From the NCBI GenBank assembly GCA_013180625.2, contig SNVD02010085.1, positions 124,001 to 188,000 on the forward strand: a stretch of DNA of 64,000 bases, given 5' to 3'. The position numbers and the translations under genes were made by a program. Source of the DNA: Boswellia sacra (taxonomy: Eukaryota; Streptophyta; Magnoliopsida; Sapindales; Burseraceae). Each line of letters starts with the position of its first letter. The stretch's first letter is position 1. Below the pieces are notes generated by a model. It was given only the letters and a program-made list of their open reading frames with translations. It was not told the origin of the DNA and searched no databases. Below are positions 1 to 64,000 of the stretch, in pieces.

Positions 1-1897
1 CACCTACCGTGCCTCCTCCAATTCACTCCACACCTACTCATCCAGTATATGGACATCAGGAAGATCCGATGTCGAATAATGACAGTTCTCAGGCTAACAC
101 ATTCAAGTGGATGCCGCCTATTGTACATCCACCCTCCACAGTTGGCGATGATGCCTCATCGTTTGTAGCTGACGAGATTGAGGTTGGGGTTGGGCAGATG
201 TTTAATAGCAAAACGGAGCTTCGAGAGAAGTTAGCGATGTTGGCATTAAGACGAAACTTTCAATTCAAAGTGAGAAACTCCAACGCCACAAGGTTTGAGG
301 TTGTATGTCGGACTGAATCTTGTAAATGGCGTTACGTGCCATAAAGGTGGCCGATTCACATTTCTTCCAAGTGAAAAAGTATAAGAACCACCACACGTGC
401 TCCGGAGCTGGACTTCACCCAGTTCACAAACAGGCAACTGTACATGTCATTGGCAAACATATTAAGAGCAAATTCGTTGAGGCATCGAGAATATATCGTC
501 CAAAGGATATTATGTCCAATGTTTAGGAGTCATTGGGTGTTAATATCACGTACAATAAGGCATGGAGGGCAAAGGAGGTAGCTTTGTAAGAACTTCATGG
601 ATCTCATGATAAATCATTCACACTACTCCCTCAGTACATGTACATGATTGAGAAAGCGAACCCGAGGACCAAAACGTCATTAGAAACTGATGAGGAAAAC
701 CATTTCAGATACTTTTTCATGAGTATGGGGGCCTCGATTGTTGGATTTGCATCATCAAGTAGGCCAGTTATTGCAGTTGATGGTTCTTTTTTAAAAGGGA
801 AATATAGGGGTACAATGTTTTTGGCTTCTTGTATGGATGGTAATAAACAAATATACCCCTTGGCATTTGGAATTGGGTATTCTAAAAATGATGACTCCTG
901 GAACTGGTTCATGAGACAGTTGCGTGATCATGTTGTACAAAATGTCCAAGATCTTGTCTTCATTTCTGACTGTCATCGTAGTATTGAACGCGCTGTGGTA
1001 GCAGTTTTTTCTCATGCACTGCATGGATTGTGCACTCATCACCTCAAGGGTAACTTGAAGGCAACGTTCAAGGACAAGACTTTGTTAGAATTGTACTACC
1101 GAGCTGCAAGGACATATCATTGTACTGATTTTAACTATCATATGCGACAAATTGAATCGCATATATGAGCAACAGCAACTTATCTTCGAGAGATCGGAGT
1201 CGAGAAATGGGCACGTTCACAGTTTCATGGTCGGCGGTATAACATAATGACAACAAATATAGCTGAGTCAATGAACAGTTGTTTGCGACACCATCGATTT
1301 CTCCCGGTGACGTTGTTAGCTGATTATTTTTGGGTCAACTTGCAGAAATGGTTCTATGAGTGTCGACAGCTATTTGCTAACTCAGAATCACATCTCTCAC
1401 CCGGGGCAAACAAGTTGATGGAGGAGCATTTAAAAGAAGGAGAGTGTATGAGGGTTAGTGGTATATCTGTTACTATGTATGAGGCTAGAGGCAACGACCG
1501 TATTTGCATAGTTGACATGCACGCGCGTACATGCACGTGCCGGGTGTTTGATGTTGACCAGCTTCTGTGTGCACATGTATTAGCGGTATGCAAACGTATG
1601 AATCTACTTACGTGCCACGATTACTGTGCCCATTGGTATACCACTGAAACATTACTACATGCATATGCTCTCCTAGTAGTTCCTGTTGGAGTTAGTGAGG
1701 ATTGGGTGGTTCCTGAGGAGGTTCACAGTAGAGTGGTTCTCTCGCCAGTCATAAGGAGACCAGCCGGTCGTCCTCGAAGGAATTGAATCCCTTCTGTCGG
1801 TGAGTCTAGCTCCTCTCGATCTTGTGGGCATTGTGGAAGTTCCGGGCACAATCGTCAAACTTGTCAAAACCCAGTTCTGCTGCATGACAGAGGATAA
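1..1897 (+). pseudogene. Broken MULE (MuDR-type) transposase, 5' end outside the window
   Basis: This is a Mutator-like transposase. About 110 residues of N-terminal MuDR DNA-binding region are open to ~344. A frameshift near 340 moves the rest into one other frame, which continues to 1897. That frame has in-frame stops at 524-526, 587-589, 1166-1168 and 1784-1786. The catalytic region is still recognisable: AVDGSFLKGKYRG (first Asp), FISDCHRSIERA (second Asp) and TTNIAESMNS (Glu). A SWIM zinc finger follows (CTCRVF...CAHVLAV). Beyond the stop at 1786 the same frame has a CCHC zinc knuckle (CGHCGSSGHNRQTC, ~1823-1864). The domain order matches plant MULE transposases. It cannot make protein as it stands. 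The left terminus of its element is not in the window, so whether it shares one element with the Ulp1-like gene downstream is inferred. Confidence 0.9.
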
Positions 1898-2069
1898 TGT
1901 ATACCAAATGTTGATGTTTGCAACATTGTCTATTTTTTTTATAACAATTCCTGAGCTTTTGAAATTAATATATTTCGGGTGTTGGATTTTGTCACTGTAA
2001 AGCAACATTATTGTATTAAACATATCTTTATGTGCGTTGTCATTAAATTACATAATCTTACCTGACATT

Positions 2070-2480
2070 TAGTCGTAGAAGGTCCCTGGACCAAAAAAAT
2101 CATTATGAATCTGATTCGAAAACTCAAAAAAACGAGTGTTCTGGCCAAACGCTCGACGACACTCGACGGACGAAACTCGACGCTCAACAATCGAAATAGA
2201 ACACAAAATGAAAATGAGTGTTCAGCCAAAACACTCGATGACACTCGATGGTAAAACTCGACGCTCGATCAACACCACACGCGAAATACGACAGAAATGA
2301 GCAAAGCTCGATCAACACGTCACACGAACCCTCGAAGCTCGATCATATTGAACACGAGCCCTCAAACCTCGATCAACACGTTACATGAACCCTCGAAGCT
2401 CGATCAACACGTGACACGAACCCTCAACTCTCGACCCTGAATCCGACAATTTGACTCGACCCTCGACCCTCGAAGACTGA
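2070..2480. repeat. Array of CGACACTCGA-like short repeats, copy 1
   Basis: Dozens of short motifs related to CTCGACGACACTCGAC and CTCGATCAACACG lie on this strand. The array opens with a ~80-bp segment (tccctggacc ... aacgagtgttctg) that recurs in the same orientation at about 8205-8285. The reverse complement of the motif fills 3000-3170. Such arrays are typical subterminal regions of DNA transposons, and I read them as MULE (sub)terminal repeats. Confidence 0.75.
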
Positions 2481-2999
2481 CACGCGACACAAGATCTCAA
2501 ACTTTAGGGTTTAAAGAAATCTCTCCACCGTCACTTCCCGCTTCACACAAACTTACTCCTAGACACCGTGTTAACTCTCGAAACTCATAGAAATGCACAG
2601 ACAATAGTTGGAATGCAAACAGACGTGTAGCGACAATCATCAGAACTCCACGAGACGCTGACCACAGCACCCATTGGCATTGAGATACGGCTTTATCGTT
2701 GCTTTAGACATACTATCGTTGCCATGCATGTTGTTTTTTCATATTTTGCATACAGTATTTACCTTGTTTGATATGGGAACGATCAGGTTAAACCGACGAC
2801 TCGCCGCGAGGTGCCGTCGCGAGGGCTGTAATAGGATTGTAATCGGATATTTACATTATTGTGTTGACTTATTCAGTGGTTTTAGGGATGTTTAGTGATG
2901 TTTAGACAGTTTATGTTTATATATGTGGACGAAAAATGTATAGTATTCGGTTGGTTTCGTCGCCAGGTTGTCGGAAAGGCGCTGCCATTTTTTGTAGCA
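2481..2999. other. Spacer without a recognised gene
   Basis: This stretch lies between two oppositely oriented repeat arrays. It has a 73-codon open frame at 2674-2895 with no recognisable domain, and nothing else I can support. It is probably untranslated or promoter-like transposon sequence upstream of the gene at 3243. Confidence 0.4.
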
Positions 3000-3170
3000 G
3001 TGGCACTTGACACTTGACAAACGAGTGTTGTCGAGTGTTGTCGAGTTACGTCGAGTCGCGTCGAGTCATGTCGAGCTTTATCGAGTCCTATCGATCTTTA
3101 TCAAGACCTTTTGAGTCTAGTCAGGTTTTGTCAAGTCATGTCGAGTTTGTCGAGCTTTATCAAGTGTTTA
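3000..3170. repeat. Array of GTCGAGT-type repeats, inverted relative to the other two arrays
   Basis: Repeats of the type gtcgagtgttgtcgag and gtcgagtcatgtcgag are the reverse complement of the CGACACTCGA motif at 2070-2480 and 8205-8690. The Ulp1-like gene (3243-6703) is therefore bracketed by inverted arrays, as expected for the inner ends of a TIR element. Confidence 0.7.
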
Positions 3171-3242
3171 GGCAGTTTGCATGGTTTTTTGCCTTTTTGT
3201 GTCATATTGAACTATAATGGACTTGTTTTTGCCAATTGAAGC

Positions 3243-6200
3243 AAATGGCTGGTGAATTTGGACTATCCTTCACGCTTAAGACACCGGATACGGAGCACTA
3301 CCATGCGGTGATCACAAACATGGCAAGTTGGGACTGTGTACAATGGATCCGGGCGAACTTCAGTGTGAGGCAGCAGGAGCTAGACATCCGTCGGCTCTCC
3401 TTTTCGTCTCAGTTGGTGCACCAAGTGCTTCAGTGGGAGGTTAACACCGTGGGGTATGATCAGGAGATGTGGTTCCTTGTTGAAGGTAAAAAAGTGGTTT
3501 TCAGATACAATGTTGTTACAAATTCATAGTTTTAAACATATGATATTTTTAGTTATTTTACTGTACCATAGTTGTCATCTTATCTATTTTTTTTCCTTCT
3601 TTCCAGGAGGAATAATTCGTTTTTCTGCGCACGAGTTCGGTTTGGTAACCGGATTACGATTTGCTTCCACGGTGCCACCAATATCGACTATGTTGAATCC
3701 GTACCGATTGTTGGATGCATACTTCGATGGCATCGACTTGGAGCTTAGGCATTTCTATCCCAGACTTAGGGACTTGAATGTGTCTCGTATGCCAGACGAG
3801 GATGCCGTGAAGCTAGCCGTGTACTACGTGCTTAAGCATTTTTTCATGGCACGGGATAGACGCCGACATGTGTCTCGGACATGGTTGAATTTTATGGACA
3901 GACTGCATGAATTTAGTACGTATCCATAGGCTTCGTTGTCCTATGAAAAGACACTGGGCTTAATGAAGAGAGCTTTGGTTGGGAGGTTAGAAAATTACAA
4001 GAGGCGAGCCCAAGCGAAGACGAGCCAAGTGAAGAAATATAACTTGGAGGGGTGCCCGTACGCCGTTCAGGTACATACTGCTATCCATGAGTGTAAGCGT
4101 GTTTATTTCTGTTTATTTCTTTTTCGGCCTCCCAAAATTTTAGTACATGTCACTAACTAACCCGTTTGATGTAATTAAGGTTTGGTTGTACGAGGCCGTG
4201 CCTTACTTTGACACTAATTTTGGGAGAGTGCCCGAGGATTGCGCTCGGAGGATACCGCGATTGTTGAAGTGGGAGACAGTTAAGACCCCATCCCAGAACG
4301 TTGCCTACAGTGATATATTGAGGGTTAGGAGGCGGGTAAATACGAATCCTCTGTTACATGAAATTGTCTTGTTTTTTGTTTACCCCACATTAACTGTTTT
4401 GAGTGATGAATTATATGTTGACGCACGCTAAGCCGCTCGTCGTTTTTAGAGCTGTCTGAGGTGGAGCAATAGACGGAGTGGTATATAAAGCTCGCTGAAG
4501 TAGTTGGCATCTGTAGAGGTGCACATGTGGCTTGGGCAACAGCTGTGGATGCTCCATTATTGGAGGCGGACAGCATTGAGCCACTTCAGCCAGAGGGTCT
4601 TGCAGCTCCACCTCCGGAGGAACCAGCAGCTCCACATCCTGAGGGCCCATCAGGTCCACATCCAAAGGGTCCAGCAGGTCCACCCCCTGTAGGACCAGCT
4701 CCACCCCCTGAGGGTCATTCAGCTCCACCCCTTGAGGGACCAGCAGCTTCACCTCCGGAGGGTCCATCAGCACCACCTCCGAAGGCCCCAGCAGCTCTAC
4801 CTCTTGAGCTCTCATCCGCTTCACCTCCTGCTGGCCCTAGTTCCCCTGTTGAGCTGAATGTGGAGCCAGCAACAGACACGGCCAGTCCTGACATGGATGT
4901 AGGGCCATTCAGTCCAGCGCCAGAGCCGTTCTATAGTTTTGAATTTCCAAGAGCATCGACGACGGCGTCGGGTCGTGCGACCAGCCACCCAACACCTATA
5001 TACGAGGGTCCTCCGAGTTGGCAGGTATGTAATGCGAGTTTGCATTAATATTCTTGTCAGTATACATTTGCTGCTCTGTTGGTTAATGAAGACTCTTGTT
5101 ACAATTCTCATGCAGGTGCTGCCGGTCCATGACGACTTCCAGAGCATAGTTTTACGTGAACTTGCACTATTACAGACGGAGAACAAGGAAATACGTGAGG
5201 AGATAGCTCTTCTCTGTAAGGCTATTCTGGACATCGGTGCCAACTTCGGATACGATGACATGGTACGTTTCAATATTTACATACCGAAATTTGTCATTTC
5301 CACACACGCTTAAGCTGATGGTTATGTTTGGCTGATTTCAGGATTCAGATGCTGATTCTGACGGAGGTTCGGCTGATGATGGTGAAGGTCAGCCACCCGC
5401 GAAACCTGATTTCGTGGACCGGAGTGTTCCTGTAGGCGATGCTCCTCCGACGGCCTTAGTTTCATGCTGGAGTCGCTGCCTCCTTCTAACAAAGCATAAG
5501 CGGAGCCTCTTTGTCAGTCCATTGCGTAGGAAGAGGCCAAGGGTTCAGTAGCACAAAAGGAAGTCGCAGACCCTCAGCAGCTACAGTTCGAGGCCTATGT
5601 TGCTCAGTCGAAAGACAATCGATCTCAGCGGCCATCAGCGGATGTAGGAACTGGTCTCATCTTGTGCCCTTCGATTCCACTTTTTGACCCACGTGCCCCG
5701 ATAGTACAAGTTGACCTGAATGCATTCGGGGCATGGCTGGCAGATTACACCAAAACTGATTGCGTTGATTTGGTAGTCTGCAGCACAGATCGTAAGTTCT
5801 TCAAGACGCTGCTCAGGCCATCACACTAGCTTGAAGCTGAGGTAGTTTCATACCATCTCCTGCTGTCGAATATTGCGATATACATTTGGATTTAATATTG
5901 ATAGCAATTATTGTTTTCAGCACATAGACAGCTACTTGTGGTTGCTACGGTGCAGAGCTCGCGCCATGACCGGACCTGGTGTCCAGAGGTCTGCTTTCCT
6001 GGACACCACTTTTTGGGTACGTAATTCGTAGACATCTTAATTTCACTTTTTTCACTTGTAATTTCTAATTCCTTTAATGCGCTAACTGAACTCATGAACT
6101 TACAGTTGAAATTGAAGTCGTTGTGGGAGCTATACTCAGATAGACTGGACAACATTAGCTGGGTGAATGAGGAGGACATGGTCCATTATGTCCTGGGATA

Positions 6201-6703
6201 GATGCCCCTCGCTGGAACACCATGGGTCGACGTGGACAGCGTGAGAACATTTATATTCACTGCGTTAGTATATGCCATCTTATTTAAAATGTTGTGATTG
6301 ATTTCCATTTCCATGTTGTCAATTCGTTTTCAGCTCTATCTCCCAGTTTATCTTACCGATGATCATTGGGTGGCAGTTGAGGTGTAATTGAATCACCGTC
6401 ACATTTTCATATACGACTCATCTATTGGTCATACACAGTCATGCAGACAGTCCGGTGCCTCGCTGAGCTACTACCTCGTATGGTATCAATGGAGGTTTTC
6501 GGTATTCCTGACTATCCCACAACCCCATTTGATATTATGCGAATCGAGGACGGGAACCAAATGCCACAGCAGGAGCCTGGGGGAGGGGCATGTAGAGTGT
6601 ACTGTTTGAAATATATCGAGTTCTTAGCGGGGGGCGTTCCACTGACTGAGATTAAGGCAATCCCGGACGACGAATGCTGGGAGAGAATGGCGGTACAACT
6701 TTG
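3243..6703 (+). pseudogene. Transposon-borne DUF1985 / Ulp1-like (C48) cysteine protease gene, decayed
   Basis: This multi-exon gene is of the type MULEs carry in plants (Kaonashi/CUMULE-like). Exon 1 begins MAGEFGLSF at 3243 and ends near 3484; exon 2 starts near 3607 (GGIIRFSAHEFGLVTGLRF). Together they make the DUF1985 region. Later exons give a proline-rich linker (about 4590-4860), a short coiled-coil exon (~5116-5260) and an acidic exon (~5341). The C48-like part is 6330-6703: His in LTDDHWVAVEV, Asp in IFIYDSSIG, Cys in GGACRVYCLKYIEF. Around the Cys the usual Asp-Cys-Gly context reads Ala-Cys-Arg. In-frame stops occur where Trp is expected (TAG ~3928), after VHYVLG (~6200), and after VAVEV (~6386). 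Ulp1 enzymes cleave SUMO; this copy is unlikely to be active. Exon borders after 4300 are approximate. Confidence 0.8.
4590..4860 (+). repeat. Proline-rich tandem coding repeats in the Ulp1-like gene
   Basis: Units of about 27 nt encode variants of PPPEGPA and PPPEGPSAP repeated about ten times. The coding frame is kept open throughout. It forms a disordered linker between the DUF1985 part and the coiled-coil/C48 part. Confidence 0.8.
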
Positions 6704-7124
6704 ACTCAGTCGCGAAAACCCACAGGCACAAGAGGCCGCCCTGACCATCACGGTGCCCTACGACCTCAAGGCGCTGTTGCCTAGACCTCCTATGCCTCAA
6801 GCGCTGTTGCCTTAACCGATAGTGCCTGCTGATGTTGTAGCCACTACCGGGACTGCTGATGATGTGTCAGGGGATGTTATGACCACTATCGCCCATGACG
6901 ACGTTGATTCAACGGAGGTCGAGTAGCAGCCGAGCACGTTGGGACCAGGAGATCACCTATTTTTTGTATATATTAGGGTAGTTACACAATTTTTTTTTTG
7001 TTTATAGTTTCTGGATACTAACACATTATTGTATAGTACATTTTTTTATAGTCGCACATGGTTACGATGTATAGTTGTACGAAAACTTGTAAATACACAT
7101 TATTGTATAATGATATTTTTTAAT
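6704..7124. other. 3' tail of the Ulp1-like gene and AT-rich spacer
   Basis: No gene is visible. The stretch has T-rich runs (6958-7015) that could hold polyadenylation signals for the gene ending at 6703. It ends where the Pack-MULE-like terminal repeat begins. Confidence 0.4.
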
Positions 7125-8104
7125 GGGCTAATCACACAGACCTCCCCTGAGTTTTAGCTTAATTTCATTCATAAACACTGTTTACCAATTTTCATTATAC
7201 GATACCCCTGGCTTTTTTGAAATTAATCATAGACACCCCTTCCGTCAGTTTTTCCATTAATTGTATGAAAATAAATGTAATGAATAGGGTAAAAAAAGTC
7301 TTTCCACCTAATTAGTTCTACTGATCAGTCCCACAGGAGCTGTTCACAGAATCCAAGTGCTCTTCGCTGCCTCCCCTACACTGCGCACGCTAATAGCAAG
7401 AGTTGAGTTGAGTTGAGTTGATGCATAATGAAGTTTAACATAGCAAACCTAACCACTAGTTGCCTGAACAAGCTTGAGATCGATGACGATTAGAAGCCCG
7501 GGCTTTTTTTGATATGAGGATCTCCTAGGAATTTAGTACAGATGCTCTGGGTCAGGAATTCAAAGGATATATTTTTTAGATCATGGAAGGCTGCGACAAG
7601 TAAGGATTCCCAATGAAATTGGGAGTTCTGACTCCTAGTCGTGTTCATCTTTTGTTTTAAAGAGGAACCCCTTGCTTCAGAGGTTATGGAAGGCGCAATG
7701 GAGAGCGAAGGAGGAAATCTGTTCGTGGATGCATTGTTAGTCAAGATCTGTCTGTATTGAACTTGGTTATAGTTAAGAAGGATGAAAATGATCTACCTGG
7801 GTTGACAGACAGTGAAAACCCAAGGATGAGGGGTCCAAAGAGGGCATCCAAGATTAGAAAGCTTTTTAGCCTCTCAGAGGAGGATGATGTTCGAAAGTAT
7901 GTGAACACCTACCGCAGAACATTCACAACAAAATCTGGCAAGAAAGTTAAGGGTACCGTATCATGTCACTTAACGGTAAAACTGACAGAAGGGGTGCCCA
8001 TGATGAATTTCGAAAAAGTCAGGGCTACCGTATAATGAAAAGTAACAAATAGTATTTCTGAATGGAATTAAGTCAAAACCTTGGGGGGTTCTGTGTGATA
8101 GTAC
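7125..8104. mobile_element. Pack-MULE-like element with ~130-bp terminal inverted repeats
   Basis: The left end (gggctaatcacacagacctc, 7125 on) matches the reverse complement of the right end (...aaccttggggggttctgtgtgata, to ~8100) over about 130 bp, with mismatches. The match extends inward to the ccgtcagttt / aaactgacag boundaries near 7250 and 7975. The termini resemble those of the full MULE at 17,214 (gggttattatcacagacctc), so it belongs to a related MULE family. The interior is a ribosomal protein S6 gene fragment, not a transposase. I could not find a convincing 9-11 bp target duplication; left flank ttttttaat and right flank acatacatg do not match. Confidence 0.75.
7428..7948 (+). pseudogene. 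RPS6: Captured, intronless 40S ribosomal protein S6 (eS6) fragment
   Basis: Translation from the ATG at 7428 gives MKFNIANLTTSCLNKLEIDDD, the N-terminus of plant eS6. A stop (CAA to TAG) and frameshifts follow, and then DALGQEFKGY, GCDKQGFPMK and GVLTPSRVHLL appear in shifting frames. The long open stretch 7680-7948 reads [20 protein letters not shown], then [28 protein letters not shown] and [20 protein letters not shown]. It stops after GKKV, so about the last third of S6 is missing. No introns interrupt it, which suggests an mRNA-derived source. A (GAGTT)n-like run and leader-like sequence precede the ATG. It is enclosed by the TIRs of the Pack-MULE-like element and cannot make S6. Confidence 0.9.
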
Positions 8105-8204
8105 ATACATGTTTCTCATGTTATCTGGTCCAAAAACCATTATATACAATGAGTATACATAAAGTTTCCATTTCCTACATGATTGAGACATATCATATCA
8201 TATA

Positions 8205-8690
8205 AGTTCCCTGGACAAAAAATAATTACGAAATTGCTTGCAAAAGTCGAAAAAACGAGTGTTCTGCCAAAACGCCTGACGACGCTCGACATACACACTC
8301 GACACTCGACATATGTGAGACGACACTCAAACTCGACTATCTTTTGCATCTGACACTCGTCAAGTTGGTCACTCGACGCACTTACTCGAAAGCTTGACAA
8401 AATAGTCTCGACGACTCTCGAAACACTCGACATGCATGGTTCGAGATATCTACAGGTCGGTTTCCCCGCGTCCGACACTCGACTCTCGACACGCGACACA
8501 CGAACTTTCGCCGATGTCGTCAATCCACAAGATCCTCGACGACACTCGAACCAGCGACAGTCGAACCTAGAATCGACGCATTGCCTAGACACTCGACACC
8601 ACCATCTGAATTGTCGAGATTCGGTCCGACAGAACTTCTCGACACTCAACGAGACTCAACGACACTCGAAGACACTTGTCTTCTTCAACC
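8205..8690. repeat. Array of CGACACTCGA-like short repeats, copy 2
   Basis: The array begins with a segment matching 2080-2150 (tccctggac ... aacgagtgttctgcc) and continues with dense cgacactcgac motifs. Its orientation matches copy 1 and is opposite to 3000-3170. It probably marks the right subterminal region of the MULE that carries the Ulp1-like gene. Confidence 0.75.
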
Positions 8691-9646
8691 TTCGACTGCG
8701 AAAACAGATTTTTGCACACCGACAACCAATTTTCAGCATTTTTTCACACAGACGGCACTATCTCTACCCTTAGTTCACATACATAACCCATTTTTAAGCT
8801 ATATAATGTGGTTGTCAGTTACCAAAGCGATCAATAACGAAAACACTATACATACATGAAATTTTCACGCCATTTACAGAGAGATTAAGGAAATTTGTTC
8901 TCACATTATTTGCTCAACTTTAGATGTTGAGGTTGTTTCGAAACAGTGAAGTGAAGTGATTCGATCTGTTAGTGGTTTCTTTGTTCTTTGTTTTAGTTTA
9001 CCGTCTTTCTTCAATTTCGTTCGAAGAGGGATATGAAATAATAAAGGTTTTGGGAAATTATTATAGTACAAGGGTATTTCTATCTTTTCGTCAAGAAAGT
9101 ATCTATGGGATGAAAATTTTTCAGAACATGTCCATTTTCAAACAGGCCCCTAAATTTGTCTATTTGCTCAATTTTCCCAAAAAATTACCCGCAATACTCT
9201 TTTATTCTTTCCTAAAGAATTGACTTCCTCTTTTATTTCACTGATTTCAGCCCTAATCCTTCTCAATCCCTCCACCATTTTATCCCTTTGTACTTTATTT
9301 TTTTATTTTTACATGGAAGACTCTCTCTCTCTCTCTCTCTCTTCATCTCTCTCCAGTTCCTCTTCGTCACTGCAGAACCGCCTCCATTGATGGGAAGGCG
9401 GCGGAGTGAATGGAGCATTGTGCAATGGTTGACTGAGGAGCAGGGGGGGTTGCGATCACTAGGGTTTGTAGGTAGTTTAGGGGAGAAGAGGTGGTAGATC
9501 TACGAAGGAGGGTGAGTTCCGTGCGTTTGATGGTGGAATGGTTCAGGGAAGAAAGTGGTAGAGTGGGTTAGTTGTGTATAGGATGAACAGAGGATTGGTG
9601 AGGGATCGAAAAGGTAGGTGGTGCTTTGGTGAATCTCTCACATGGA
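8691..9646. other. Non-coding stretch, leader-like with a CT microsatellite
   Basis: No supported open frame. A (CT)n run lies at about 9320-9342. The sequence after it (cagaaccgcctccattgatg ...) has leader character and runs into the PRAF-like first coding exon, so 9150-9646 is probably the promoter and 5' UTR of that relic. Confidence 0.4.
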
Positions 9647-9694
9647 ATGGCAGATCTTGTAAGCTACGGGAATGCCGACTATGATATTGAGCAG
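9647..9694 (+). pseudogene. Isolated first coding exon of a PRAF-type (PH-RCC1-FYVE) gene
   Basis: The 16 codons read MADLVSYGNADYDIEQ and are followed directly by a splice donor (gagcag|gttctt). This is the characteristic start of plant PH/RCC1/FYVE proteins (MADLVSYGNA.RDIEQA...). The next exon of that family is not found downstream in the window. I call it a detached promoter-plus-first-exon fragment. The match is short but distinctive, and it ends at a plausible exon boundary. Confidence 0.65.
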
Positions 9695-11043
9695 GTTCTT
9701 CTTCTACTTCATTATCTACTATTTTTCTTCCCTTTAATTCTTTACCTTTTTTTCCCCTATTTTTTTTTTAAATTTTCTTTCTATTTCTGTGTCTTAATAT
9801 ATAAATATGTATTTATATCACTCTCAGTCACAAAATTGGGGAAGTCAAGAACCTAACATACTCACTCGTGCCATTCCACTGTCTCTAACATCTCACTTGT
9901 GTGGCTTGTTTGTATTTCACTTGTTAGGACTCTGTAATCATTGAGCAGAATTTTCACTTTCTTAGCATTTCTTTGCTGCTCAAAAGAACTCCATCTCAGC
10001 TCATTTAGCCATATCTCTCTCTAAACAAGCAAGTCTTCTTCATTCTCCATTTGGTGCGTCTTCCATCATCGGTATGTCCTCTGTTTCTTTTACTTAATTA
10101 TTTTTTTATTTCCAATATGAAATTTTCATTGTATTATTTTAGACTGTCCAACTGAGTTTTTGTAATTGTATTATACAGTCTTTCAAAGTAACTCTGCTTT
10201 TTGGTGTTTTTGTGTAAATATATGTTTTGAATCGTATTAATAGAAAAAAAAAAGAAGAAAATTATTAGGTTAGCAAAAGCTTAGGCCCGTAGGGTATCGA
10301 TGATATTGTTACCAAGGCTTAGAAGTAGTTTGCTTGATTTTAATCACATACTCAAATTAATAAAATTCTCTATAATTAAAAGAATGTATATATATATATA
10401 AAATTGCAATGAGAGAAGCTGGTGATGCATCATTGCCACCTGAGAGAGAAATTAGAGTCTACCACTAAAGATAACGATACAAGGAACTGAGGTTGTGGTC
10501 AACAAATATTTTGCATGCCTTTTTGGCCTCGTATAGATGTCATAGAACAAGAGACTAATTCAAAATAGAAACAAGGTTGAAGTAATAGGCAAATTAGTTT
10601 AAGTCGGAATTCCATTTCCTAAAATTATAGAAATCAATTAAAATCACTGAGAGTTTCAACAATGTCAATCATTTGTATAGATGGCTTCCTAAGCTAGCCT
10701 CATGCTATCACTATCGATAAAGTTGACATATAAAGTAACAAAGGTACCTTGCTGATGAGTAACACAACTTCCATTTCTGCCTCAGTAGTACTATGGTGAA
10801 AAAATGCCTATGGATCATCTCCTGAAAATTTATGATCAACCAGTAATGAGCTAAATCTTTATTTCAGATTACTTTACCAAATATTTGGCAAAGGGGAGTT
10901 GCTAGTCCAGGAAAGAAGGAAATTCTTGACATGTTATATAAAAACAATTTAGTGAGTTGTCAACCCTCCAAGCTGTGAAAAGCCAAAAAAAATAGTCCTT
11001 GAAGCTTATTATTAAAATAAACACAAGTAATTGACACTAGAAA
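9695..11043. other. AT-rich stretch without a supported gene
   Basis: It begins with intron-like sequence after the PRAF-type exon. A leader-like exon candidate ends at about 10,071 (catcatcg|gtatgtcc), with no coding continuation found. Near 10,755-10,800 the minus strand reads STTEAE, reminiscent of a Copia RNase H, but it is too short to call. Confidence 0.35.
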
Positions 11044-11849
11044 ATGACCAATGATAGTGAGAATGATCTTTTACCCACTAATTTTACTTACACAGTGGAA
11101 GATACTAGAGTGAAGGTGCTGGAATATGGTGAAACAGTAGAGATGGTAATTCAAGGGACGAATGTGATTGACTCAAGAGAGGCTCATCCAATCCATTTAC
11201 ATGGACATAGTTTTTACGTGGTTGGATCTGGTCCTGGCAATTTCAATGCAAAAACGGATTCACAAAGTTTTAATTTAATAGATCCACTTTTTATGAATAC
11301 GGTCCCAGTTCCTAGAGATGGTTGGGCAGCCATCAGATTTGTAGCAAACAAATCCTCGTACGCTCTATTATGTATATTCCCGTTTTCTTTCAAATAGTAT
11401 TAATGCAAATATGATCACATTTTATTTTATACATAAATTGTAGTGGTTAGTTTTCGACTTGTATTCCAAAATTGTTTTGGAAAACATACAATTAAATTTG
11501 TTGTTCTAAGATCTTTTGTGTCTCTTAATTTTACAATATATGTTTGTAGCTTGCCAAAATGTGCAAGTTTGCCTAAAGTAAACCTATTGTATCAACTAAT
11601 TTATCGAGATTTATTGGGTCACAGACTAAACTCTATATATAGAAACTAATATAGATCTTTGGTTTGCTAGGAGTATGGTATATTCACTACCATTACGATG
11701 GACATCTCAGCTGGGAAATGGATACTGTTTTAATAGTGAAGGATGGGAACACCAAAGAATCAAGTATGCACCCTGCCCCCACTTCCATGCCTCCTTGCAA
11801 GGTTTTAATTACTAGTAAAGCCAATTATGGCAAATCAAATTGTATTTGA
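11044..11849 (+). pseudogene. 3' fragment of a laccase (multicopper oxidase) gene, defective
   Basis: Two exon remnants remain. The first (11,044-~11,375) has the third cupredoxin domain with the copper motif HPIHLHGHSFYVVG, then VPRDGWAAIRF. The second (~11,672-11,849) reads GVWYIHYHYDGHLSWEMDT and ends in PTSMPPCK, a normal laccase tail. They are separated by a ~295-bp AT-rich intron with an acceptor at tttgctag. Laccases oxidise phenols in the apoplast. The usual His-Cys-His is here His-Tyr-His, removing the type-1 copper cysteine. Joining the exons at the donor-like cgtacg also appears to shift the frame. The 5' exons are absent. Confidence 0.85.
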
Positions 11850-12399
11850 TTTGAAAAAAAGTGATCAATTGTTACTGCTTGTGATGGACCTAGAAATTCT
11901 TCTAATAAAGGTCATTTTCAACAATGACATAAAAGGTATCTAGTGCTAATTATTATAATGGACGAAACTTAATCCATATATATATATATATAGTATGTCT
12001 GTATGTATATGTAGAGGCACGCACACATACATATGAGATCGGATATTTAGACTTAAATTTTCTAATTTAAATATATATTTAAAATTCTAGTAATCGGTTT
12101 CAAATATTTAATGGTTGGAATTATTAATGACTTTTCATCATTAAATATTTTCTGGCAAGTCTCAAACCAGTCAAAAAAGAAGTCTCTTAGACTTTGTCTG
12201 GCTTGTAGTAGCTGTGAATAAACGCCGTCTCTGGATGCATATAATCTGAATATTTCACTCCAGGTTGTGAAAATTGAAGCTATTACATGAGGGCTCGTAA
12301 TTATACCTCTAACATATGATTTCAAGATGAAACGCATAGGACAGGACATTTTACTCTGTCATTGAATGCCTCGAAAACTAACAACTCTCTATTACCCAA
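11850..12399 (-). other. Sequence homologous to the 3' flank of the membrane-protein gene
   Basis: 12,110-12,350 shares blocks with 48,490-49,190, for example ...ccgtctct.ttgatgcatata, gatttcaagaagaaac and the ...acattttac block, in the same order and orientation. The latter is the downstream flank of the gene ending at 49,302. So this is the 3' flank of relic copy A, which begins at ~12,400. An (AT)n run is at 11,976-11,991. Confidence 0.55.
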
Positions 12400-12970
12400 G
12401 CGGAGCCTTGCTTTGTTCTGTCCTTAGGTGAATGAACTCACAGCCATATTGGCGAAATTGGGCTTCTAATTGAAGTCAAGTAGCTTCAACAGAGCAATCA
12501 CCACTTTTAGCTCTAGCATTGGCAGCATTGTTACTAAATTTATTACTTAGTTAATATAAAGTTTCTAAGCTCTACCTATTTGATCCTCGTTAACAACTTC
12601 GAGTGTGACAATTACTAATCCATGTAAAAGTCTCCACTATTCAGAGAACAGATAAAGCACATTCAAGTACTTGTGTATCCATCAACCAATGGTGTTGGCT
12701 GGCCTGACGATCAAGGAGTTTGATATGGTAGTCTCGACCCAGTGCCTAACCGAATCACCGAGGCATTCATGGTCTTGGATCAAACCATTCTTTGAGGAAC
12801 ATTGGAAACTTTGATAGCTTGTCTAGAAAGCACTCTCTAAATGGCTCTAGACTTGGCAGTATTAGATGTAACATTAATCAGAGAACGTCTTAGTGATGAA
12901 TTATTGTCCATTTGGCTTGTCGAATCTATATTCTTCTAGGAAAGCAAATACAAAGAGAATCCACAGTCGG
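12400..12970 (-). pseudogene. Relic A of the membrane-protein family (3' exons)
   Basis: It is nearly collinear with 45,530-46,095 (relic C), including the block ending in the last exon (gggcttctaattgaagtcaa), the tail exon (…cagtgcctaa..gaatcaccgaggcattcatg) and the end of the membrane exon (ttattgtcc…ttggcttg). Several stops interrupt it. No membrane exon of full length remains. It stands about 33 kb from its closest relative and is followed directly by a Gypsy-like fragment. Confidence 0.7.
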
Positions 12971-12975
12971 GTGTT

Positions 12976-14600
12976 GGAGCTAAAAGCATAAGTTGTTGGT
13001 TAGGTGCGGGCTGAGTAATGGGGTCAGTTTGGTAAGTGTTGTGTTTGGGTTTGTGTTTGGAGTCTTTCCTTTTCCTGTCAACTCATTCAACATTTTTTTC
13101 AGTTGAGCATTATCCTTCTTGAGGCTTCTCATTTCAACTTCCATACCCTCAATTCTTTGGTTTTGAGTGGCTTGTCTCATCATGACATGCCTGGTGTTCT
13201 TGGACGCAGCAGCTGGTTGTAAGCTATTGGTGACACTAGCCTCCACACCATCCATTCCTAGAAACTTTCAAAAGGAATTTCAAAGTGCAAAATGGGGTCT
13301 TTACACCTTAACAAAAACCAGGAACACTGACTAACATCGTTTCCCATAGACGGTGTTAAATGTTGATGCTAAAAAATTGGACCAACCAAAATCAAACAAA
13401 AGTATAAAGAAAGTGAGAGAATGGCAAGAGTGCCTCCGGGGATATGAAGGTTGAGGATGACAGTAATAGATTGTAATAGTTTTGCTGGGGGCTAGTGTTT
13501 GTTGAAGCTTAGTAATGCCTCATGCAATGATGGTGGTACTCTGACAACCTTTGATAATGTGGGGCAAGTTGTTGTGAACTGAGAACGGCACTAGATAGCG
13601 TCTTCTTTCTTCAACCTGAGGAAAAGAGCTTTAAGATAGTCGCATGGTAGTTAAAGCGACTTCTAATACGAACAGCCTCTTCCCAACAGCTAAAAAACCA
13701 TCAAAAAGGTTAGGAGGCATCTTATTTTTCATCGGCAATAACCCTCTGATGCTTAAGTCAGTTTCAGGTAAGCTTTAATGGTGAGAAACTATTAAAAGAA
13801 GACCGTGAAAAGGATATTGTCGTGGACAGAAACAATAGAATGGTTACTGCAATGGAGGTTGGTGAGACTAGATAAATCCTGGTTAATATATTTTGAATCT
13901 TCCTAGGAATTATCCCAAAAGTGCATCCTCTTCCCTTCTTGGAGGCATAAATGGGTTTTTATAAAGAATCTTTAATATGTAACCTAGATCTTGGTCGTTC
14001 ATCGCTCTGAAGTGTCATAATCTCAAGGCTCTATATGCTATTCTAGAAGATTCTTGAGTGAGTTTGAACCCCTAATTTTAAAGTATTGAGATGCTACCAC
14101 GTGGCCAATCATTGTTACCTTATTTATGGGTAATGACATTGAGCTTTGTGTGAGATTTTAACCCCTAAGTCAGGGACCAGTTTGTCGATGCCGGATAATT
14201 ACCAAACTAAACCTTAATTTGGTGGCCCTAAAAGGCTCACAACAATTGATATTGTGTGTACAAAATGAATGAAAACATAAGTAAAACTATGAATTATTAT
14301 ATAACTCTGCCCTCCATATAGGGCGATTGTGGCTTATTAGACTGAGGCTCAATTTGGTAAAGTTTAATTTGGTAGCAAGTGGTGACTGACTGAACTGAGG
14401 TTCAGTTCGGTAAGGCCCAACCCAGTTGCAAGTGATAATTCTAATTTCATGTATGATACTTTCGAGTTAGCTCAAATAAACTAAGTCTTTCATATATTTG
14501 AGGGTTAACTCCCAACAAAAACTACTCAATTGATACTTGGACTTTACAAATATCATTGAGCTGACTTAGGAGGTTATTTTGGTCTCTCTAGGTGAATTCA
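12976..14600 (-). mobile_element. Gypsy-like LTR retrotransposon fragment (gag start, leader and probable LTR)
   Basis: On the minus strand a 91-codon open frame (12,980-13,255) has a coiled coil (RIEGMEVEMRSLKKDNAQLK) like gag leaders of plant Gypsy elements. Just upstream, at about 13,340-13,370, the sequence aacaccgtctatgggaaac resembles the primer-binding/leader motif (ggcgccgtctgtgggaa) of plant Gypsy elements. The AT-rich sequence beyond that (to ~14,600) is therefore probably the 5' LTR, though its outer end is not resolved. The rest of gag and all of pol are missing. Confidence 0.5.
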
Positions 14601-15039
14601 GAAAATACCATCCACAGAAGGAATCAAGTAAACAAACAATTAAAAGAAAAAGAAAAGAAAGAACTAAAATAGAGGCAATGATGACGGATTATTCAGATAT
14701 TTTCCTTTCTTTGACAATTTATCAATAGTATTTTTGTTTGATTGTCTAATTTTCTACTATTAAAAAGAATGTCCATGAAGCCAAAAAAATAGCGTTTGTT
14801 ATGCAGAAATATCAAAATGAGTAAAAAGTCGTATTTTAGTAAATTATAATAAATTATTTTTTACTTCAGTAAGATTATAATCTTTTAAATTTGATCCTTA
14901 AAAGTAATTTCTAAAATAGATGATTTAGTAATTTAATACTTTACTTAAATTGGGGTATTGAAAGTATATTAGGGTTTCGTATATAAATTATTCCAAAACC
15001 TACATCACTATATTAATGTAATAATCTCTCTGCAAAGAA

Positions 15040-15155
15040 ATATTGTCGCTATGATGTGGCGTATAATTAACTTTTGTATTCTTTGGGAGAGCAAACACAA
15101 CGAGAACAATCAACTGGACTTGAGGGTAGACAGTCTATCTCACCTCAATATATGC
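15040..15155 (-). pseudogene. Relic A' of the membrane-protein family (internal fragment of the membrane exon)
   Basis: The blocks tattgtcgctat, tattctttgggagagcaaa and caatcaactggact...gacagtctatctcacctcaa match 32,985-33,180 (exon 4 of copy B) with an internal deletion of about 70 bp. It is too short to encode anything, but it documents another copy on the far side of the Gypsy fragment. Confidence 0.6.
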
Positions 15156-17203
15156 ATCTCACTTGCAGTCTAATTGCTTCGGATTAGTGCGTCTCTTGCT
15201 TGATCTAAAGAATTAATAACGTTAATATTTTTAAACCAGTTCAGAGCATCGTTGCAGTGCCAAAAAAAAAAATTAATGAAAATATTTTGTTACCCTAGAA
15301 CATTCTCATAACGTTAATATTTGTTACTTTTAATATTATTATAGACTTATAACTCCTATTCTTAAAACAAATTAACACTTAAGGACATTTAAAAAAAGAA
15401 ATTATTTCGTAGAGCCATTCAAAACACCCATCATGATCTACTTATATACAAAAGTGGAAAGATGGGGACTGATCTGATCTAGGTGGAGAGCAAAATAAGA
15501 GATCACGTGACTATTGTTGCTATATTTCCGTAAGTTTCGGTTAAAGAGAAAAATATATGGAAATAATGACAATAAAGATCAAAACTGAGTAGACAACTCA
15601 CCGAGCATCACTGTAACTCTGACAGTTGACTCCATCTGCACCGTTCAAAAGTTAATCAAAAGTTACAAAGGTCTAATCGCTCTCCCACTCAGAGCGAAAA
15701 AGCAGAACTAACCAAATGACCACCTCTAAGGTTCTGATAGCGAAGTCCAACCTTACATTAAATGGGGCGAAGTCAAAGTTGAAGCCTGAAATCTTACCAG
15801 CCATGGCCATGACTGCGCTGGAATCTTAATGATTAAAGTTCGCTCCGTGCGTAAGAAAGTAAGCAAAGTGGGAAGGTGGGGCTGTGCTGCATGTGTCTGT
15901 TTTTTAGGTTGAGAAAAGATAGTATGCAATTGCAATCATGATCCACTTTGGATTGTTTCCTTTTGCTTTTTCCTCACTAGTCAACGCTCATTGGTGTGGT
16001 GAAATTAAGAATATATAAACATATTTCATATTGTTTGTGATCTTTCAGCTTTGAATGATTTGTAAATAGGGACTAAAATTAAGGATCTATTTGTAAACCA
16101 ATTCAAATACTAAATAATTTAAATGTCATAACCTTATCCGACAAGTCAGATGATTAGATTTTATTTATCTTATCTGGCTCAGCAACACTTTGATAACTAA
16201 TAAATCTTTTTGAATGAGTTAGATGTCTGAACATTAATGTCTAACAAAAGTAAATATATAAATAAAACATTAATGTCTAACAAATAAATAAATAAGTATA
16301 AAATTATCGATTCATTAAATGGGATGACGACCTCTAAATTTTTAGGTAATCTCTTTTTTTTTTTTTTCCTTTAACTTTTTACTATGGAGAGAGTTTGTAT
16401 TCATTGTTTCTTATCGTTAGGGAGATGGGGCCAAGCTATGCAGGCCTTGACGCATCTAATCTTTGATTTTCTAGCTTTTCTCTATCAGCCTTGCTTTTTA
16501 TGGCATATGTACGGGCCTGTAATAAGTGGGTGGAAAGAAAAAGGACAATTATGGATAAAGGGAGAGGAATAGAATTTATTTGAGTGTAAAATCTTCTTTT
16601 TGTTTGCTCACCGTTTGTTTTTGTTCTCAAATCTCGTTAAAGTAAGCTGGGGACATAAATAAAGAGTGATTATTGCTCTAATAATATTATATAATTTTTA
16701 ATACATTAATTGCGGATTTTTTTTTGGAAACTTTTAACACTAAGGATAATCTTTATGTATATATATTAAAACACACCTTAATATAAGAATGTGTACTTGG
16801 AAATTTTCAAATAAGGTACCCAAGAACCATGTCAAGAACAATATTGATAAGCATCATTCCCGTTTCTCCTTTTTGATATTCTAGATATTCCATATGTTGT
16901 CCATTATTCATAAAATTTGAAAACAGTTGTTTACTCTTAGAAGAAACTTTTAACTACGGTTATAATTTTTTGATATAAAAGAAGATATAAATTTTTAATT
17001 ATTAATTCTTATAATTTAATGATGAGATGATCGATAAGTTGATATAATTAAATTAAATTTTTTAAATTTTAATCTCAATGTTAGATTATCTATAATCAAG
17101 AATTAATAATTTGTAAATCAAATTTATTTTAAAAGATCCGAACTTTTAATATTTATTGCTCGCTTTATTTGTTGTAAAGAGTAATATGCAATATTTATAA
17201 CCT
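15156..17203. other. AT-rich intergenic stretch
   Basis: No gene is supported. Two small overlapping open frames at 16,384-16,630 lack any recognisable domain. 16,930-17,130 is a dispersed repeat that recurs at 31,235-31,440. Confidence 0.4.
16930..17130. repeat. Dispersed AT-rich repeat, copy 1 (copy 2 at 31,235-31,440)
   Basis: Blocks such as gaa.cttttaa..., ttttttgatata.aag.agata, aattcttataatttaatgat and ttagattatctataatcaa occur in the same order and direction in both places. The outer ends are not defined. It is possibly an old MITE. Confidence 0.5.
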
Positions 17204-17213
17204 TTTTTGTAAT
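17204..17213. repeat. 10-bp target site duplication of the MULE, left copy
   Basis: tttttgtaat immediately precedes the left TIR and is repeated exactly at 23,088-23,097 after the right TIR. 9-11 bp is the normal MULE target duplication. Confidence 0.95.
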
Positions 17214-18209
17214 GGGTTATTATCACAGACCTCCCTTACCTTTTGGACTTATTTCATCAAAATGGCTCGTTTGCACTTTTGCTTGAATTTAGTCCCCATG
17301 TTTTCAAAACTCATCACATACCTCCCTTCCATTAATTCCCCCGTTATTTTTTTGTAAATATGTTGAACTTATAGGGGTAATTGAGTAATTTCACGCATCA
17401 CATTCAGCACTATAAAAGGAAGTAAAAAATTAATTTATTGCCCGAACCCCACCCCACCCCACTTTCTCTGTCGACTTTTTTGAACCCTCCTTTTCTCTCC
17501 ACTATTTTCCTTCCCGCTTCGCTAACCTGACCTCCGAGCTACCTTGTGCTGCAAGAAACGCCATTGAAGCCAGTTGAAGGCGTCGTCTACGGTGACTAAG
17601 CAATCGTTGTCGTCTGTTTTGGTGTTTACAACATGGGGGAGGTGCTATTTTGCTGTGTTCAAGGGTTAATATTTTCGAAAAACGTTTTATTGTTTTTTCA
17701 ACAATAATTTCAACTATTATATACAATTTGATAGTGTAATTTTTGGTTTCTGTTATCGGATTATGATTTTGCAAACAAAACCCTAGAAATGTCCTGTGAC
17801 AAAATTTGGGGCTTTTCAAAATTGATGCACTATAATGATACATCGAATCATTTTCTTGTTATTTCTGTTGGTAGTGTCACATGCATGCACGAAAAGTTTC
17901 AATTTTTCTTTAAGCTGATGCATGTTGTATTATCTGTTTCTTCTGTTTTTTATGGTCATTGGTGTACTGGACAATAAATTGTTGCTTTAGATTGTTTTGC
18001 ATCGCTACGTTATGTGCCATGCACGTTATGTAATATTTATTTGCATGCATGGAGTGTGATTGTAGTTTGAAGTTCAGTTGATGCATGATTCTATCATCTA
18101 TAATTCAAAATGATGCATGATTTTGTTTTATGTGATCGTGTTTTTAATTATTATTTTGCTTGTTTCCCTGTGTTTTTTTTTAATATCTGTTGATGCATAA
18201 GCTAGTAAG

Positions 18210-21200
18210 ATGGTTGAATTTGACTTAACGTATGAAGCTGTGGGTCGTAGGATTCCAATCGAGTATGTAGACCCTGATAGGATATCTAGGATAGGGTTAT
18301 TCCGAGATGCTTGTCATTACTGTGATGTTGGAGATCATCCAGATAGGCTTGTGAAGTTGACAGTATGTTTACCATGGAGTGGTGAGGATGTGATTATTGA
18401 CAGTGATGCAAAGTGTATAAAAGTATTTAGACTATATGAATCTAGGGGGATTTTTACTATAACAATCTGTATAGAGATTGTTCGAAGTGGCTTGGAGCCA
18501 ATGCACCCTCAAAACCTAGTTCAAAATGACTCTGAGGTGGCTGATGAACCTCAATTGACTGATAGACAGATTGAAAATGAACTTGAAACAGCTAACTTAG
18601 ATGGAGATGAGTTAGAGGGGCCTAATAGGGGCAGGTTAAATGAACTTGAACCTCAATTGACTGATAGGCAGATTGAAACTGAAATGGTATTTTCAACAGA
18701 TTCTGATTTAGATTATAGGCCTGATAGTGATGCTGAAATTCAGCATGATGACAGTGGGGTAGGAAGTAGTTTTGAAGAGGGAATATCTAGTGATGACTTG
18801 CCAAATTATCAATATGATAGAGAAAACTTTGAAAAAATTGTGAGTAGCTCAGATGATGAACTGTCTAGTGCTAAGATGGCTAGGGTTCATAGGAAGAACA
18901 TATACAAGCCAGGGTTAGAGGGAGTTGTGGAATTAAAGGTTGGTCAGACCTTTGAAAATCACCAACATTTTAGGGATGTCCTTAGGGAATATGCTATTCA
19001 AAAGGGTATTCATCTTAAAAGGTTGAAAAATGAGAAACAAAGAGTGACTGTTAGATGTGCTTTTAAAGGCTACCCTTGGAGGATTCATGCCTCCACCACA
19101 CAGGACTTAATTACTTACAAAATAAAGTCCTTGTACCCTGACCATGAATGTGAAAAACAAGATGATACCCCTGAATGCACTTATATTTGGATAGCTAATA
19201 AGTATGAAGAGCATTTTAGGGATAACCCTAACCTAACAGTTGAATGGCTAGAAAAAGATATCAAAAGAAGGTTTGGAATTCAGCCAGCAAAACAGAAATT
19301 ATATAGGGCTAGAGTTAAGGCTCTTGAATTGGTAGGTGAGCATCATCAGAAGGCCCTTAATCTGCTACATAAATATGCAAACATAGTTCGGACCACAAAT
19401 CCTAGCTCCACAGTGTGTGTGAGGGCTGATGCAGACTTGATTTCTGCAGCCTTTAAATTCCAAGCATTTTTTGTTAGCTTTCCTGCTCAAAGATTGGGTT
19501 TTGTAACAGGTTGTAGACCATTTATAGGTTTAGATGGTTGTCATTTAAAAGGGCCAATGGGAGGGGTTTTGTTGGCTGCTGTGGGGATAGATGCTGATAA
19601 TGGAATGTATCCTTTAGCAATGGGCATATGTGAGGTTGAATGTAATTCCTCTTGGAATTGGTTCTTTAATCTATTAGGGCAACATATAGGAGGGGTAGAT
19701 GGGGTTGGCTTGCCTATGACCTTTATGAGTGATAGACAAAAGGGAATCCTTAATGCTTTGCTTGAACAGTGGCCTTATGCATCAAATAGATATTGTGCAA
19801 AGCATTTGTACGATAATTTCAAGAGAGAACACACAGGTCCAGGACTGCAGCCTTTGTTTTGGATGGCTGCCAAAGCTGCTAATATCAATGCCCATTATAC
19901 AGCCATGGAAGAGATCAAACAAATTGACCAGGCAGCCTATGAATACCTGAGCAAAATCCCTGCACAGAACTAGAGTAGGTATGCTTTTGATGAGAGAGTG
20001 AAGGTTGAACATGTGACAAACAACATCACAGAAAGTTTCAACTCATGGATCAACCGACACCGCCATCAAACATATCTCACAATGCTTGAGGATATTAGGA
20101 GAAAAATAATGAAAAGGATGCAAAAGAAGTAAGGCCACTGTTTTTTTTTCTTTCCATATTGGCTGGATAAATTTATACTGATTTTTTTTCAATATTTTGT
20201 TGGTTTTGCAGGTTTCAAGAATGTACCAGCTGGCACACAGATGTGGGGTCAAACATTAAAAAAATTATCAATGAGAGGGTTAAATGGACAAACCACATGG
20301 AAGTCATGTGGTGTAAAAATCTAGAGTTTGAGGTGGTAAGCAAAGGAAAGACTTTTGTTGTGAGATTGAATGAAGAGTTCTGTTTATGTGGCCTGTTTCA
20401 AGTGGGTAACTGACTTTAAGCACCAGATGGTAGTTTTTTTTTATTTAAAGTAATTAATCTTACTCCATTGTAATTTTTCAGGTTTCTGGTGTGCCTTGCA
20501 CACATGCAATTGCAAGTGCAAGGGAAAGGAGGATAGATGTCCACCAGTTTTTAAATAAGCTGCTACTATGAGACAGATATATAGCAGCTTATAATCACCA
20601 TATATGACCCATCCCTGATCAGTCTGAATGGCCAGAAGTGCCATGCAATGAGTTGCAAGCTCCCAAACTGAGGACAAAAGCTGGGAGACCTAAAAAATCC
20701 AGAAGAAGAGCACCAGATGAGGATATACCTCCCTCGAAATTGTTTACAATGACTTGCACAAACTGTGGTGGTTACAACCACAACAAGAGGAGCTGCAAAA
20801 ACCCTCCTAAGACAAATGCTAAGAAGGTTTCTCTTCTATCTCACTGTTTAATTAATAATTTTATGAATTTCTAACATTAACAGTTGGTTAATCATCCTTT
20901 GTGTGTTGTGTTTAAGGGAAAGAATAACAAGTTTGGGTCATCTTCATAAGTAACAACTCAATCTCAGCAAACTGGAGCATTATCTCAGTCCCAATCCAGA
21001 GAACCATCTATGACAAGGAGGAATAAGGTAATATTTTAGGACTGTTATATATTTGTTAGGTTTAGGTATTTATTCTAACTTGATTGTTTTTTCAATGCAG
21101 AAGAAGCACACATCTGCTCACCCTTTGGACTTAGTTCAGACTCAATCTTCACCTCATCAAGAAACAAATGAAGTTGGACCATCATCTCAGCCTCAGTTTA

Positions 21201-21253
21201 TTTCACAAGAAATTAGGTGCTCAGCACCTTCTCTAGCACCAGACCATGACTAG
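18210..21253 (+). pseudogene. MULE transposase with three nonsense codons
   Basis: Exon 1 (18,210-20,128) starts MVEFDLTYEAVGRRIPIEYV, a PB1-like N-terminal region, then an acidic linker (residues ~110-225). A MuDR DNA-binding domain (LKVGQTFENHQHFRDVLREY...) and the MULE catalytic domain follow: FIGLDGCHLKG (Asp), FMSDRQKGI (Asp), NNITESFNSW (Glu). Introns are 20,129-20,211 and 20,402-20,481, both GT-AG and phase-compatible. They join a SWIM finger split across exons (CLCGLFQ | VSGVPCTHAIA). A CCHC knuckle (CTNCGGYNHNKRSC) lies at ~20,755-20,800. Further small 3' exons probably run to ~21,253. In-frame stops are TAG at 19,971-19,973 (TGG Trp expected) and TGA at 20,569-20,571 and 20,605-20,607. 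Everything else is intact, so inactivation looks recent compared with the transposase at 1-1897. Confidence 0.9.
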
Positions 21254-21989
21254 TGACAAATGAGGAGGTAAATACTTTAATATTGTGGATGTGGCTATAT
21301 AAATTTTACCAATTTGTGTGATTAACACAATTTGTGATACTGTTTATGCAGCCACAAGATGCAATTCCGGAGGGATGTTTGGTGGAAACTGGAATGCAAG
21401 CTTGTGCTACCTCTTTTTTGGTAAATGTATTTTGTCACATATGAAGCTGTGAATGGGTTTGGAATGTATTTTGTCACATACAAAACTGTGAATGAAATTG
21501 CTTAGTGGAAATTGGAATACAGAGATCCATATGTTCATATGTCAGTTCTATACATTAGCACTTAGGAAAGTGCTTTAGTGCTAATTTTTTTGTAAATGAA
21601 ACTGTGAATGGCTCGAGTTAGCCTGTGATATTTTTTGGTTTGTGCATTTCACTATTAGGTCCTCAACATTTGTAACAATGTACTAACACCAACAGTGTTG
21701 TTAATATAAATGCATTCATATTACTGCACCTCAGATTTCTGAAGTTTATTTACAATTTTATATGCAGTTTATTTACAGTTCATATAACAGTGTTCTAATC
21801 TTGTTACAATGTTATGCCATCCATAATCTGAAATGATTGCATTTCATTCAAGGCAAATAAAGCTTTTTTGGTTGCTAGATGCTTTAGGGATATCATTTTC
21901 CCACAACAAGTCATTACATCATCTTCATAATACATGATATCAAAATAAATAGCAACATGTAGAATAGACACTTGTTTAGCCGTATAACA

Positions 21990-22379
21990 TTATGTATTTT
22001 TTTTTTCAATTCCCACAAGCATTTCAGTTTGCCTCACCAATTGCCTCAAATCACTTTGCATTTCTGTCAAAATCATTTCATCATCATCCTTTCTTTTGTT
22101 TTGCTGCTCACTTTCCATAGGTTCAGTGTAGTGTAGGAAATCATGAAGATCACTACGTATTTCTTCAACATCAGGATCCCACCACCTGTAAAAATTACAT
22201 TTACCCTTATTGCATGTGAAATACATCTAACCAGTATTGTTTGCAGATTCTGAAATCAAAACAGCTGCCTTTGCACCACACTTACACCTCCTGCTCTTGA
22301 ATTTCAATAGGGTGCCATTTAGCATTTTTAGCCTTGCATTACCTGATTGTGATTGACTGATTTCTATGTGTGTACTCAT
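21990..22379 (-). pseudogene. GRF-type zinc-finger protein gene inside the MULE
   Basis: Reading from ATG 22,379 gives 129 residues: MSTHIEISQSQSGNARLKML, then the zf-GRF module RRCKCGAKAAVLISESANNT followed by YFTCNKGKCNFYRWWDPD. The four Cys pattern CxC...C...C with the aromatic and W-x-D ending fits the family. The C-terminal half is a charged coiled coil (DDEMILTEMQSDLRQLVRQT). One in-frame TAG at 22,227-22,229 sits where Arg (AGA) would be expected in the NTGR.YFTC motif. Small GRF-zinc-finger proteins occur widely in plants and bind nucleic acid. This one lies convergent with the transposase inside the same TIRs, so it travels with the element. Confidence 0.75.
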
Positions 22380-22389
22380 CTTTCATGTG

Positions 22390-22600
22390 AGATTTGGTGT
22401 CTGACTTGCTTGCTGGATGTTGGCTGTGATTGAGGGAGTTTTATTGACTAATCGAGTTGCCTTTGGTGTGTAACTTGCTTGCTGGATGTTGGCTGTGATT
22501 GAGGGATAGTTTTATGACTAATCAGTTGAGATTTGGTGTGTAACTTGCTTGCTGGACGTGTAACTTGCTTGCTGGATGTTGGCTGTGTTCAAAGGATGGA
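22390..22600. repeat. ~77-bp tandem repeat inside the MULE
   Basis: The unit tttggtgtgtaacttgcttg...ctggatgttggctgtgattgaggga is present about two and a half times, the last copy being shortened. It lies between the zinc-finger gene start and the right TIR, so it could sit in that gene's promoter. Confidence 0.75.
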
Positions 22601-23087
22601 TGTATTTACTGCCTAGGCTGTGATAGTTTGAATTCTCATTAGCTTAAATAGTTGTGTGATGTTGGCTGTGTTCAGAATTTATTTGAATTCAGTTTACTGC
22701 ATGGGGTCTGCATGGAGTCTGCATGGGGGAAACGGTAACACTGCAACGGCTACTTTAATTTTCTGCATTGACAGGGGTACAATGGTCATTACATACAGAT
22801 TTGAAAATATGTTCTTCTGTCTTTAGGTTTTAGGGGTAGAAATGTCAATTTATACGATATTTTCATTGATTAAAATAAGCACTTGAATTTCGATATGGGG
22901 TTTAAGGGTATTTAGGTAATTATAGGATTTTTACATGGAAAGATGATGTCATCTAACGGGAGAATTAACAGAAGGGAGGTATGTGATGAGTTTTTGAAAA
23001 CATAGGGACTAAATTCAAGCAAAAGTGCAAACGGGTCATTTTGATGAAATAAGTCCAAAAGGTAGGGAAGGTCTATGATAATAACCC

Positions 23088-23097
23088 TTTTTGTAAT
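23088..23097. repeat. 10-bp target site duplication of the MULE, right copy
   Basis: tttttgtaat is identical to 17,204-17,213 and follows the last base of the right TIR. Confidence 0.95.
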
Positions 23098-23222
23098 CCT
23101 GCTCTTGAATATTTTGGGCATGTTTGAGAGACAAGACAAAGGGGGGATTGGACTATTTTTAAGATTATTTGTCCTAATCTCTTGTTTGGAGCACTTTAAG
23201 GAGATTGGGACTAGACTAATAC

Positions 23223-24822
23223 TGTTAGCCCTAAGGCTATATGATAATTTTGATGATAACAATACACATTGATTCATTGAGATTTACTAACATATTTATT
23301 TATGCGTAAGAGTAAGATTATCAAAATAATTGTAAAATCAAGAAGAGGCTTATTAAAATGAAGTGTTGAAGCTAAGGAGAAGACTACATGTTAAATGCAC
23401 CAAAGTTTAATAACAAGGTTTGATTCAAGGAATGTGTCACATGAGCAATATTAAATCAATTGGTCATATATTTCTCTACAAGTGTCCAAATGACATGATT
23501 CTTGAGCCTCTGGAAAGCTTACTCAATTTATAACATTTTATATGTTTTAAAAAAATTCAAATTTCAAATGCAAGGCTGACATAATTGACATGCAATTCAG
23601 TGGACTGACACAGAGAAGAAAAATCAACTCATATGAGCACCGAATGATGTTTTGTCCATATTCTGAGCTAGAGATATCCAAATGACTTGATTCTTATGGA
23701 ATTGGAAAGATAATTAAATGGAGAAACTTTCATATTCTTTGAAGAAATTCAAATTTCAAACGGAAGGCTGACATAATACACATGCAAGTTGATGGACTGA
23801 CACATGGAAGAAAAATCAAGTCACATGAGCACCGAATGGTGTTTTGGCCATATCTTGAGCTACAGATATCCAAATGACTTGGTTCTTAATGCATTGGAAA
23901 GAATATTCAAATGTGCAGATCTTTTATGTTTTGTATATTTTCAAATTTCAAACATAACATTGACAAAAATGGTAGACAAGATTACGGTTTTTATAGTGGG
24001 CAGAAACTTTGGAGTTGGTGTCTTCACTTGATCAAGTTCATCTCATTTGCCTATAAAAGGAGCCCTTCTCCCATTCATTCAAGAGCATCCATCAAGCCAC
24101 AAATAAGAGAAATATTATTTTTAGAGAGCTTTTATATTTTTTATCTACTCTTTGAGGAGAGTTGTATTTTGTTGTAAACAATTATCTTTGTTCTTGTATT
24201 GTGGTGAGAGTGAATTCTTCTTGTAAAGGATAATAGTTATCCTTGAGAGAACTCTTGGTGTGGTGTGATCAAGAGTTGAAGGAAATTGCCTTGGTGAGGT
24301 TGTTCATCAAGAAGAACTCTTGGTGTGGTGTTATCAAGAGTTGACGGAAGTTGCCTTGGTGAGGTTGTTCATCAAGAAGAACTCTTGGTGTGGTGTTATC
24401 AAGAGTTGAAGGAAGTTGCCTTGGTGAGGTTGTTCATCAAGAAGCACTCTTGGTGTGGTGTTATCAAGAGTTGGAAGAAAAAGTCTTGGTGAGGTTGTTC
24501 ATCAAGCAAGTTGTAAAGAATTCTACAACTTAGTGGAAAGCCTAGCTTGTGGAGCTAGGAGCCTGTGGACGTAGGCAAGGTTTGTCGAACCACGTAAATC
24601 GAGTTTGCACTCTCTCTATCCCTATCTCTTTATATTTACTTGCACTTGTGATTGTTCTTTATTGATATTCTCTTGATTGCATTCTATTTTCATCTTATTG
24701 ACCTTTATTCTCAAAGAAAGAATTAAATAATTTTGATCTTTCAATAAATAATTTCTAAATCCGTCTTTATAAATAAAAGCCCAATTCACCCCCCCTCTTG
24801 GGTCACCATACCTGGGTCAACA
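23223..24822 (+). repeat. 5' LTR of the gag-bearing Copia element (1,600 bp)
   Basis: TG...CA termini. It contains about three degenerate ~170-bp units (catgagcaccgaatg.tgttttg.ccata) and four copies of a ~66-bp unit (aactcttggtgtggtgt..tcaagagttg) at about 24,245-24,505. A likely TATA region is cctataaaaggagccc at 24,050-24,065. It is longer than the 3' LTR by 132 bp, which is two of the 66-bp units. Confidence 0.93.
24246..24505 (+). repeat. 66-bp tandem repeat in the 5' LTR, four copies (two in the 3' LTR at 28,396-28,522)
   Basis: Each unit reads aactcttggtgtggtgt.atcaagagttga.ggaa.ttgccttggtgaggttgttcatcaagaag with small changes. The unit carries an inverted pair (aactctt...aagagtt). 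The copy-number difference between the two LTRs accounts for their whole length difference. Confidence 0.9.
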
Positions 24823-24824
24823 AG

Positions 24825-24840
24825 TGGTGTCAGAGCAAGG
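24825..24840 (+). promoter_or_regulatory. Primer-binding site (initiator Met-tRNA type)
   Basis: tggtgtcagagcaagg lies two bases after the 5' LTR and differs by one base from the usual tggtatcagagc complementary to the 3' end of initiator Met-tRNA. Confidence 0.85.
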
Positions 24841-24860
24841 TTGCTCAATTTTTTTGAGCT

Positions 24861-25844
24861 ATGACATCTTTTAATCCAACTTTATATGTTGAGGGGCTTT
24901 CTATCTCTAGACCTCCATTTTTTAATGGAAGTGATTACTCTTATTGGAAAACTAGAATGAGTATTTTCTTGCAATCTTTTGATTATGATTTATGGTCTAT
25001 TGTTTCAAAAGGACCTTTTGTTCCTACCAAAATTGAAAATGGAGAAAGCATACTTAAAGAACCTAAAGAGTTTAGTGAACATGATGAAAAGAAATTGAGT
25101 TTGAATGCTAAAGCTATGAATGTGTTATATTGTGCTCTAGATAGAAATGAGTTTCATAGAATATCTACTTGTTCTACGGCACAAGAAATATGGCACACAC
25201 TTGAAGTTACTCATGAAGGAACTAGTCAAGTTAAAGAATCTAAAATTTGTATGCTAGTTCATAGTTATGAGCTTTTTAAGATGAAAACGGATGAATCAAT
25301 TTCTGAAATGTTTACTAGATTTACGGATATTATTAATAGTTTGAAATCTCTTGGTAAATCTTATTCTAATGTTGAAATGGTGAGAAAGATTCTTAGGTGT
25401 CTACCAAAATCTTGGGAGCAAAAGGTGACGGCAATTCAAGAAGCAAAGGACCTCACCAAACTACCATTAGAAGAACTTATGGGTTCTCTCATGACTCATG
25501 AAATTACCTTGAAGGAGAATGAAGAAGATTTCAAGAAAAAGAAAAATATCGCTTTCAAATCTTCGAAGAAAGAAGAAGATGACTCCGATGATGAAGGAGA
25601 TGATGAAGATCTTGCATTCATCATAAGAAAGCTAAAAAGGATGATTAGAAGAAACCAAGGATTCAAGAAGAATTCTAGAATGGATTGTCCATACTTCATA
25701 AATCAAGACAAGAAATCCAAAGCAATGAAAGCCTCAAATTGGGATGATAGTGAGGCTAGCTCCACCAAAGAAGAAGATTGTGAAGTGGCAAACATGTGCT
25801 TCATGGCTTTAAGTGAAGATGAGGTAAAGTATTCTAAATTATGA
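24861..25844 (+). CDS. Copia gag (UBN2 family), 327 residues
   Basis: The ATG at 24,861 is the first one after the primer-binding site. The N-terminal region SRPPFFNGSDYSYWKTRMSI is the UBN2/gag-polypeptide signature, followed by EIWHTLEVTHEGTSQVKESK and ILRCLPKSWEQKVTAI. A lysine/acid-rich stretch follows. The first CCHC zinc knuckle expected next (C..C...GH....CP) is lost: only RMDCPYF, its last part, remains. Gag forms the retrotransposon particle in the cytoplasm. The reading frame is otherwise open, so the protein could be made, but RNA packaging may be impaired. It ends at 25,844; the next fragment starts in another frame. Confidence 0.85.
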   Translation: MTSFNPTLYVEGLSISRPPFFNGSDYSYWKTRMSIFLQSFDYDLWSIVSKGPFVPTKIENGESILKEPKEFSEHDEKKLSLNAKAMNVLYCALDRNEFHRISTCSTAQEIWHTLEVTHEGTSQVKESKICMLVHSYELFKMKTDESISEMFTRFTDIINSLKSLGKSYSNVEMVRKILRCLPKSWEQKVTAIQEAKDLTKLPLEELMGSLMTHEITLKENEEDFKKKKNIAFKSSKKEEDDSDDEGDDEDLAFIIRKLKRMIRRNQGFKKNSRMDCPYFINQDKKSKAMKASNWDDSEASSTKEEDCEVANMCFMALSEDEVKYSKL

Positions 25845-25893
25845 TCCTAAACTTTCATATGATGAATTACTTGAAGCATTCCAAAATTTACAT

Positions 25894-27050
25894 GTGCAAG
25901 TTGATAAGCAAAATTCAAAAATCAATGCTTTCAAAAAGATGTCAAAAATCATGTTATCTCATTTAGAAGAGTTGGTGGAAATAAATGAAGCTTTAGAAAA
26001 TGAAAATGAAATTTTAAGGCAAAAATATTTTGAAAGTTTGGAAAATGAAATACATTTATTAAAAACTGAAAATAAGATTTTAAAACAAAGGGATTTTGAT
26101 AAATTGGAGAAAGAAAATATTATTTTGAAAAAGCAAAATAATGACTTAAGAAATGTTGCTGATAGTTTTACAAAAACCACAAAAAATTTGAATTCTATGT
26201 TACAAAACCAAAGGTGGGTTTTTGATAAAAGAGGGTTAAGATATAAAACTCATAAAAATCAAAAGTGTTTTAAAAACTATTTTGTTCATGCATCTTCTAG
26301 GAATAATTCTAATCATTCATGTACTTATTATGGAAAAAAAGGACACAAAGTGCATTCTTACTATATTAGGAGAAATCCTAATTTGAAACAAATATGGGTT
26401 CCAAAAAGTACCATAACTAACCCCCAAGGACCCAAGAATATTTGGGTACCAAAAAGTTGCTCTTTGAATGTTGATTGTAGAAACAAAGGAGTAGCAAACA
26501 CAAGTGTTACTTAGATAGTGGATGCTCAAGGCATATGACCGGAGATGCCTCCAAATTCTCAAGATTAATCATGAAGAAAGGAGGATATGTGACCTTCGGT
26601 GATAATGCCAAAGGAAGGGTAATCGGACATGGTGATATTGGTAACCCTTCTTTCACCTATTATTAAAGATGTTTTGCTTGTTCATGGTTTGAAACATGAT
26701 TTGATTAGCATTAGTCAATTGTGTGATAAGGGATATTTTGTTGCTTTTGAGCCTAATAGATGTGTGATTAAGGATGTTAGTAATAATAAGACATTATTTG
26801 TTGGTAATAGATGTGGTAATATTTATATAATTGATATTGATGTTAATGATCATGTAGAAAATTGTTTCATTGTTAATCATGATGCTTGGTTATGGCATAG
26901 AAGGTTAGGTCATGCTAGCATGGACACAATTTAAAAAATTTTTAAAAATGATTTAGTTGATGGTCTTCCAAAAATAAAATTTGAAAAGGATAAGATTTGT
27001 GATGCTTGTCAATTTGGAAAACAAGTGAGAATTTTTTTAAACAAAAGAAT
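25894..27050 (+). pseudogene. Remnant of gag-pol: coiled coil, second zinc knuckle, protease, GAG-pre-integrase
   Basis: 25,894-26,514 encodes a long Glu/Asn/Lys coiled coil, then a zinc knuckle CTYYGKKGHKVHSYY in which two Cys have become Tyr, and the typical IWVPKS repeats. The aspartic protease start (LDSGCSRHMTGD) is at ~26,510-26,550, after a frameshift. 26,629-26,934 gives the GAG-pre-integrase domain (WLWHRRLGHASMDTI). A stop follows, then ICDACQFGKQ at ~26,995-27,025. Sequence related to integrase, RT and RNase H is absent between 27,050 and the polypurine tract. Confidence 0.85.
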
Positions 27051-27370
27051 TTTTTTTTCCAACAAATAAATCCCTTACTCAAGATAGATTTTGCATAATT
27101 AGAAAAGAATTAGACATGTTGGATATGCTTAATTTTGCTTTTATATGATAATCTTTGAATGGTAGCATAGGTTAAGGGGGAGAATATATTTAGGAGGAGT
27201 AGGTAATTTGATTACATCTTTTTGATGATAACAAAAGGGGGAGAAATGGTTGGATTGCTTGTATTTATAACAATTGCTATCTTTTTGTTTATTCTTAATT
27301 TATTTTCATTCTTGATTTTAGATATTATTTAAAAGCAATCAATGGTTTGTCATCATCAAAAGGGGGAGAT

Positions 27371-28838
27371 TGTTAGCCCTAAGGCTATATGATAATTTTG
27401 ATGATAACAATACACATTGATTCATTGAGATTTACTAATATGTTTATTTATGTGCAAGAGTAAGATTATCAAAATAATTGTAAAATCAAGAAGAGGCTTA
27501 TTAAAATGAAGTGTTGAAGCTAAGGAGAAGACTACATGTTAAAGGCACCAAAGTTTAATAATAAGGTTTGATTCAAGGAATGTGTCACATGAGCAATATT
27601 TAATCAATTGGTCATATATTTCTCTACAAATGTCCAAATGATGTGATTCTTGATCCTCTGGAAAGCTTACTCAATTTATAACATTTTATATGTTTTAAAA
27701 AAATTCAAATTTCAAATGCAAGGCCGACATAATTGATATGCAATTCGGTGGACTGACACAGAGAAGAAAAATCAACTCATATGAGCACCGAATGATGTTT
27801 TGTCCATATCCTGAGCTAGAGATATCCAAATGACTTGATTCTTATGGCATTGGAAAGAAAATTAAATGGAGAAAATTTCATATTCTTTGAAGAAATTCAA
27901 ATTTCAAACGGAAGGCTACATAATACACATGCAAGTTGGTGGACTGACACATGGAAGAAAAATCAAGTTACATGAGCACTGAATGGTGTTTTGGCCATAT
28001 CTTGAGCTACAGATATCCAAATAACTTGGTTCTTAATGCGTTGGAAAGCATATTCAAATGTGCAAATCTTTTATGTTTTGTATATTTTCAAATTTCAAAC
28101 AGAACATTGACAAAAATGGCAGACAAGATTACGGTTTTTATGGTGGGCAGAAACTTTGGAGTTGGTGTCTTCACTTGATCAAGTTCATCTCATTTGCCTA
28201 TAAAAGGAGCCCTTCTCCCATTCATTCAAGAACATCCATCAAGCCACAAATAAGAGAAATATCAAGTTTAGAGAGCTTTTATATTCTTTATCTACTCTTT
28301 GAAGAGAGTTGTACTTTTGTTGTAAAAATTTTCTTTGTTCTTGTATTGTGGTGAGAGTGAATTCTTCTTGTAAAGGATAATAGTTATCCTTGAGAGAACT
28401 CTTGGTGTGGTGTGATCAAGAGTTGAAGGAAATTGCCTTGGTGAGGTTGTTCATCAAGAAGAACTCTTGGTGTGGTGTTATCAAGAGTTGAAGAAAAAGT
28501 CTTGGTGAGTTTGTTCATCAAGCAAGTTGTAAAGATTTCTACAACTTAGTGAAGAGCCTAGCTTGTGGAGCTAGGAGCCTGTGGACGTAGGCAAGGTTTG
28601 CCGAACCACGTAAATCGAGTTTGCACTCTCTCTATCCCTATCTCTTTATATTTACTTGCACTTGTGATTGTTCTTCATTGATATTCTCTTGATTGCATTC
28701 TATTTTCATCTTCTTCACCTTTATTCTCAAAGAAAGAATTAAATAATTTTGATCTTTCAATAAAAATTTTCTAAATCCGTCTTTATAAATAAAAGCCCAA
28801 TTCACCCCCCCTCTTGGGTTACCATACCTGGGTCAACA
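27371..28838 (+). repeat. 3' LTR of the gag-bearing Copia element (1,468 bp)
   Basis: Starts right after the polypurine tract agggggagat. It is highly similar to 23,223-24,822 but has two rather than four 66-bp units. Scattered substitutions date the insertion as neither brand new nor ancient. Confidence 0.93.
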
Positions 28839-29129
28839 AATACTAGTCCCAATAATGCCCAATTCATGGGACAACTTGTCCCATGGTGAACCATGAGACT
28901 CCTTGTCCCAAGTTTGGGCCAACATTTTATTTTTTTAATCTTATTATAATTAATAATAATAAGTGATATAATATAATAAAAAATAAAATAAAATAATTAT
29001 TAATAAAAACATTAAAAAGATAATATAAAATATTTATCAACAAAAATTAAAAATAAATATATTATCGTTAATAATTTTAGAAAAATTAATATAATGCAAA
29101 AAGAAATATTATTACACTCATATTAATAT

Positions 29130-29700
29130 AAAAATAAAAAATCTCATAAATATTATAAATAAGTACATTATTCAATTAATAATTCCAAAATAATATTAAT
29201 TTTATGTAATAAAAATGAAATATTACCAACGAAATTATTATAATAACATAAACACTTAGAAATACAATAATTAATCGAATTAATCAATTAATAATTCCAA
29301 AATAATATTATTTTTATGTAATAAAAATAAAAAATTATTAAGAAATTAATATAATAATATAAACATTTATAAATACAATAATTAATTGAATTACTCAAAT
29401 AATTAATTCCAAAATAATTTTTTACATAATAAAATGAAATATTATTTAAAAATTAATATAATAATATGAGCATTTATAAATACAATAATTAATTGAACTA
29501 CTCAATTAATAAATCCAAAATAATTTTATTTTTATATAATAAAATAGAATATTATTAAAAAATTAATATAATAATATAAACATTTATAAATACGATAATT
29601 AATTGGATTGCTCAATTACTAATTTCAAAATAATTTTATTTTCATATAATAAAAATGAAATATTATTAAAAATGATTAATAAAATATAGAAATTTATATA
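29130..29700. repeat. AT-rich ~110-bp tandem repeat, about five units
   Basis: The block ccaaaataat.ttatttttatataataaaa recurs at about 29,185, 29,297, 29,409, 29,515 and 29,625, with aacatttataaatacaataattaattgaatt between copies. It forms the interior of the TIR element 23,116-30,177. Confidence 0.8.
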
Positions 29701-30177
29701 TATAGTAAATAATTAGATCACCTTTGCAATAATTTCATACTATAGTATAATTTTTAATTATATTTACATATTTAATTATTTTTATCCAAAATTAATCTTC
29801 ATTATTCACTTATAAAAATGATGTAATAATAATTAAAAATTAATCCAAAATATTAAAATTATTATTTATAATTTATATAATAATTAATTCCTAATGAAGT
29901 GCAAAATATGTTAATTTTTATAAAAGCATTAACAAGTTTTTAAATATTTTTAATAAATATTAAATTAATTTTTGTTTAAATCAAACTTGAATTAAAATAA
30001 TTTATTTTATATTTAAAAATTGATTTCTAAAATTTTATTATATACTAATATAGTCCAGTCCTATACTACACCAAACATAATATAGTACTATCTATAGTCC
30101 AGTCCAATCTAGTCTAGTCCCAATCTTAATCTCAATCTCAGTCCAGTCCAGTCCAGTCCTGACTCTCAAACGCGGCC

Positions 30178-32208
30178 TTTATGTAAAGCAATAGGGAAAA
30201 TTTATGGGCCCCATTTTATGGGGCTTTTCTGAAATAGCCGTCCCGCCAAATAGTTTTCATGTCATGCCTCCAACGCCACAAAAAGCAGAAATACCCTTCA
30301 TCTGCTCTTCTTCTTTTTCTTTCATCTTCTTCATTTACTCTCTAACTAACTCGACTAACTCATTAACTCTTACAAACAATAAGGAAGCAAATTCATTTGG
30401 TTGTGAACATAAAATAAATTCTACATGTATGTCTAAAAATTAAACAACAGAAAAATTGAAAGAAAATAGCAACAGCTAGAAAGGTAATATATGATCTCCA
30501 AAATCTTGTTACATGCTAAAGTTAACCTTATATTATTTCGAAGCTTATTTTATTGTTTTTTTAACCGTCTTTAGTAATTCCGTACTGTAAACTACCTTCA
30601 AAAAGTTATACAATCGTATCATTTATTAACTCAAAAAGAGTTTTTAATTGGTATTTACATAGATCAACATGTAATTCCCACTTGCTCACTAATTAATACA
30701 TGCATTGATTTTTTAAATAAAGGCCCCTCACAATCAACCGTCATCAAGCGACCGCTGACCATAATACATTTAATACTGAATGAAATGTTGATGAAACTTC
30801 CTCGTACGTGGGAGCACTTAAAAAAAAAAAAAGTGTCAATTGCCCTTAAATGTAAACTTGTATATATTAATATACACCATGATGTGGCTGACGACAAAAG
30901 CCCCTGGCTTTGCCTTTTCCATGTTTTCTAAGATGTATAATTCTGATTCTTCTGCCGTATGATTAATACTGGCTTTGGTACTTGAAACGATATTTCAGTT
31001 CGCCACTAGCCACTGCCGAATTTAATTAACTTATCTACCTATCTGGTCATAAGTCTATTCAAAGCTTGGCTGGTCGTGAGTGAAACGATATTTCAGTTCA
31101 CCACGGGAAATGTGAAAGTAAAGTTCGCGAACTTATAAAGGTGTAAAAGAGTTCAATAATTGTTTATTAAAGACCAGTTACGACCTTTCATTATCTCCTA
31201 TTGGCAACAAAAACATCGTAGTCTTAAAATTTGGCTATTGGAAGAAATTTTTAAATATCGTTAGAATTTTTTTGATATAGAAGTAGATAAAAAATTTTAA
31301 ATACTAATTTTTATAATTTAATAATTAAAATGATTAATAAGCTAACACCATTAAATAAATAAATATATATATATATTTTTTTCAATTTTTAATATCAATG
31401 TCAGATTAGCTATAATCAATAATTTGTAATTTGTAATAAAATTTACGAGTAATTAATGACGCCCCCATTGTTTAGGTGAAGTATACTCTTCCCCAACCTT
31501 TAGTAAAGTAACATACAAACTTCTAATTTTTAAATATTGTTAATCCATCTGTTAAATATATCACGAAAAGATAATTTTACTTCATTTATATTATAAAATT
31601 TATTATTTATTTCTCTATATAAAGCGGATAAATTTTAAAAACACAAACATGACTCGAAAGATTAATATTTTTTAAAATTTTGTAGAAAATGATTTGTATA
31701 GATGGTTTGCAAAAAAAAAAAACGATTTTCTAAAAATAAAACACAAATATGCAGTCTATTAGATCAAAAAAAAAAGTGAAACATACTAAAAAAAAAAAAA
31801 AAGTAAAATTTCTTCTACTGGTTTTCAGAAGAATCAGAACCTAGATAAAGATTAGTTTCTTGATTTTTCTTCAACATCTAAAAAATTTCTAAGGAAGTTT
31901 CTCCAAAGTGGTGCATGGTTGAGAGCCTTGTCTCACCCAATTATAACAACAATAAAAGATTTCACAATTGAAGAAGGTATAATAATTCTCTGATGTTGTA
32001 TATATGCTTTGCATTTTTCCAATAAAGGGTTGATGAGAAATGTAAAGCAACAAGACATTTTACTTCATCAATGTCTCTAAATGTAATAGGCAAAATTTAA
32101 AATGACTCTCTTTTAAAAGTCAAGCGCCTTGGATTATTGACTATTCTTCTTTCGTGAAAATGAAATGAACACTCGGACACTTTGGAGAAATTGGGTTTCT
32201 AATTGAAG
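30178..32208. other. AT-rich intergenic stretch
   Basis: No gene is supported; an open frame at 30,204-30,443 lacks any recognised domain. It includes copy 2 of the dispersed repeat (31,235-31,440). 31,840-32,208 is probably the 3' flank of copy B of the membrane-protein family, since it resembles 49,190-49,300 in the ...acattttact.catca.tg.ctct block. Confidence 0.4.
31235..31440. repeat. Dispersed AT-rich repeat, copy 2
   Basis: Same order and orientation of blocks as 16,930-17,130 (ttttttgatata.aag.agata, tttttataatttaata, cagattagctataatcaa). Confidence 0.5.
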
Positions 32209-33761
32209 TCAAGAATCTTCAGCACAGCCATCATCACTTTCAGCGACAACATTGGAAGCATTGTCGTATTTTATTCCTTGGCAATCATTAGAAGTCTTAG
32301 CATGTAGTTCAGAAAACTCTTGGCCACCAGCTTCAATTTCATCACACCCGACAACCTGCTCCTTAGGATGTTCAAGAAAACCTTAGTCGATTCCAGCCGC
32401 AAGTGTAACAGTCAAACACAATCAAGGAAATATTATCCATTGGAGCTTTAGATATGCATTGTTTACTTAAATCATATTGTTAGTTGTTAGATTAGTATAA
32501 GGTTTATAAGTTCTACCAGGCTAAATGTCATTACCTGATTAATCAAGTTCTAGATAGAAAGCGAAGAAAATGATTAATGCAAAGAGCAAGAGGACAGGTG
32601 AAACACTTTCATGCACCTCAATACGAGAGCCGGTGCCTGAGCGACCCAGCGAAGCATTTTTGTTCTCTATATGTTCAGCAGCTATAGAGGTGGATGGTGA
32701 AATTTTGATGGCTTGCTCATCACAAATCTCTTGCCCATCAGCTTGAGGCTCGCAAGACACATTATCCTGATCATCAATAAGCAAACATTAATGATGCCCA
32801 CATTTGTATCTTGATGTACTGCATACTGCAACCACTCATGCTGGTTGCCTTAACAATCAGCTGGTGTCGTATAAGGGTAACACAAAAAAGACTCACCGGA
32901 TTAACACGGTTGACCTCGGCCCCTCTCACGTTTGCCATTGGAAAATGAGATGGAATATCAATAGGAAAATCGTTTGTTGACGAAGTATTATTGTCGCTAT
33001 AGGGTGGTGCATTAGTAACTTTTCTATTCTTTTGGAAAGCAAAATGAAGGATACTTATAGCAAGACTAGTGGGAAAGCTGATGCATTAGTAGTGCTCTTC
33101 ACACCCAAAACAGCTAGAATAAAGTGAATGAATGTAACAATCAATTGGACTGTCGAGAAGACAATCTCTGTCACCTCAAGCTGTTTATCAGCCTGCGTTT
33201 TGGTTTCGGCACCACGGCTTCCTTTCTTGATATTACCGTAAATTGTTAAAGCAAATCCAAGTATTGACAAGAGAAATGAAGGAAGAAGGAAACTCCATTT
33301 GTTTTTCCCTATTACATCCAGTATAAATGATGTTGCCTCCAACACAATGAAAATCACCACAATTCCACGCCTCTTATAATCAACAAACTCTGCTGGCTCT
33401 TCTTGCCGCTTGATCTACAAGTCAAAAGTTATGGAAGAAATATACAGAGCAACAAAAGGAAAATCTTTGTTTATCTATTAAGTCTGAGAAGAATTTTGAT
33501 GATGAAGTTTTTACTTTAAATTATCAATCGAAAATTTAAAACACAGATGCATGAATGGATTAAATATGAAGAATTATGGACTAATGTATTTGATTATTGG
33601 AAAAAAAAATCAATAAACCGTTAATGTCGAATCATACGATCAATTAGGACAAATATAAAGCATAGAGTCAAACTCTTCTGTAGTATCAACGTAATTAATA
33701 ATCGTGTATAATCATCAACTTCCCGAAAAGGTCAGACAAGTGAGACCTCTATATTATGGGG

Positions 33762-34138
33762 CAGGGATAACTCCAATTTGCCCCCTGAGGTTAGGTCTAA
33801 AATAAATTGAGGACCTCAGTTTTTTGAAACCTAAGATTGCCTCCTGAGGTTACTGTAGCACCGTTAGGTTTAACGGAAAATGTATTAAATAGTGACTTAA
33901 CACTTTAGAAACCATTTAGAAAAGGGTATTATAGTCTATTTTACTGCTTATTAGCGTTAAGTTATTACTTAATACACTTTTCGTTAAATTTAATATTAGT
34001 ATTAAGTTATTATTTAATGCATTTTCCGTTAAATCTAACGGTACTACAGTAACCTCAGGGGGCAATCTTAGGTTTCAGAAAACTGAGGTCCTCAATTTTT
34101 TTTAGGCCTAATCTCAGGGGCCAAAATAGAAATATCTG
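33762..34138. mobile_element. Foldback MITE with ~150-bp inverted repeats
   Basis: The left arm (ctgaggttaggtctaaaataaa..gaggacctcagtttt..gaaacctaagattgc..cctgaggttactgtagcaccgttag) is repeated in inverse on the right (..taacggtactacagtaacctcagggggcaatc...). The loop is short and AT-rich, and no coding is present. Long arms suggest a MULE-type foldback. No clear target duplication was identified (left attatgggg, right gggcattat). It lies in intron 3 of copy B. Confidence 0.8.
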
Positions 34139-34549
34139 GGGCATTATACAATGCATGATGGACGTGCGATCGTTGCCAGCGAACCATTTCATGCTTTTCG
34201 AGACAAACTATTAGTTTTCAAACTAAACTATAAAAAATAAATTTGAAATCATTTAAACTATTGGTTCCCATTTACTCACAACTCTAGCTAGTTGATGACA
34301 ATTTTATTTCTAGAAAAACATGAGATATTTTAGCATAATTTTTTAGGCAAATCTTTAATTAGTCATTTATCTTTATTTCATTGAATAATTGAAATTTTAC
34401 ACTAGAAAAATTACATTTAATGATAGTGATAATTAAATTTTTCTAAAATGTTTCATGATATTCCCAACTCCACAACTCTTAACTTCATGAATTTATGCAT
34501 TCGCAAAGACAAACTACTTACCATAACTTGGGGAAGCAAGTTCGATTCA

Positions 34550-34690
34550 ATGACTACTGGGCGTATGGAACATTGGCGCTGCAGGCGTAGGCGACGTGGA
34601 CCGCGCTGGCCTGTTAGACGTCGGTCCTGCAGGCGTTGGCGAAGTGTCCGCGCTGGCCTCTGGGATATGGGCTGCACGGGCCACTGGCCG
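34550..34690. repeat. GC-rich ~55-bp repeat, two units
   Basis: The unit gctgcaggcgtaggcgacgtggaccgcgctggcct recurs as cctgcaggcgttggcgaagtgtccgcgctggcct. On the minus strand one frame reads TSPTPA-rich sequence and stops. GC content is far above the surroundings, so it probably came from another gene or transposon, which I cannot identify. Confidence 0.5.
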
Positions 34691-36115
34691 ACATTTGCAC
34701 CATATATAGGACAAGCAACCTCCTCTGCCGCGCGTATCCCTCCATCCTTCAATAAGTCATTGACCCAAGCATCAAAAGTGTCAGCTTGAGTTCCCTATTA
34801 CTTCGTTATCTAGTGTTATCAGCATTTTGCTAAAATTCATAAATGCAAATGCACCCAAAATATTACGCTATACACTCATTTTCTAAATACACTAAAAAAA
34901 TTTAATAAATTAGCGCTTATTCTATCTCATTTTATTGGATACTTTTCATCAACGGTGCTCGAGGCATAAATCTAGCGAGTTGATCAATAATTATAATATT
35001 GAGTTCTTCAGGTAAACATTTTTAACCATTTATTTCATTTTATTATTTAAAATAAAAATGTTGTATTTATTACCATTATACCAGCATTCGCCATGCCATA
35101 GGGATTTGCTTCTCCACATCATTTGTTTTTCTTGTTCTCTTTATCCTTTAATAAAATCATATGTGAAAAAACAAATTACCAACATGATATGAAATGCTAT
35201 GTTTGATCTACCAAAACTTTCAAATGAGGCCAACCTTAGACTAGGTATCATTAGATAATTTGTGTGTAAAAGTTAAGGATTTATATTTAATTTTTCTCGT
35301 TATGATCCATAATTTAATAGGTACGTAAAACTATTTGAAACTAAAATTTTACTCTTAACAATTACTATCCATTTTTAGAGTTACCTTATAATTAAAACTT
35401 TTAAATTATATTGTTACTCAACTTATTTATAATTTCAGAAATATTTTCATTATCTAAAATAAAATCAACAAATATTTAAAAGTCAATTGAATGAAAACTA
35501 CACCCTAAAAATATTTTTAAGAAATAAGTAAACCAAAAAAATTTTAAAAAACAACGTGAGGCATTAATATAGATTTCAAATGCTCTAAATCTCAATTTTC
35601 TATCTCAATTTTGGATCATAATAGAGGTGGAGCTGACATATCAATTCATGTAAGTAGCCAGGTCATACATCTTTTAATTAATCACTTAACATCTCTTTTA
35701 TTTGAATTAATATATAAGTTGTCACCTCAATTAAAATACAAAATTGATCTTTATAATATTACTCCAAATTTTTATAGTCAAACTTTTGAAAAAGATAGTT
35801 AATTCTTATTATACATTTGCGGGAAACAAATAACTTTGTACTAATTCAATATCAAATATTAATATGCATTTACCTTTGTTCGCCCCCCAGAAGCCGTGAC
35901 CAGGTCAGCCACTGAATACGTGGCATCCGGCCCTGGTTTCTTTTCATCTTCTTTGTATTTCTTTTCATCAGCTGTGACCAGCCGTGTCCGCTCTTTCTGT
36001 GGCAATAGCGGCACGTGCTCAGAAGCATCTGCACATGAGGTTTTACTGAATAATTAACAAACTTAATTAGTTAAGTTTATCGGAATTGATTGAGAAGCAA
36101 AATGATGGATCACCT

Positions 36116-36660
36116 TGTTATACACAAGCGGAAGCGATAACCAACAGAACAACCAAATGCACAACCACAACTATGCCAGATAATTGAATATAATAGCGAC
36201 TAAAGAGGCAACCAATTAACCACAACGCAGAAATAGAATACACATCAGGATTTAACGAGGTTCGGTATTAGTACCTACGTCCTCGGGCGCTGCTGAAGAA
36301 ACTTTCCACTATCTTCAAAGAGAATACAAACTTTTGGGCCACAATACAAATACCACAACTATTGGGCCAAACTGTAATTACCCAAATAGTTGGGTCAAAC
36401 TGTAATTGTCCAAACAATTGGATAATACTACAAATACCCAAAATAAAGGGAGAAAAAGCAAATGTTACAAACTTTAAGGTCCTTACTAAAAGGCCCTTAA
36501 ACTATGAGGTCTTATATGTGAGACCTTACAAATATAGGGGGGTGAAGGATATTTCACTTGAGACAATAAAAATTTCTCATATGGCTTCCTTTTATAAGGG
36601 CCATATGACACCCACATTTTGCTCTCAACCGATGTGGGATATGAGCCAACAAAACTAACA
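36116..36660 (-). repeat. 3' LTR of the deleted Copia element (545 bp)
   Basis: On the minus strand it starts TGTTAGTTTTGTTGGC right after the polypurine tract and ends GTATAACA at the target duplication. The termini TGTTA...TAACA are perfectly inverted. A TATA-like cttataaaaggaagcc lies near the start (about 36,586-36,600). Confidence 0.88.
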
Positions 36661-37249
36661 AATCTCCACCTTGGCGAATATGCCAACCCACCACCAAACT
36701 CTTCTTTTTCCCATATTCTCTATCACAACTGCAACGCCTCCAAATGCGCCCAATGGCGCAGTCAAACAGGCACAATGTTGATCAAGTCCAAACAATGACT
36801 GAACTTGATCGCTGTCACAACCTTAGTCAACATATCTGCGGGATTCTCGGCAGTCTTAATCTTCTGAAGTAAGATTCTTCCTTCATCAATGATTTCCCGC
36901 ACAAAATGATACCGAACATCAATATGCTTCGTACGAACATGGAACACTGGATTCTTCACTTAGTGGACAGCACTCTGACTGTCAGAATAAAGAGTAATCT
37001 TCTTCTGCCCAATTCCCAATTCATCCAGCAATCCCTGTAACCAAATAGCTTCCTTCACAGCCTCTGTCATAGCCATATACTCTGCCTCCGTAGTAGACAA
37101 AGCCACTGTAGACTGTAAAGTAGACTTCCAACTCACTGGTGCTCTTGCAAGAGTAAACACATAACCGGTTGTCGACCGACGTTTATCCAAATCACCAGCA
37201 TAATCTGAATCAACATAACCAATAGCATACTGACCACATGTATCCACTA

Positions 37250-38780
37250 CGTGAAAAATGACTTTCTGCGACGAAATTTTTCGTCGCAAAAAGTTAAAAT
37301 TTCGTCGCAATAAGTTTTTGCGACAAAAATAAATTCGTCGCGCTCTAGTCGCAATATGTGAGTCGCAATAGGTTTTTTTGCGACGATTCTGGAATTCCTC
37401 GCAAAAAGTCTTTTTGCGACAAAATTTTTCTCGCAAAAAGTGGTATTCTGCGACAAATATTTCGTCACAAAAAAGATCACATAACGTCAACTTTTTGCGA
37501 CAAAATAAAAATTGTCGCAAAAGAGTATATTTTGCGACGAATTCCAATATTGTCGCAAATTGTTAGAAAACAACTCATTTTTTAATAAAATTATTTTAGT
37601 TAAAAAAGTTTATTGCGACCAATTTTTTCTCGCTAAATACTACCTTTAGCGACAAAAAATTCGTCGCAATAAATTTTTAACAAAAAAATTGATTATTTTT
37701 TAAGAATTTACAGATTTTATTTTTTAATTAGTTATAAATTTTAGAATAAATGACATGTCTCATTACACAACTTAATTCTTTATATTAATAATTTTATTAA
37801 TTAACAACAAATTACCAAAAATTTATCACAATATATTTTTACAATATATCAACCTTTGTACATAGCAAAATTAAAAAAAAAATACAAAAAAGAGAAAGAA
37901 AAATACAAAACTTCATCCTCCAAAAATTCTTTTGTTGTTGACTTTGTATGAATCCTCAAATCTTCAAGTACAACCCATCTTCAAAAATACCTATTAAAAA
38001 CAAAAAAATAAAAATAAAATGTTAAGTAAAAATTAAAGCATAAAAAATGAGTTTATGAAAAAAACAATGTTGAAGAAGCAAAGAATTTGATAATGTTGAG
38101 AATGTTGAGTTGTATTCCATCTTCAAAAATACCTATCAAATAAAAGACAATAATATCAATCAAATATTAAAATAAATAAAAATATATTAAACTATTAAAG
38201 AAAATATATTATAACACAAAAGTAAAAGAAAGAGTAAAAGTATTTACCAAATGTTGGGAAAAGAAAAGGAGTAGAGAATTGGAAGTGATAGAAGAAAATG
38301 AAACAATCCAAAATTAACCCATGTATATATAATAAAAGTTGGATATTTTGCGACAAAATTTTAACCTTTAGCGACGAAAATTTTGTTGCGAAATAGTTTT
38401 TAAAATTATGAAAAAAATCAAAGCGGGAAAAAGTTCGCCAAAAATTTTTTTTTGCGACAAAATTTTGATATTTTGCGACAAAATTTTCGTCGAGAAAGAG
38501 TTTCAAAATTTTGAAATTTCAAGAGCGGGAAAAAGTCCGCCCAAATTTCATTTTGCGACAAAAATTTTGATCTTTAGCGACAAATTTTTCGTCGCTAAAG
38601 AACTTGAAATTTTCAAAATTCTCAAGCGGGAATAAGTCCGCCTAAATTTTATTTCTTGCGACGAATATAAATTCGTATTTCGTCGCAAAAAACCTCATTT
38701 TGCAATGAAATTAAATCATCGCAAAACATCATATATTGCGACAAAATATTAATCTTTTTGCGACGAAAATTTCCTCACTA
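37250..38780. repeat. Left subterminal TTGCGACGAAA array of the CACTA element
   Basis: Many direct and inverted copies of tttttgcgacgaaa / tttcgtcgcaaaa and related ttttagcgacgaaa lie here, with a dense part at 37,255-37,670 and another at 38,340-38,780 in which agcgggaaaaagt(t/c)cgcc recurs about three times. Palindromic motifs let strong hairpins form in single-stranded DNA or RNA. Confidence 0.85.
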
Positions 38781-40558
38781 AAAATCTTAAAAAAAATGTT
38801 AAAGACTCTTTTATTTGTCATAAAAAGTATACAAATGTGAAAATTATAATAAAAAACTAAGAAGATTTTGAAATTAATCATACTTGGACTTTGATAATTA
38901 TAAATTTATTTAGTAATTAAATAAATTTATCCAACATAATTAAATTTATTTAATATTAGGTTAAACCATACTTAGACTTGGATAATTATAAGTTTATTTA
39001 TTAATTAAATTTTCATCCATAATTAAATTTATATAATATTGGATTGGTATTAAATAATTTGATGATAAATTAATAAATAATATAACAACCATATACAATA
39101 GAAATATAAAACATTATATGGTATTTAATTATTTTTTATTGAGTATTAAAATGTTAATAAAATATGTACAACAACTCAAGAATTATTTAACAAGTGTAAA
39201 CAATAGTTAGACATTTATACATATGTCATAGTTGTTATATGAGCAATTACAAAAAAAAAGTTTCTTTAGTGATCAATAAATAATTAATTATTGATATTAT
39301 AATCATATATGTAACAAAAAGATTCTATTCATTTTAGCTATAATTTATTTTAATTATCTATTTCTTTTAAAAACACTAAAAATATGTTTTACAAATTTAA
39401 AAAATTAATTTGTGATGGAGATAATTTAATTATTAACATATAAACGTATGTCATAATTGTCATATGTATTAAAGTGTTAACAAAATACACACAAGTCAAC
39501 TATCATTAATAAATGTATAATACTTAAACATCTATACATATGACATAATTGTCATGTGCGAGTTATTGAAAAATAGTTTTTAATACTTTAATAAATAAAT
39601 AATCAAATATTCATATTATAATTATTATGTAACAAATGCATTTACTTTCAGTGAATATTTTTTATTATTTATTCATTTTACAAATGCTAACAATTAATAT
39701 TTAAAATATCTTGACAAATGCAAACCATAAGTTTGTAATAGTTGTAATTTAATAATTGAATATCTATATATGTCATATTTGTTATTATAAGAAATTGAAA
39801 ATAAGCTTTTCTAATTTGATTAGTAAATGATTACTTATTCATATTATAATTATATAAAAATGTAACAAAATTGCATTTATTTTCAAGTATAGAATGCCTT
39901 TAAATTAATTATCCATTTTTTTATAAAAATAACAATTATTAAAAATATTTTTTACAATTATAAAAAATATTTTTTTTCATATAAGTAATTTAATTATTAG
40001 ACATATATACATATACATATGTTACAAGTATCATATGCATTACGAATTAAAAATTAGGTTTTGCCATTTACCAGTAAATGATTAATTATTCATATAGTAA
40101 TCAATATGTAACAAATGGTTTATTTTTTGTTATAGAGTTCATTTTAATTATTTATCTCCCTTAAAATAAACTCTAACAATTGTTTAAAATATCTCAACAA
40201 TTTACTCAAAGCTATACGATAAAAATTAAAAGTCTAAGAGAAATATATTGTCTAAATTAATACACTTTATAACAAAAAAATAAAAAACATAATTATAGGC
40301 AACATTACATGATTATTAATTATTTATTTATTTATGTTTATTTGACATATAATTAAACGTTGAAAAATAAATTAGATTTTTAGAAGTTGGATTTTTTTTC
40401 CAATCTCATTTTCATCAATTAAAAATTAGTCATGGTAATAAGTTTATCATAATTGTAATTTAGCAGTTAGACATATATAAATCACACATAAGTTAGATTA
40501 TATATAAATAATTAGCAATAAATTTTATGCTTGATTATTAGATTATTAACGATTCATA

Positions 40559-40615
40559 TCACACACACACACGCACACACACACATACACACACACACAC
40601 ACATATATATAGAGA
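40559..40615. repeat. (AC)n / (AT)n microsatellite
   Basis: A compound run of CA dinucleotides with single interruptions, followed by a short AT run and agagag, inside the CACTA interior. Confidence 0.9.
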
Positions 40616-40924
40616 GTTTATTTTAATTATTTATCTCTTTTACAAACACTAAATTTAGAATATCTTAATAGTTTTTCACATTTAAAAGCATGAATGGAAT
40701 CACAAATGGTCTTTTTTTTTAATAAAAATTTGTATGAATATCCAAATGACCTTACTATATTTAAAAATTGTCAATTTATATAAAATCAAATTAGATTTTT
40801 AATACTTTCTTTATTCTTTTTTTTTTGTCATTTTTTAAACAAAGACTTATATATTAGACGAACCACGAACAAAGAGAAGAAAGCAAAAGAGGAAAGTTAT
40901 TAAGTTTTAATTTTAAAAAAATAA

Positions 40925-42190
40925 CTTTTTGCGAGGAATATTTTCTCGCAAAAGGCCATATTTTGCGAGGAATACATATTTTCGTCACAAAATGTCCAGT
41001 ATTGTCACGTGTTCATAATAAGTTAGACAGGCTTTTCGCGAGAAATTTTTTTTCGCAAAAGGTTAACTTTTTTGCGAGGAATTTATTGTCGCAAAAGATC
41101 ACATTTCGCGACGAATCAAATTTTCGTCGCAAAATATCCAATATTGTCAAGTGCATAATAAATTAGAATGGCTTTTTGCGAGGAATTTTTTGTCGCAAAA
41201 TGTGACTTTTTAGAAAATTTTCGTCGCAAAATATGACTTTTTGCGAGGAAAATTTTCTCGCAAAAAGTCACATTTTGCGTGGAATCTCGTTTTTGTCGCA
41301 AAATGTCCAGTATTGCCACGTAAGCATGGTAAAATAAAATGACTTTTCGCGAGGAATTTTTTGTCGCAAAATGTCTATTTTTTGCGACAAAAAATTCCTC
41401 GCGAAAGGTCACATTTTGCGAGGAATCACGTTTTTGTCGCAAAATGTCCAGTATTGCCATGTAAGCATGGTAAATTAAAATGGCTTTTCGCGAGGAATTT
41501 TTTGTCGCAAATTTTTTTTTCGCAAAAAATAGACCTTTTGCGACAAAAAATTCCTCACGAAAGGTCACATTTTGCGAGGAATCAGTTTTTGTCGCAAAAT
41601 GTCCAGTATTGCCACGTGTGCATGGTAAATTAAAATATCTTTTGGCGAGGAATTTTTTGTCGCAAAAAATAGATTTTTTGTCGCAAAAAATAGATTTTTT
41701 GCGAGGAAATTTTCCTCGCAAAAGGTCACATTTTGCGAGGAATTATTTTTTCGTCGCAAAATGTCAAGTATTGCCATATATGCATGGTAAATTAGAATGG
41801 CCTTTAGTGAGGAATTTTTTGTCGCAAAAGTTCTTTTTTTCGCGAGAAACATAATTTTGTCGCAAAAAATGTTCATGTTGCTATAAAATTTTTGTCACAA
41901 AATGCCGTCTGTGTGTGATATACGTTTTGCGATGAAAAATTTGTCGCAATAGGTTTATTTCGTCGCAAAAAAAACTTCCCTAATTAGTCACTCGAGTTTT
42001 TAGCGAGGAAATGAATATTCGTCGCTAAAGGTTTTATTTTGCGACGAAAAATTCCTCGCAAAATATCTTTTTTTTTTGAAATGCTACCTTTTGTGACGAA
42101 ATAATAATTTCGTCGCAAAAGGCCGCTTTTTGCGACGAATTTTATTTCGTCGCAAAAAATTTTGTCGCAAAAAACTGTTTTTCTTGTAGT
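40925..42190. repeat. Right subterminal array of the CACTA element, ~140-170 bp tandem units
   Basis: The marker tccagtattgccacgt..gcatggtaaattaaaatggc occurs at about 40,995, 41,137, 41,307, 41,447, 41,601 and 41,763. Each copy is followed by ttttgcgaggaattttttgtcgcaaaa-type palindromes. Open frames crossing it are by-products of the repeats. Confidence 0.88.
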
Positions 42191-44594
42191 GATCATCTCT
42201 CTCAAAGACTAAGCCAACATCCACGATTTTCAATAAATACCGTAGAATCCATTTCACTGCTTGCCAATGTCCTTTACCAGGATCATGCATATACCTGCTC
42301 ACAACTCCAACTGCATGTGAAATGTCGGGTCTCGTACACACCATAGCATACATCAGGCTACCAACTGCATTAGCATACGAAACTCGAGACATATACTCTC
42401 GTTCCTCATCTGTACTAGGAGATAAAGATGCACTGAGCTTCATATGAGGAGCAAGTGGGGTACTTACAGGTTTTAGACTGCTCTGTAATGCCAAACCGTT
42501 GTAATACCTTCTTCAGATACTGCTTCTGAGTCAAACAAATCTTGCTTCTCCCTCTATCTCTGCTAATCTCCATGCCAAGAATCTTCTTAGCTTCACCCAA
42601 ATCTTTCATCTCAAACTCTCGATTCAACTGAGTCTTCAACTTTACAATTTCTTCAACATTCGTCGAAGCTATCAACATGTCATCAACATACAAGAGTAGA
42701 TAAATGAAAGAACCATCAATAGCCTCCGAAAATACACACAATTATCAAATTTGCTTCTTGTGTACCTCTGACCCATCATAAACCGATCAAATCGCTTATA
42801 CCACTGTCTGGGAGATTGCTTCAAACCATAAAGCGATCTTTTCAGTTTGCAAACCAAATTTTCCTTACCAGCAACTTTGAATCCCTCTGGCTGAGTCATA
42901 TAGATTTCTCTTCCAAGTCACCATGTAAAAATGCAGTTTTTACATCAAGTTGAACTAGTTCCATATTCATCTGAGCTACCAAGGCCAACAAAATTCTAAT
43001 GGAAGAATGTTTCACAACTGGAGAAAATACCTCATTGTAGTCAATTCCTTCCCTCTGAGCGTAGCCTTTAGCCACCAACCTTGCCTTGTAGCGGACGTCA
43101 TTCTTGTCAGGAAATCCATCTTTCTTTGCATATACCCATTTGCACCTAATTGCCTTTTTACCCTTCGGTAGTTGAGCTAGCTCCCAAGTTTCATTCTTCT
43201 GAAGAGACTGCATCTCTTCACTCATAGCTGTCTTCCACTGATCAACTTCAGAACATCTGACTGCCTCTCTATAAGTGGAAGGAACATCAACATCTACAAT
43301 TGGAAGTGCATAGGCCACCATATCAGCAAATCGAGCAGGTCTGCGAATCTCACGTCTTGGCCTATTAATTGCAATAGATTCTTGTTGCTGTTGAGGTTCC
43401 TGAGTAGAACCCTCACCATCATCTCCCAAATCCTCCTCTGTCACAGGAGTATCAACATCTGTCTCAACAGATCTAACTGGGTTCAATGTCATCGTTTCAA
43501 ACTCCACCTGCTGCTGAGTATGCTCCACCTGCTGTGGAGTACCATTCACCTTTGTCTGGTTTTCTGATTTCTTTAACATTGAAGACTCATCAAATGTCAC
43601 ATCTCGACTGGATACAATCTTCCTCGAACTAGGACACCATAGACGATATCCTTTTACTCTTGAAGCAAATCCCAAGAAAATCGCTTTCTTGGCTCTAGGA
43701 TCCAGCTTAGATTCTTTCACATGATAATATGCAGGAGAACCAAAAACATGTAAAGAATCATAATCAGAAACAGGTTGTCCAGACCATACCTCCAATGGAG
43801 TTCTATCACCAATAGCAGCTGAAGGTAGACGATTAATGAGATGACATGCATAAGTCACAGCCTCAGCCCAAAATTCCTTGCCTAACCCAGCATTGGACAA
43901 CATACACCGAACTTTCTCCAGCAATGTCCGGTTCATGCGTTCTGCCACCCCATTCTGCTGCGGTGTACCTCTAACAGTAAAACGACGTACAATACCTTCA
44001 TCTTGACACAATTTCAAAACTGATCACTACAATACTCACCACCATTATCTGTTCTGAGATGCTTGATCTTCTTGCCAGTTTGTGTCTCAATCATCTTTTT
44101 CCATTTAAGGAAAGTACGAAGTACATCATCTTTTGATTTCAAACAGTACACCCAAGTTCTTCTGGAAAAGTCATCCACAAAAGTAACACACCTGATAAAA
44201 CCGATTGATGTTCATCTTCGAAAACAGAAGCTGCTCCCCCCAACTTTCCCTGAAGTGTAAAACACAGAAAAAAAGTATCGAAGTAATCGGGTCCAATTCC
44301 AAGTAAAATAATCTGATTCCAAAACCGAAATACGTAAAATGAGAAAAGGAAACATATTTTGTCGTTAATTTTAGGCTCTCATTAATGTACCTCTTTCTGG
44401 CGATTCAGAGCAGCGACTTGGACCTTGGCTCTGAATCGAAACCTTAGATTTGGATTTCAGAGCTGTTCCTGATACACTTTTGGTTTCTCTCCAGGATTCT
44501 CACCTGAATAGCTCTCCATGGGCTCTAACTTCTTTTTACTCTCTTTTTTTTTTTTTTTAATTATATTTCTTTAAGATAAAGAAGCCTTATTGTT

Positions 44595-44730
44595 GAAAGT
44601 TCCCTACTGTCTATATAGGCAAATACCGTGTGAGAAGGGGAAGAAACTACCAAGAAAGGCCCAAGTTCCGCACTGTTTATGCAGGCAAACACCGTGTGAT
44701 AAGGAGAAGAAACTACCAAGAAAGGCCTGT
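44595..44730 (-). promoter_or_regulatory. Promoter of copy B: TATA box and duplicated 65-bp block
   Basis: On the minus strand TATATAG (44,612-44,617) lies 93 bp before the ATG of exon 1 (44,519). The block agttcc.cactgt.tat..aggcaaa.accgtgtga.aagg.gaagaaactaccaagaaaggcc is present twice in tandem (about 44,598-44,662 and 44,667-44,729); the distal copy has lost the TATA (tatgca). A single related copy with TATATAAA lies before copy C (46,816-46,823). Conservation between the two copies supports a promoter role. Confidence 0.6.
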
Positions 44731-45529
44731 GGTTCTCGCTGACCATCCCCCCGTTGACAATGGTTAGTCAAAGGTTGCTTATTTTAATTGGAAGAATTTT
44801 AAGTTTTAGTTGCAACATATTCATATTTTAAATCTATTGAAAATCATTCGGTAAATGCGATTGACTTTGCAATCCAAAATCTTAAGACAAAAAGCAATAT
44901 AAGAAACCAAATAACTTCTCCAATCCACTTTATTATTTTTTTTTTTTAAAGAAAAAATTCCCACGATTTAAACATTAGTTTCTTTTACCTTTTTCTATTT
45001 TTATTAAATGGCCATTCACTAAAAATAGGGACATAATTGATACTTTCAAAATAAGAGGGGTAATCCCAATTTTTGTTTTTGATAAGGATATATAATCGGG
45101 TCATTAATTTTTATTTTTATATTGTGTCAAAAATAGAGGTGGTCAAATATTTATCCTGGATGATGACAAAAAAATGCAAAACAAAAATTGTATCCAGTTG
45201 CCATTTCTTGGAACATGATGGTGATACACACATGTGAGTGTTGTCCAATGGGGCGTTGGTGAAAGACCTTTTTTTTTTCTGCTTGTCTTTGACTCTTCCT
45301 GTATTTCTTTGGCTAATCTGATTCTTCCCCATGTTGTTTCAAGAAAACCAATTTATCCCCTTTAGTTCTGAACCTTACTATCCCTCACCTGACATTCCTG
45401 AGGTTTAGCCAGGCTATCTAACATTAATTTAAATTTAATTAAAGATTTCTAGACTATTAGATTAGTCCTTATATTTCAATCAAAAAACTAGTTTCAAAAA
45501 CCTCTAGATTTAATTTATTAATCCAAACA
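44731..45529. other. Upstream region of copy B, non-coding
   Basis: 44,780-45,080 aligns with 46,975-47,280 upstream of copy C (...aaaatcatt.gg.aaat..gattga.., ...ttaaatggccatt..., attgatacttt.aaa), so the duplicated unit included about 0.5 kb of upstream sequence. 45,080-45,529 has no supported feature. Confidence 0.5.
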
Positions 45530-46738
45530 GAGCCTTGCTCTGTTCTCTGCTTGGGTGAATGAATTCACAGCCATATTGGAGAAATTGGGCTTCTAAATCG
45601 AGTCAAGTACCTTCAACAGCGCAATCACCACTTTTGGCTCTAATATTGGCAGAATTGTTACTAAATTTATTACTTAGTTAATATAAAGTTTCTAAGCTCT
45701 ACCAAGCTGATTTTCGATAACAACTTCGAGTGGGACAATAATTAATCCATGTAAAAGTCTCCTCTATTCGGAGAACAGATGAACTGCATTCATGTACTTA
45801 GGTATCCCGCAACCGATGGTGTTGGCTGGCTTGACGATCAGGGAGTTTGATATGACAGTCTCGATCCAGTGCCTAAGTGGATCACCGAGGCATTCATGGT
45901 CTTGGATCGAACCCTTCTTGGAGGATCATTGGAAACTTTGATGGCTTGATCAGAAAGCACCCTCTCAATAGCTCTAGGCTTGCCAGATACCGAAGAATTA
46001 GATGTAACATTAATCGGAGGACCTCTTGGTGATGAATTATTGTCCGTTTGGCCTCGCGAACCTCTATTCTGGGATAGCAAACACGAGAAAAATTATAGCG
46101 AAGACTAGTGGAACAAATAACTGATGGAATATTAGGACTCTTGACACCTGAAACGGCCAGAATAAAGTTAATGAATGTTCTTATCAACTGGACCGTGGAG
46201 AAGACTTATCAGGTGGTGGTGGTGGTTTGGGCTTTGCTACTACTAGACGTTTGTATGGCAATAATGGCTCGCTTTATGAGTCGCTTGATGACACATCTGC
46301 AGATATGCCACGAGGGTTAGTGACAAATAAAAATAACCGTATGTTAAATTGGGAAGAAAGATGATGGATCACCTGATGAAACCAATTGGTATTCATCTTC
46401 GGAGATTGGCCCAACTGCTCTCTCCAACTTTTCTTGTAGTGTAATTCAACCCACCAAAAAAAAAAAAAAAAAAAAGCTCAATATTGTATTTCTATATATA
46501 TGGCTAATTAATATTCCCATAATCGAAGCAACATCAGAGAAGACCGAAAGGAAGTTCGTTATGGACGGATCTGTTTCTGGCGATTCAGCTGAGCAGCCTC
46601 TTCATTGGAGGGGACGTTGGTTCTTAATCGAAACCTTAGGTTCGGATTTCCGAACCTTGACGTTACCCTTCCAATCGTATTGGTCCGAACGTGATAAGCT
46701 TCCTCCTCTCCAATATTCTCATCCGAATACCCCTCCAT
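45530..46738 (-). pseudogene. Copy C of the membrane-protein family, internally deleted
   Basis: Exon 1 (46,571-46,738) begins MEGYSDENIGEEEAYHVRTN and contains NPNLRFRLRTNV; its donor GT is changed to AT. Exon 2 (~46,378-46,433) reads KLERAVGPISEDEYQLVSSG but is one base shorter after the acceptor than its relatives. Exon 3 (from ~46,305) has stops and runs directly into the third membrane helix of exon 4 (TFINFILAVSGV), so helices 1-2 and an intron were deleted. The tail exon (about 45,838-46,080) and last exon (45,540-45,640) follow. The order matches the intact gene, and the copy is clearly dead. Confidence 0.75.
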
Positions 46739-46815
46739 CGGCTCTAGCTTCTTTAACTCTGTTTTGTTATGTTTAATTTTTAACAAAAGGTGCAATAGTT
46801 GGAAGCTTGTTACTG

Positions 46816-46823
46816 TTTATATA
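46816..46823 (-). promoter_or_regulatory. TATA box of copy C
   Basis: TATATAAA on the minus strand, 78 bp before the ATG at 46,738, within a block shared with the copy B promoter. Confidence 0.55.
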
Positions 46824-47317
46824 GGCAAACAACGCGGGAAAACGGGAAGAAATAAGCTGGAAAGGCAGTGACTCTCTCAGTGTCACCTCCGGATATGTCA
46901 ATGATTATCGTATAAAAAAGGGGCCAAAAAAAGTCAAAGACCACATAATGGCATTGACCTCACTATTTTTTGTCAAAGTTTGTCTAATTTAATTGAAAAA
47001 AAAAATGAAAAGCTTTAATTGCATTATATGGATATTTTGAATCAGTGGAAAATCATTTGGGAAATATGATTTATTGATGTATGCCCAAATTGTAAGATTA
47101 AAATTAATATAGAAAACCATATAATTACTTCAATCAATTGCATTTTTTAATTGATTTTCAACTTATTTAAAACATAAATGTGAGGCAATGGCAATTTCAA
47201 TTACCTTTTTCCAATTACATTACATGGCCATTTGAATAAAGGGGAGATTATTGATACTTTTTGAAAAAAGAGGGGAAGTCATTAATACTTTTGAAATAAA
47301 AGAGAAGGTCGATATAT

Positions 47318-47482
47318 CTACCCACGATGGGTTAGTCTAGCATGGGTTCGATTCCTCGCATAAGCTTATTTTATGATTTAAATGGGAGACCATGATAATA
47401 GGTTATGATTACGCTAGTTCTCCTGAAGATTAGTTGAAGTGTGTGTAAGCTGAATTAGACACTTTAGTTTGAAAAAAAAAAA
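47318..47482 (+). mobile_element. tRNA-derived SINE with A-tail and target duplication
   Basis: A B-box-like gggttcgattcctcgc (about 47,344-47,359) follows a tRNA-like start (ctacccacgatgggttagtctag). The ~165-bp body ends gacactttagtttg plus an A run. Imperfect 13-bp target duplications flank it: aaggtcgatatat (47,305-47,317) and aaggtcggtgtat (47,483-47,495). Pol III promoter, A-tail and target duplication together define a SINE. Confidence 0.75.
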
Positions 47483-47495
47483 AAGGTCGGTGTAT

Positions 47496-48767
47496 TTTTG
47501 TAAAACAAAAAGGATAGGCATGGACAGGTTCTATGATGATTATTATTATTATTTTAAAATAGAGGTGGCGATTGTAAATCCAGAATATTGGCAAGAAAGT
47601 GCAAGTGAAAGATAAAGAGTATGCAGTTAGAATGCATGGGGTGTGAATGAAATAAAGGAGTAGAGAGGATGCGACTGAAAGCAGGCCTAAATTTCTCTTT
47701 TTAATAAAGTGTACAATCAAGTATAGTAACGCCATATATTTATTGGTTAAAGTTTTGCTTACAAATCAAGATGGGTTTGCCATGCGCAGAGTATGGCGTG
47801 TATCAAACCTTTTTATCCAAATGAGTATGTGTAGCACATAGTTAGAATGCCACTTGGCTACATAATATATCAAATATTTCCCCACAATAGCAACTGTTGT
47901 GTCCAAGTGAATTTTCCTGGTACATGATGGTGATATACTGAAAGGACTAGGATGTCATTAAGTCAACAAGATGGAGCCAAGTTGAGAAGAATATAGACAT
48001 TTCCATAGCAACACTTTGTGGGAAATCCTCATTCCCCAATATTAGAAAGTGGAAGGTCATGGAATCCATTTTAGTCCCAATCCGCTATGTTGAAAGGAAA
48101 GTTTGTAATAATAAATATCAATTTATTACTCAAAAAATCATAATTTAAAAAATAGTAATTTAAAATATATTAATATTGAATACATATATTTTAAAAGGTA
48201 GAGCGAGTAAAAGTTATCAATTTTTTTTCTAGTCCACATAATTGTTGGGTAAAAATTTATACCCGCACTTATCTCACCCTATTAATTTCTTGCACTATTA
48301 AATCCATCCCATTAAGATGGATCCCTGTGAAACCCTAATTTATAAGTTATTTTGACATTCCTAGGTATCAATGTTGTCCAATAGCGGCATTTAATGGTGT
48401 AACCATTTCTTTTTTGTGTAGGCTAAATAATTACTAAAAACATAGTAATCATTTGTTCACATCCTAATGCCTGAAAATAGTATTATAAATTAATGTTTCT
48501 CCCAAGTCTCAAGCCAGTTAAGAAGGAAATCTCTCAGGTCTATAATTACTACAGTTAATAAAATAAATAAGTAAAAACAAAAACTTCAATTGGATTCGAA
48601 CAGAAAACGGTGCCTTTTTTTTCCCTCTTCTGTTATACCTATAACAAGGTGCATTCTTTTTTGGATACACTGTACAAAACAAAGGCCTCCAAGTTTGCGA
48701 TTCAACTCTTCCGGCTTGTAGCCACTGACCAAATGCCGTCTCTCTTGATGCATATATTTCGAACACT

Positions 48768-48820
<53 letters not shown>

Positions 48821-49301
48821 AAGCTGTACTGTAGAATCTCCTGCTTTGATACTTCTGGATCAATATTAATGGTGCTTATGTTTTCGCAATAGCACTATTG
48901 GGAAGTAGAGAGTTTATAATCTTCCTGCAATTTGAAGTGCTTAATTATACTATCTAAACTTTTCCAATAGGAAATAAAAAAATTTAAACCTTTTTCTTTG
49001 TAATTAAGTCAAAATTTACCAACAATTATATAAGCTAAAATTTAAGCTATTAGATAAGAGCTCCCGCAAAGTCTTAACATTTGATTTCAAGAAGAAACAC
49101 ACAAACTATAGATGGATAATACAGGGGATATATAAGGGTACATTAACATGGATGAGAAAGCTAGAGGGACTGAACATTTTACTTTCATCATTAATTGCCT
49201 CTAAAAGTAAAGTCTCTATCACCACTCGAGAGCCTTGGGTCTGTTCTTCGTAGGTGAATGAACTCACAGCCATATTGGAGAACTTGGGCTTCTAATTGAG
49301 G
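47496..49301. other. Non-coding 3' flank of the multi-module gene, with an (AT)n run
   Basis: No gene is seen. (AT)22-like microsatellite at 48,771-48,816. Blocks at 48,490-48,770 and 49,060-49,190 recur at 12,110-12,350, marking duplicated 3' flank. The 3' UTR of the minus-strand gene ending at 49,302 is expected near 49,200-49,301. Confidence 0.5.
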
Positions 49302-52300
49302 TCAAGTAGCTTTGACAATACGATCATCACTTCCAGCTCTAACATTGGTCTCATTGCTATGCTCTTGAAAATCATTAGAAGTCTTGTTCGGTTCAGAAAT
49401 CTCTTCTTCATCTGCTTCAAATTCATGAGCACTTGCAACATCCCGATCCTTGAGAAGGTCAAGAAAACCTTATTTAATTCCTCTTGTATAACAGTCCCAA
49501 CAAAATTAAGTAAATATTATAGGTTTTGATGATATGCATCCTTTACTTGATAAAAGTTTATTACTCAGTCAAAAGTCTACCTATTCGTATATAGAAGTCA
49601 AGTTTTAGATAGAAAGTAAAGAAGTGATAAACTATGAAAAGCAGAGGACATATGAAACACATACTTCCTGCAATTGATGTTGGCTAGCTCGACGATGAGT
49701 GAGTTCACCATGAGAGGTAAGCCTGGAGCCGGTGCCTAAGTGACCCACCGAGACATTTTTGTTCTTTATAGCTTCACGAGCTTTGAATGTGGATGGTACG
49801 GTATTCGATCGAGCCATTCTTCGAGGATCATTGTGAGCTTTGGTGGCTTGTTCAGAACGCACTTCCTCAACAGCTATAGCCTCGTTAGATAGAATGTGCG
49901 CCTGATGATCAATAAAACACCAGTTAGTTCTGCAAACCAATTAAAAGCAAATACTAATTTTATTATTTCTCGTTTGTATCCTCATGTAGTGCAACCACTC
50001 ATGTTGGTTGCTTTGACAATCAGTGGTGCCATATAAGAGTGAAAGGTGACACAAAATACACTTACAGGGTTAACAGGGTTCGCCTCATCCCCTCTTGCGG
50101 GCGCGGTTGCCCTTGGGGTATTGGATGGAAGATTATTCCGTGCCCGAACACTTTGTCGTAAATTATACCAAATTATAATTATCTCAAACAGTAGTGGGGA
50201 AAGGGCTGGAATATAAGGACTTTTCTTATGTAAAGCGGTCATTGTAAGATCAATGGATGAATAAATCAATTGCCACGCGGCGAAGCAAATCTTTGCCGCA
50301 TCAATTATTTTTTCGGCTTCAGTTTTGTTTACTGCGTGAGGCTTTTCTTTCCTATAATCCCAAACTGCCAAAACGAAACTCAACAATGCCAGCGAAACTG
50401 AACCAATAAGTAACTTCAATTTGTCTTTCTGACGTAGCTCCAGTATACCTGGCATTGCCTCCAGTATAAATGCCATTGCCTCCATCACACAAAAGATCAC
50501 CGAAATCACAAATCCTTTTTTCCTTCTAGCAACTGACTCCTGCTTCCATTTACATTTGATTTAGAAATTAAATATACAAGGAACCCCAGATATTACTTGT
50601 TATAAAGCGAAAAGAAATACACTACGGTGCATGACTTGAAAAAAAAAAAATCAAGAATAAGGTTAAATTCAATTTAAATATAAAGAAAAAACAAGTGACT
50701 TTAAATCATATTTTGGGAAGAGCTAATCAATAGAGAAATATAATTTGTCAACAAGAAAGCTTCTTACTACTATAAATTTTATGTTTTCTTTTTTTATTTT
50801 ATTTTACATATTTGATCAATTAATAATTTAAAAAATTATTATTTTATATATTTAGTGAGGCTATTAATTTAGTACATAGGCCTGAGTCTAAATTAAAAAA
50901 TTTTATTATTTAAAAGAAGTTATTAATTTATCGAATATTTATTTATCGAGATTTTATTGTATAAATTTAAGTAAAACCACACATTCACTTACCACATATG
51001 GGGACACGGTGGGCAAGCGATGGTCTGGGTCGTCTCCATTTATGTTTGTTTTTTTCCTTAGCCATTCCCGCACATACTGCGAGAATGCATGGAGGCTTGA
51101 CCGCGTACCTGCAAGGCTTGACTATGGTTAATGAGTAATTAATAATAAGCTTAAGTTTAATAGTGAAGAAAGTATGGATCACCTGATAAAACCGAACGAT
51201 TTTTATTTTTCGAAGGCCAACGAGAGAAAAAAAACCGAGCTGCTTTCTCCAACTTTGCCTGCACAGTAAATTAAACCCAACAAATGTAAACTTAGTTTAT
51301 ATTGTTATATAGCTAATTGATTCCCATAAATCTCATTAAAATAGAAGCATCTGAAACCAAGTTTATTATAGCCTCATGGACGGACTTCTCTTTGGTGAGT
51401 GACAGTGGCATCTTCTGATTGTCTGGAGACCTTAGCAGGGAATCGACGTCTTAGATTCGGTTCTTTGAATCGTTCTGACTTCAGATTCGTATCAGCCGCA
51501 GAATCATTAATTTCTTCTTTAGTGGCTTCAGATTTGTCAATCTGGTCCTGAGGATGTTGAACAAAGCCTTAGTCAATTCCGCAAGTGTCTAAATAATTCA
51601 AACACAATCAAGAAATATTATCAATTTTGAATGTGACAATAAATCGCAGTAACAGTCTCCACTATTATTAACTAACAATCCAATTTCAGAAATAGAGCAA
51701 ACTCACGTCGACCAGTGCCTTAGATTGAATTTGATTATGGATTTTGTGTTGGTTATAAAAACTTCTGTGTTAAAGTGAAAATAAAAATTTCTTCATACTT
51801 TTCTTAAGGAAAAGGACCAATGATAATGATAAATATGTATTTGATTTTAAAAATTTTGTAATGAGAAATGTATTTAATAAGAAAGTTGAAAAAATAAAAA
51901 ATATAATAAAAAATTTCAAATTCTACAAAATATTTAAAATATAATACTTCATGAATAAAATGTTTTAAATTTAATTAAATGAAATATAAAATGAATTAAA
52001 AAGTAGAGAGGATAAGGAAAAGAATGGAGAAATTGTTGGTTTCTCCTTAGGTGGAAATTGCACTCACGGTATTGTGTTTTCTCTTTTCATTCTTTATATT
52101 TCATTGAAATGGCCATCGAAGCTACTACTACACGAACTCCTATATATCTAAAGGAAAAATAAAAATAAAAAATAACAAAACAAAATAATGAAAACTGAAA
52201 ACATAGGCATCTAAAACAGCCAGTCTTAGCAACTCACTGAAGCATTTTCGCTCTTTATGGCTGCAAGAACTTCAGATGGAGATGGTATATCTTTGGTCCT

Positions 52301-55300
52301 GGGTGTAACTATCTCTCGAGGATCATTGGAAACTCCGATGGCTTGTTCATAATGCTCTTCCAGAACAGATGAGGGCAAGCCAGAGACATCGGACTGGTCA
52401 TCGATAAAAACCTAGCATGTATAATCAAGAGTTATAAGCAAATATTAAGATTATGTGAGAGTCAAGTGCAACATAAAGAAACTCACCGGCTTAACAACAA
52501 GCGCAGAATTCAACCATTGCCTAATATTAAGAAAAGATGCTCTTCTTGATGAACTATTGTCTCTATTCTTTTGGAAAGCACGCTCAAGGAGAATAATAGC
52601 ACAGACGGCTTGTGACAAGGCCGATACAGTAGTGCTCTTCACATCCAAATGGGCCAGAATGAATTGAATGAATGTAACTATCAACTGGACTGCAGAGAAG
52701 ATAATATCTGTCTCCTCAAGTTGTACAGTAGCATGTGTTTGGATTGCTGCATGATCTATTTCTTCTTTGATGTAAGCGTAAATTGACAAAGCAAAACCAA
52801 GTCCTGACAAGGGAAATGGAGGAAGACGAAATATCCAGTTATCTTTCCCAATTACATCCAGCAAAAATGCTATTGCCTGGAATGTTAAGATGGCCACCGA
52901 AATTGCACGTATCAAACTTCGAACATGAAACTCCCGATTCTCCTGCTGCTTGATTTATATATTAAAATTATATTAGATAGAAAGCATTTAATAACTAAAA
53001 GAAAATCTCATAAAATTCTTTTTCTAATATTTTACTGTATATTTAGGGATTTGACTTATTCTTAGACTTGGTACATTTTTTAGTTTTTGTTTATTGAACT
53101 TAAGTTTGACTCTCAGACAATTTGACCTAGATTAAAGAAAGCTACTTTTTTAATTTTTATCATGAGTCCCATTTTTTCCTTTATATAATACTTTTGCAAC
53201 CTCTATATACATAGCCAGTGCTAATATGAGTTCTAAGATGAATATTAGAGTGTGCTAGCTAGTAAGAGTATCCATTTTGAATTTTGATTTGTTATGTTGT
53301 GGTTAATAGGCCTTTAAGTGAAACATGGAAGAAATAAGAATTCTATATGTGCAATAAAATTATATATAACGTTGCAAAACCACCTGGATGCAAGAGTCCT
53401 TTAGTAATAAACTATTACTCTGTAGTTTTGTTAAAAATCTAGCAAGTTATTCATCAAACAGGGGGAAATCCAAGAAAAAAAGGAAGAGGCATGATGCAAA
53501 AACAATGAATGCGCAATCATTGGGAAAATAACAATATCATCCCTAAGGTTTACTTTAAATAACTTGATCCACGAGGTTTTAGAAATATAAAATAACATCC
53601 TTCAACCTTCAATCTAATGTGTATAAAATAAAATTTATGGATACCCTTTTTGAAAATCAAACAACCTCACTTCTCTCATTTTTTTTTTATGTTAATTGTT
53701 GATCAAAAAATTTTGAAAATTTATAAAATTCATATAAACACACGTGACTCGATAGTAAAAGCCTGCATATTAAAAAATTATGATTTTCAATTTAGTTTAA
53801 ATATTACAAATTGTTTCTAATAATCTAGATTTGGCTAAATATATTAATTTTTGGCATAATTATTTGGATACATGTTTTTCACTAAACTGACAAGTTCTCA
53901 TAATTTTATGATGTATAGGCAAATTGATATGATTTTTAAAGATAAGTTGTTTAATTATGAAAAGAGCCATATCAGGCATTTTAAAATTTTTCATAGGTTG
54001 AATCCATGGTTAAAGAATGTTATTTTTACGGTGGGACCCATCATAATACAATTTTTCTTTTTATGATAAATTATGTTCTACTTGCAACATACTGTACAAT
54101 CACTATAAGCATTATAATACATTGTGAACGTTGGTATAAAGTGCTAAATTTTCTATGAATAAAAATTTATTCACAAATTTTTTGTTCTTTCAATGATAAT
54201 TATGTCGTTATCAACTCTCTGGATATGAATAGTTACAAATATTAAATAGGTAGTCTCACCGTGTTTCTTATGGATAAATATTCAACCTTAAAAAATTATA
54301 TAAATTTTTATAAAGTTGTTTAAATTTCTTTGAAAACTATAGATTCTCTTGAAGACTATATAAAAATAATTAAAAAAATAAATTTTAAGAGAATTTACAT
54401 AATTTTCAAAGATTTGACATATGCCCTTAGGATACAAGTTAAGATTACTTATATTAAATTTCTATTGTTAATGAATTTCAATTTTCACTAATTATATGTT
54501 TAATTTATTTAATATTTTAAACCCAACCGCATTAGCAGACTCACCGTGGCATTTATGCTTTCCATGGTCTTGGGTGCAACTACGTCTCGGGGATCATTGG
54601 AAACTCCGATGGCTTGTTCAGAAGCCTCTTGCAAAACAGCTAAGGGCACGCCAGAGACATCAATAAAATCCTAGCAATTATAAGCAACAGTTGCGTAAAC
54701 CAATTTTAAGCAAATATTAAGATTACATGAGAGTCGAGTGCGACATAAAGAGACTCACCGGGTTAACATCAAGCACAGAATTCAACCATTGCTTAATATT
54801 AAAAAAAGAACCTCTTCTTGATGAACTATTGTCCCTATTCTTTCGGAGAGGACGCTCAAGGAGAATTATAGCACAGATGGCTAGTGAAAAGGCCGATACA
54901 GTAGTGCTCTTCACACCCAAATCGGCCAGAATAAATTGAATGAATGTGACAATCAACTGGACTGCAGATAAGACAATATCTATCTCCTCAAGTTGTACTG
55001 TAGCATGTGTTTGGATTGCTGCATTATCTGTTTCTTCATTGATATAAGCGTAAATTGACAAAGCAAAGCCAAGTCCTGAGAGGGGAAATGATGGAAGAAG
55101 AAATATCCAATTATCTTTCCCAATTACACTCAGTGAAAAAGATACTGCCTGGACCGTTAGGATAGCCGCCGCAATTGTACGTGTCACCCTTGGAATATGA
55201 AACTGTCGGTTCTCCTGATGCTTGATTTATAATTTAAAAGTATATTAGATAGAAAGCATATAATAATTAAAAGAAAATCTCTTAAGAAATAGTATCTCAC

Positions 55301-58300
55301 TTTTCCCATCCCTTCCATTCTCCTCTAATCCACCACACACAACCCTAAATCTAAACTAACCAACCAAGAGTACAACACAACCGAATGCAAATAATACTCA
55401 GTCACTCTTGCAAAAACTAAAAACAAGTGTTCAAAATCTTTATATTATCAGAAGTTCAAATCTTTCTCTAACATTTTCTTCAAGTTCATGGCTGTCTCGC
55501 CACATTAGCAAAAAACCAAGCTTCCCTCGGCATCATCACCAATCAAAGGTTTCTGGGTAGCTATTTTATATATATATATATATATATATTCACCATTTTC
55601 TGGTGTTGATGTGGTTGCTGGTCCGTGGGTTGGCTTTGGAAAGGTGATGTTGGTGAGGGTTGAGGATAATTTGGCGATGATTATGATGCAAAGGCGACCA
55701 AAAATTTGGTGGTGCGGCTAGTTTTGTTGTTTTGTGGATTAACTTTTTTCCCCATTTTTTGCATGTTGATACGGACTCTGACGATCCATGGATTGGCTTT
55801 GATGATGGTGCTAATGGTGATGTAGCGGTGATTGTGATGCAGAGGCAAACTGTGTGGTGATAGGGGTGATAGTGATGCTGAGGATCAAATGCAATGCTAC
55901 TGTAGTGGTGGTGGTGATGCTGAGATGATGCCACTGTGGTGGTGATGGTGATGGTGATGCATAGAACTGTGGTGGCGATGCGATTGGTGATGAGCGGTGA
56001 TGGAGAGGCAGGGTTAATGGCACTATGACGGTGATGAAGATGCAGGGCGATGCTACTGTTTAGGCTTCTAAAAATTTTCCAAATTTAATTTATTTATTAA
56101 ATATAATTATATATTTCTATTAAGGGTTTTAATGGTAAAATATCTATTTTACCATTCTCCATTTCTTTAAAAGGAGACAAAATCTGTTAATTGAACCAGG
56201 TGAAAAAAAAATAGAACTAGAAGGATGCAACGATACAAAGATGATAGTCACTTTTCGATTAATATGAGGGCAGACTTTAGTGATAATTTCTTATATAATC
56301 CCGTTAATGAATTCTATGTTTAATTAGTTAAATATTTTAAATTATATCATTTAGCTAATAAAATATATCAGAATCAAATGTTTTTTAGCTTTGTCACATG
56401 TTGGGTAATATATATATTCCCATTAAATATATTCTTTTAGTTATTTATTTGATAAACTTTAAGTAATTAATGTTTCATTTGCTTAATAGTTAAATAAAAC
56501 TGAAGAATGGGAAGATTGAATTTGCAATGAAAGAAGATTAAAAAGATTGACTTGAAGCCGAATAAGAAAGAGATAAGTCAACAAAGATACAAAAAGAAAT
56601 TGAAATGACTCAAATTAGGAGGACAAATTTGGAAGACAATTTCAGGGCAACTAACACTTTAAGTTTAATTACACGGGTCACACATATTCCTCAACTTCTC
56701 AGAGGAAACGAAAATTGCAAGAGCAAGGATTTGAATCTTTAATCACTTGGACACACGTCTTTTATTATATAGAAAGCTGATAAGAGAAATTGACACGTCA
56801 ATTTGTGATTCTTCAATAAAATGCATGTGCTACATATTCGTCTAAGAAGACTACGAGAGTTTGTTGGGGAGTGCAAAAGCAATAAAAATGTGATAACTAG
56901 GAAGAGAGCGAATGCACGTGAATTGGAGAGCGTGGCTGCATTGGAGGAGACGCAAGGCTTAGAGCAGTGTTGTTTGGTTATCTAGTGGCATCTGGTTCTT
57001 GTTTACTTTTAGTTTTTATATTATTTGTGTTGCTAGATTATTTAGCCGAAATTTATGATGAAGCCAATATATAATAAATAATTTTCAAATATGATTATTT
57101 TCCAATTTCTAAATTTCAATATTTATAATTCTTGATTCAATTCTTTAAATGAATAAATATTTTTTTTTCAGCGCTATCATGTAGTTATGAGAGTTTTGAC
57201 TTATTTAGTTAAATTAGTCTTAAATGTTTGAATGATTAATTTGTTTGATTTATTGCTTTTAGTTAGAAATCATCTTAGACGATTAAAAGTTAATCTTTTA
57301 GTTGAAGAAAAATCAAAGTTAGGGTTAAAAAACTTAGTTTTTAATTGTCAAAATTTGAGTCAGCAGGATTGATTTCACAATGGATTTTTTTTTGGAAAAG
57401 GCTGATAACTAGAAAATTAATCTGACTTAAACATTAGTGAATTTAGAAATTCTAGCTATGGTTATTCATTGGATTTTTCTCATTTTAATTTTGTCTTGTT
57501 TGCTTGCTATTAGTATCAAATGCGACGTATTACTATGTGTCATGCACATGATTATTTTGGACAAATTTATAATTCAAACATCTTGTCATATTATTTCTTA
57601 TTTTACTGTTTCTAGAAGTTTATTTTAGGAGGTATATAATTCTTATTGAATATTTCTCTGTATTAGGATATTGTTGTAGTATCCTCATTGGATTAGGAGA
57701 ATGTTTATTTGTATCATGTTCTATTTAGGAGATTACTTATATCACTTCCTAGATTATTGATCATTATCCTATTTGTGTTTGACTGAGATTCTATAGGATA
57801 TTGGCAACCATATTACACACTATAAAAACAGACACCTGCTGAATGTGAAAGTAGAGAAGAGGAGCAAGATATAGCAGTGTGTTTATTTTGATTATGTTTT
57901 TGTGAATGTTTTATTTATATATGAGAGGTTGTGTTCGTGTTGATCAAGTCTGGTTGAATTAGTAGTCATTCAAGATAACTTGTGAGTTAAATATTTATGT
58001 AATTCAGTGTCAGACATTGTTGTTACAAATTACTTAATTGTGTGTTGTTAAGTTGTCAGCATTAGGGAATGAGCAGTGTCACTAGAGTTTAAGATATTGG
58101 AGGGATTTAGTTTTACAAAGATTAGGTCAGTGTGTGAGAGTGAGTCAGCAATATAAACGCATCTAAAGATTGTAAAAACAAAAATTTAGTGAATTACAAT
58201 GCTAAGCTATCCGTGAACGTAGATTTTATAACAGAACCACGTAAGGTCTCATACTTGCTTTAATTGTTTTCATTATGAGTTTAATTTTCTTAAGTTGTTA

Positions 58301-59681
58301 GTTAATTATTTTGAACTAGGTTAACAGTTAGATCAATTCAATTAAATTAGTTGCATGCGAGTTGGCAATTTCTCTGGGTTAGAACTATACCACGAGTTTA
58401 TACCACAAATCTTTGTCAACTTAATGAATTTAAAAAAAACCACACATTCACTTACCACATTTGACGATAACCTAGGCAAACTATCGTGTTCCATTTTGTT
58501 TGTTTCTTTCCTCGACACATCTTGTAGTGATGACACCTTTCCCGAGAAACTTGACCGAGTATCTGCAAAAATTCCACGAGGGTTATTAACTGTTATTAAC
58601 TAACAACAATACCTTAAGTTAAATTTAACTGTAAATTATTGAAATAGAGAATAAGATGAAAAATAAAAAAATCTTAACCACATATGTGTCAGGGAAATTT
58701 TGAAGACAGATGATGGATCACCTAATGAAGCCAATTGAGATTCGTCTTCTGATACTAGCCCAAGTGCTATCCCCAAATTTCCCTGAAGAGTTAATTAAAC
58801 TGGACAAAAGTGAGTCACAACTAATTGATTCTCATAATTTCAGTGACATCAGAAATATCGAAAATTAAGTTCATTATAAACTCGGTGACCAACCTCTTTC
58901 TGGTGAGTCACGGCAGAATCCTCTTCATTGGAGACTCTAGTAGGAAATCGACACCTCAGATTCGGGTTTCTGAGTCGTTCTGACCTTAGATTTGTATCAG
59001 CCGTAGCAGCTTCAGTTTTGTCACTCGTGTCAACATGGTCCTAAAGATTTTGAAGAAAACAATAAGTCTATTCTAAGAATAATTCAAACGCAATCAAGAA
59101 ATATTATCCGTTTTCAAGTTCATATAGCTCTTAACTACTAATATTTTTACTTGGTTAATATAAAGATTATCAACTCTACCGTACCAGGCTCATGAATGTG
59201 ACGATAAATCTAAGTAAAAGTCTTCCATATTCTTCACTAAGAGTCAAGTTTAAGATTGAGATCTAGAGCAAACTGATAAACTATTGAAAGCAGAGGACAG
59301 AAGAAACACATTCACTGCCTTAGCGACTCACCGAAGCATTTTTGCTCTCTGTAGCTGCAGGAACTTCAGATGTGATCAGTTGGCCTATCCTTTGAGGATT
59401 ATCGGAAACTTCGTTGGCTTCTTCGGAATGCCCTTGCCCAAAGGCTGCGGGCTTGCTAGACACATTGGCCTGGTCATCAATAAAACCGTAGACAGTAGTG
59501 TAATCCAAAAATAAGCAAATATTATTATTATATGAGAGTCAAAATGTGACGCAAAGTGATTCACCGGCTTATCATCGTTGACAAGGGAATCAAAAAAATC
59601 CTTGACATACTCCTCATGCAAAAAGCCCCTCTCATGCTGATTTCGTTCATTAAAAGAACTTTTTAATGATGATCGCCGCTC
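49302..59681 (-). CDS. Multi-module four-helix membrane protein, 15 exons, apparently intact, unknown function
   Basis: Exons (minus strand): 59,565-59,681; 59,332-59,469; 58,894-59,040; 58,722-58,782; 58,456-58,562; 54,759-55,214; 54,545-54,670; 52,487-52,942; 52,238-52,411; 51,386-51,547; 51,183-51,258; 50,993-51,108; 50,066-50,539; 49,665-49,901; 49,302-49,448. All are open, with GT-AG borders. Every junction is phase 0 except those after 58,722 and 51,183 (phase 1), both compatible. Total 2,994 nt, about 997 residues plus stop. It has three full membrane modules (four helices each, then a hydrophilic tail) plus a truncated first one. The two junction exons (58,894 and 51,386) start like the family's last exon and end like its first. 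The protein ends ...SDDRIVKAT. I recognise no named domain. The start codon and promoter, upstream of 59,681, were not found. It is probably a membrane protein; transcription is not shown. Confidence 0.7.
50066..50539 (-). other. Membrane exon, module 3 of the multi-module gene
   Basis: 158 codons. Hydrophobic stretches: VISVIFCVMEAMAFILEA, LLIGSVSLALLSFVLAVW, ICFAAWQLIYSSIDLTMTAL and LSPLLFEIIIIWYNL. The loop between helices 2 and 3 is lysine-rich (DYRKEKPHAVNKTEAEKI). It is the most diverged of the three modules. It is followed by NNLPSNTPRATAPARG and the splice donor after NPVNP. Confidence 0.7.
52487..52942 (-). other. Membrane exon, module 2 of the multi-module gene
   Basis: 152 codons starting ENREFHVRSLIRAI. 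Hydrophobic stretches: ISVAILTFQAIAFLLDVIG, RLPPFPLSGLGFALSIYAYI, IIFSAVQLIVTFIQFILAHL and VSALSQAVCAIILLERAF. The tail DNSSSRRASFLNIRQWLNS precedes the donor. It is about 80% identical by eye to module 1 at 54,759-55,214, which indicates a recent duplication of the exon pair. Confidence 0.75.
54759..55214 (-). other. Membrane exon, module 1 of the multi-module gene
   Basis: 152 codons starting ENRQFHIPRVTRTI. The four hydrophobic stretches are IAAAILTVQAVSFSLSVIG, LPSFPLSGLGFALSIYAYI, VLSAVQLIVTFIQFILADLG and VSAFSLAICAIILLERPL. It is joined to a short tail exon (54,545-54,670, DFIDVSGVPLAVLQEASEQA...). Same length and same exon phase as module 2. Confidence 0.75.
55560..56060. repeat. Low-complexity GGTGAT-rich tract with an (AT)n run
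   Basis: (AT)n at 55,570-55,590. 55,600-56,050 is rich in ggtgatg/gtgatgc units, purine-skewed on this strand. His-rich minus-strand frames here are products of the repeat. It sits in the long intron of the multi-module gene. Confidence 0.6.
57031..57508. repeat. Duplicated segment, copy 1 (copy 2 at 62,900-63,452)
   Basis: Starting tgctagattatttag and running to ttgtttgcttgc, it matches 62,899-63,383 in the same direction with scattered differences. The match continues after the insertion at 57,509-58,253, from 58,254 (ttaattgtttt.cattatgagttt) to 58,333. Confidence 0.8.
57509..58253 (+). mobile_element. Solo-LTR-like insertion, ~745 bp
   Basis: The insertion is defined by its absence from the second copy of the surrounding segment (63,383/63,384). 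cttgct flanks it on both sides (57,503-57,508 and 58,254-58,259), as a target duplication would. The content looks like an LTR: a TATA-like cactataaaaacagac (~57,818-57,833) and Copia-LTR-style sequence near the end (aaccacgtaaggtctc). The termini are not a clean TG...CA, so the exact class is open. Confidence 0.5.
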
Positions 59682-62600
59682 CTAAGCAAAACATTAAAAG
59701 GTTTAAGTAGTTTGCAAAGAAAATTCAAATAAATTGGGCCATTTGGTTATGTACTATGTGTTTTTATTTTTAAAATTTTTATTTAAATATGAGAATGTGA
59801 AATATGTTTATATATTTCACGAGAGATTTGAATTGTGTGAAAATATATTTCGTTATATATACTTGAAGTTTTCACTTTAATGAACTATAATTAAAATGAT
59901 AATTTTTATTTTTAAATAATAAAAAATTAAAAATATAATATTTATTAAGTAATATAATTTGTAATAAAAAGATAAAGATTGTTTGAAGGAAAAAAACGAA
60001 GAGAAGGCAAATCATGTAGAGTGAGAGAAGAGAGAAAACAACTTTTTTTTTCATTTTTATTTTTCTGAAAACTATGCTTTGTATGTGTTGTACTTATATT
60101 TTTTGTTTTCTTTGTTTTGAAACGAAAATGACTAAATAAACAGCTTCTGCACAAATTCCTATGTTCCCAAACCAAAGTGAAAATTGTTAAAACAACAAAA
60201 ACACATAAACAGATGATATATACTTTAAAATAAAATATATTTTTTCATTGATTCGTGTATGGTTACGATTTTGCGTGGGAATTCTATTATTTTTAAAAAT
60301 TTAATTGATTAGTAAAGATGGATGGAAGCTGCTGCACGTGAAAACTTATTGCACTGCAAACAAAATTTAATGGAATTTTTTTTTTCAAGTGTAGCTCCCC
60401 ATTGACATTAAGGAGCTCTGTATTGCTTATAATGGAAATTATAGTAAAGGCTAGTGAACACGCGAATACAATTATAAAATATTGTTATTTCGAATTTTAT
60501 TAATTTTACTTATAATATATCTATTGAATTTTAAATTTTTATGTGTCAAATAATTTTTTAAATTAAAATATAATTATATAAAATATTTTATTTTATATTA
60601 CTAATTTATTTTATTTATTTTTATTCGAAATCATTCGCATGAAAACGAAAAGTAAGAAAATAAATAAATAAATAAACCCTAAAAGTGGATCAACGTGTTC
60701 TAGTATCACTGGCTAGGGTGAGTTGCATTCGCTATTTTCTTGTGTTCTAGTAGTAGGTTATGTTTCACTAGTACTCTATATTTAGCACTAACATTTAGTA
60801 CTAACTTAGGGCTAGTTTGTTTTTGTTTTTAAAAAAGAGTAATGCTACATTTATAAAGTTTATATGTAAAATTTGTACATAAAATTAACATGAAATCAAG
60901 TGAATGGAAAGATTTTTATGAGTTATTAATATAATAAATGTTAACGAGTTATATGACATTGAATAAGTAGTGTCACATCAATGTTGCATACAAATTTCGC
61001 ATATAGACTTAGTAAATATAGTCTTATTCTTTTAACAAATAGTTTTCTGAAAATGCATATTTACTATCGCATTTAAATCAATAACAAAAACACATATCAT
61101 TTTCAAAATTCAAAAAATTTATAATCAACCACATAATCTTTCCAAATTTTGAAAACAAAAACTTATAGACAAACAAACAATCTCAATATTTCTTGGTAAA
61201 CTCTATTCTAATTAAGGGGGGTTAGAATTATCATTTTATGTTCATGATATATAAAGAGAAAGAAGGTATTAACCTTTTTTTAACACTTTTTCTAGAAAAA
61301 GATTTAAAAAAATTCGTATGAAAAATAAATTATCACTTGATTAAAAAAAAAAAAGCTCACCGATTTCTTACTAGATTAGAAAGTTAATTCAGAATATTTA
61401 AGAAAGCAAACAACATTTAATTGACATTCATATATTTTTATACAGTTTTTTTATTTTATTTTCTTTATCACAAACACCATTTGATTTTATTTCTATACAT
61501 TTCATTGATCTAGTTGTCTTCCACGGAAACCTTTTGGACCATAGTTGCCCATTCAAGTGATTTGTTTTGGCCGTAACTGAGCGAGGGCCTAGAGCAAAGT
61601 TACTCGTGAAGGTTTGCAGAAAAGTTTTATGGGATTGCCAGCAAACTTAAAAGAGTTATGCAGAAACGGAGGTGAAAGATTTCTTAAGATGAAGGGACTA
61701 TGTTTATTTTTTAAAAATGGAATTAAATAAATTTACTTTCTATATAAAAGAGATAGACATAAGTGGTCTTTCCTATCTAAGACTTAATGTACGTATATTA
61801 ATATGAATTTAGATAGAATTGAGAGAGAAAAATTATATAAAAAGAAGAATATTTTATTAGGGTTAGATATGGAATTTTAAAGTATGTATGAATAAAAGAA
61901 TAAGTTATGAAGATTTTCTTAATGGGTGTATAAACTAATTGGGTGTTTAGAGTAGTTGTCAGGATGCATATGGCCCTACCATATCCATTACGAAAATTAA
62001 ATAAACCAACCCAAGCCAGTTAATTTCAGAATTCTGTCCCTAGTTTTGGTCCATTAAAATCAACCACAATTCTTGAATTACCTATCATGCTCTTAACTTG
62101 AATTAAATTGTTGGCACCCTGCTAGCATTCAAACCCCGTTATCTTTTGCTTGATTATTAACTTCAAAAGAGTAGATTTTTGTGGCAACAAAATATATATT
62201 CTCGAGATAATGTAAATAATGAGACACATACATTGTCACTAAAGATTAACGACCTAGAATGTATAATATATATTTTGTACTGAAATCAAATCATTTCTAT
62301 AAGCTTGCTCGTATGGGGCTTGTTCCAAGCTGAACATCAAATTGGTGAAAACAAAAACACATTTCAATGGCAATGGATTTAATCACTATTTTTTTCTAAT
62401 CTCAGATGAACAACACATTTTTCTTCAGTCATTCAAAATTTTCTTAACAATTACTTCCAAAATGTTTATGAAATACTTTTATTAATAAATTTGATAAACT
62501 TAAATTATTTAAATACTAGTAAAATTTTATGTTATTCATTTATCTATCTTATTAATTATGTGCAAAAATTACAATAAAACTATATTTAAATAAAAATATT

Positions 62601-62898
62601 ACTAAAGAATGATAAGTCAAATAAAATTAATAAAAAAGGTGTAATTTCATTCCATTCGATTTGAAAACAAGAAAGATCTAAAGCTTCCTTCATGTATCTC
62701 TATGGAAATACCCATAAAGTGTATTTTCTGTTTTTATATTGTTAAATTAAAAGAAAATAGTTTTTAAAAAAATATTAAAATATTACTAAAATACTAAATT
62801 TAGTGGCTTTTATATGATTATAAGAATATTTGAATGTTTTCCTCAAATTTAACTCTCTAAAATAGTTGTTTATTTTCAATTTATATATTTTTATGCAT
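59682..62898. other. AT-rich stretch upstream of the multi-module gene
   Basis: No exon resembling the family's first exon (ME.YS.EN) was found here. It contains a MITE at 60,835-61,032 and AT-rich sequence only. The start of the gene may be a short exon here that I cannot recognise, or it may lie beyond the window. Confidence 0.4.
60835..61032. mobile_element. Small MITE with ~40-bp inverted ends
   Basis: The left end gtaatgctacatttataaag...tatatgtaaaatttgtac matches the reverse complement of the right end gtatgc/aaatttcgcatatagacttagtaaatatagtctta. About 200 bp in all; target duplication not resolved. Confidence 0.6.
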
Positions 62899-63452
62899 TG
62901 CTAGATTATTTAGTCAAATTTATGATGAAGCCAGTATAAAATAAATACTTTTCAAATATGATTAATTTCCAATTTTTAAATTTTAATATTTATAATTCTT
63001 GATTCAATTATTTAAATAAAAAAAAATACACTTTTTATCAGTGCCATCAATATCATGTATTTATGATAGTTTTGATTCATTTAGATAAATTAGTCTTAAA
63101 TGTTTGAATGATCAATTTGTTTTATTTATTGCTTTTAGTTAGAAACTGTATTAAATGATTAGATATTAATCTTCTAGTTGAAGACAAATAAAATTTAGGA
63201 TTAAAAACTTAGATTTTAATTGTTAAATTTTGTGTAGACAGGATTGACTTCATAATGGTCAAATTAATTTTTTGAAATAATTAAAAATTAGAAAATTATG
63301 ATTTAAACATTAGTGAATTTAGAAATTCTAGCGATTGTTATTCACCGGATTTTTCCCACTTTAATTTTGTTTTGTTTGCTTGCCTTAATTGTTTGCATTA
63401 TGAGTTTAATTTTATTAAATGTTAGTTAATTATATTGAGCTAGGTTAATAGT
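62899..63452. repeat. Duplicated segment, copy 2
   Basis: Direct copy of 57,031-57,508 plus 58,254-58,333, lacking the 745-bp insertion. It is broken after ...aggttaatagttag by the GC-rich element that follows. Confidence 0.8.
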
Positions 63453-64000
63453 TAGGCTTGGGCATTTGCCCCATTGGGTTCGGGCCCCCGGTCAGACCCA
63501 GTCCAATGGGGCGGGTCCCAAAGCTTCATAGGGGCGGGTCTAGGGCAGAATTTTTTTGCCCCAGCGGGGCAGGTCCTGGCCCGGGTCCAAGGCTTGGACT
63601 CGTAGACCCGCCCCGCCCCGCAAGATTTAGGGGTGTGTTTATAAAATTTTAAAATTTTAGGACTGTGATGTAATTTTTTAGGTTATATTTGTTAAACTTT
63701 TTATATATATAAATTCTTAATAATTTTACAAACAATGCAAATACTTGAACAAAAATTACATTTTAATTAATAATTAACATCTTTTAATATATTAACATCA
63801 ATTTAGTCATGTTATAATGACAAAATAAAATATTTGTATTTTATAATAATTGAATTTGTATAATATATACAATCTTAATATAGATTATTAAGTACTAATT
63901 AAATTATTGCAATATTAACAAGATTATTTTTAAAATATATATCTTTAATATAACCAATATATTATTTTCTAAATATGTTAATAGAAACATGATAAAAATA
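63453..64000 (+). mobile_element. GC-rich start of a probable hAT-like element, right end outside the window
   Basis: taggcttgggcatttgcccc opens a ~170-bp GC-rich, palindrome-rich block (cgggccc, gggcgggtc, ccgccccgcc), then very AT-rich sequence to the window end. The other copy of the segment (58,325-58,340) continues without this block, so it is an insertion. An 8-bp duplication of about atagttag would be expected beyond 64,000. The hAT assignment is a guess from the terminus style. Confidence 0.4.

What the first reader, a model, noticed from the sequence alone, without database searches (positions are those of the whole stretch)
49302..59681. An apparently intact 15-exon gene built from repeated four-helix membrane modules
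Fifteen minus-strand exons are all open, all have GT-AG borders, and all join in compatible phase over 10.4 kb (997 codons plus stop), in a region where almost everything else is dead. Three modules, each a ~150-codon four-helix exon plus a hydrophilic tail exon, are repeated in series, with a truncated module first. I recognise no named family. Keeping 15 frames open by chance is very unlikely, so selection or recent activity is implied.
Basis: partly seen in the sequence, partly recalled or inferred. Interest (0 to 1): 0.75.

Follow-up and report, generated by a model that had tools for sequence, protein, structure and literature searches.

The report
Plant gene of repeated membrane modules
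This is a plant gene of at least 15 exons that strings together copies of a four-helix membrane module; a diverged second copy in the same genome has its frame open too, so it looks like a real, fast-changing gene of an unnamed family whose job is unknown.

Summary
Fifteen minus-strand exons (59681-49302), all bordered by AG and GT and in phase, give exactly 997 codons plus TGA. "Intact" is only partly right: the first exon starts at an AG, has no ATG, and no 5' end was found. The decisive evidence lies outside the window. Another contig of the same genome (C5482) carries a diverged copy: 16 exons, GT-AG, in phase, 998 codons, no internal stop. Over 921 aligned codons the copies differ at 593 sites; neutral drift to that distance would leave about 23 stops (minimum 10 in 2,000 simulations), and none is seen. 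Amino-acid constraint is weak: dN/dS is about 1.0 in tail exons and 0.69 in membrane exons, and one yardstick shows no constraint. The 13 named relatives found are Sapindaceae; several carry two modules plus a PB1 domain like that of auxin response factors. No Pfam family passes its cut-off in the parts searched. The window also holds four broken copies. Best reading: a fast-turnover, lineage-restricted membrane-protein gene grown by duplication of phase-0 exons. No expression evidence was available.

The parts
59565..59681 (-). exon A1 (39 codons): 5'-most exon found; resembles only the end of a membrane exon; no ATG
   Evidence: 87% aa identity and same AG/GT in the C5482 copy
59332..59469 (-). 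exon A2, hydrophilic tail (T2 type)
58894..59040 (-). exon A3, hydrophilic tail (T3 type)
58722..58782 (-). exon A4 (T4 type; 61 nt, shifts phase, compensated by A5)
58456..58562 (-). exon A5 (T5 type)
54759..55214 (-). exon B1, four-helix membrane module, phase 0-0
   Evidence: (four helices, low confidence)
54545..54670 (-). exon B2, tail (T2 type)
52487..52942 (-). exon C1, four-helix membrane module (76% aa identity to B1)
52238..52411 (-). exon C2, tail (T2 type); a second in-phase AG lies 18 nt inside
51386..51547 (-). exon C3, tail (T3 type)
51183..51258 (-). exon C4 (T4 type; 76 nt, phase-shifting)
50993..51108 (-). exon C5 (T5 type; restores phase)
50066..50539 (-). exon D1, last and most divergent four-helix module
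49665..49901 (-). exon D2, tail of last module
49302..49448 (-). exon D3, terminal exon with TGA
   Evidence: homologous stretches at 45.5, 32.2 and 12.4 kb
45529..46768 (-). relic E: T3, T4, piece of membrane exon with stops, T2, last-exon region
44189..45060 (-). relic H: T3 (one stop) and T4 pieces, next to a copia element
32152..33414 (-). relic F: membrane exon ending early at a stop, T2, last-exon region; the copy closest to P0012-P0014 (48-50% aa identity)
12339..12951 (-). relic G: T2 with stops and last-exon region, 85% DNA identity to relic E
56999..58331 (.). part of intron A5-B1 whose two ends (56999-57507, 58254-58331) recur upstream of the gene at 62866-63455; probably a repeat element (inferred)

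Best explanation
A protein-coding gene of an unnamed, fast-evolving family of plant integral-membrane proteins. Its repeating unit is a phase-0 membrane exon (four helices) followed by hydrophilic tail exons; because the exon blocks are phase-symmetric, tandem duplication or loss of blocks lengthens or shortens the protein without breaking the frame (the symmetry is seen; duplication as the cause is inferred). By charge distribution the basic tail after the fourth helix, and so the long linkers, probably lie on the cytosolic side (inferred). Most likely it acts as a multi-anchored membrane scaffold whose cytosolic tails recruit partners (inferred); in maple and Xanthoceras relatives that part is a PB1 domain, which this gene lacks. 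The frame is under selection while the tails are nearly free in sequence.
For: 15 open in-phase exons. Second copy on C5482 with 16 open in-phase exons, 998 codons. 0 stops against about 23 expected at equal divergence. Ten of 15 exon pairs differ in length, each by a multiple of 3, against 6 of 15 intron gaps; two of the ten, D2 and D3, are not independent evidence, since D2's donor was picked in frame and D3' ends at its own stop. Hydrophobicity of the helices is kept beyond neutral simulations for D1 (19 of 2000) and relic F (18 of 2000), starting from C1. Sapindaceae relatives with two modules in one protein and an ARF-type PB1 tail. Basic residues after helix 4 (helix borders set by hand).
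Against: No start codon or 5' exon. No expression data. Overall dN/dS is 0.84 (0.69-1.01) and tails 1.00; exon divergence equals or exceeds intron divergence in several blocks, and pooled second positions do not differ from four-fold sites. B1 hydrophobicity relative to C1 is not beyond neutral (186 of 2000), nor are charged-residue counts in the helices (258, 411 and 401 of 2000 for B1, D1 and relic F). DNA alignments of the D2 and D3 blocks with the copy show gaps of 5 and 1 nt inside the window's exons, which the chosen exon model places after a shifted donor or behind the copy's stop. Structure models are low-confidence (mean pLDDT 50.2 and 53.7), so fold and packing are not shown. The scaffold role is inferred from relatives only.
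Confidence: 0.7

Rival explanations
1. A recently silenced gene: frame kept by selection for most of its history, but this copy is now dead because its 5' end (promoter and first exon) has been lost.
For: No ATG in A1; no conserved ATG exon with a strong donor in 59682-63159; A1 keeps only the end of a membrane exon; four broken relatives in the window.
Against: The C5482 copy has the same 5' boundary with the same AG, in a 4.4-kb block 92% identical, and its downstream exons are open too, which would need two independent silencings or a young shared loss. Further tail units lie upstream in C5482, so a 5' end further out is possible.
Confidence: 0.2
2. Several shorter genes (A, B, C, D) rather than one.
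For: B2 and C5 would run into a stop soon after their donors if unspliced (read from the sequence); 3.2-kb intron between A5 and B1.
Against: No membrane exon begins with an ATG; all joins are phase-compatible in both copies; a D3-like last-exon region follows a T2 exon in relics E, F and G; annotated relatives have two modules in one protein.
Confidence: 0.1
3. Chance chain of open exons in decaying duplicated DNA, no function.
For: Exon and intron divergence are equal in several blocks (A block 0.944 against 0.948); tail dN/dS is 1.00; second positions of B1 and C1 equal the neutral yardstick.
Against: 0 of 2000 neutral simulations were stop-free for the copy comparison; splice sites and phases kept in a copy with 593 differences.
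Confidence: 0.03

Closest known systems
Hypothetical proteins of Acer (EZV62_018902, Q3G72_001639, Q3G72_022937, EZV62_009312, LWI29_015364) and Xanthoceras (ACOSQ4_003954, ACOSQ2_004127, ACOSQ2_004138): P0001-P0008
   Same: Homologous four-helix module (profile E about 8e-18 for the first two), two modules in one protein
   Different: Six of these eight (P0003-P0008) end in a PB1-like domain by reading; the window gene has three modules, long tail exons and no PB1 match; B1 is 29-38% identical in its best BLASTP stretch
Xanthoceras ACOSP7_003913 (P0013: B3 + ARF_AD + module), ACOSP7_004049 (P0012: module + alpha-adaptin C-terminal domains), Dipteronia Ddye_000354 (P0014: module + sub-threshold HMA match)
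   Same: Same module, 31-40% identity to B1 and 48-50% to relic F
   Different: Module joined to other domains; each rests on a gene model and could be an annotation join
PB1 domains of auxin response factors ARF5 and ARF7 (4chk, 6l5k, 4nj6)
   Same: Tail of P0006 matches by sequence (best E 0.0062) and fold (Foldseek E 0.0026, TM 0.72 by target)
   Different: No match in the window gene
Pfam SLATT_4, Tetraspanin, DUF4293, DUF2231
   Same: Weak, sub-threshold profile matches
   Different: All below curated cut-offs

Membership tests
Unnamed four-helix-module family known from Sapindaceae proteins | Sequence homology of the membrane module | tested here: met
   Profile search: 2 proteins at E about 8e-18; 14 at E<=10 after adding them; BLASTP stretches of 29-50% for B1 and relic F
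Unnamed four-helix-module family known from Sapindaceae proteins | More than one module in one protein | tested here: met
   B1, C1, D1 in one phase-compatible chain here and in the C5482 copy; two in each of P0001-P0008. That one transcript joins them was not tested
Unnamed four-helix-module family known from Sapindaceae proteins | C-terminal ARF-type PB1 domain (present in a subset) | tested here: not met
   P0006 matches in the window end by residue 346, before nearly all of its PB1 region (338-414), and P0003 matches end by residue 294; two other copies in this genome have a weak PB1-like match nearby (L014, L022)
Auxin response factors | B3 and ARF_AD DNA-binding domains | tested here: not met
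   P0013 matches the window only from residue 385 on, its module part
Tetraspanin (PF00335) | Pfam gathering score | tested here: not met
   9.8 bits against 32.1, relic F only
SLATT_4 (PF18186) | Pfam gathering score | tested here: not met
   14.2 bits against 27, relic F only
Four-helix membrane fold | Solved or confidently predicted structure | tested here: inconclusive
   Four main helices predicted, but mean pLDDT 50.2; module parts of P0006 also low
Expressed gene | Transcript | not testable with these tools
   No RNA data held

The most novel reading that the evidence does not exclude
The four-helix exon is a promiscuous membrane-anchoring module of Sapindaceae and kin that has joined parts of auxin response factors (B3 + ARF_AD, and separately the PB1 domain), adaptin and metal-binding proteins, creating membrane-tethered signalling proteins; in the window it has multiplied into a long multi-module protein whose last module and tails are under diversifying selection.
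Probability: 0.25. Interest if true: 0.75.

Novelty: new variant of a known kind. Interest (0 to 1): 0.5.

Why it matters
It documents a long, multi-module membrane gene preserved in two diverged copies while relatives beside it decay, a good case for studying how symmetric exons let a membrane protein grow and shrink. The relatives link the same module to a PB1 domain like that of auxin response factors, which raises the testable idea of membrane-anchored auxin-signalling scaffolds in maples and allies.

Tried and rejected
Pfam on the membrane exons B1, C1, D1 and relic F gave nothing above cut-off and PDB sequence search with B1 nothing; Pfam on three joined tails (A2-A5, C2-C5, D2-D3; A1 and B2 not included) likewise. 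A protein search with the joined C+D part (613 aa) found nothing at E<=0.01; profile searches worked. Structure prediction of B1 (6 sequences) and of P0006 (16 sequences) gave low confidence in the membrane parts; fold matches of those parts to TRP channels and others were ignored as meaningless. Search for a conserved ATG first exon of 30 nt or more in 59682-63159: 5 candidates of 30-99 nt, none with a strong donor. Family exons upstream of the window, to 94 kb in window coordinates: only a T2 and possible last-exon relic near 90 kb. ARF or adaptin parts beside the module copies fetched from this genome: P0012 and P0013 matched those loci only in or beside their module parts. Literature: seven searches; only listings were seen, and of two large result sets only 15 of 123 and 10 of 278 papers were listed; no listed title or abstract concerned this family; no paper was opened; the library is open-licence PMC only.

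Results that cut against the reading: exon and intron identity about equal in blocks B/C and A/C and in the A block; pooled second positions 105/610 against four-fold sites 27/175, no difference; dN/dS of A exons about 1.
Full report
What was checked. The window is plant DNA with transposon remains (MULE and copia domains in the ten ORFs scanned). The fifteen exons were re-derived: with A2 at 59469-59332, A4 at 58782-58722 and D2 at 49901-49665 the chain is 2994 nt, 997 codons plus TGA, with AG before all 15 exons and GT after the first 14. Three full modules (B, C, D) each have a membrane exon of 152-158 codons and a tail exon; unit A has tail exons and only the end of a membrane exon.

The 5' end. 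A1 begins after an AG, with TAG immediately before it in frame and no ATG in frame. In the C5482 copy the same AG and exon are kept. In the 3.5 kb upstream that the two copies share, no ATG exon with a strong donor is conserved. C5482 has more tail-type units further upstream, 195531-194282 and 191855-190914. So the gene is at least 15 exons and its start is not known.

Where the family sits. Tblastn inside the window shows broken copies at 46.8-45.5, 44.5-44.2, 33.4-32.2 and 12.8 kb. The own genome (638.6 Mb, 7431 contigs; the window is C5094:124001-188000) has 27 matches to the B1 reading frame at E<=0.001, 150 of 212 candidates being scored. One cluster, C5482:163.5-181.2 kb, carries the whole gene again.

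The second copy. Using splice sites aligned to the window exons, C5482 gives 16 exons (one extra T3 exon), all GT-AG, all in phase, 2997 nt, no internal stop. D2' has a donor at a non-homologous place, and D3' stops earlier, both still in frame. Ten of 15 exon pairs differ in length, each by a multiple of 3 (D2 and D3 are not independent evidence for the reason just given); of 15 gaps in seven aligned introns 6 are multiples of 3. The extra exon A3'' was left out of the pairwise counts because it has no single partner.

Selection. Over 13 exon sets (921 codons, 593 differences) dN/dS (NG86) is 0.84 (bootstrap 0.69-1.01); membrane exons 0.69 (0.52-0.92), B1+C1 0.56 (0.40-0.82), tails 1.00 (0.78-1.30). 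A neutral simulation to the same distance gives 23.3 stops on average, minimum 10 in 2000, observed 0. Between-module tests alone were weaker: stop-free at the end in 3.5% (B/C), 3.3% (A/C), 0.1% (D/C) and 4.4% (relic F/C1) of 3000 simulations each. Against this, exon and intron identity are often about equal (B and C 0.863 against 0.884; A block 0.944 against 0.948), and second positions of B1 and C1 change as fast as introns plus four-fold sites. So the reading frame is clearly kept, the amino-acid sequence only loosely. In D1 second positions changed more (40/156) than intron plus four-fold sites (23/186; p 0.002, uncorrected; five exons were tested this way), a hint of diversifying selection, although NG86 for D1 alone gives 0.86. 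Tail exon C3 points the same way (NG86 2.72; 13/47 against 18/128, p 0.045).

Relatives. A profile of the modules found two Acer proteins among 6819 candidates; a second profile found 14 at E<=10 among the 7999 candidates scored. Thirteen of 14 carry a name: Acer, Xanthoceras or Dipteronia, all Sapindaceae; one (P0009) has none. P0001-P0008 hold two modules, the first incomplete in P0004 and P0005. Seven (P0003-P0008, P0010) show a PB1-like tail by reading. Two were tested: P0006's tail matches ARF7 and ARF5 PB1 in the PDB (E 0.006 and 0.07), P0003's only weakly (E 0.25 or worse). In the P0006 model the confident part is this tail, and it matches ARF5 PB1 (Foldseek E 0.0026). P0013 joins B3 and ARF_AD to a module, P0012 joins a module to alpha-adaptin C-terminal domains. 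In a tree of 29 modules the D1 modules of the two copies pair (0.998), B/C modules form one clade (1.000), relic F groups with two other copies (0.934), and that group is sister to the B/C clade with support 0.836. The species was not identified; kinship to Sapindaceae is inferred from the relatives.

How it most likely works. Shown: multi-exon frame in two copies, hydrophobic helices, basic stretch after helix 4, preservation of frame. Inferred: membrane insertion, cytosolic tails, scaffold function by analogy with the PB1-bearing relatives (the oligomerising role of PB1 in auxin response factors is recalled; 4chk's title names the ARF5 domain an oligomerization domain). Not shown: expression, fold, start codon, function.

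Noticed in passing
P0003-P0008, P0010 (Acer, Xanthoceras proteins): Four-helix modules (two, in P0010 one) followed by a PB1-like domain as in auxin response factors, present in two genera; my seven literature searches listed nothing on it.
   Followed up: partly
P0013, P0012, P0014: The same module joined to ARF B3/ARF_AD, alpha-adaptin C-terminal domains, or a sub-threshold HMA match; could be gene-model joins.
   Followed up: partly
L018:2139-3821 and L015:6598-5726: Long open frame (561 codons in L018) made of many repeated hydrophobic segments, running into a module copy.
   Followed up: no
L011:917-3: A membrane exon with the helix 3-4 part plus tail repeated three times in one open frame.
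   Followed up: no
window 50539-50066 against C5482:165237-164770: Exon D1 differs at 27.6% of sites while its following intron differs at 11.7%, an unusual reversal.
   Followed up: partly
window 63835 to 65190 in window coordinates (runs past the window end into L009): Tandem repeat block of about 450-nt units, 88-89% identical, upstream of the gene.
   Followed up: no
window 11041-11397: Laccase-like (Cu-oxidase_2) open frame.
   Followed up: no
window 7661-8035: Fragment matching ribosomal protein S6e.
   Followed up: no
window 40904-41837: Six tandem copies of about 165 nt, 60-86% identical to the reference copy.
   Followed up: no
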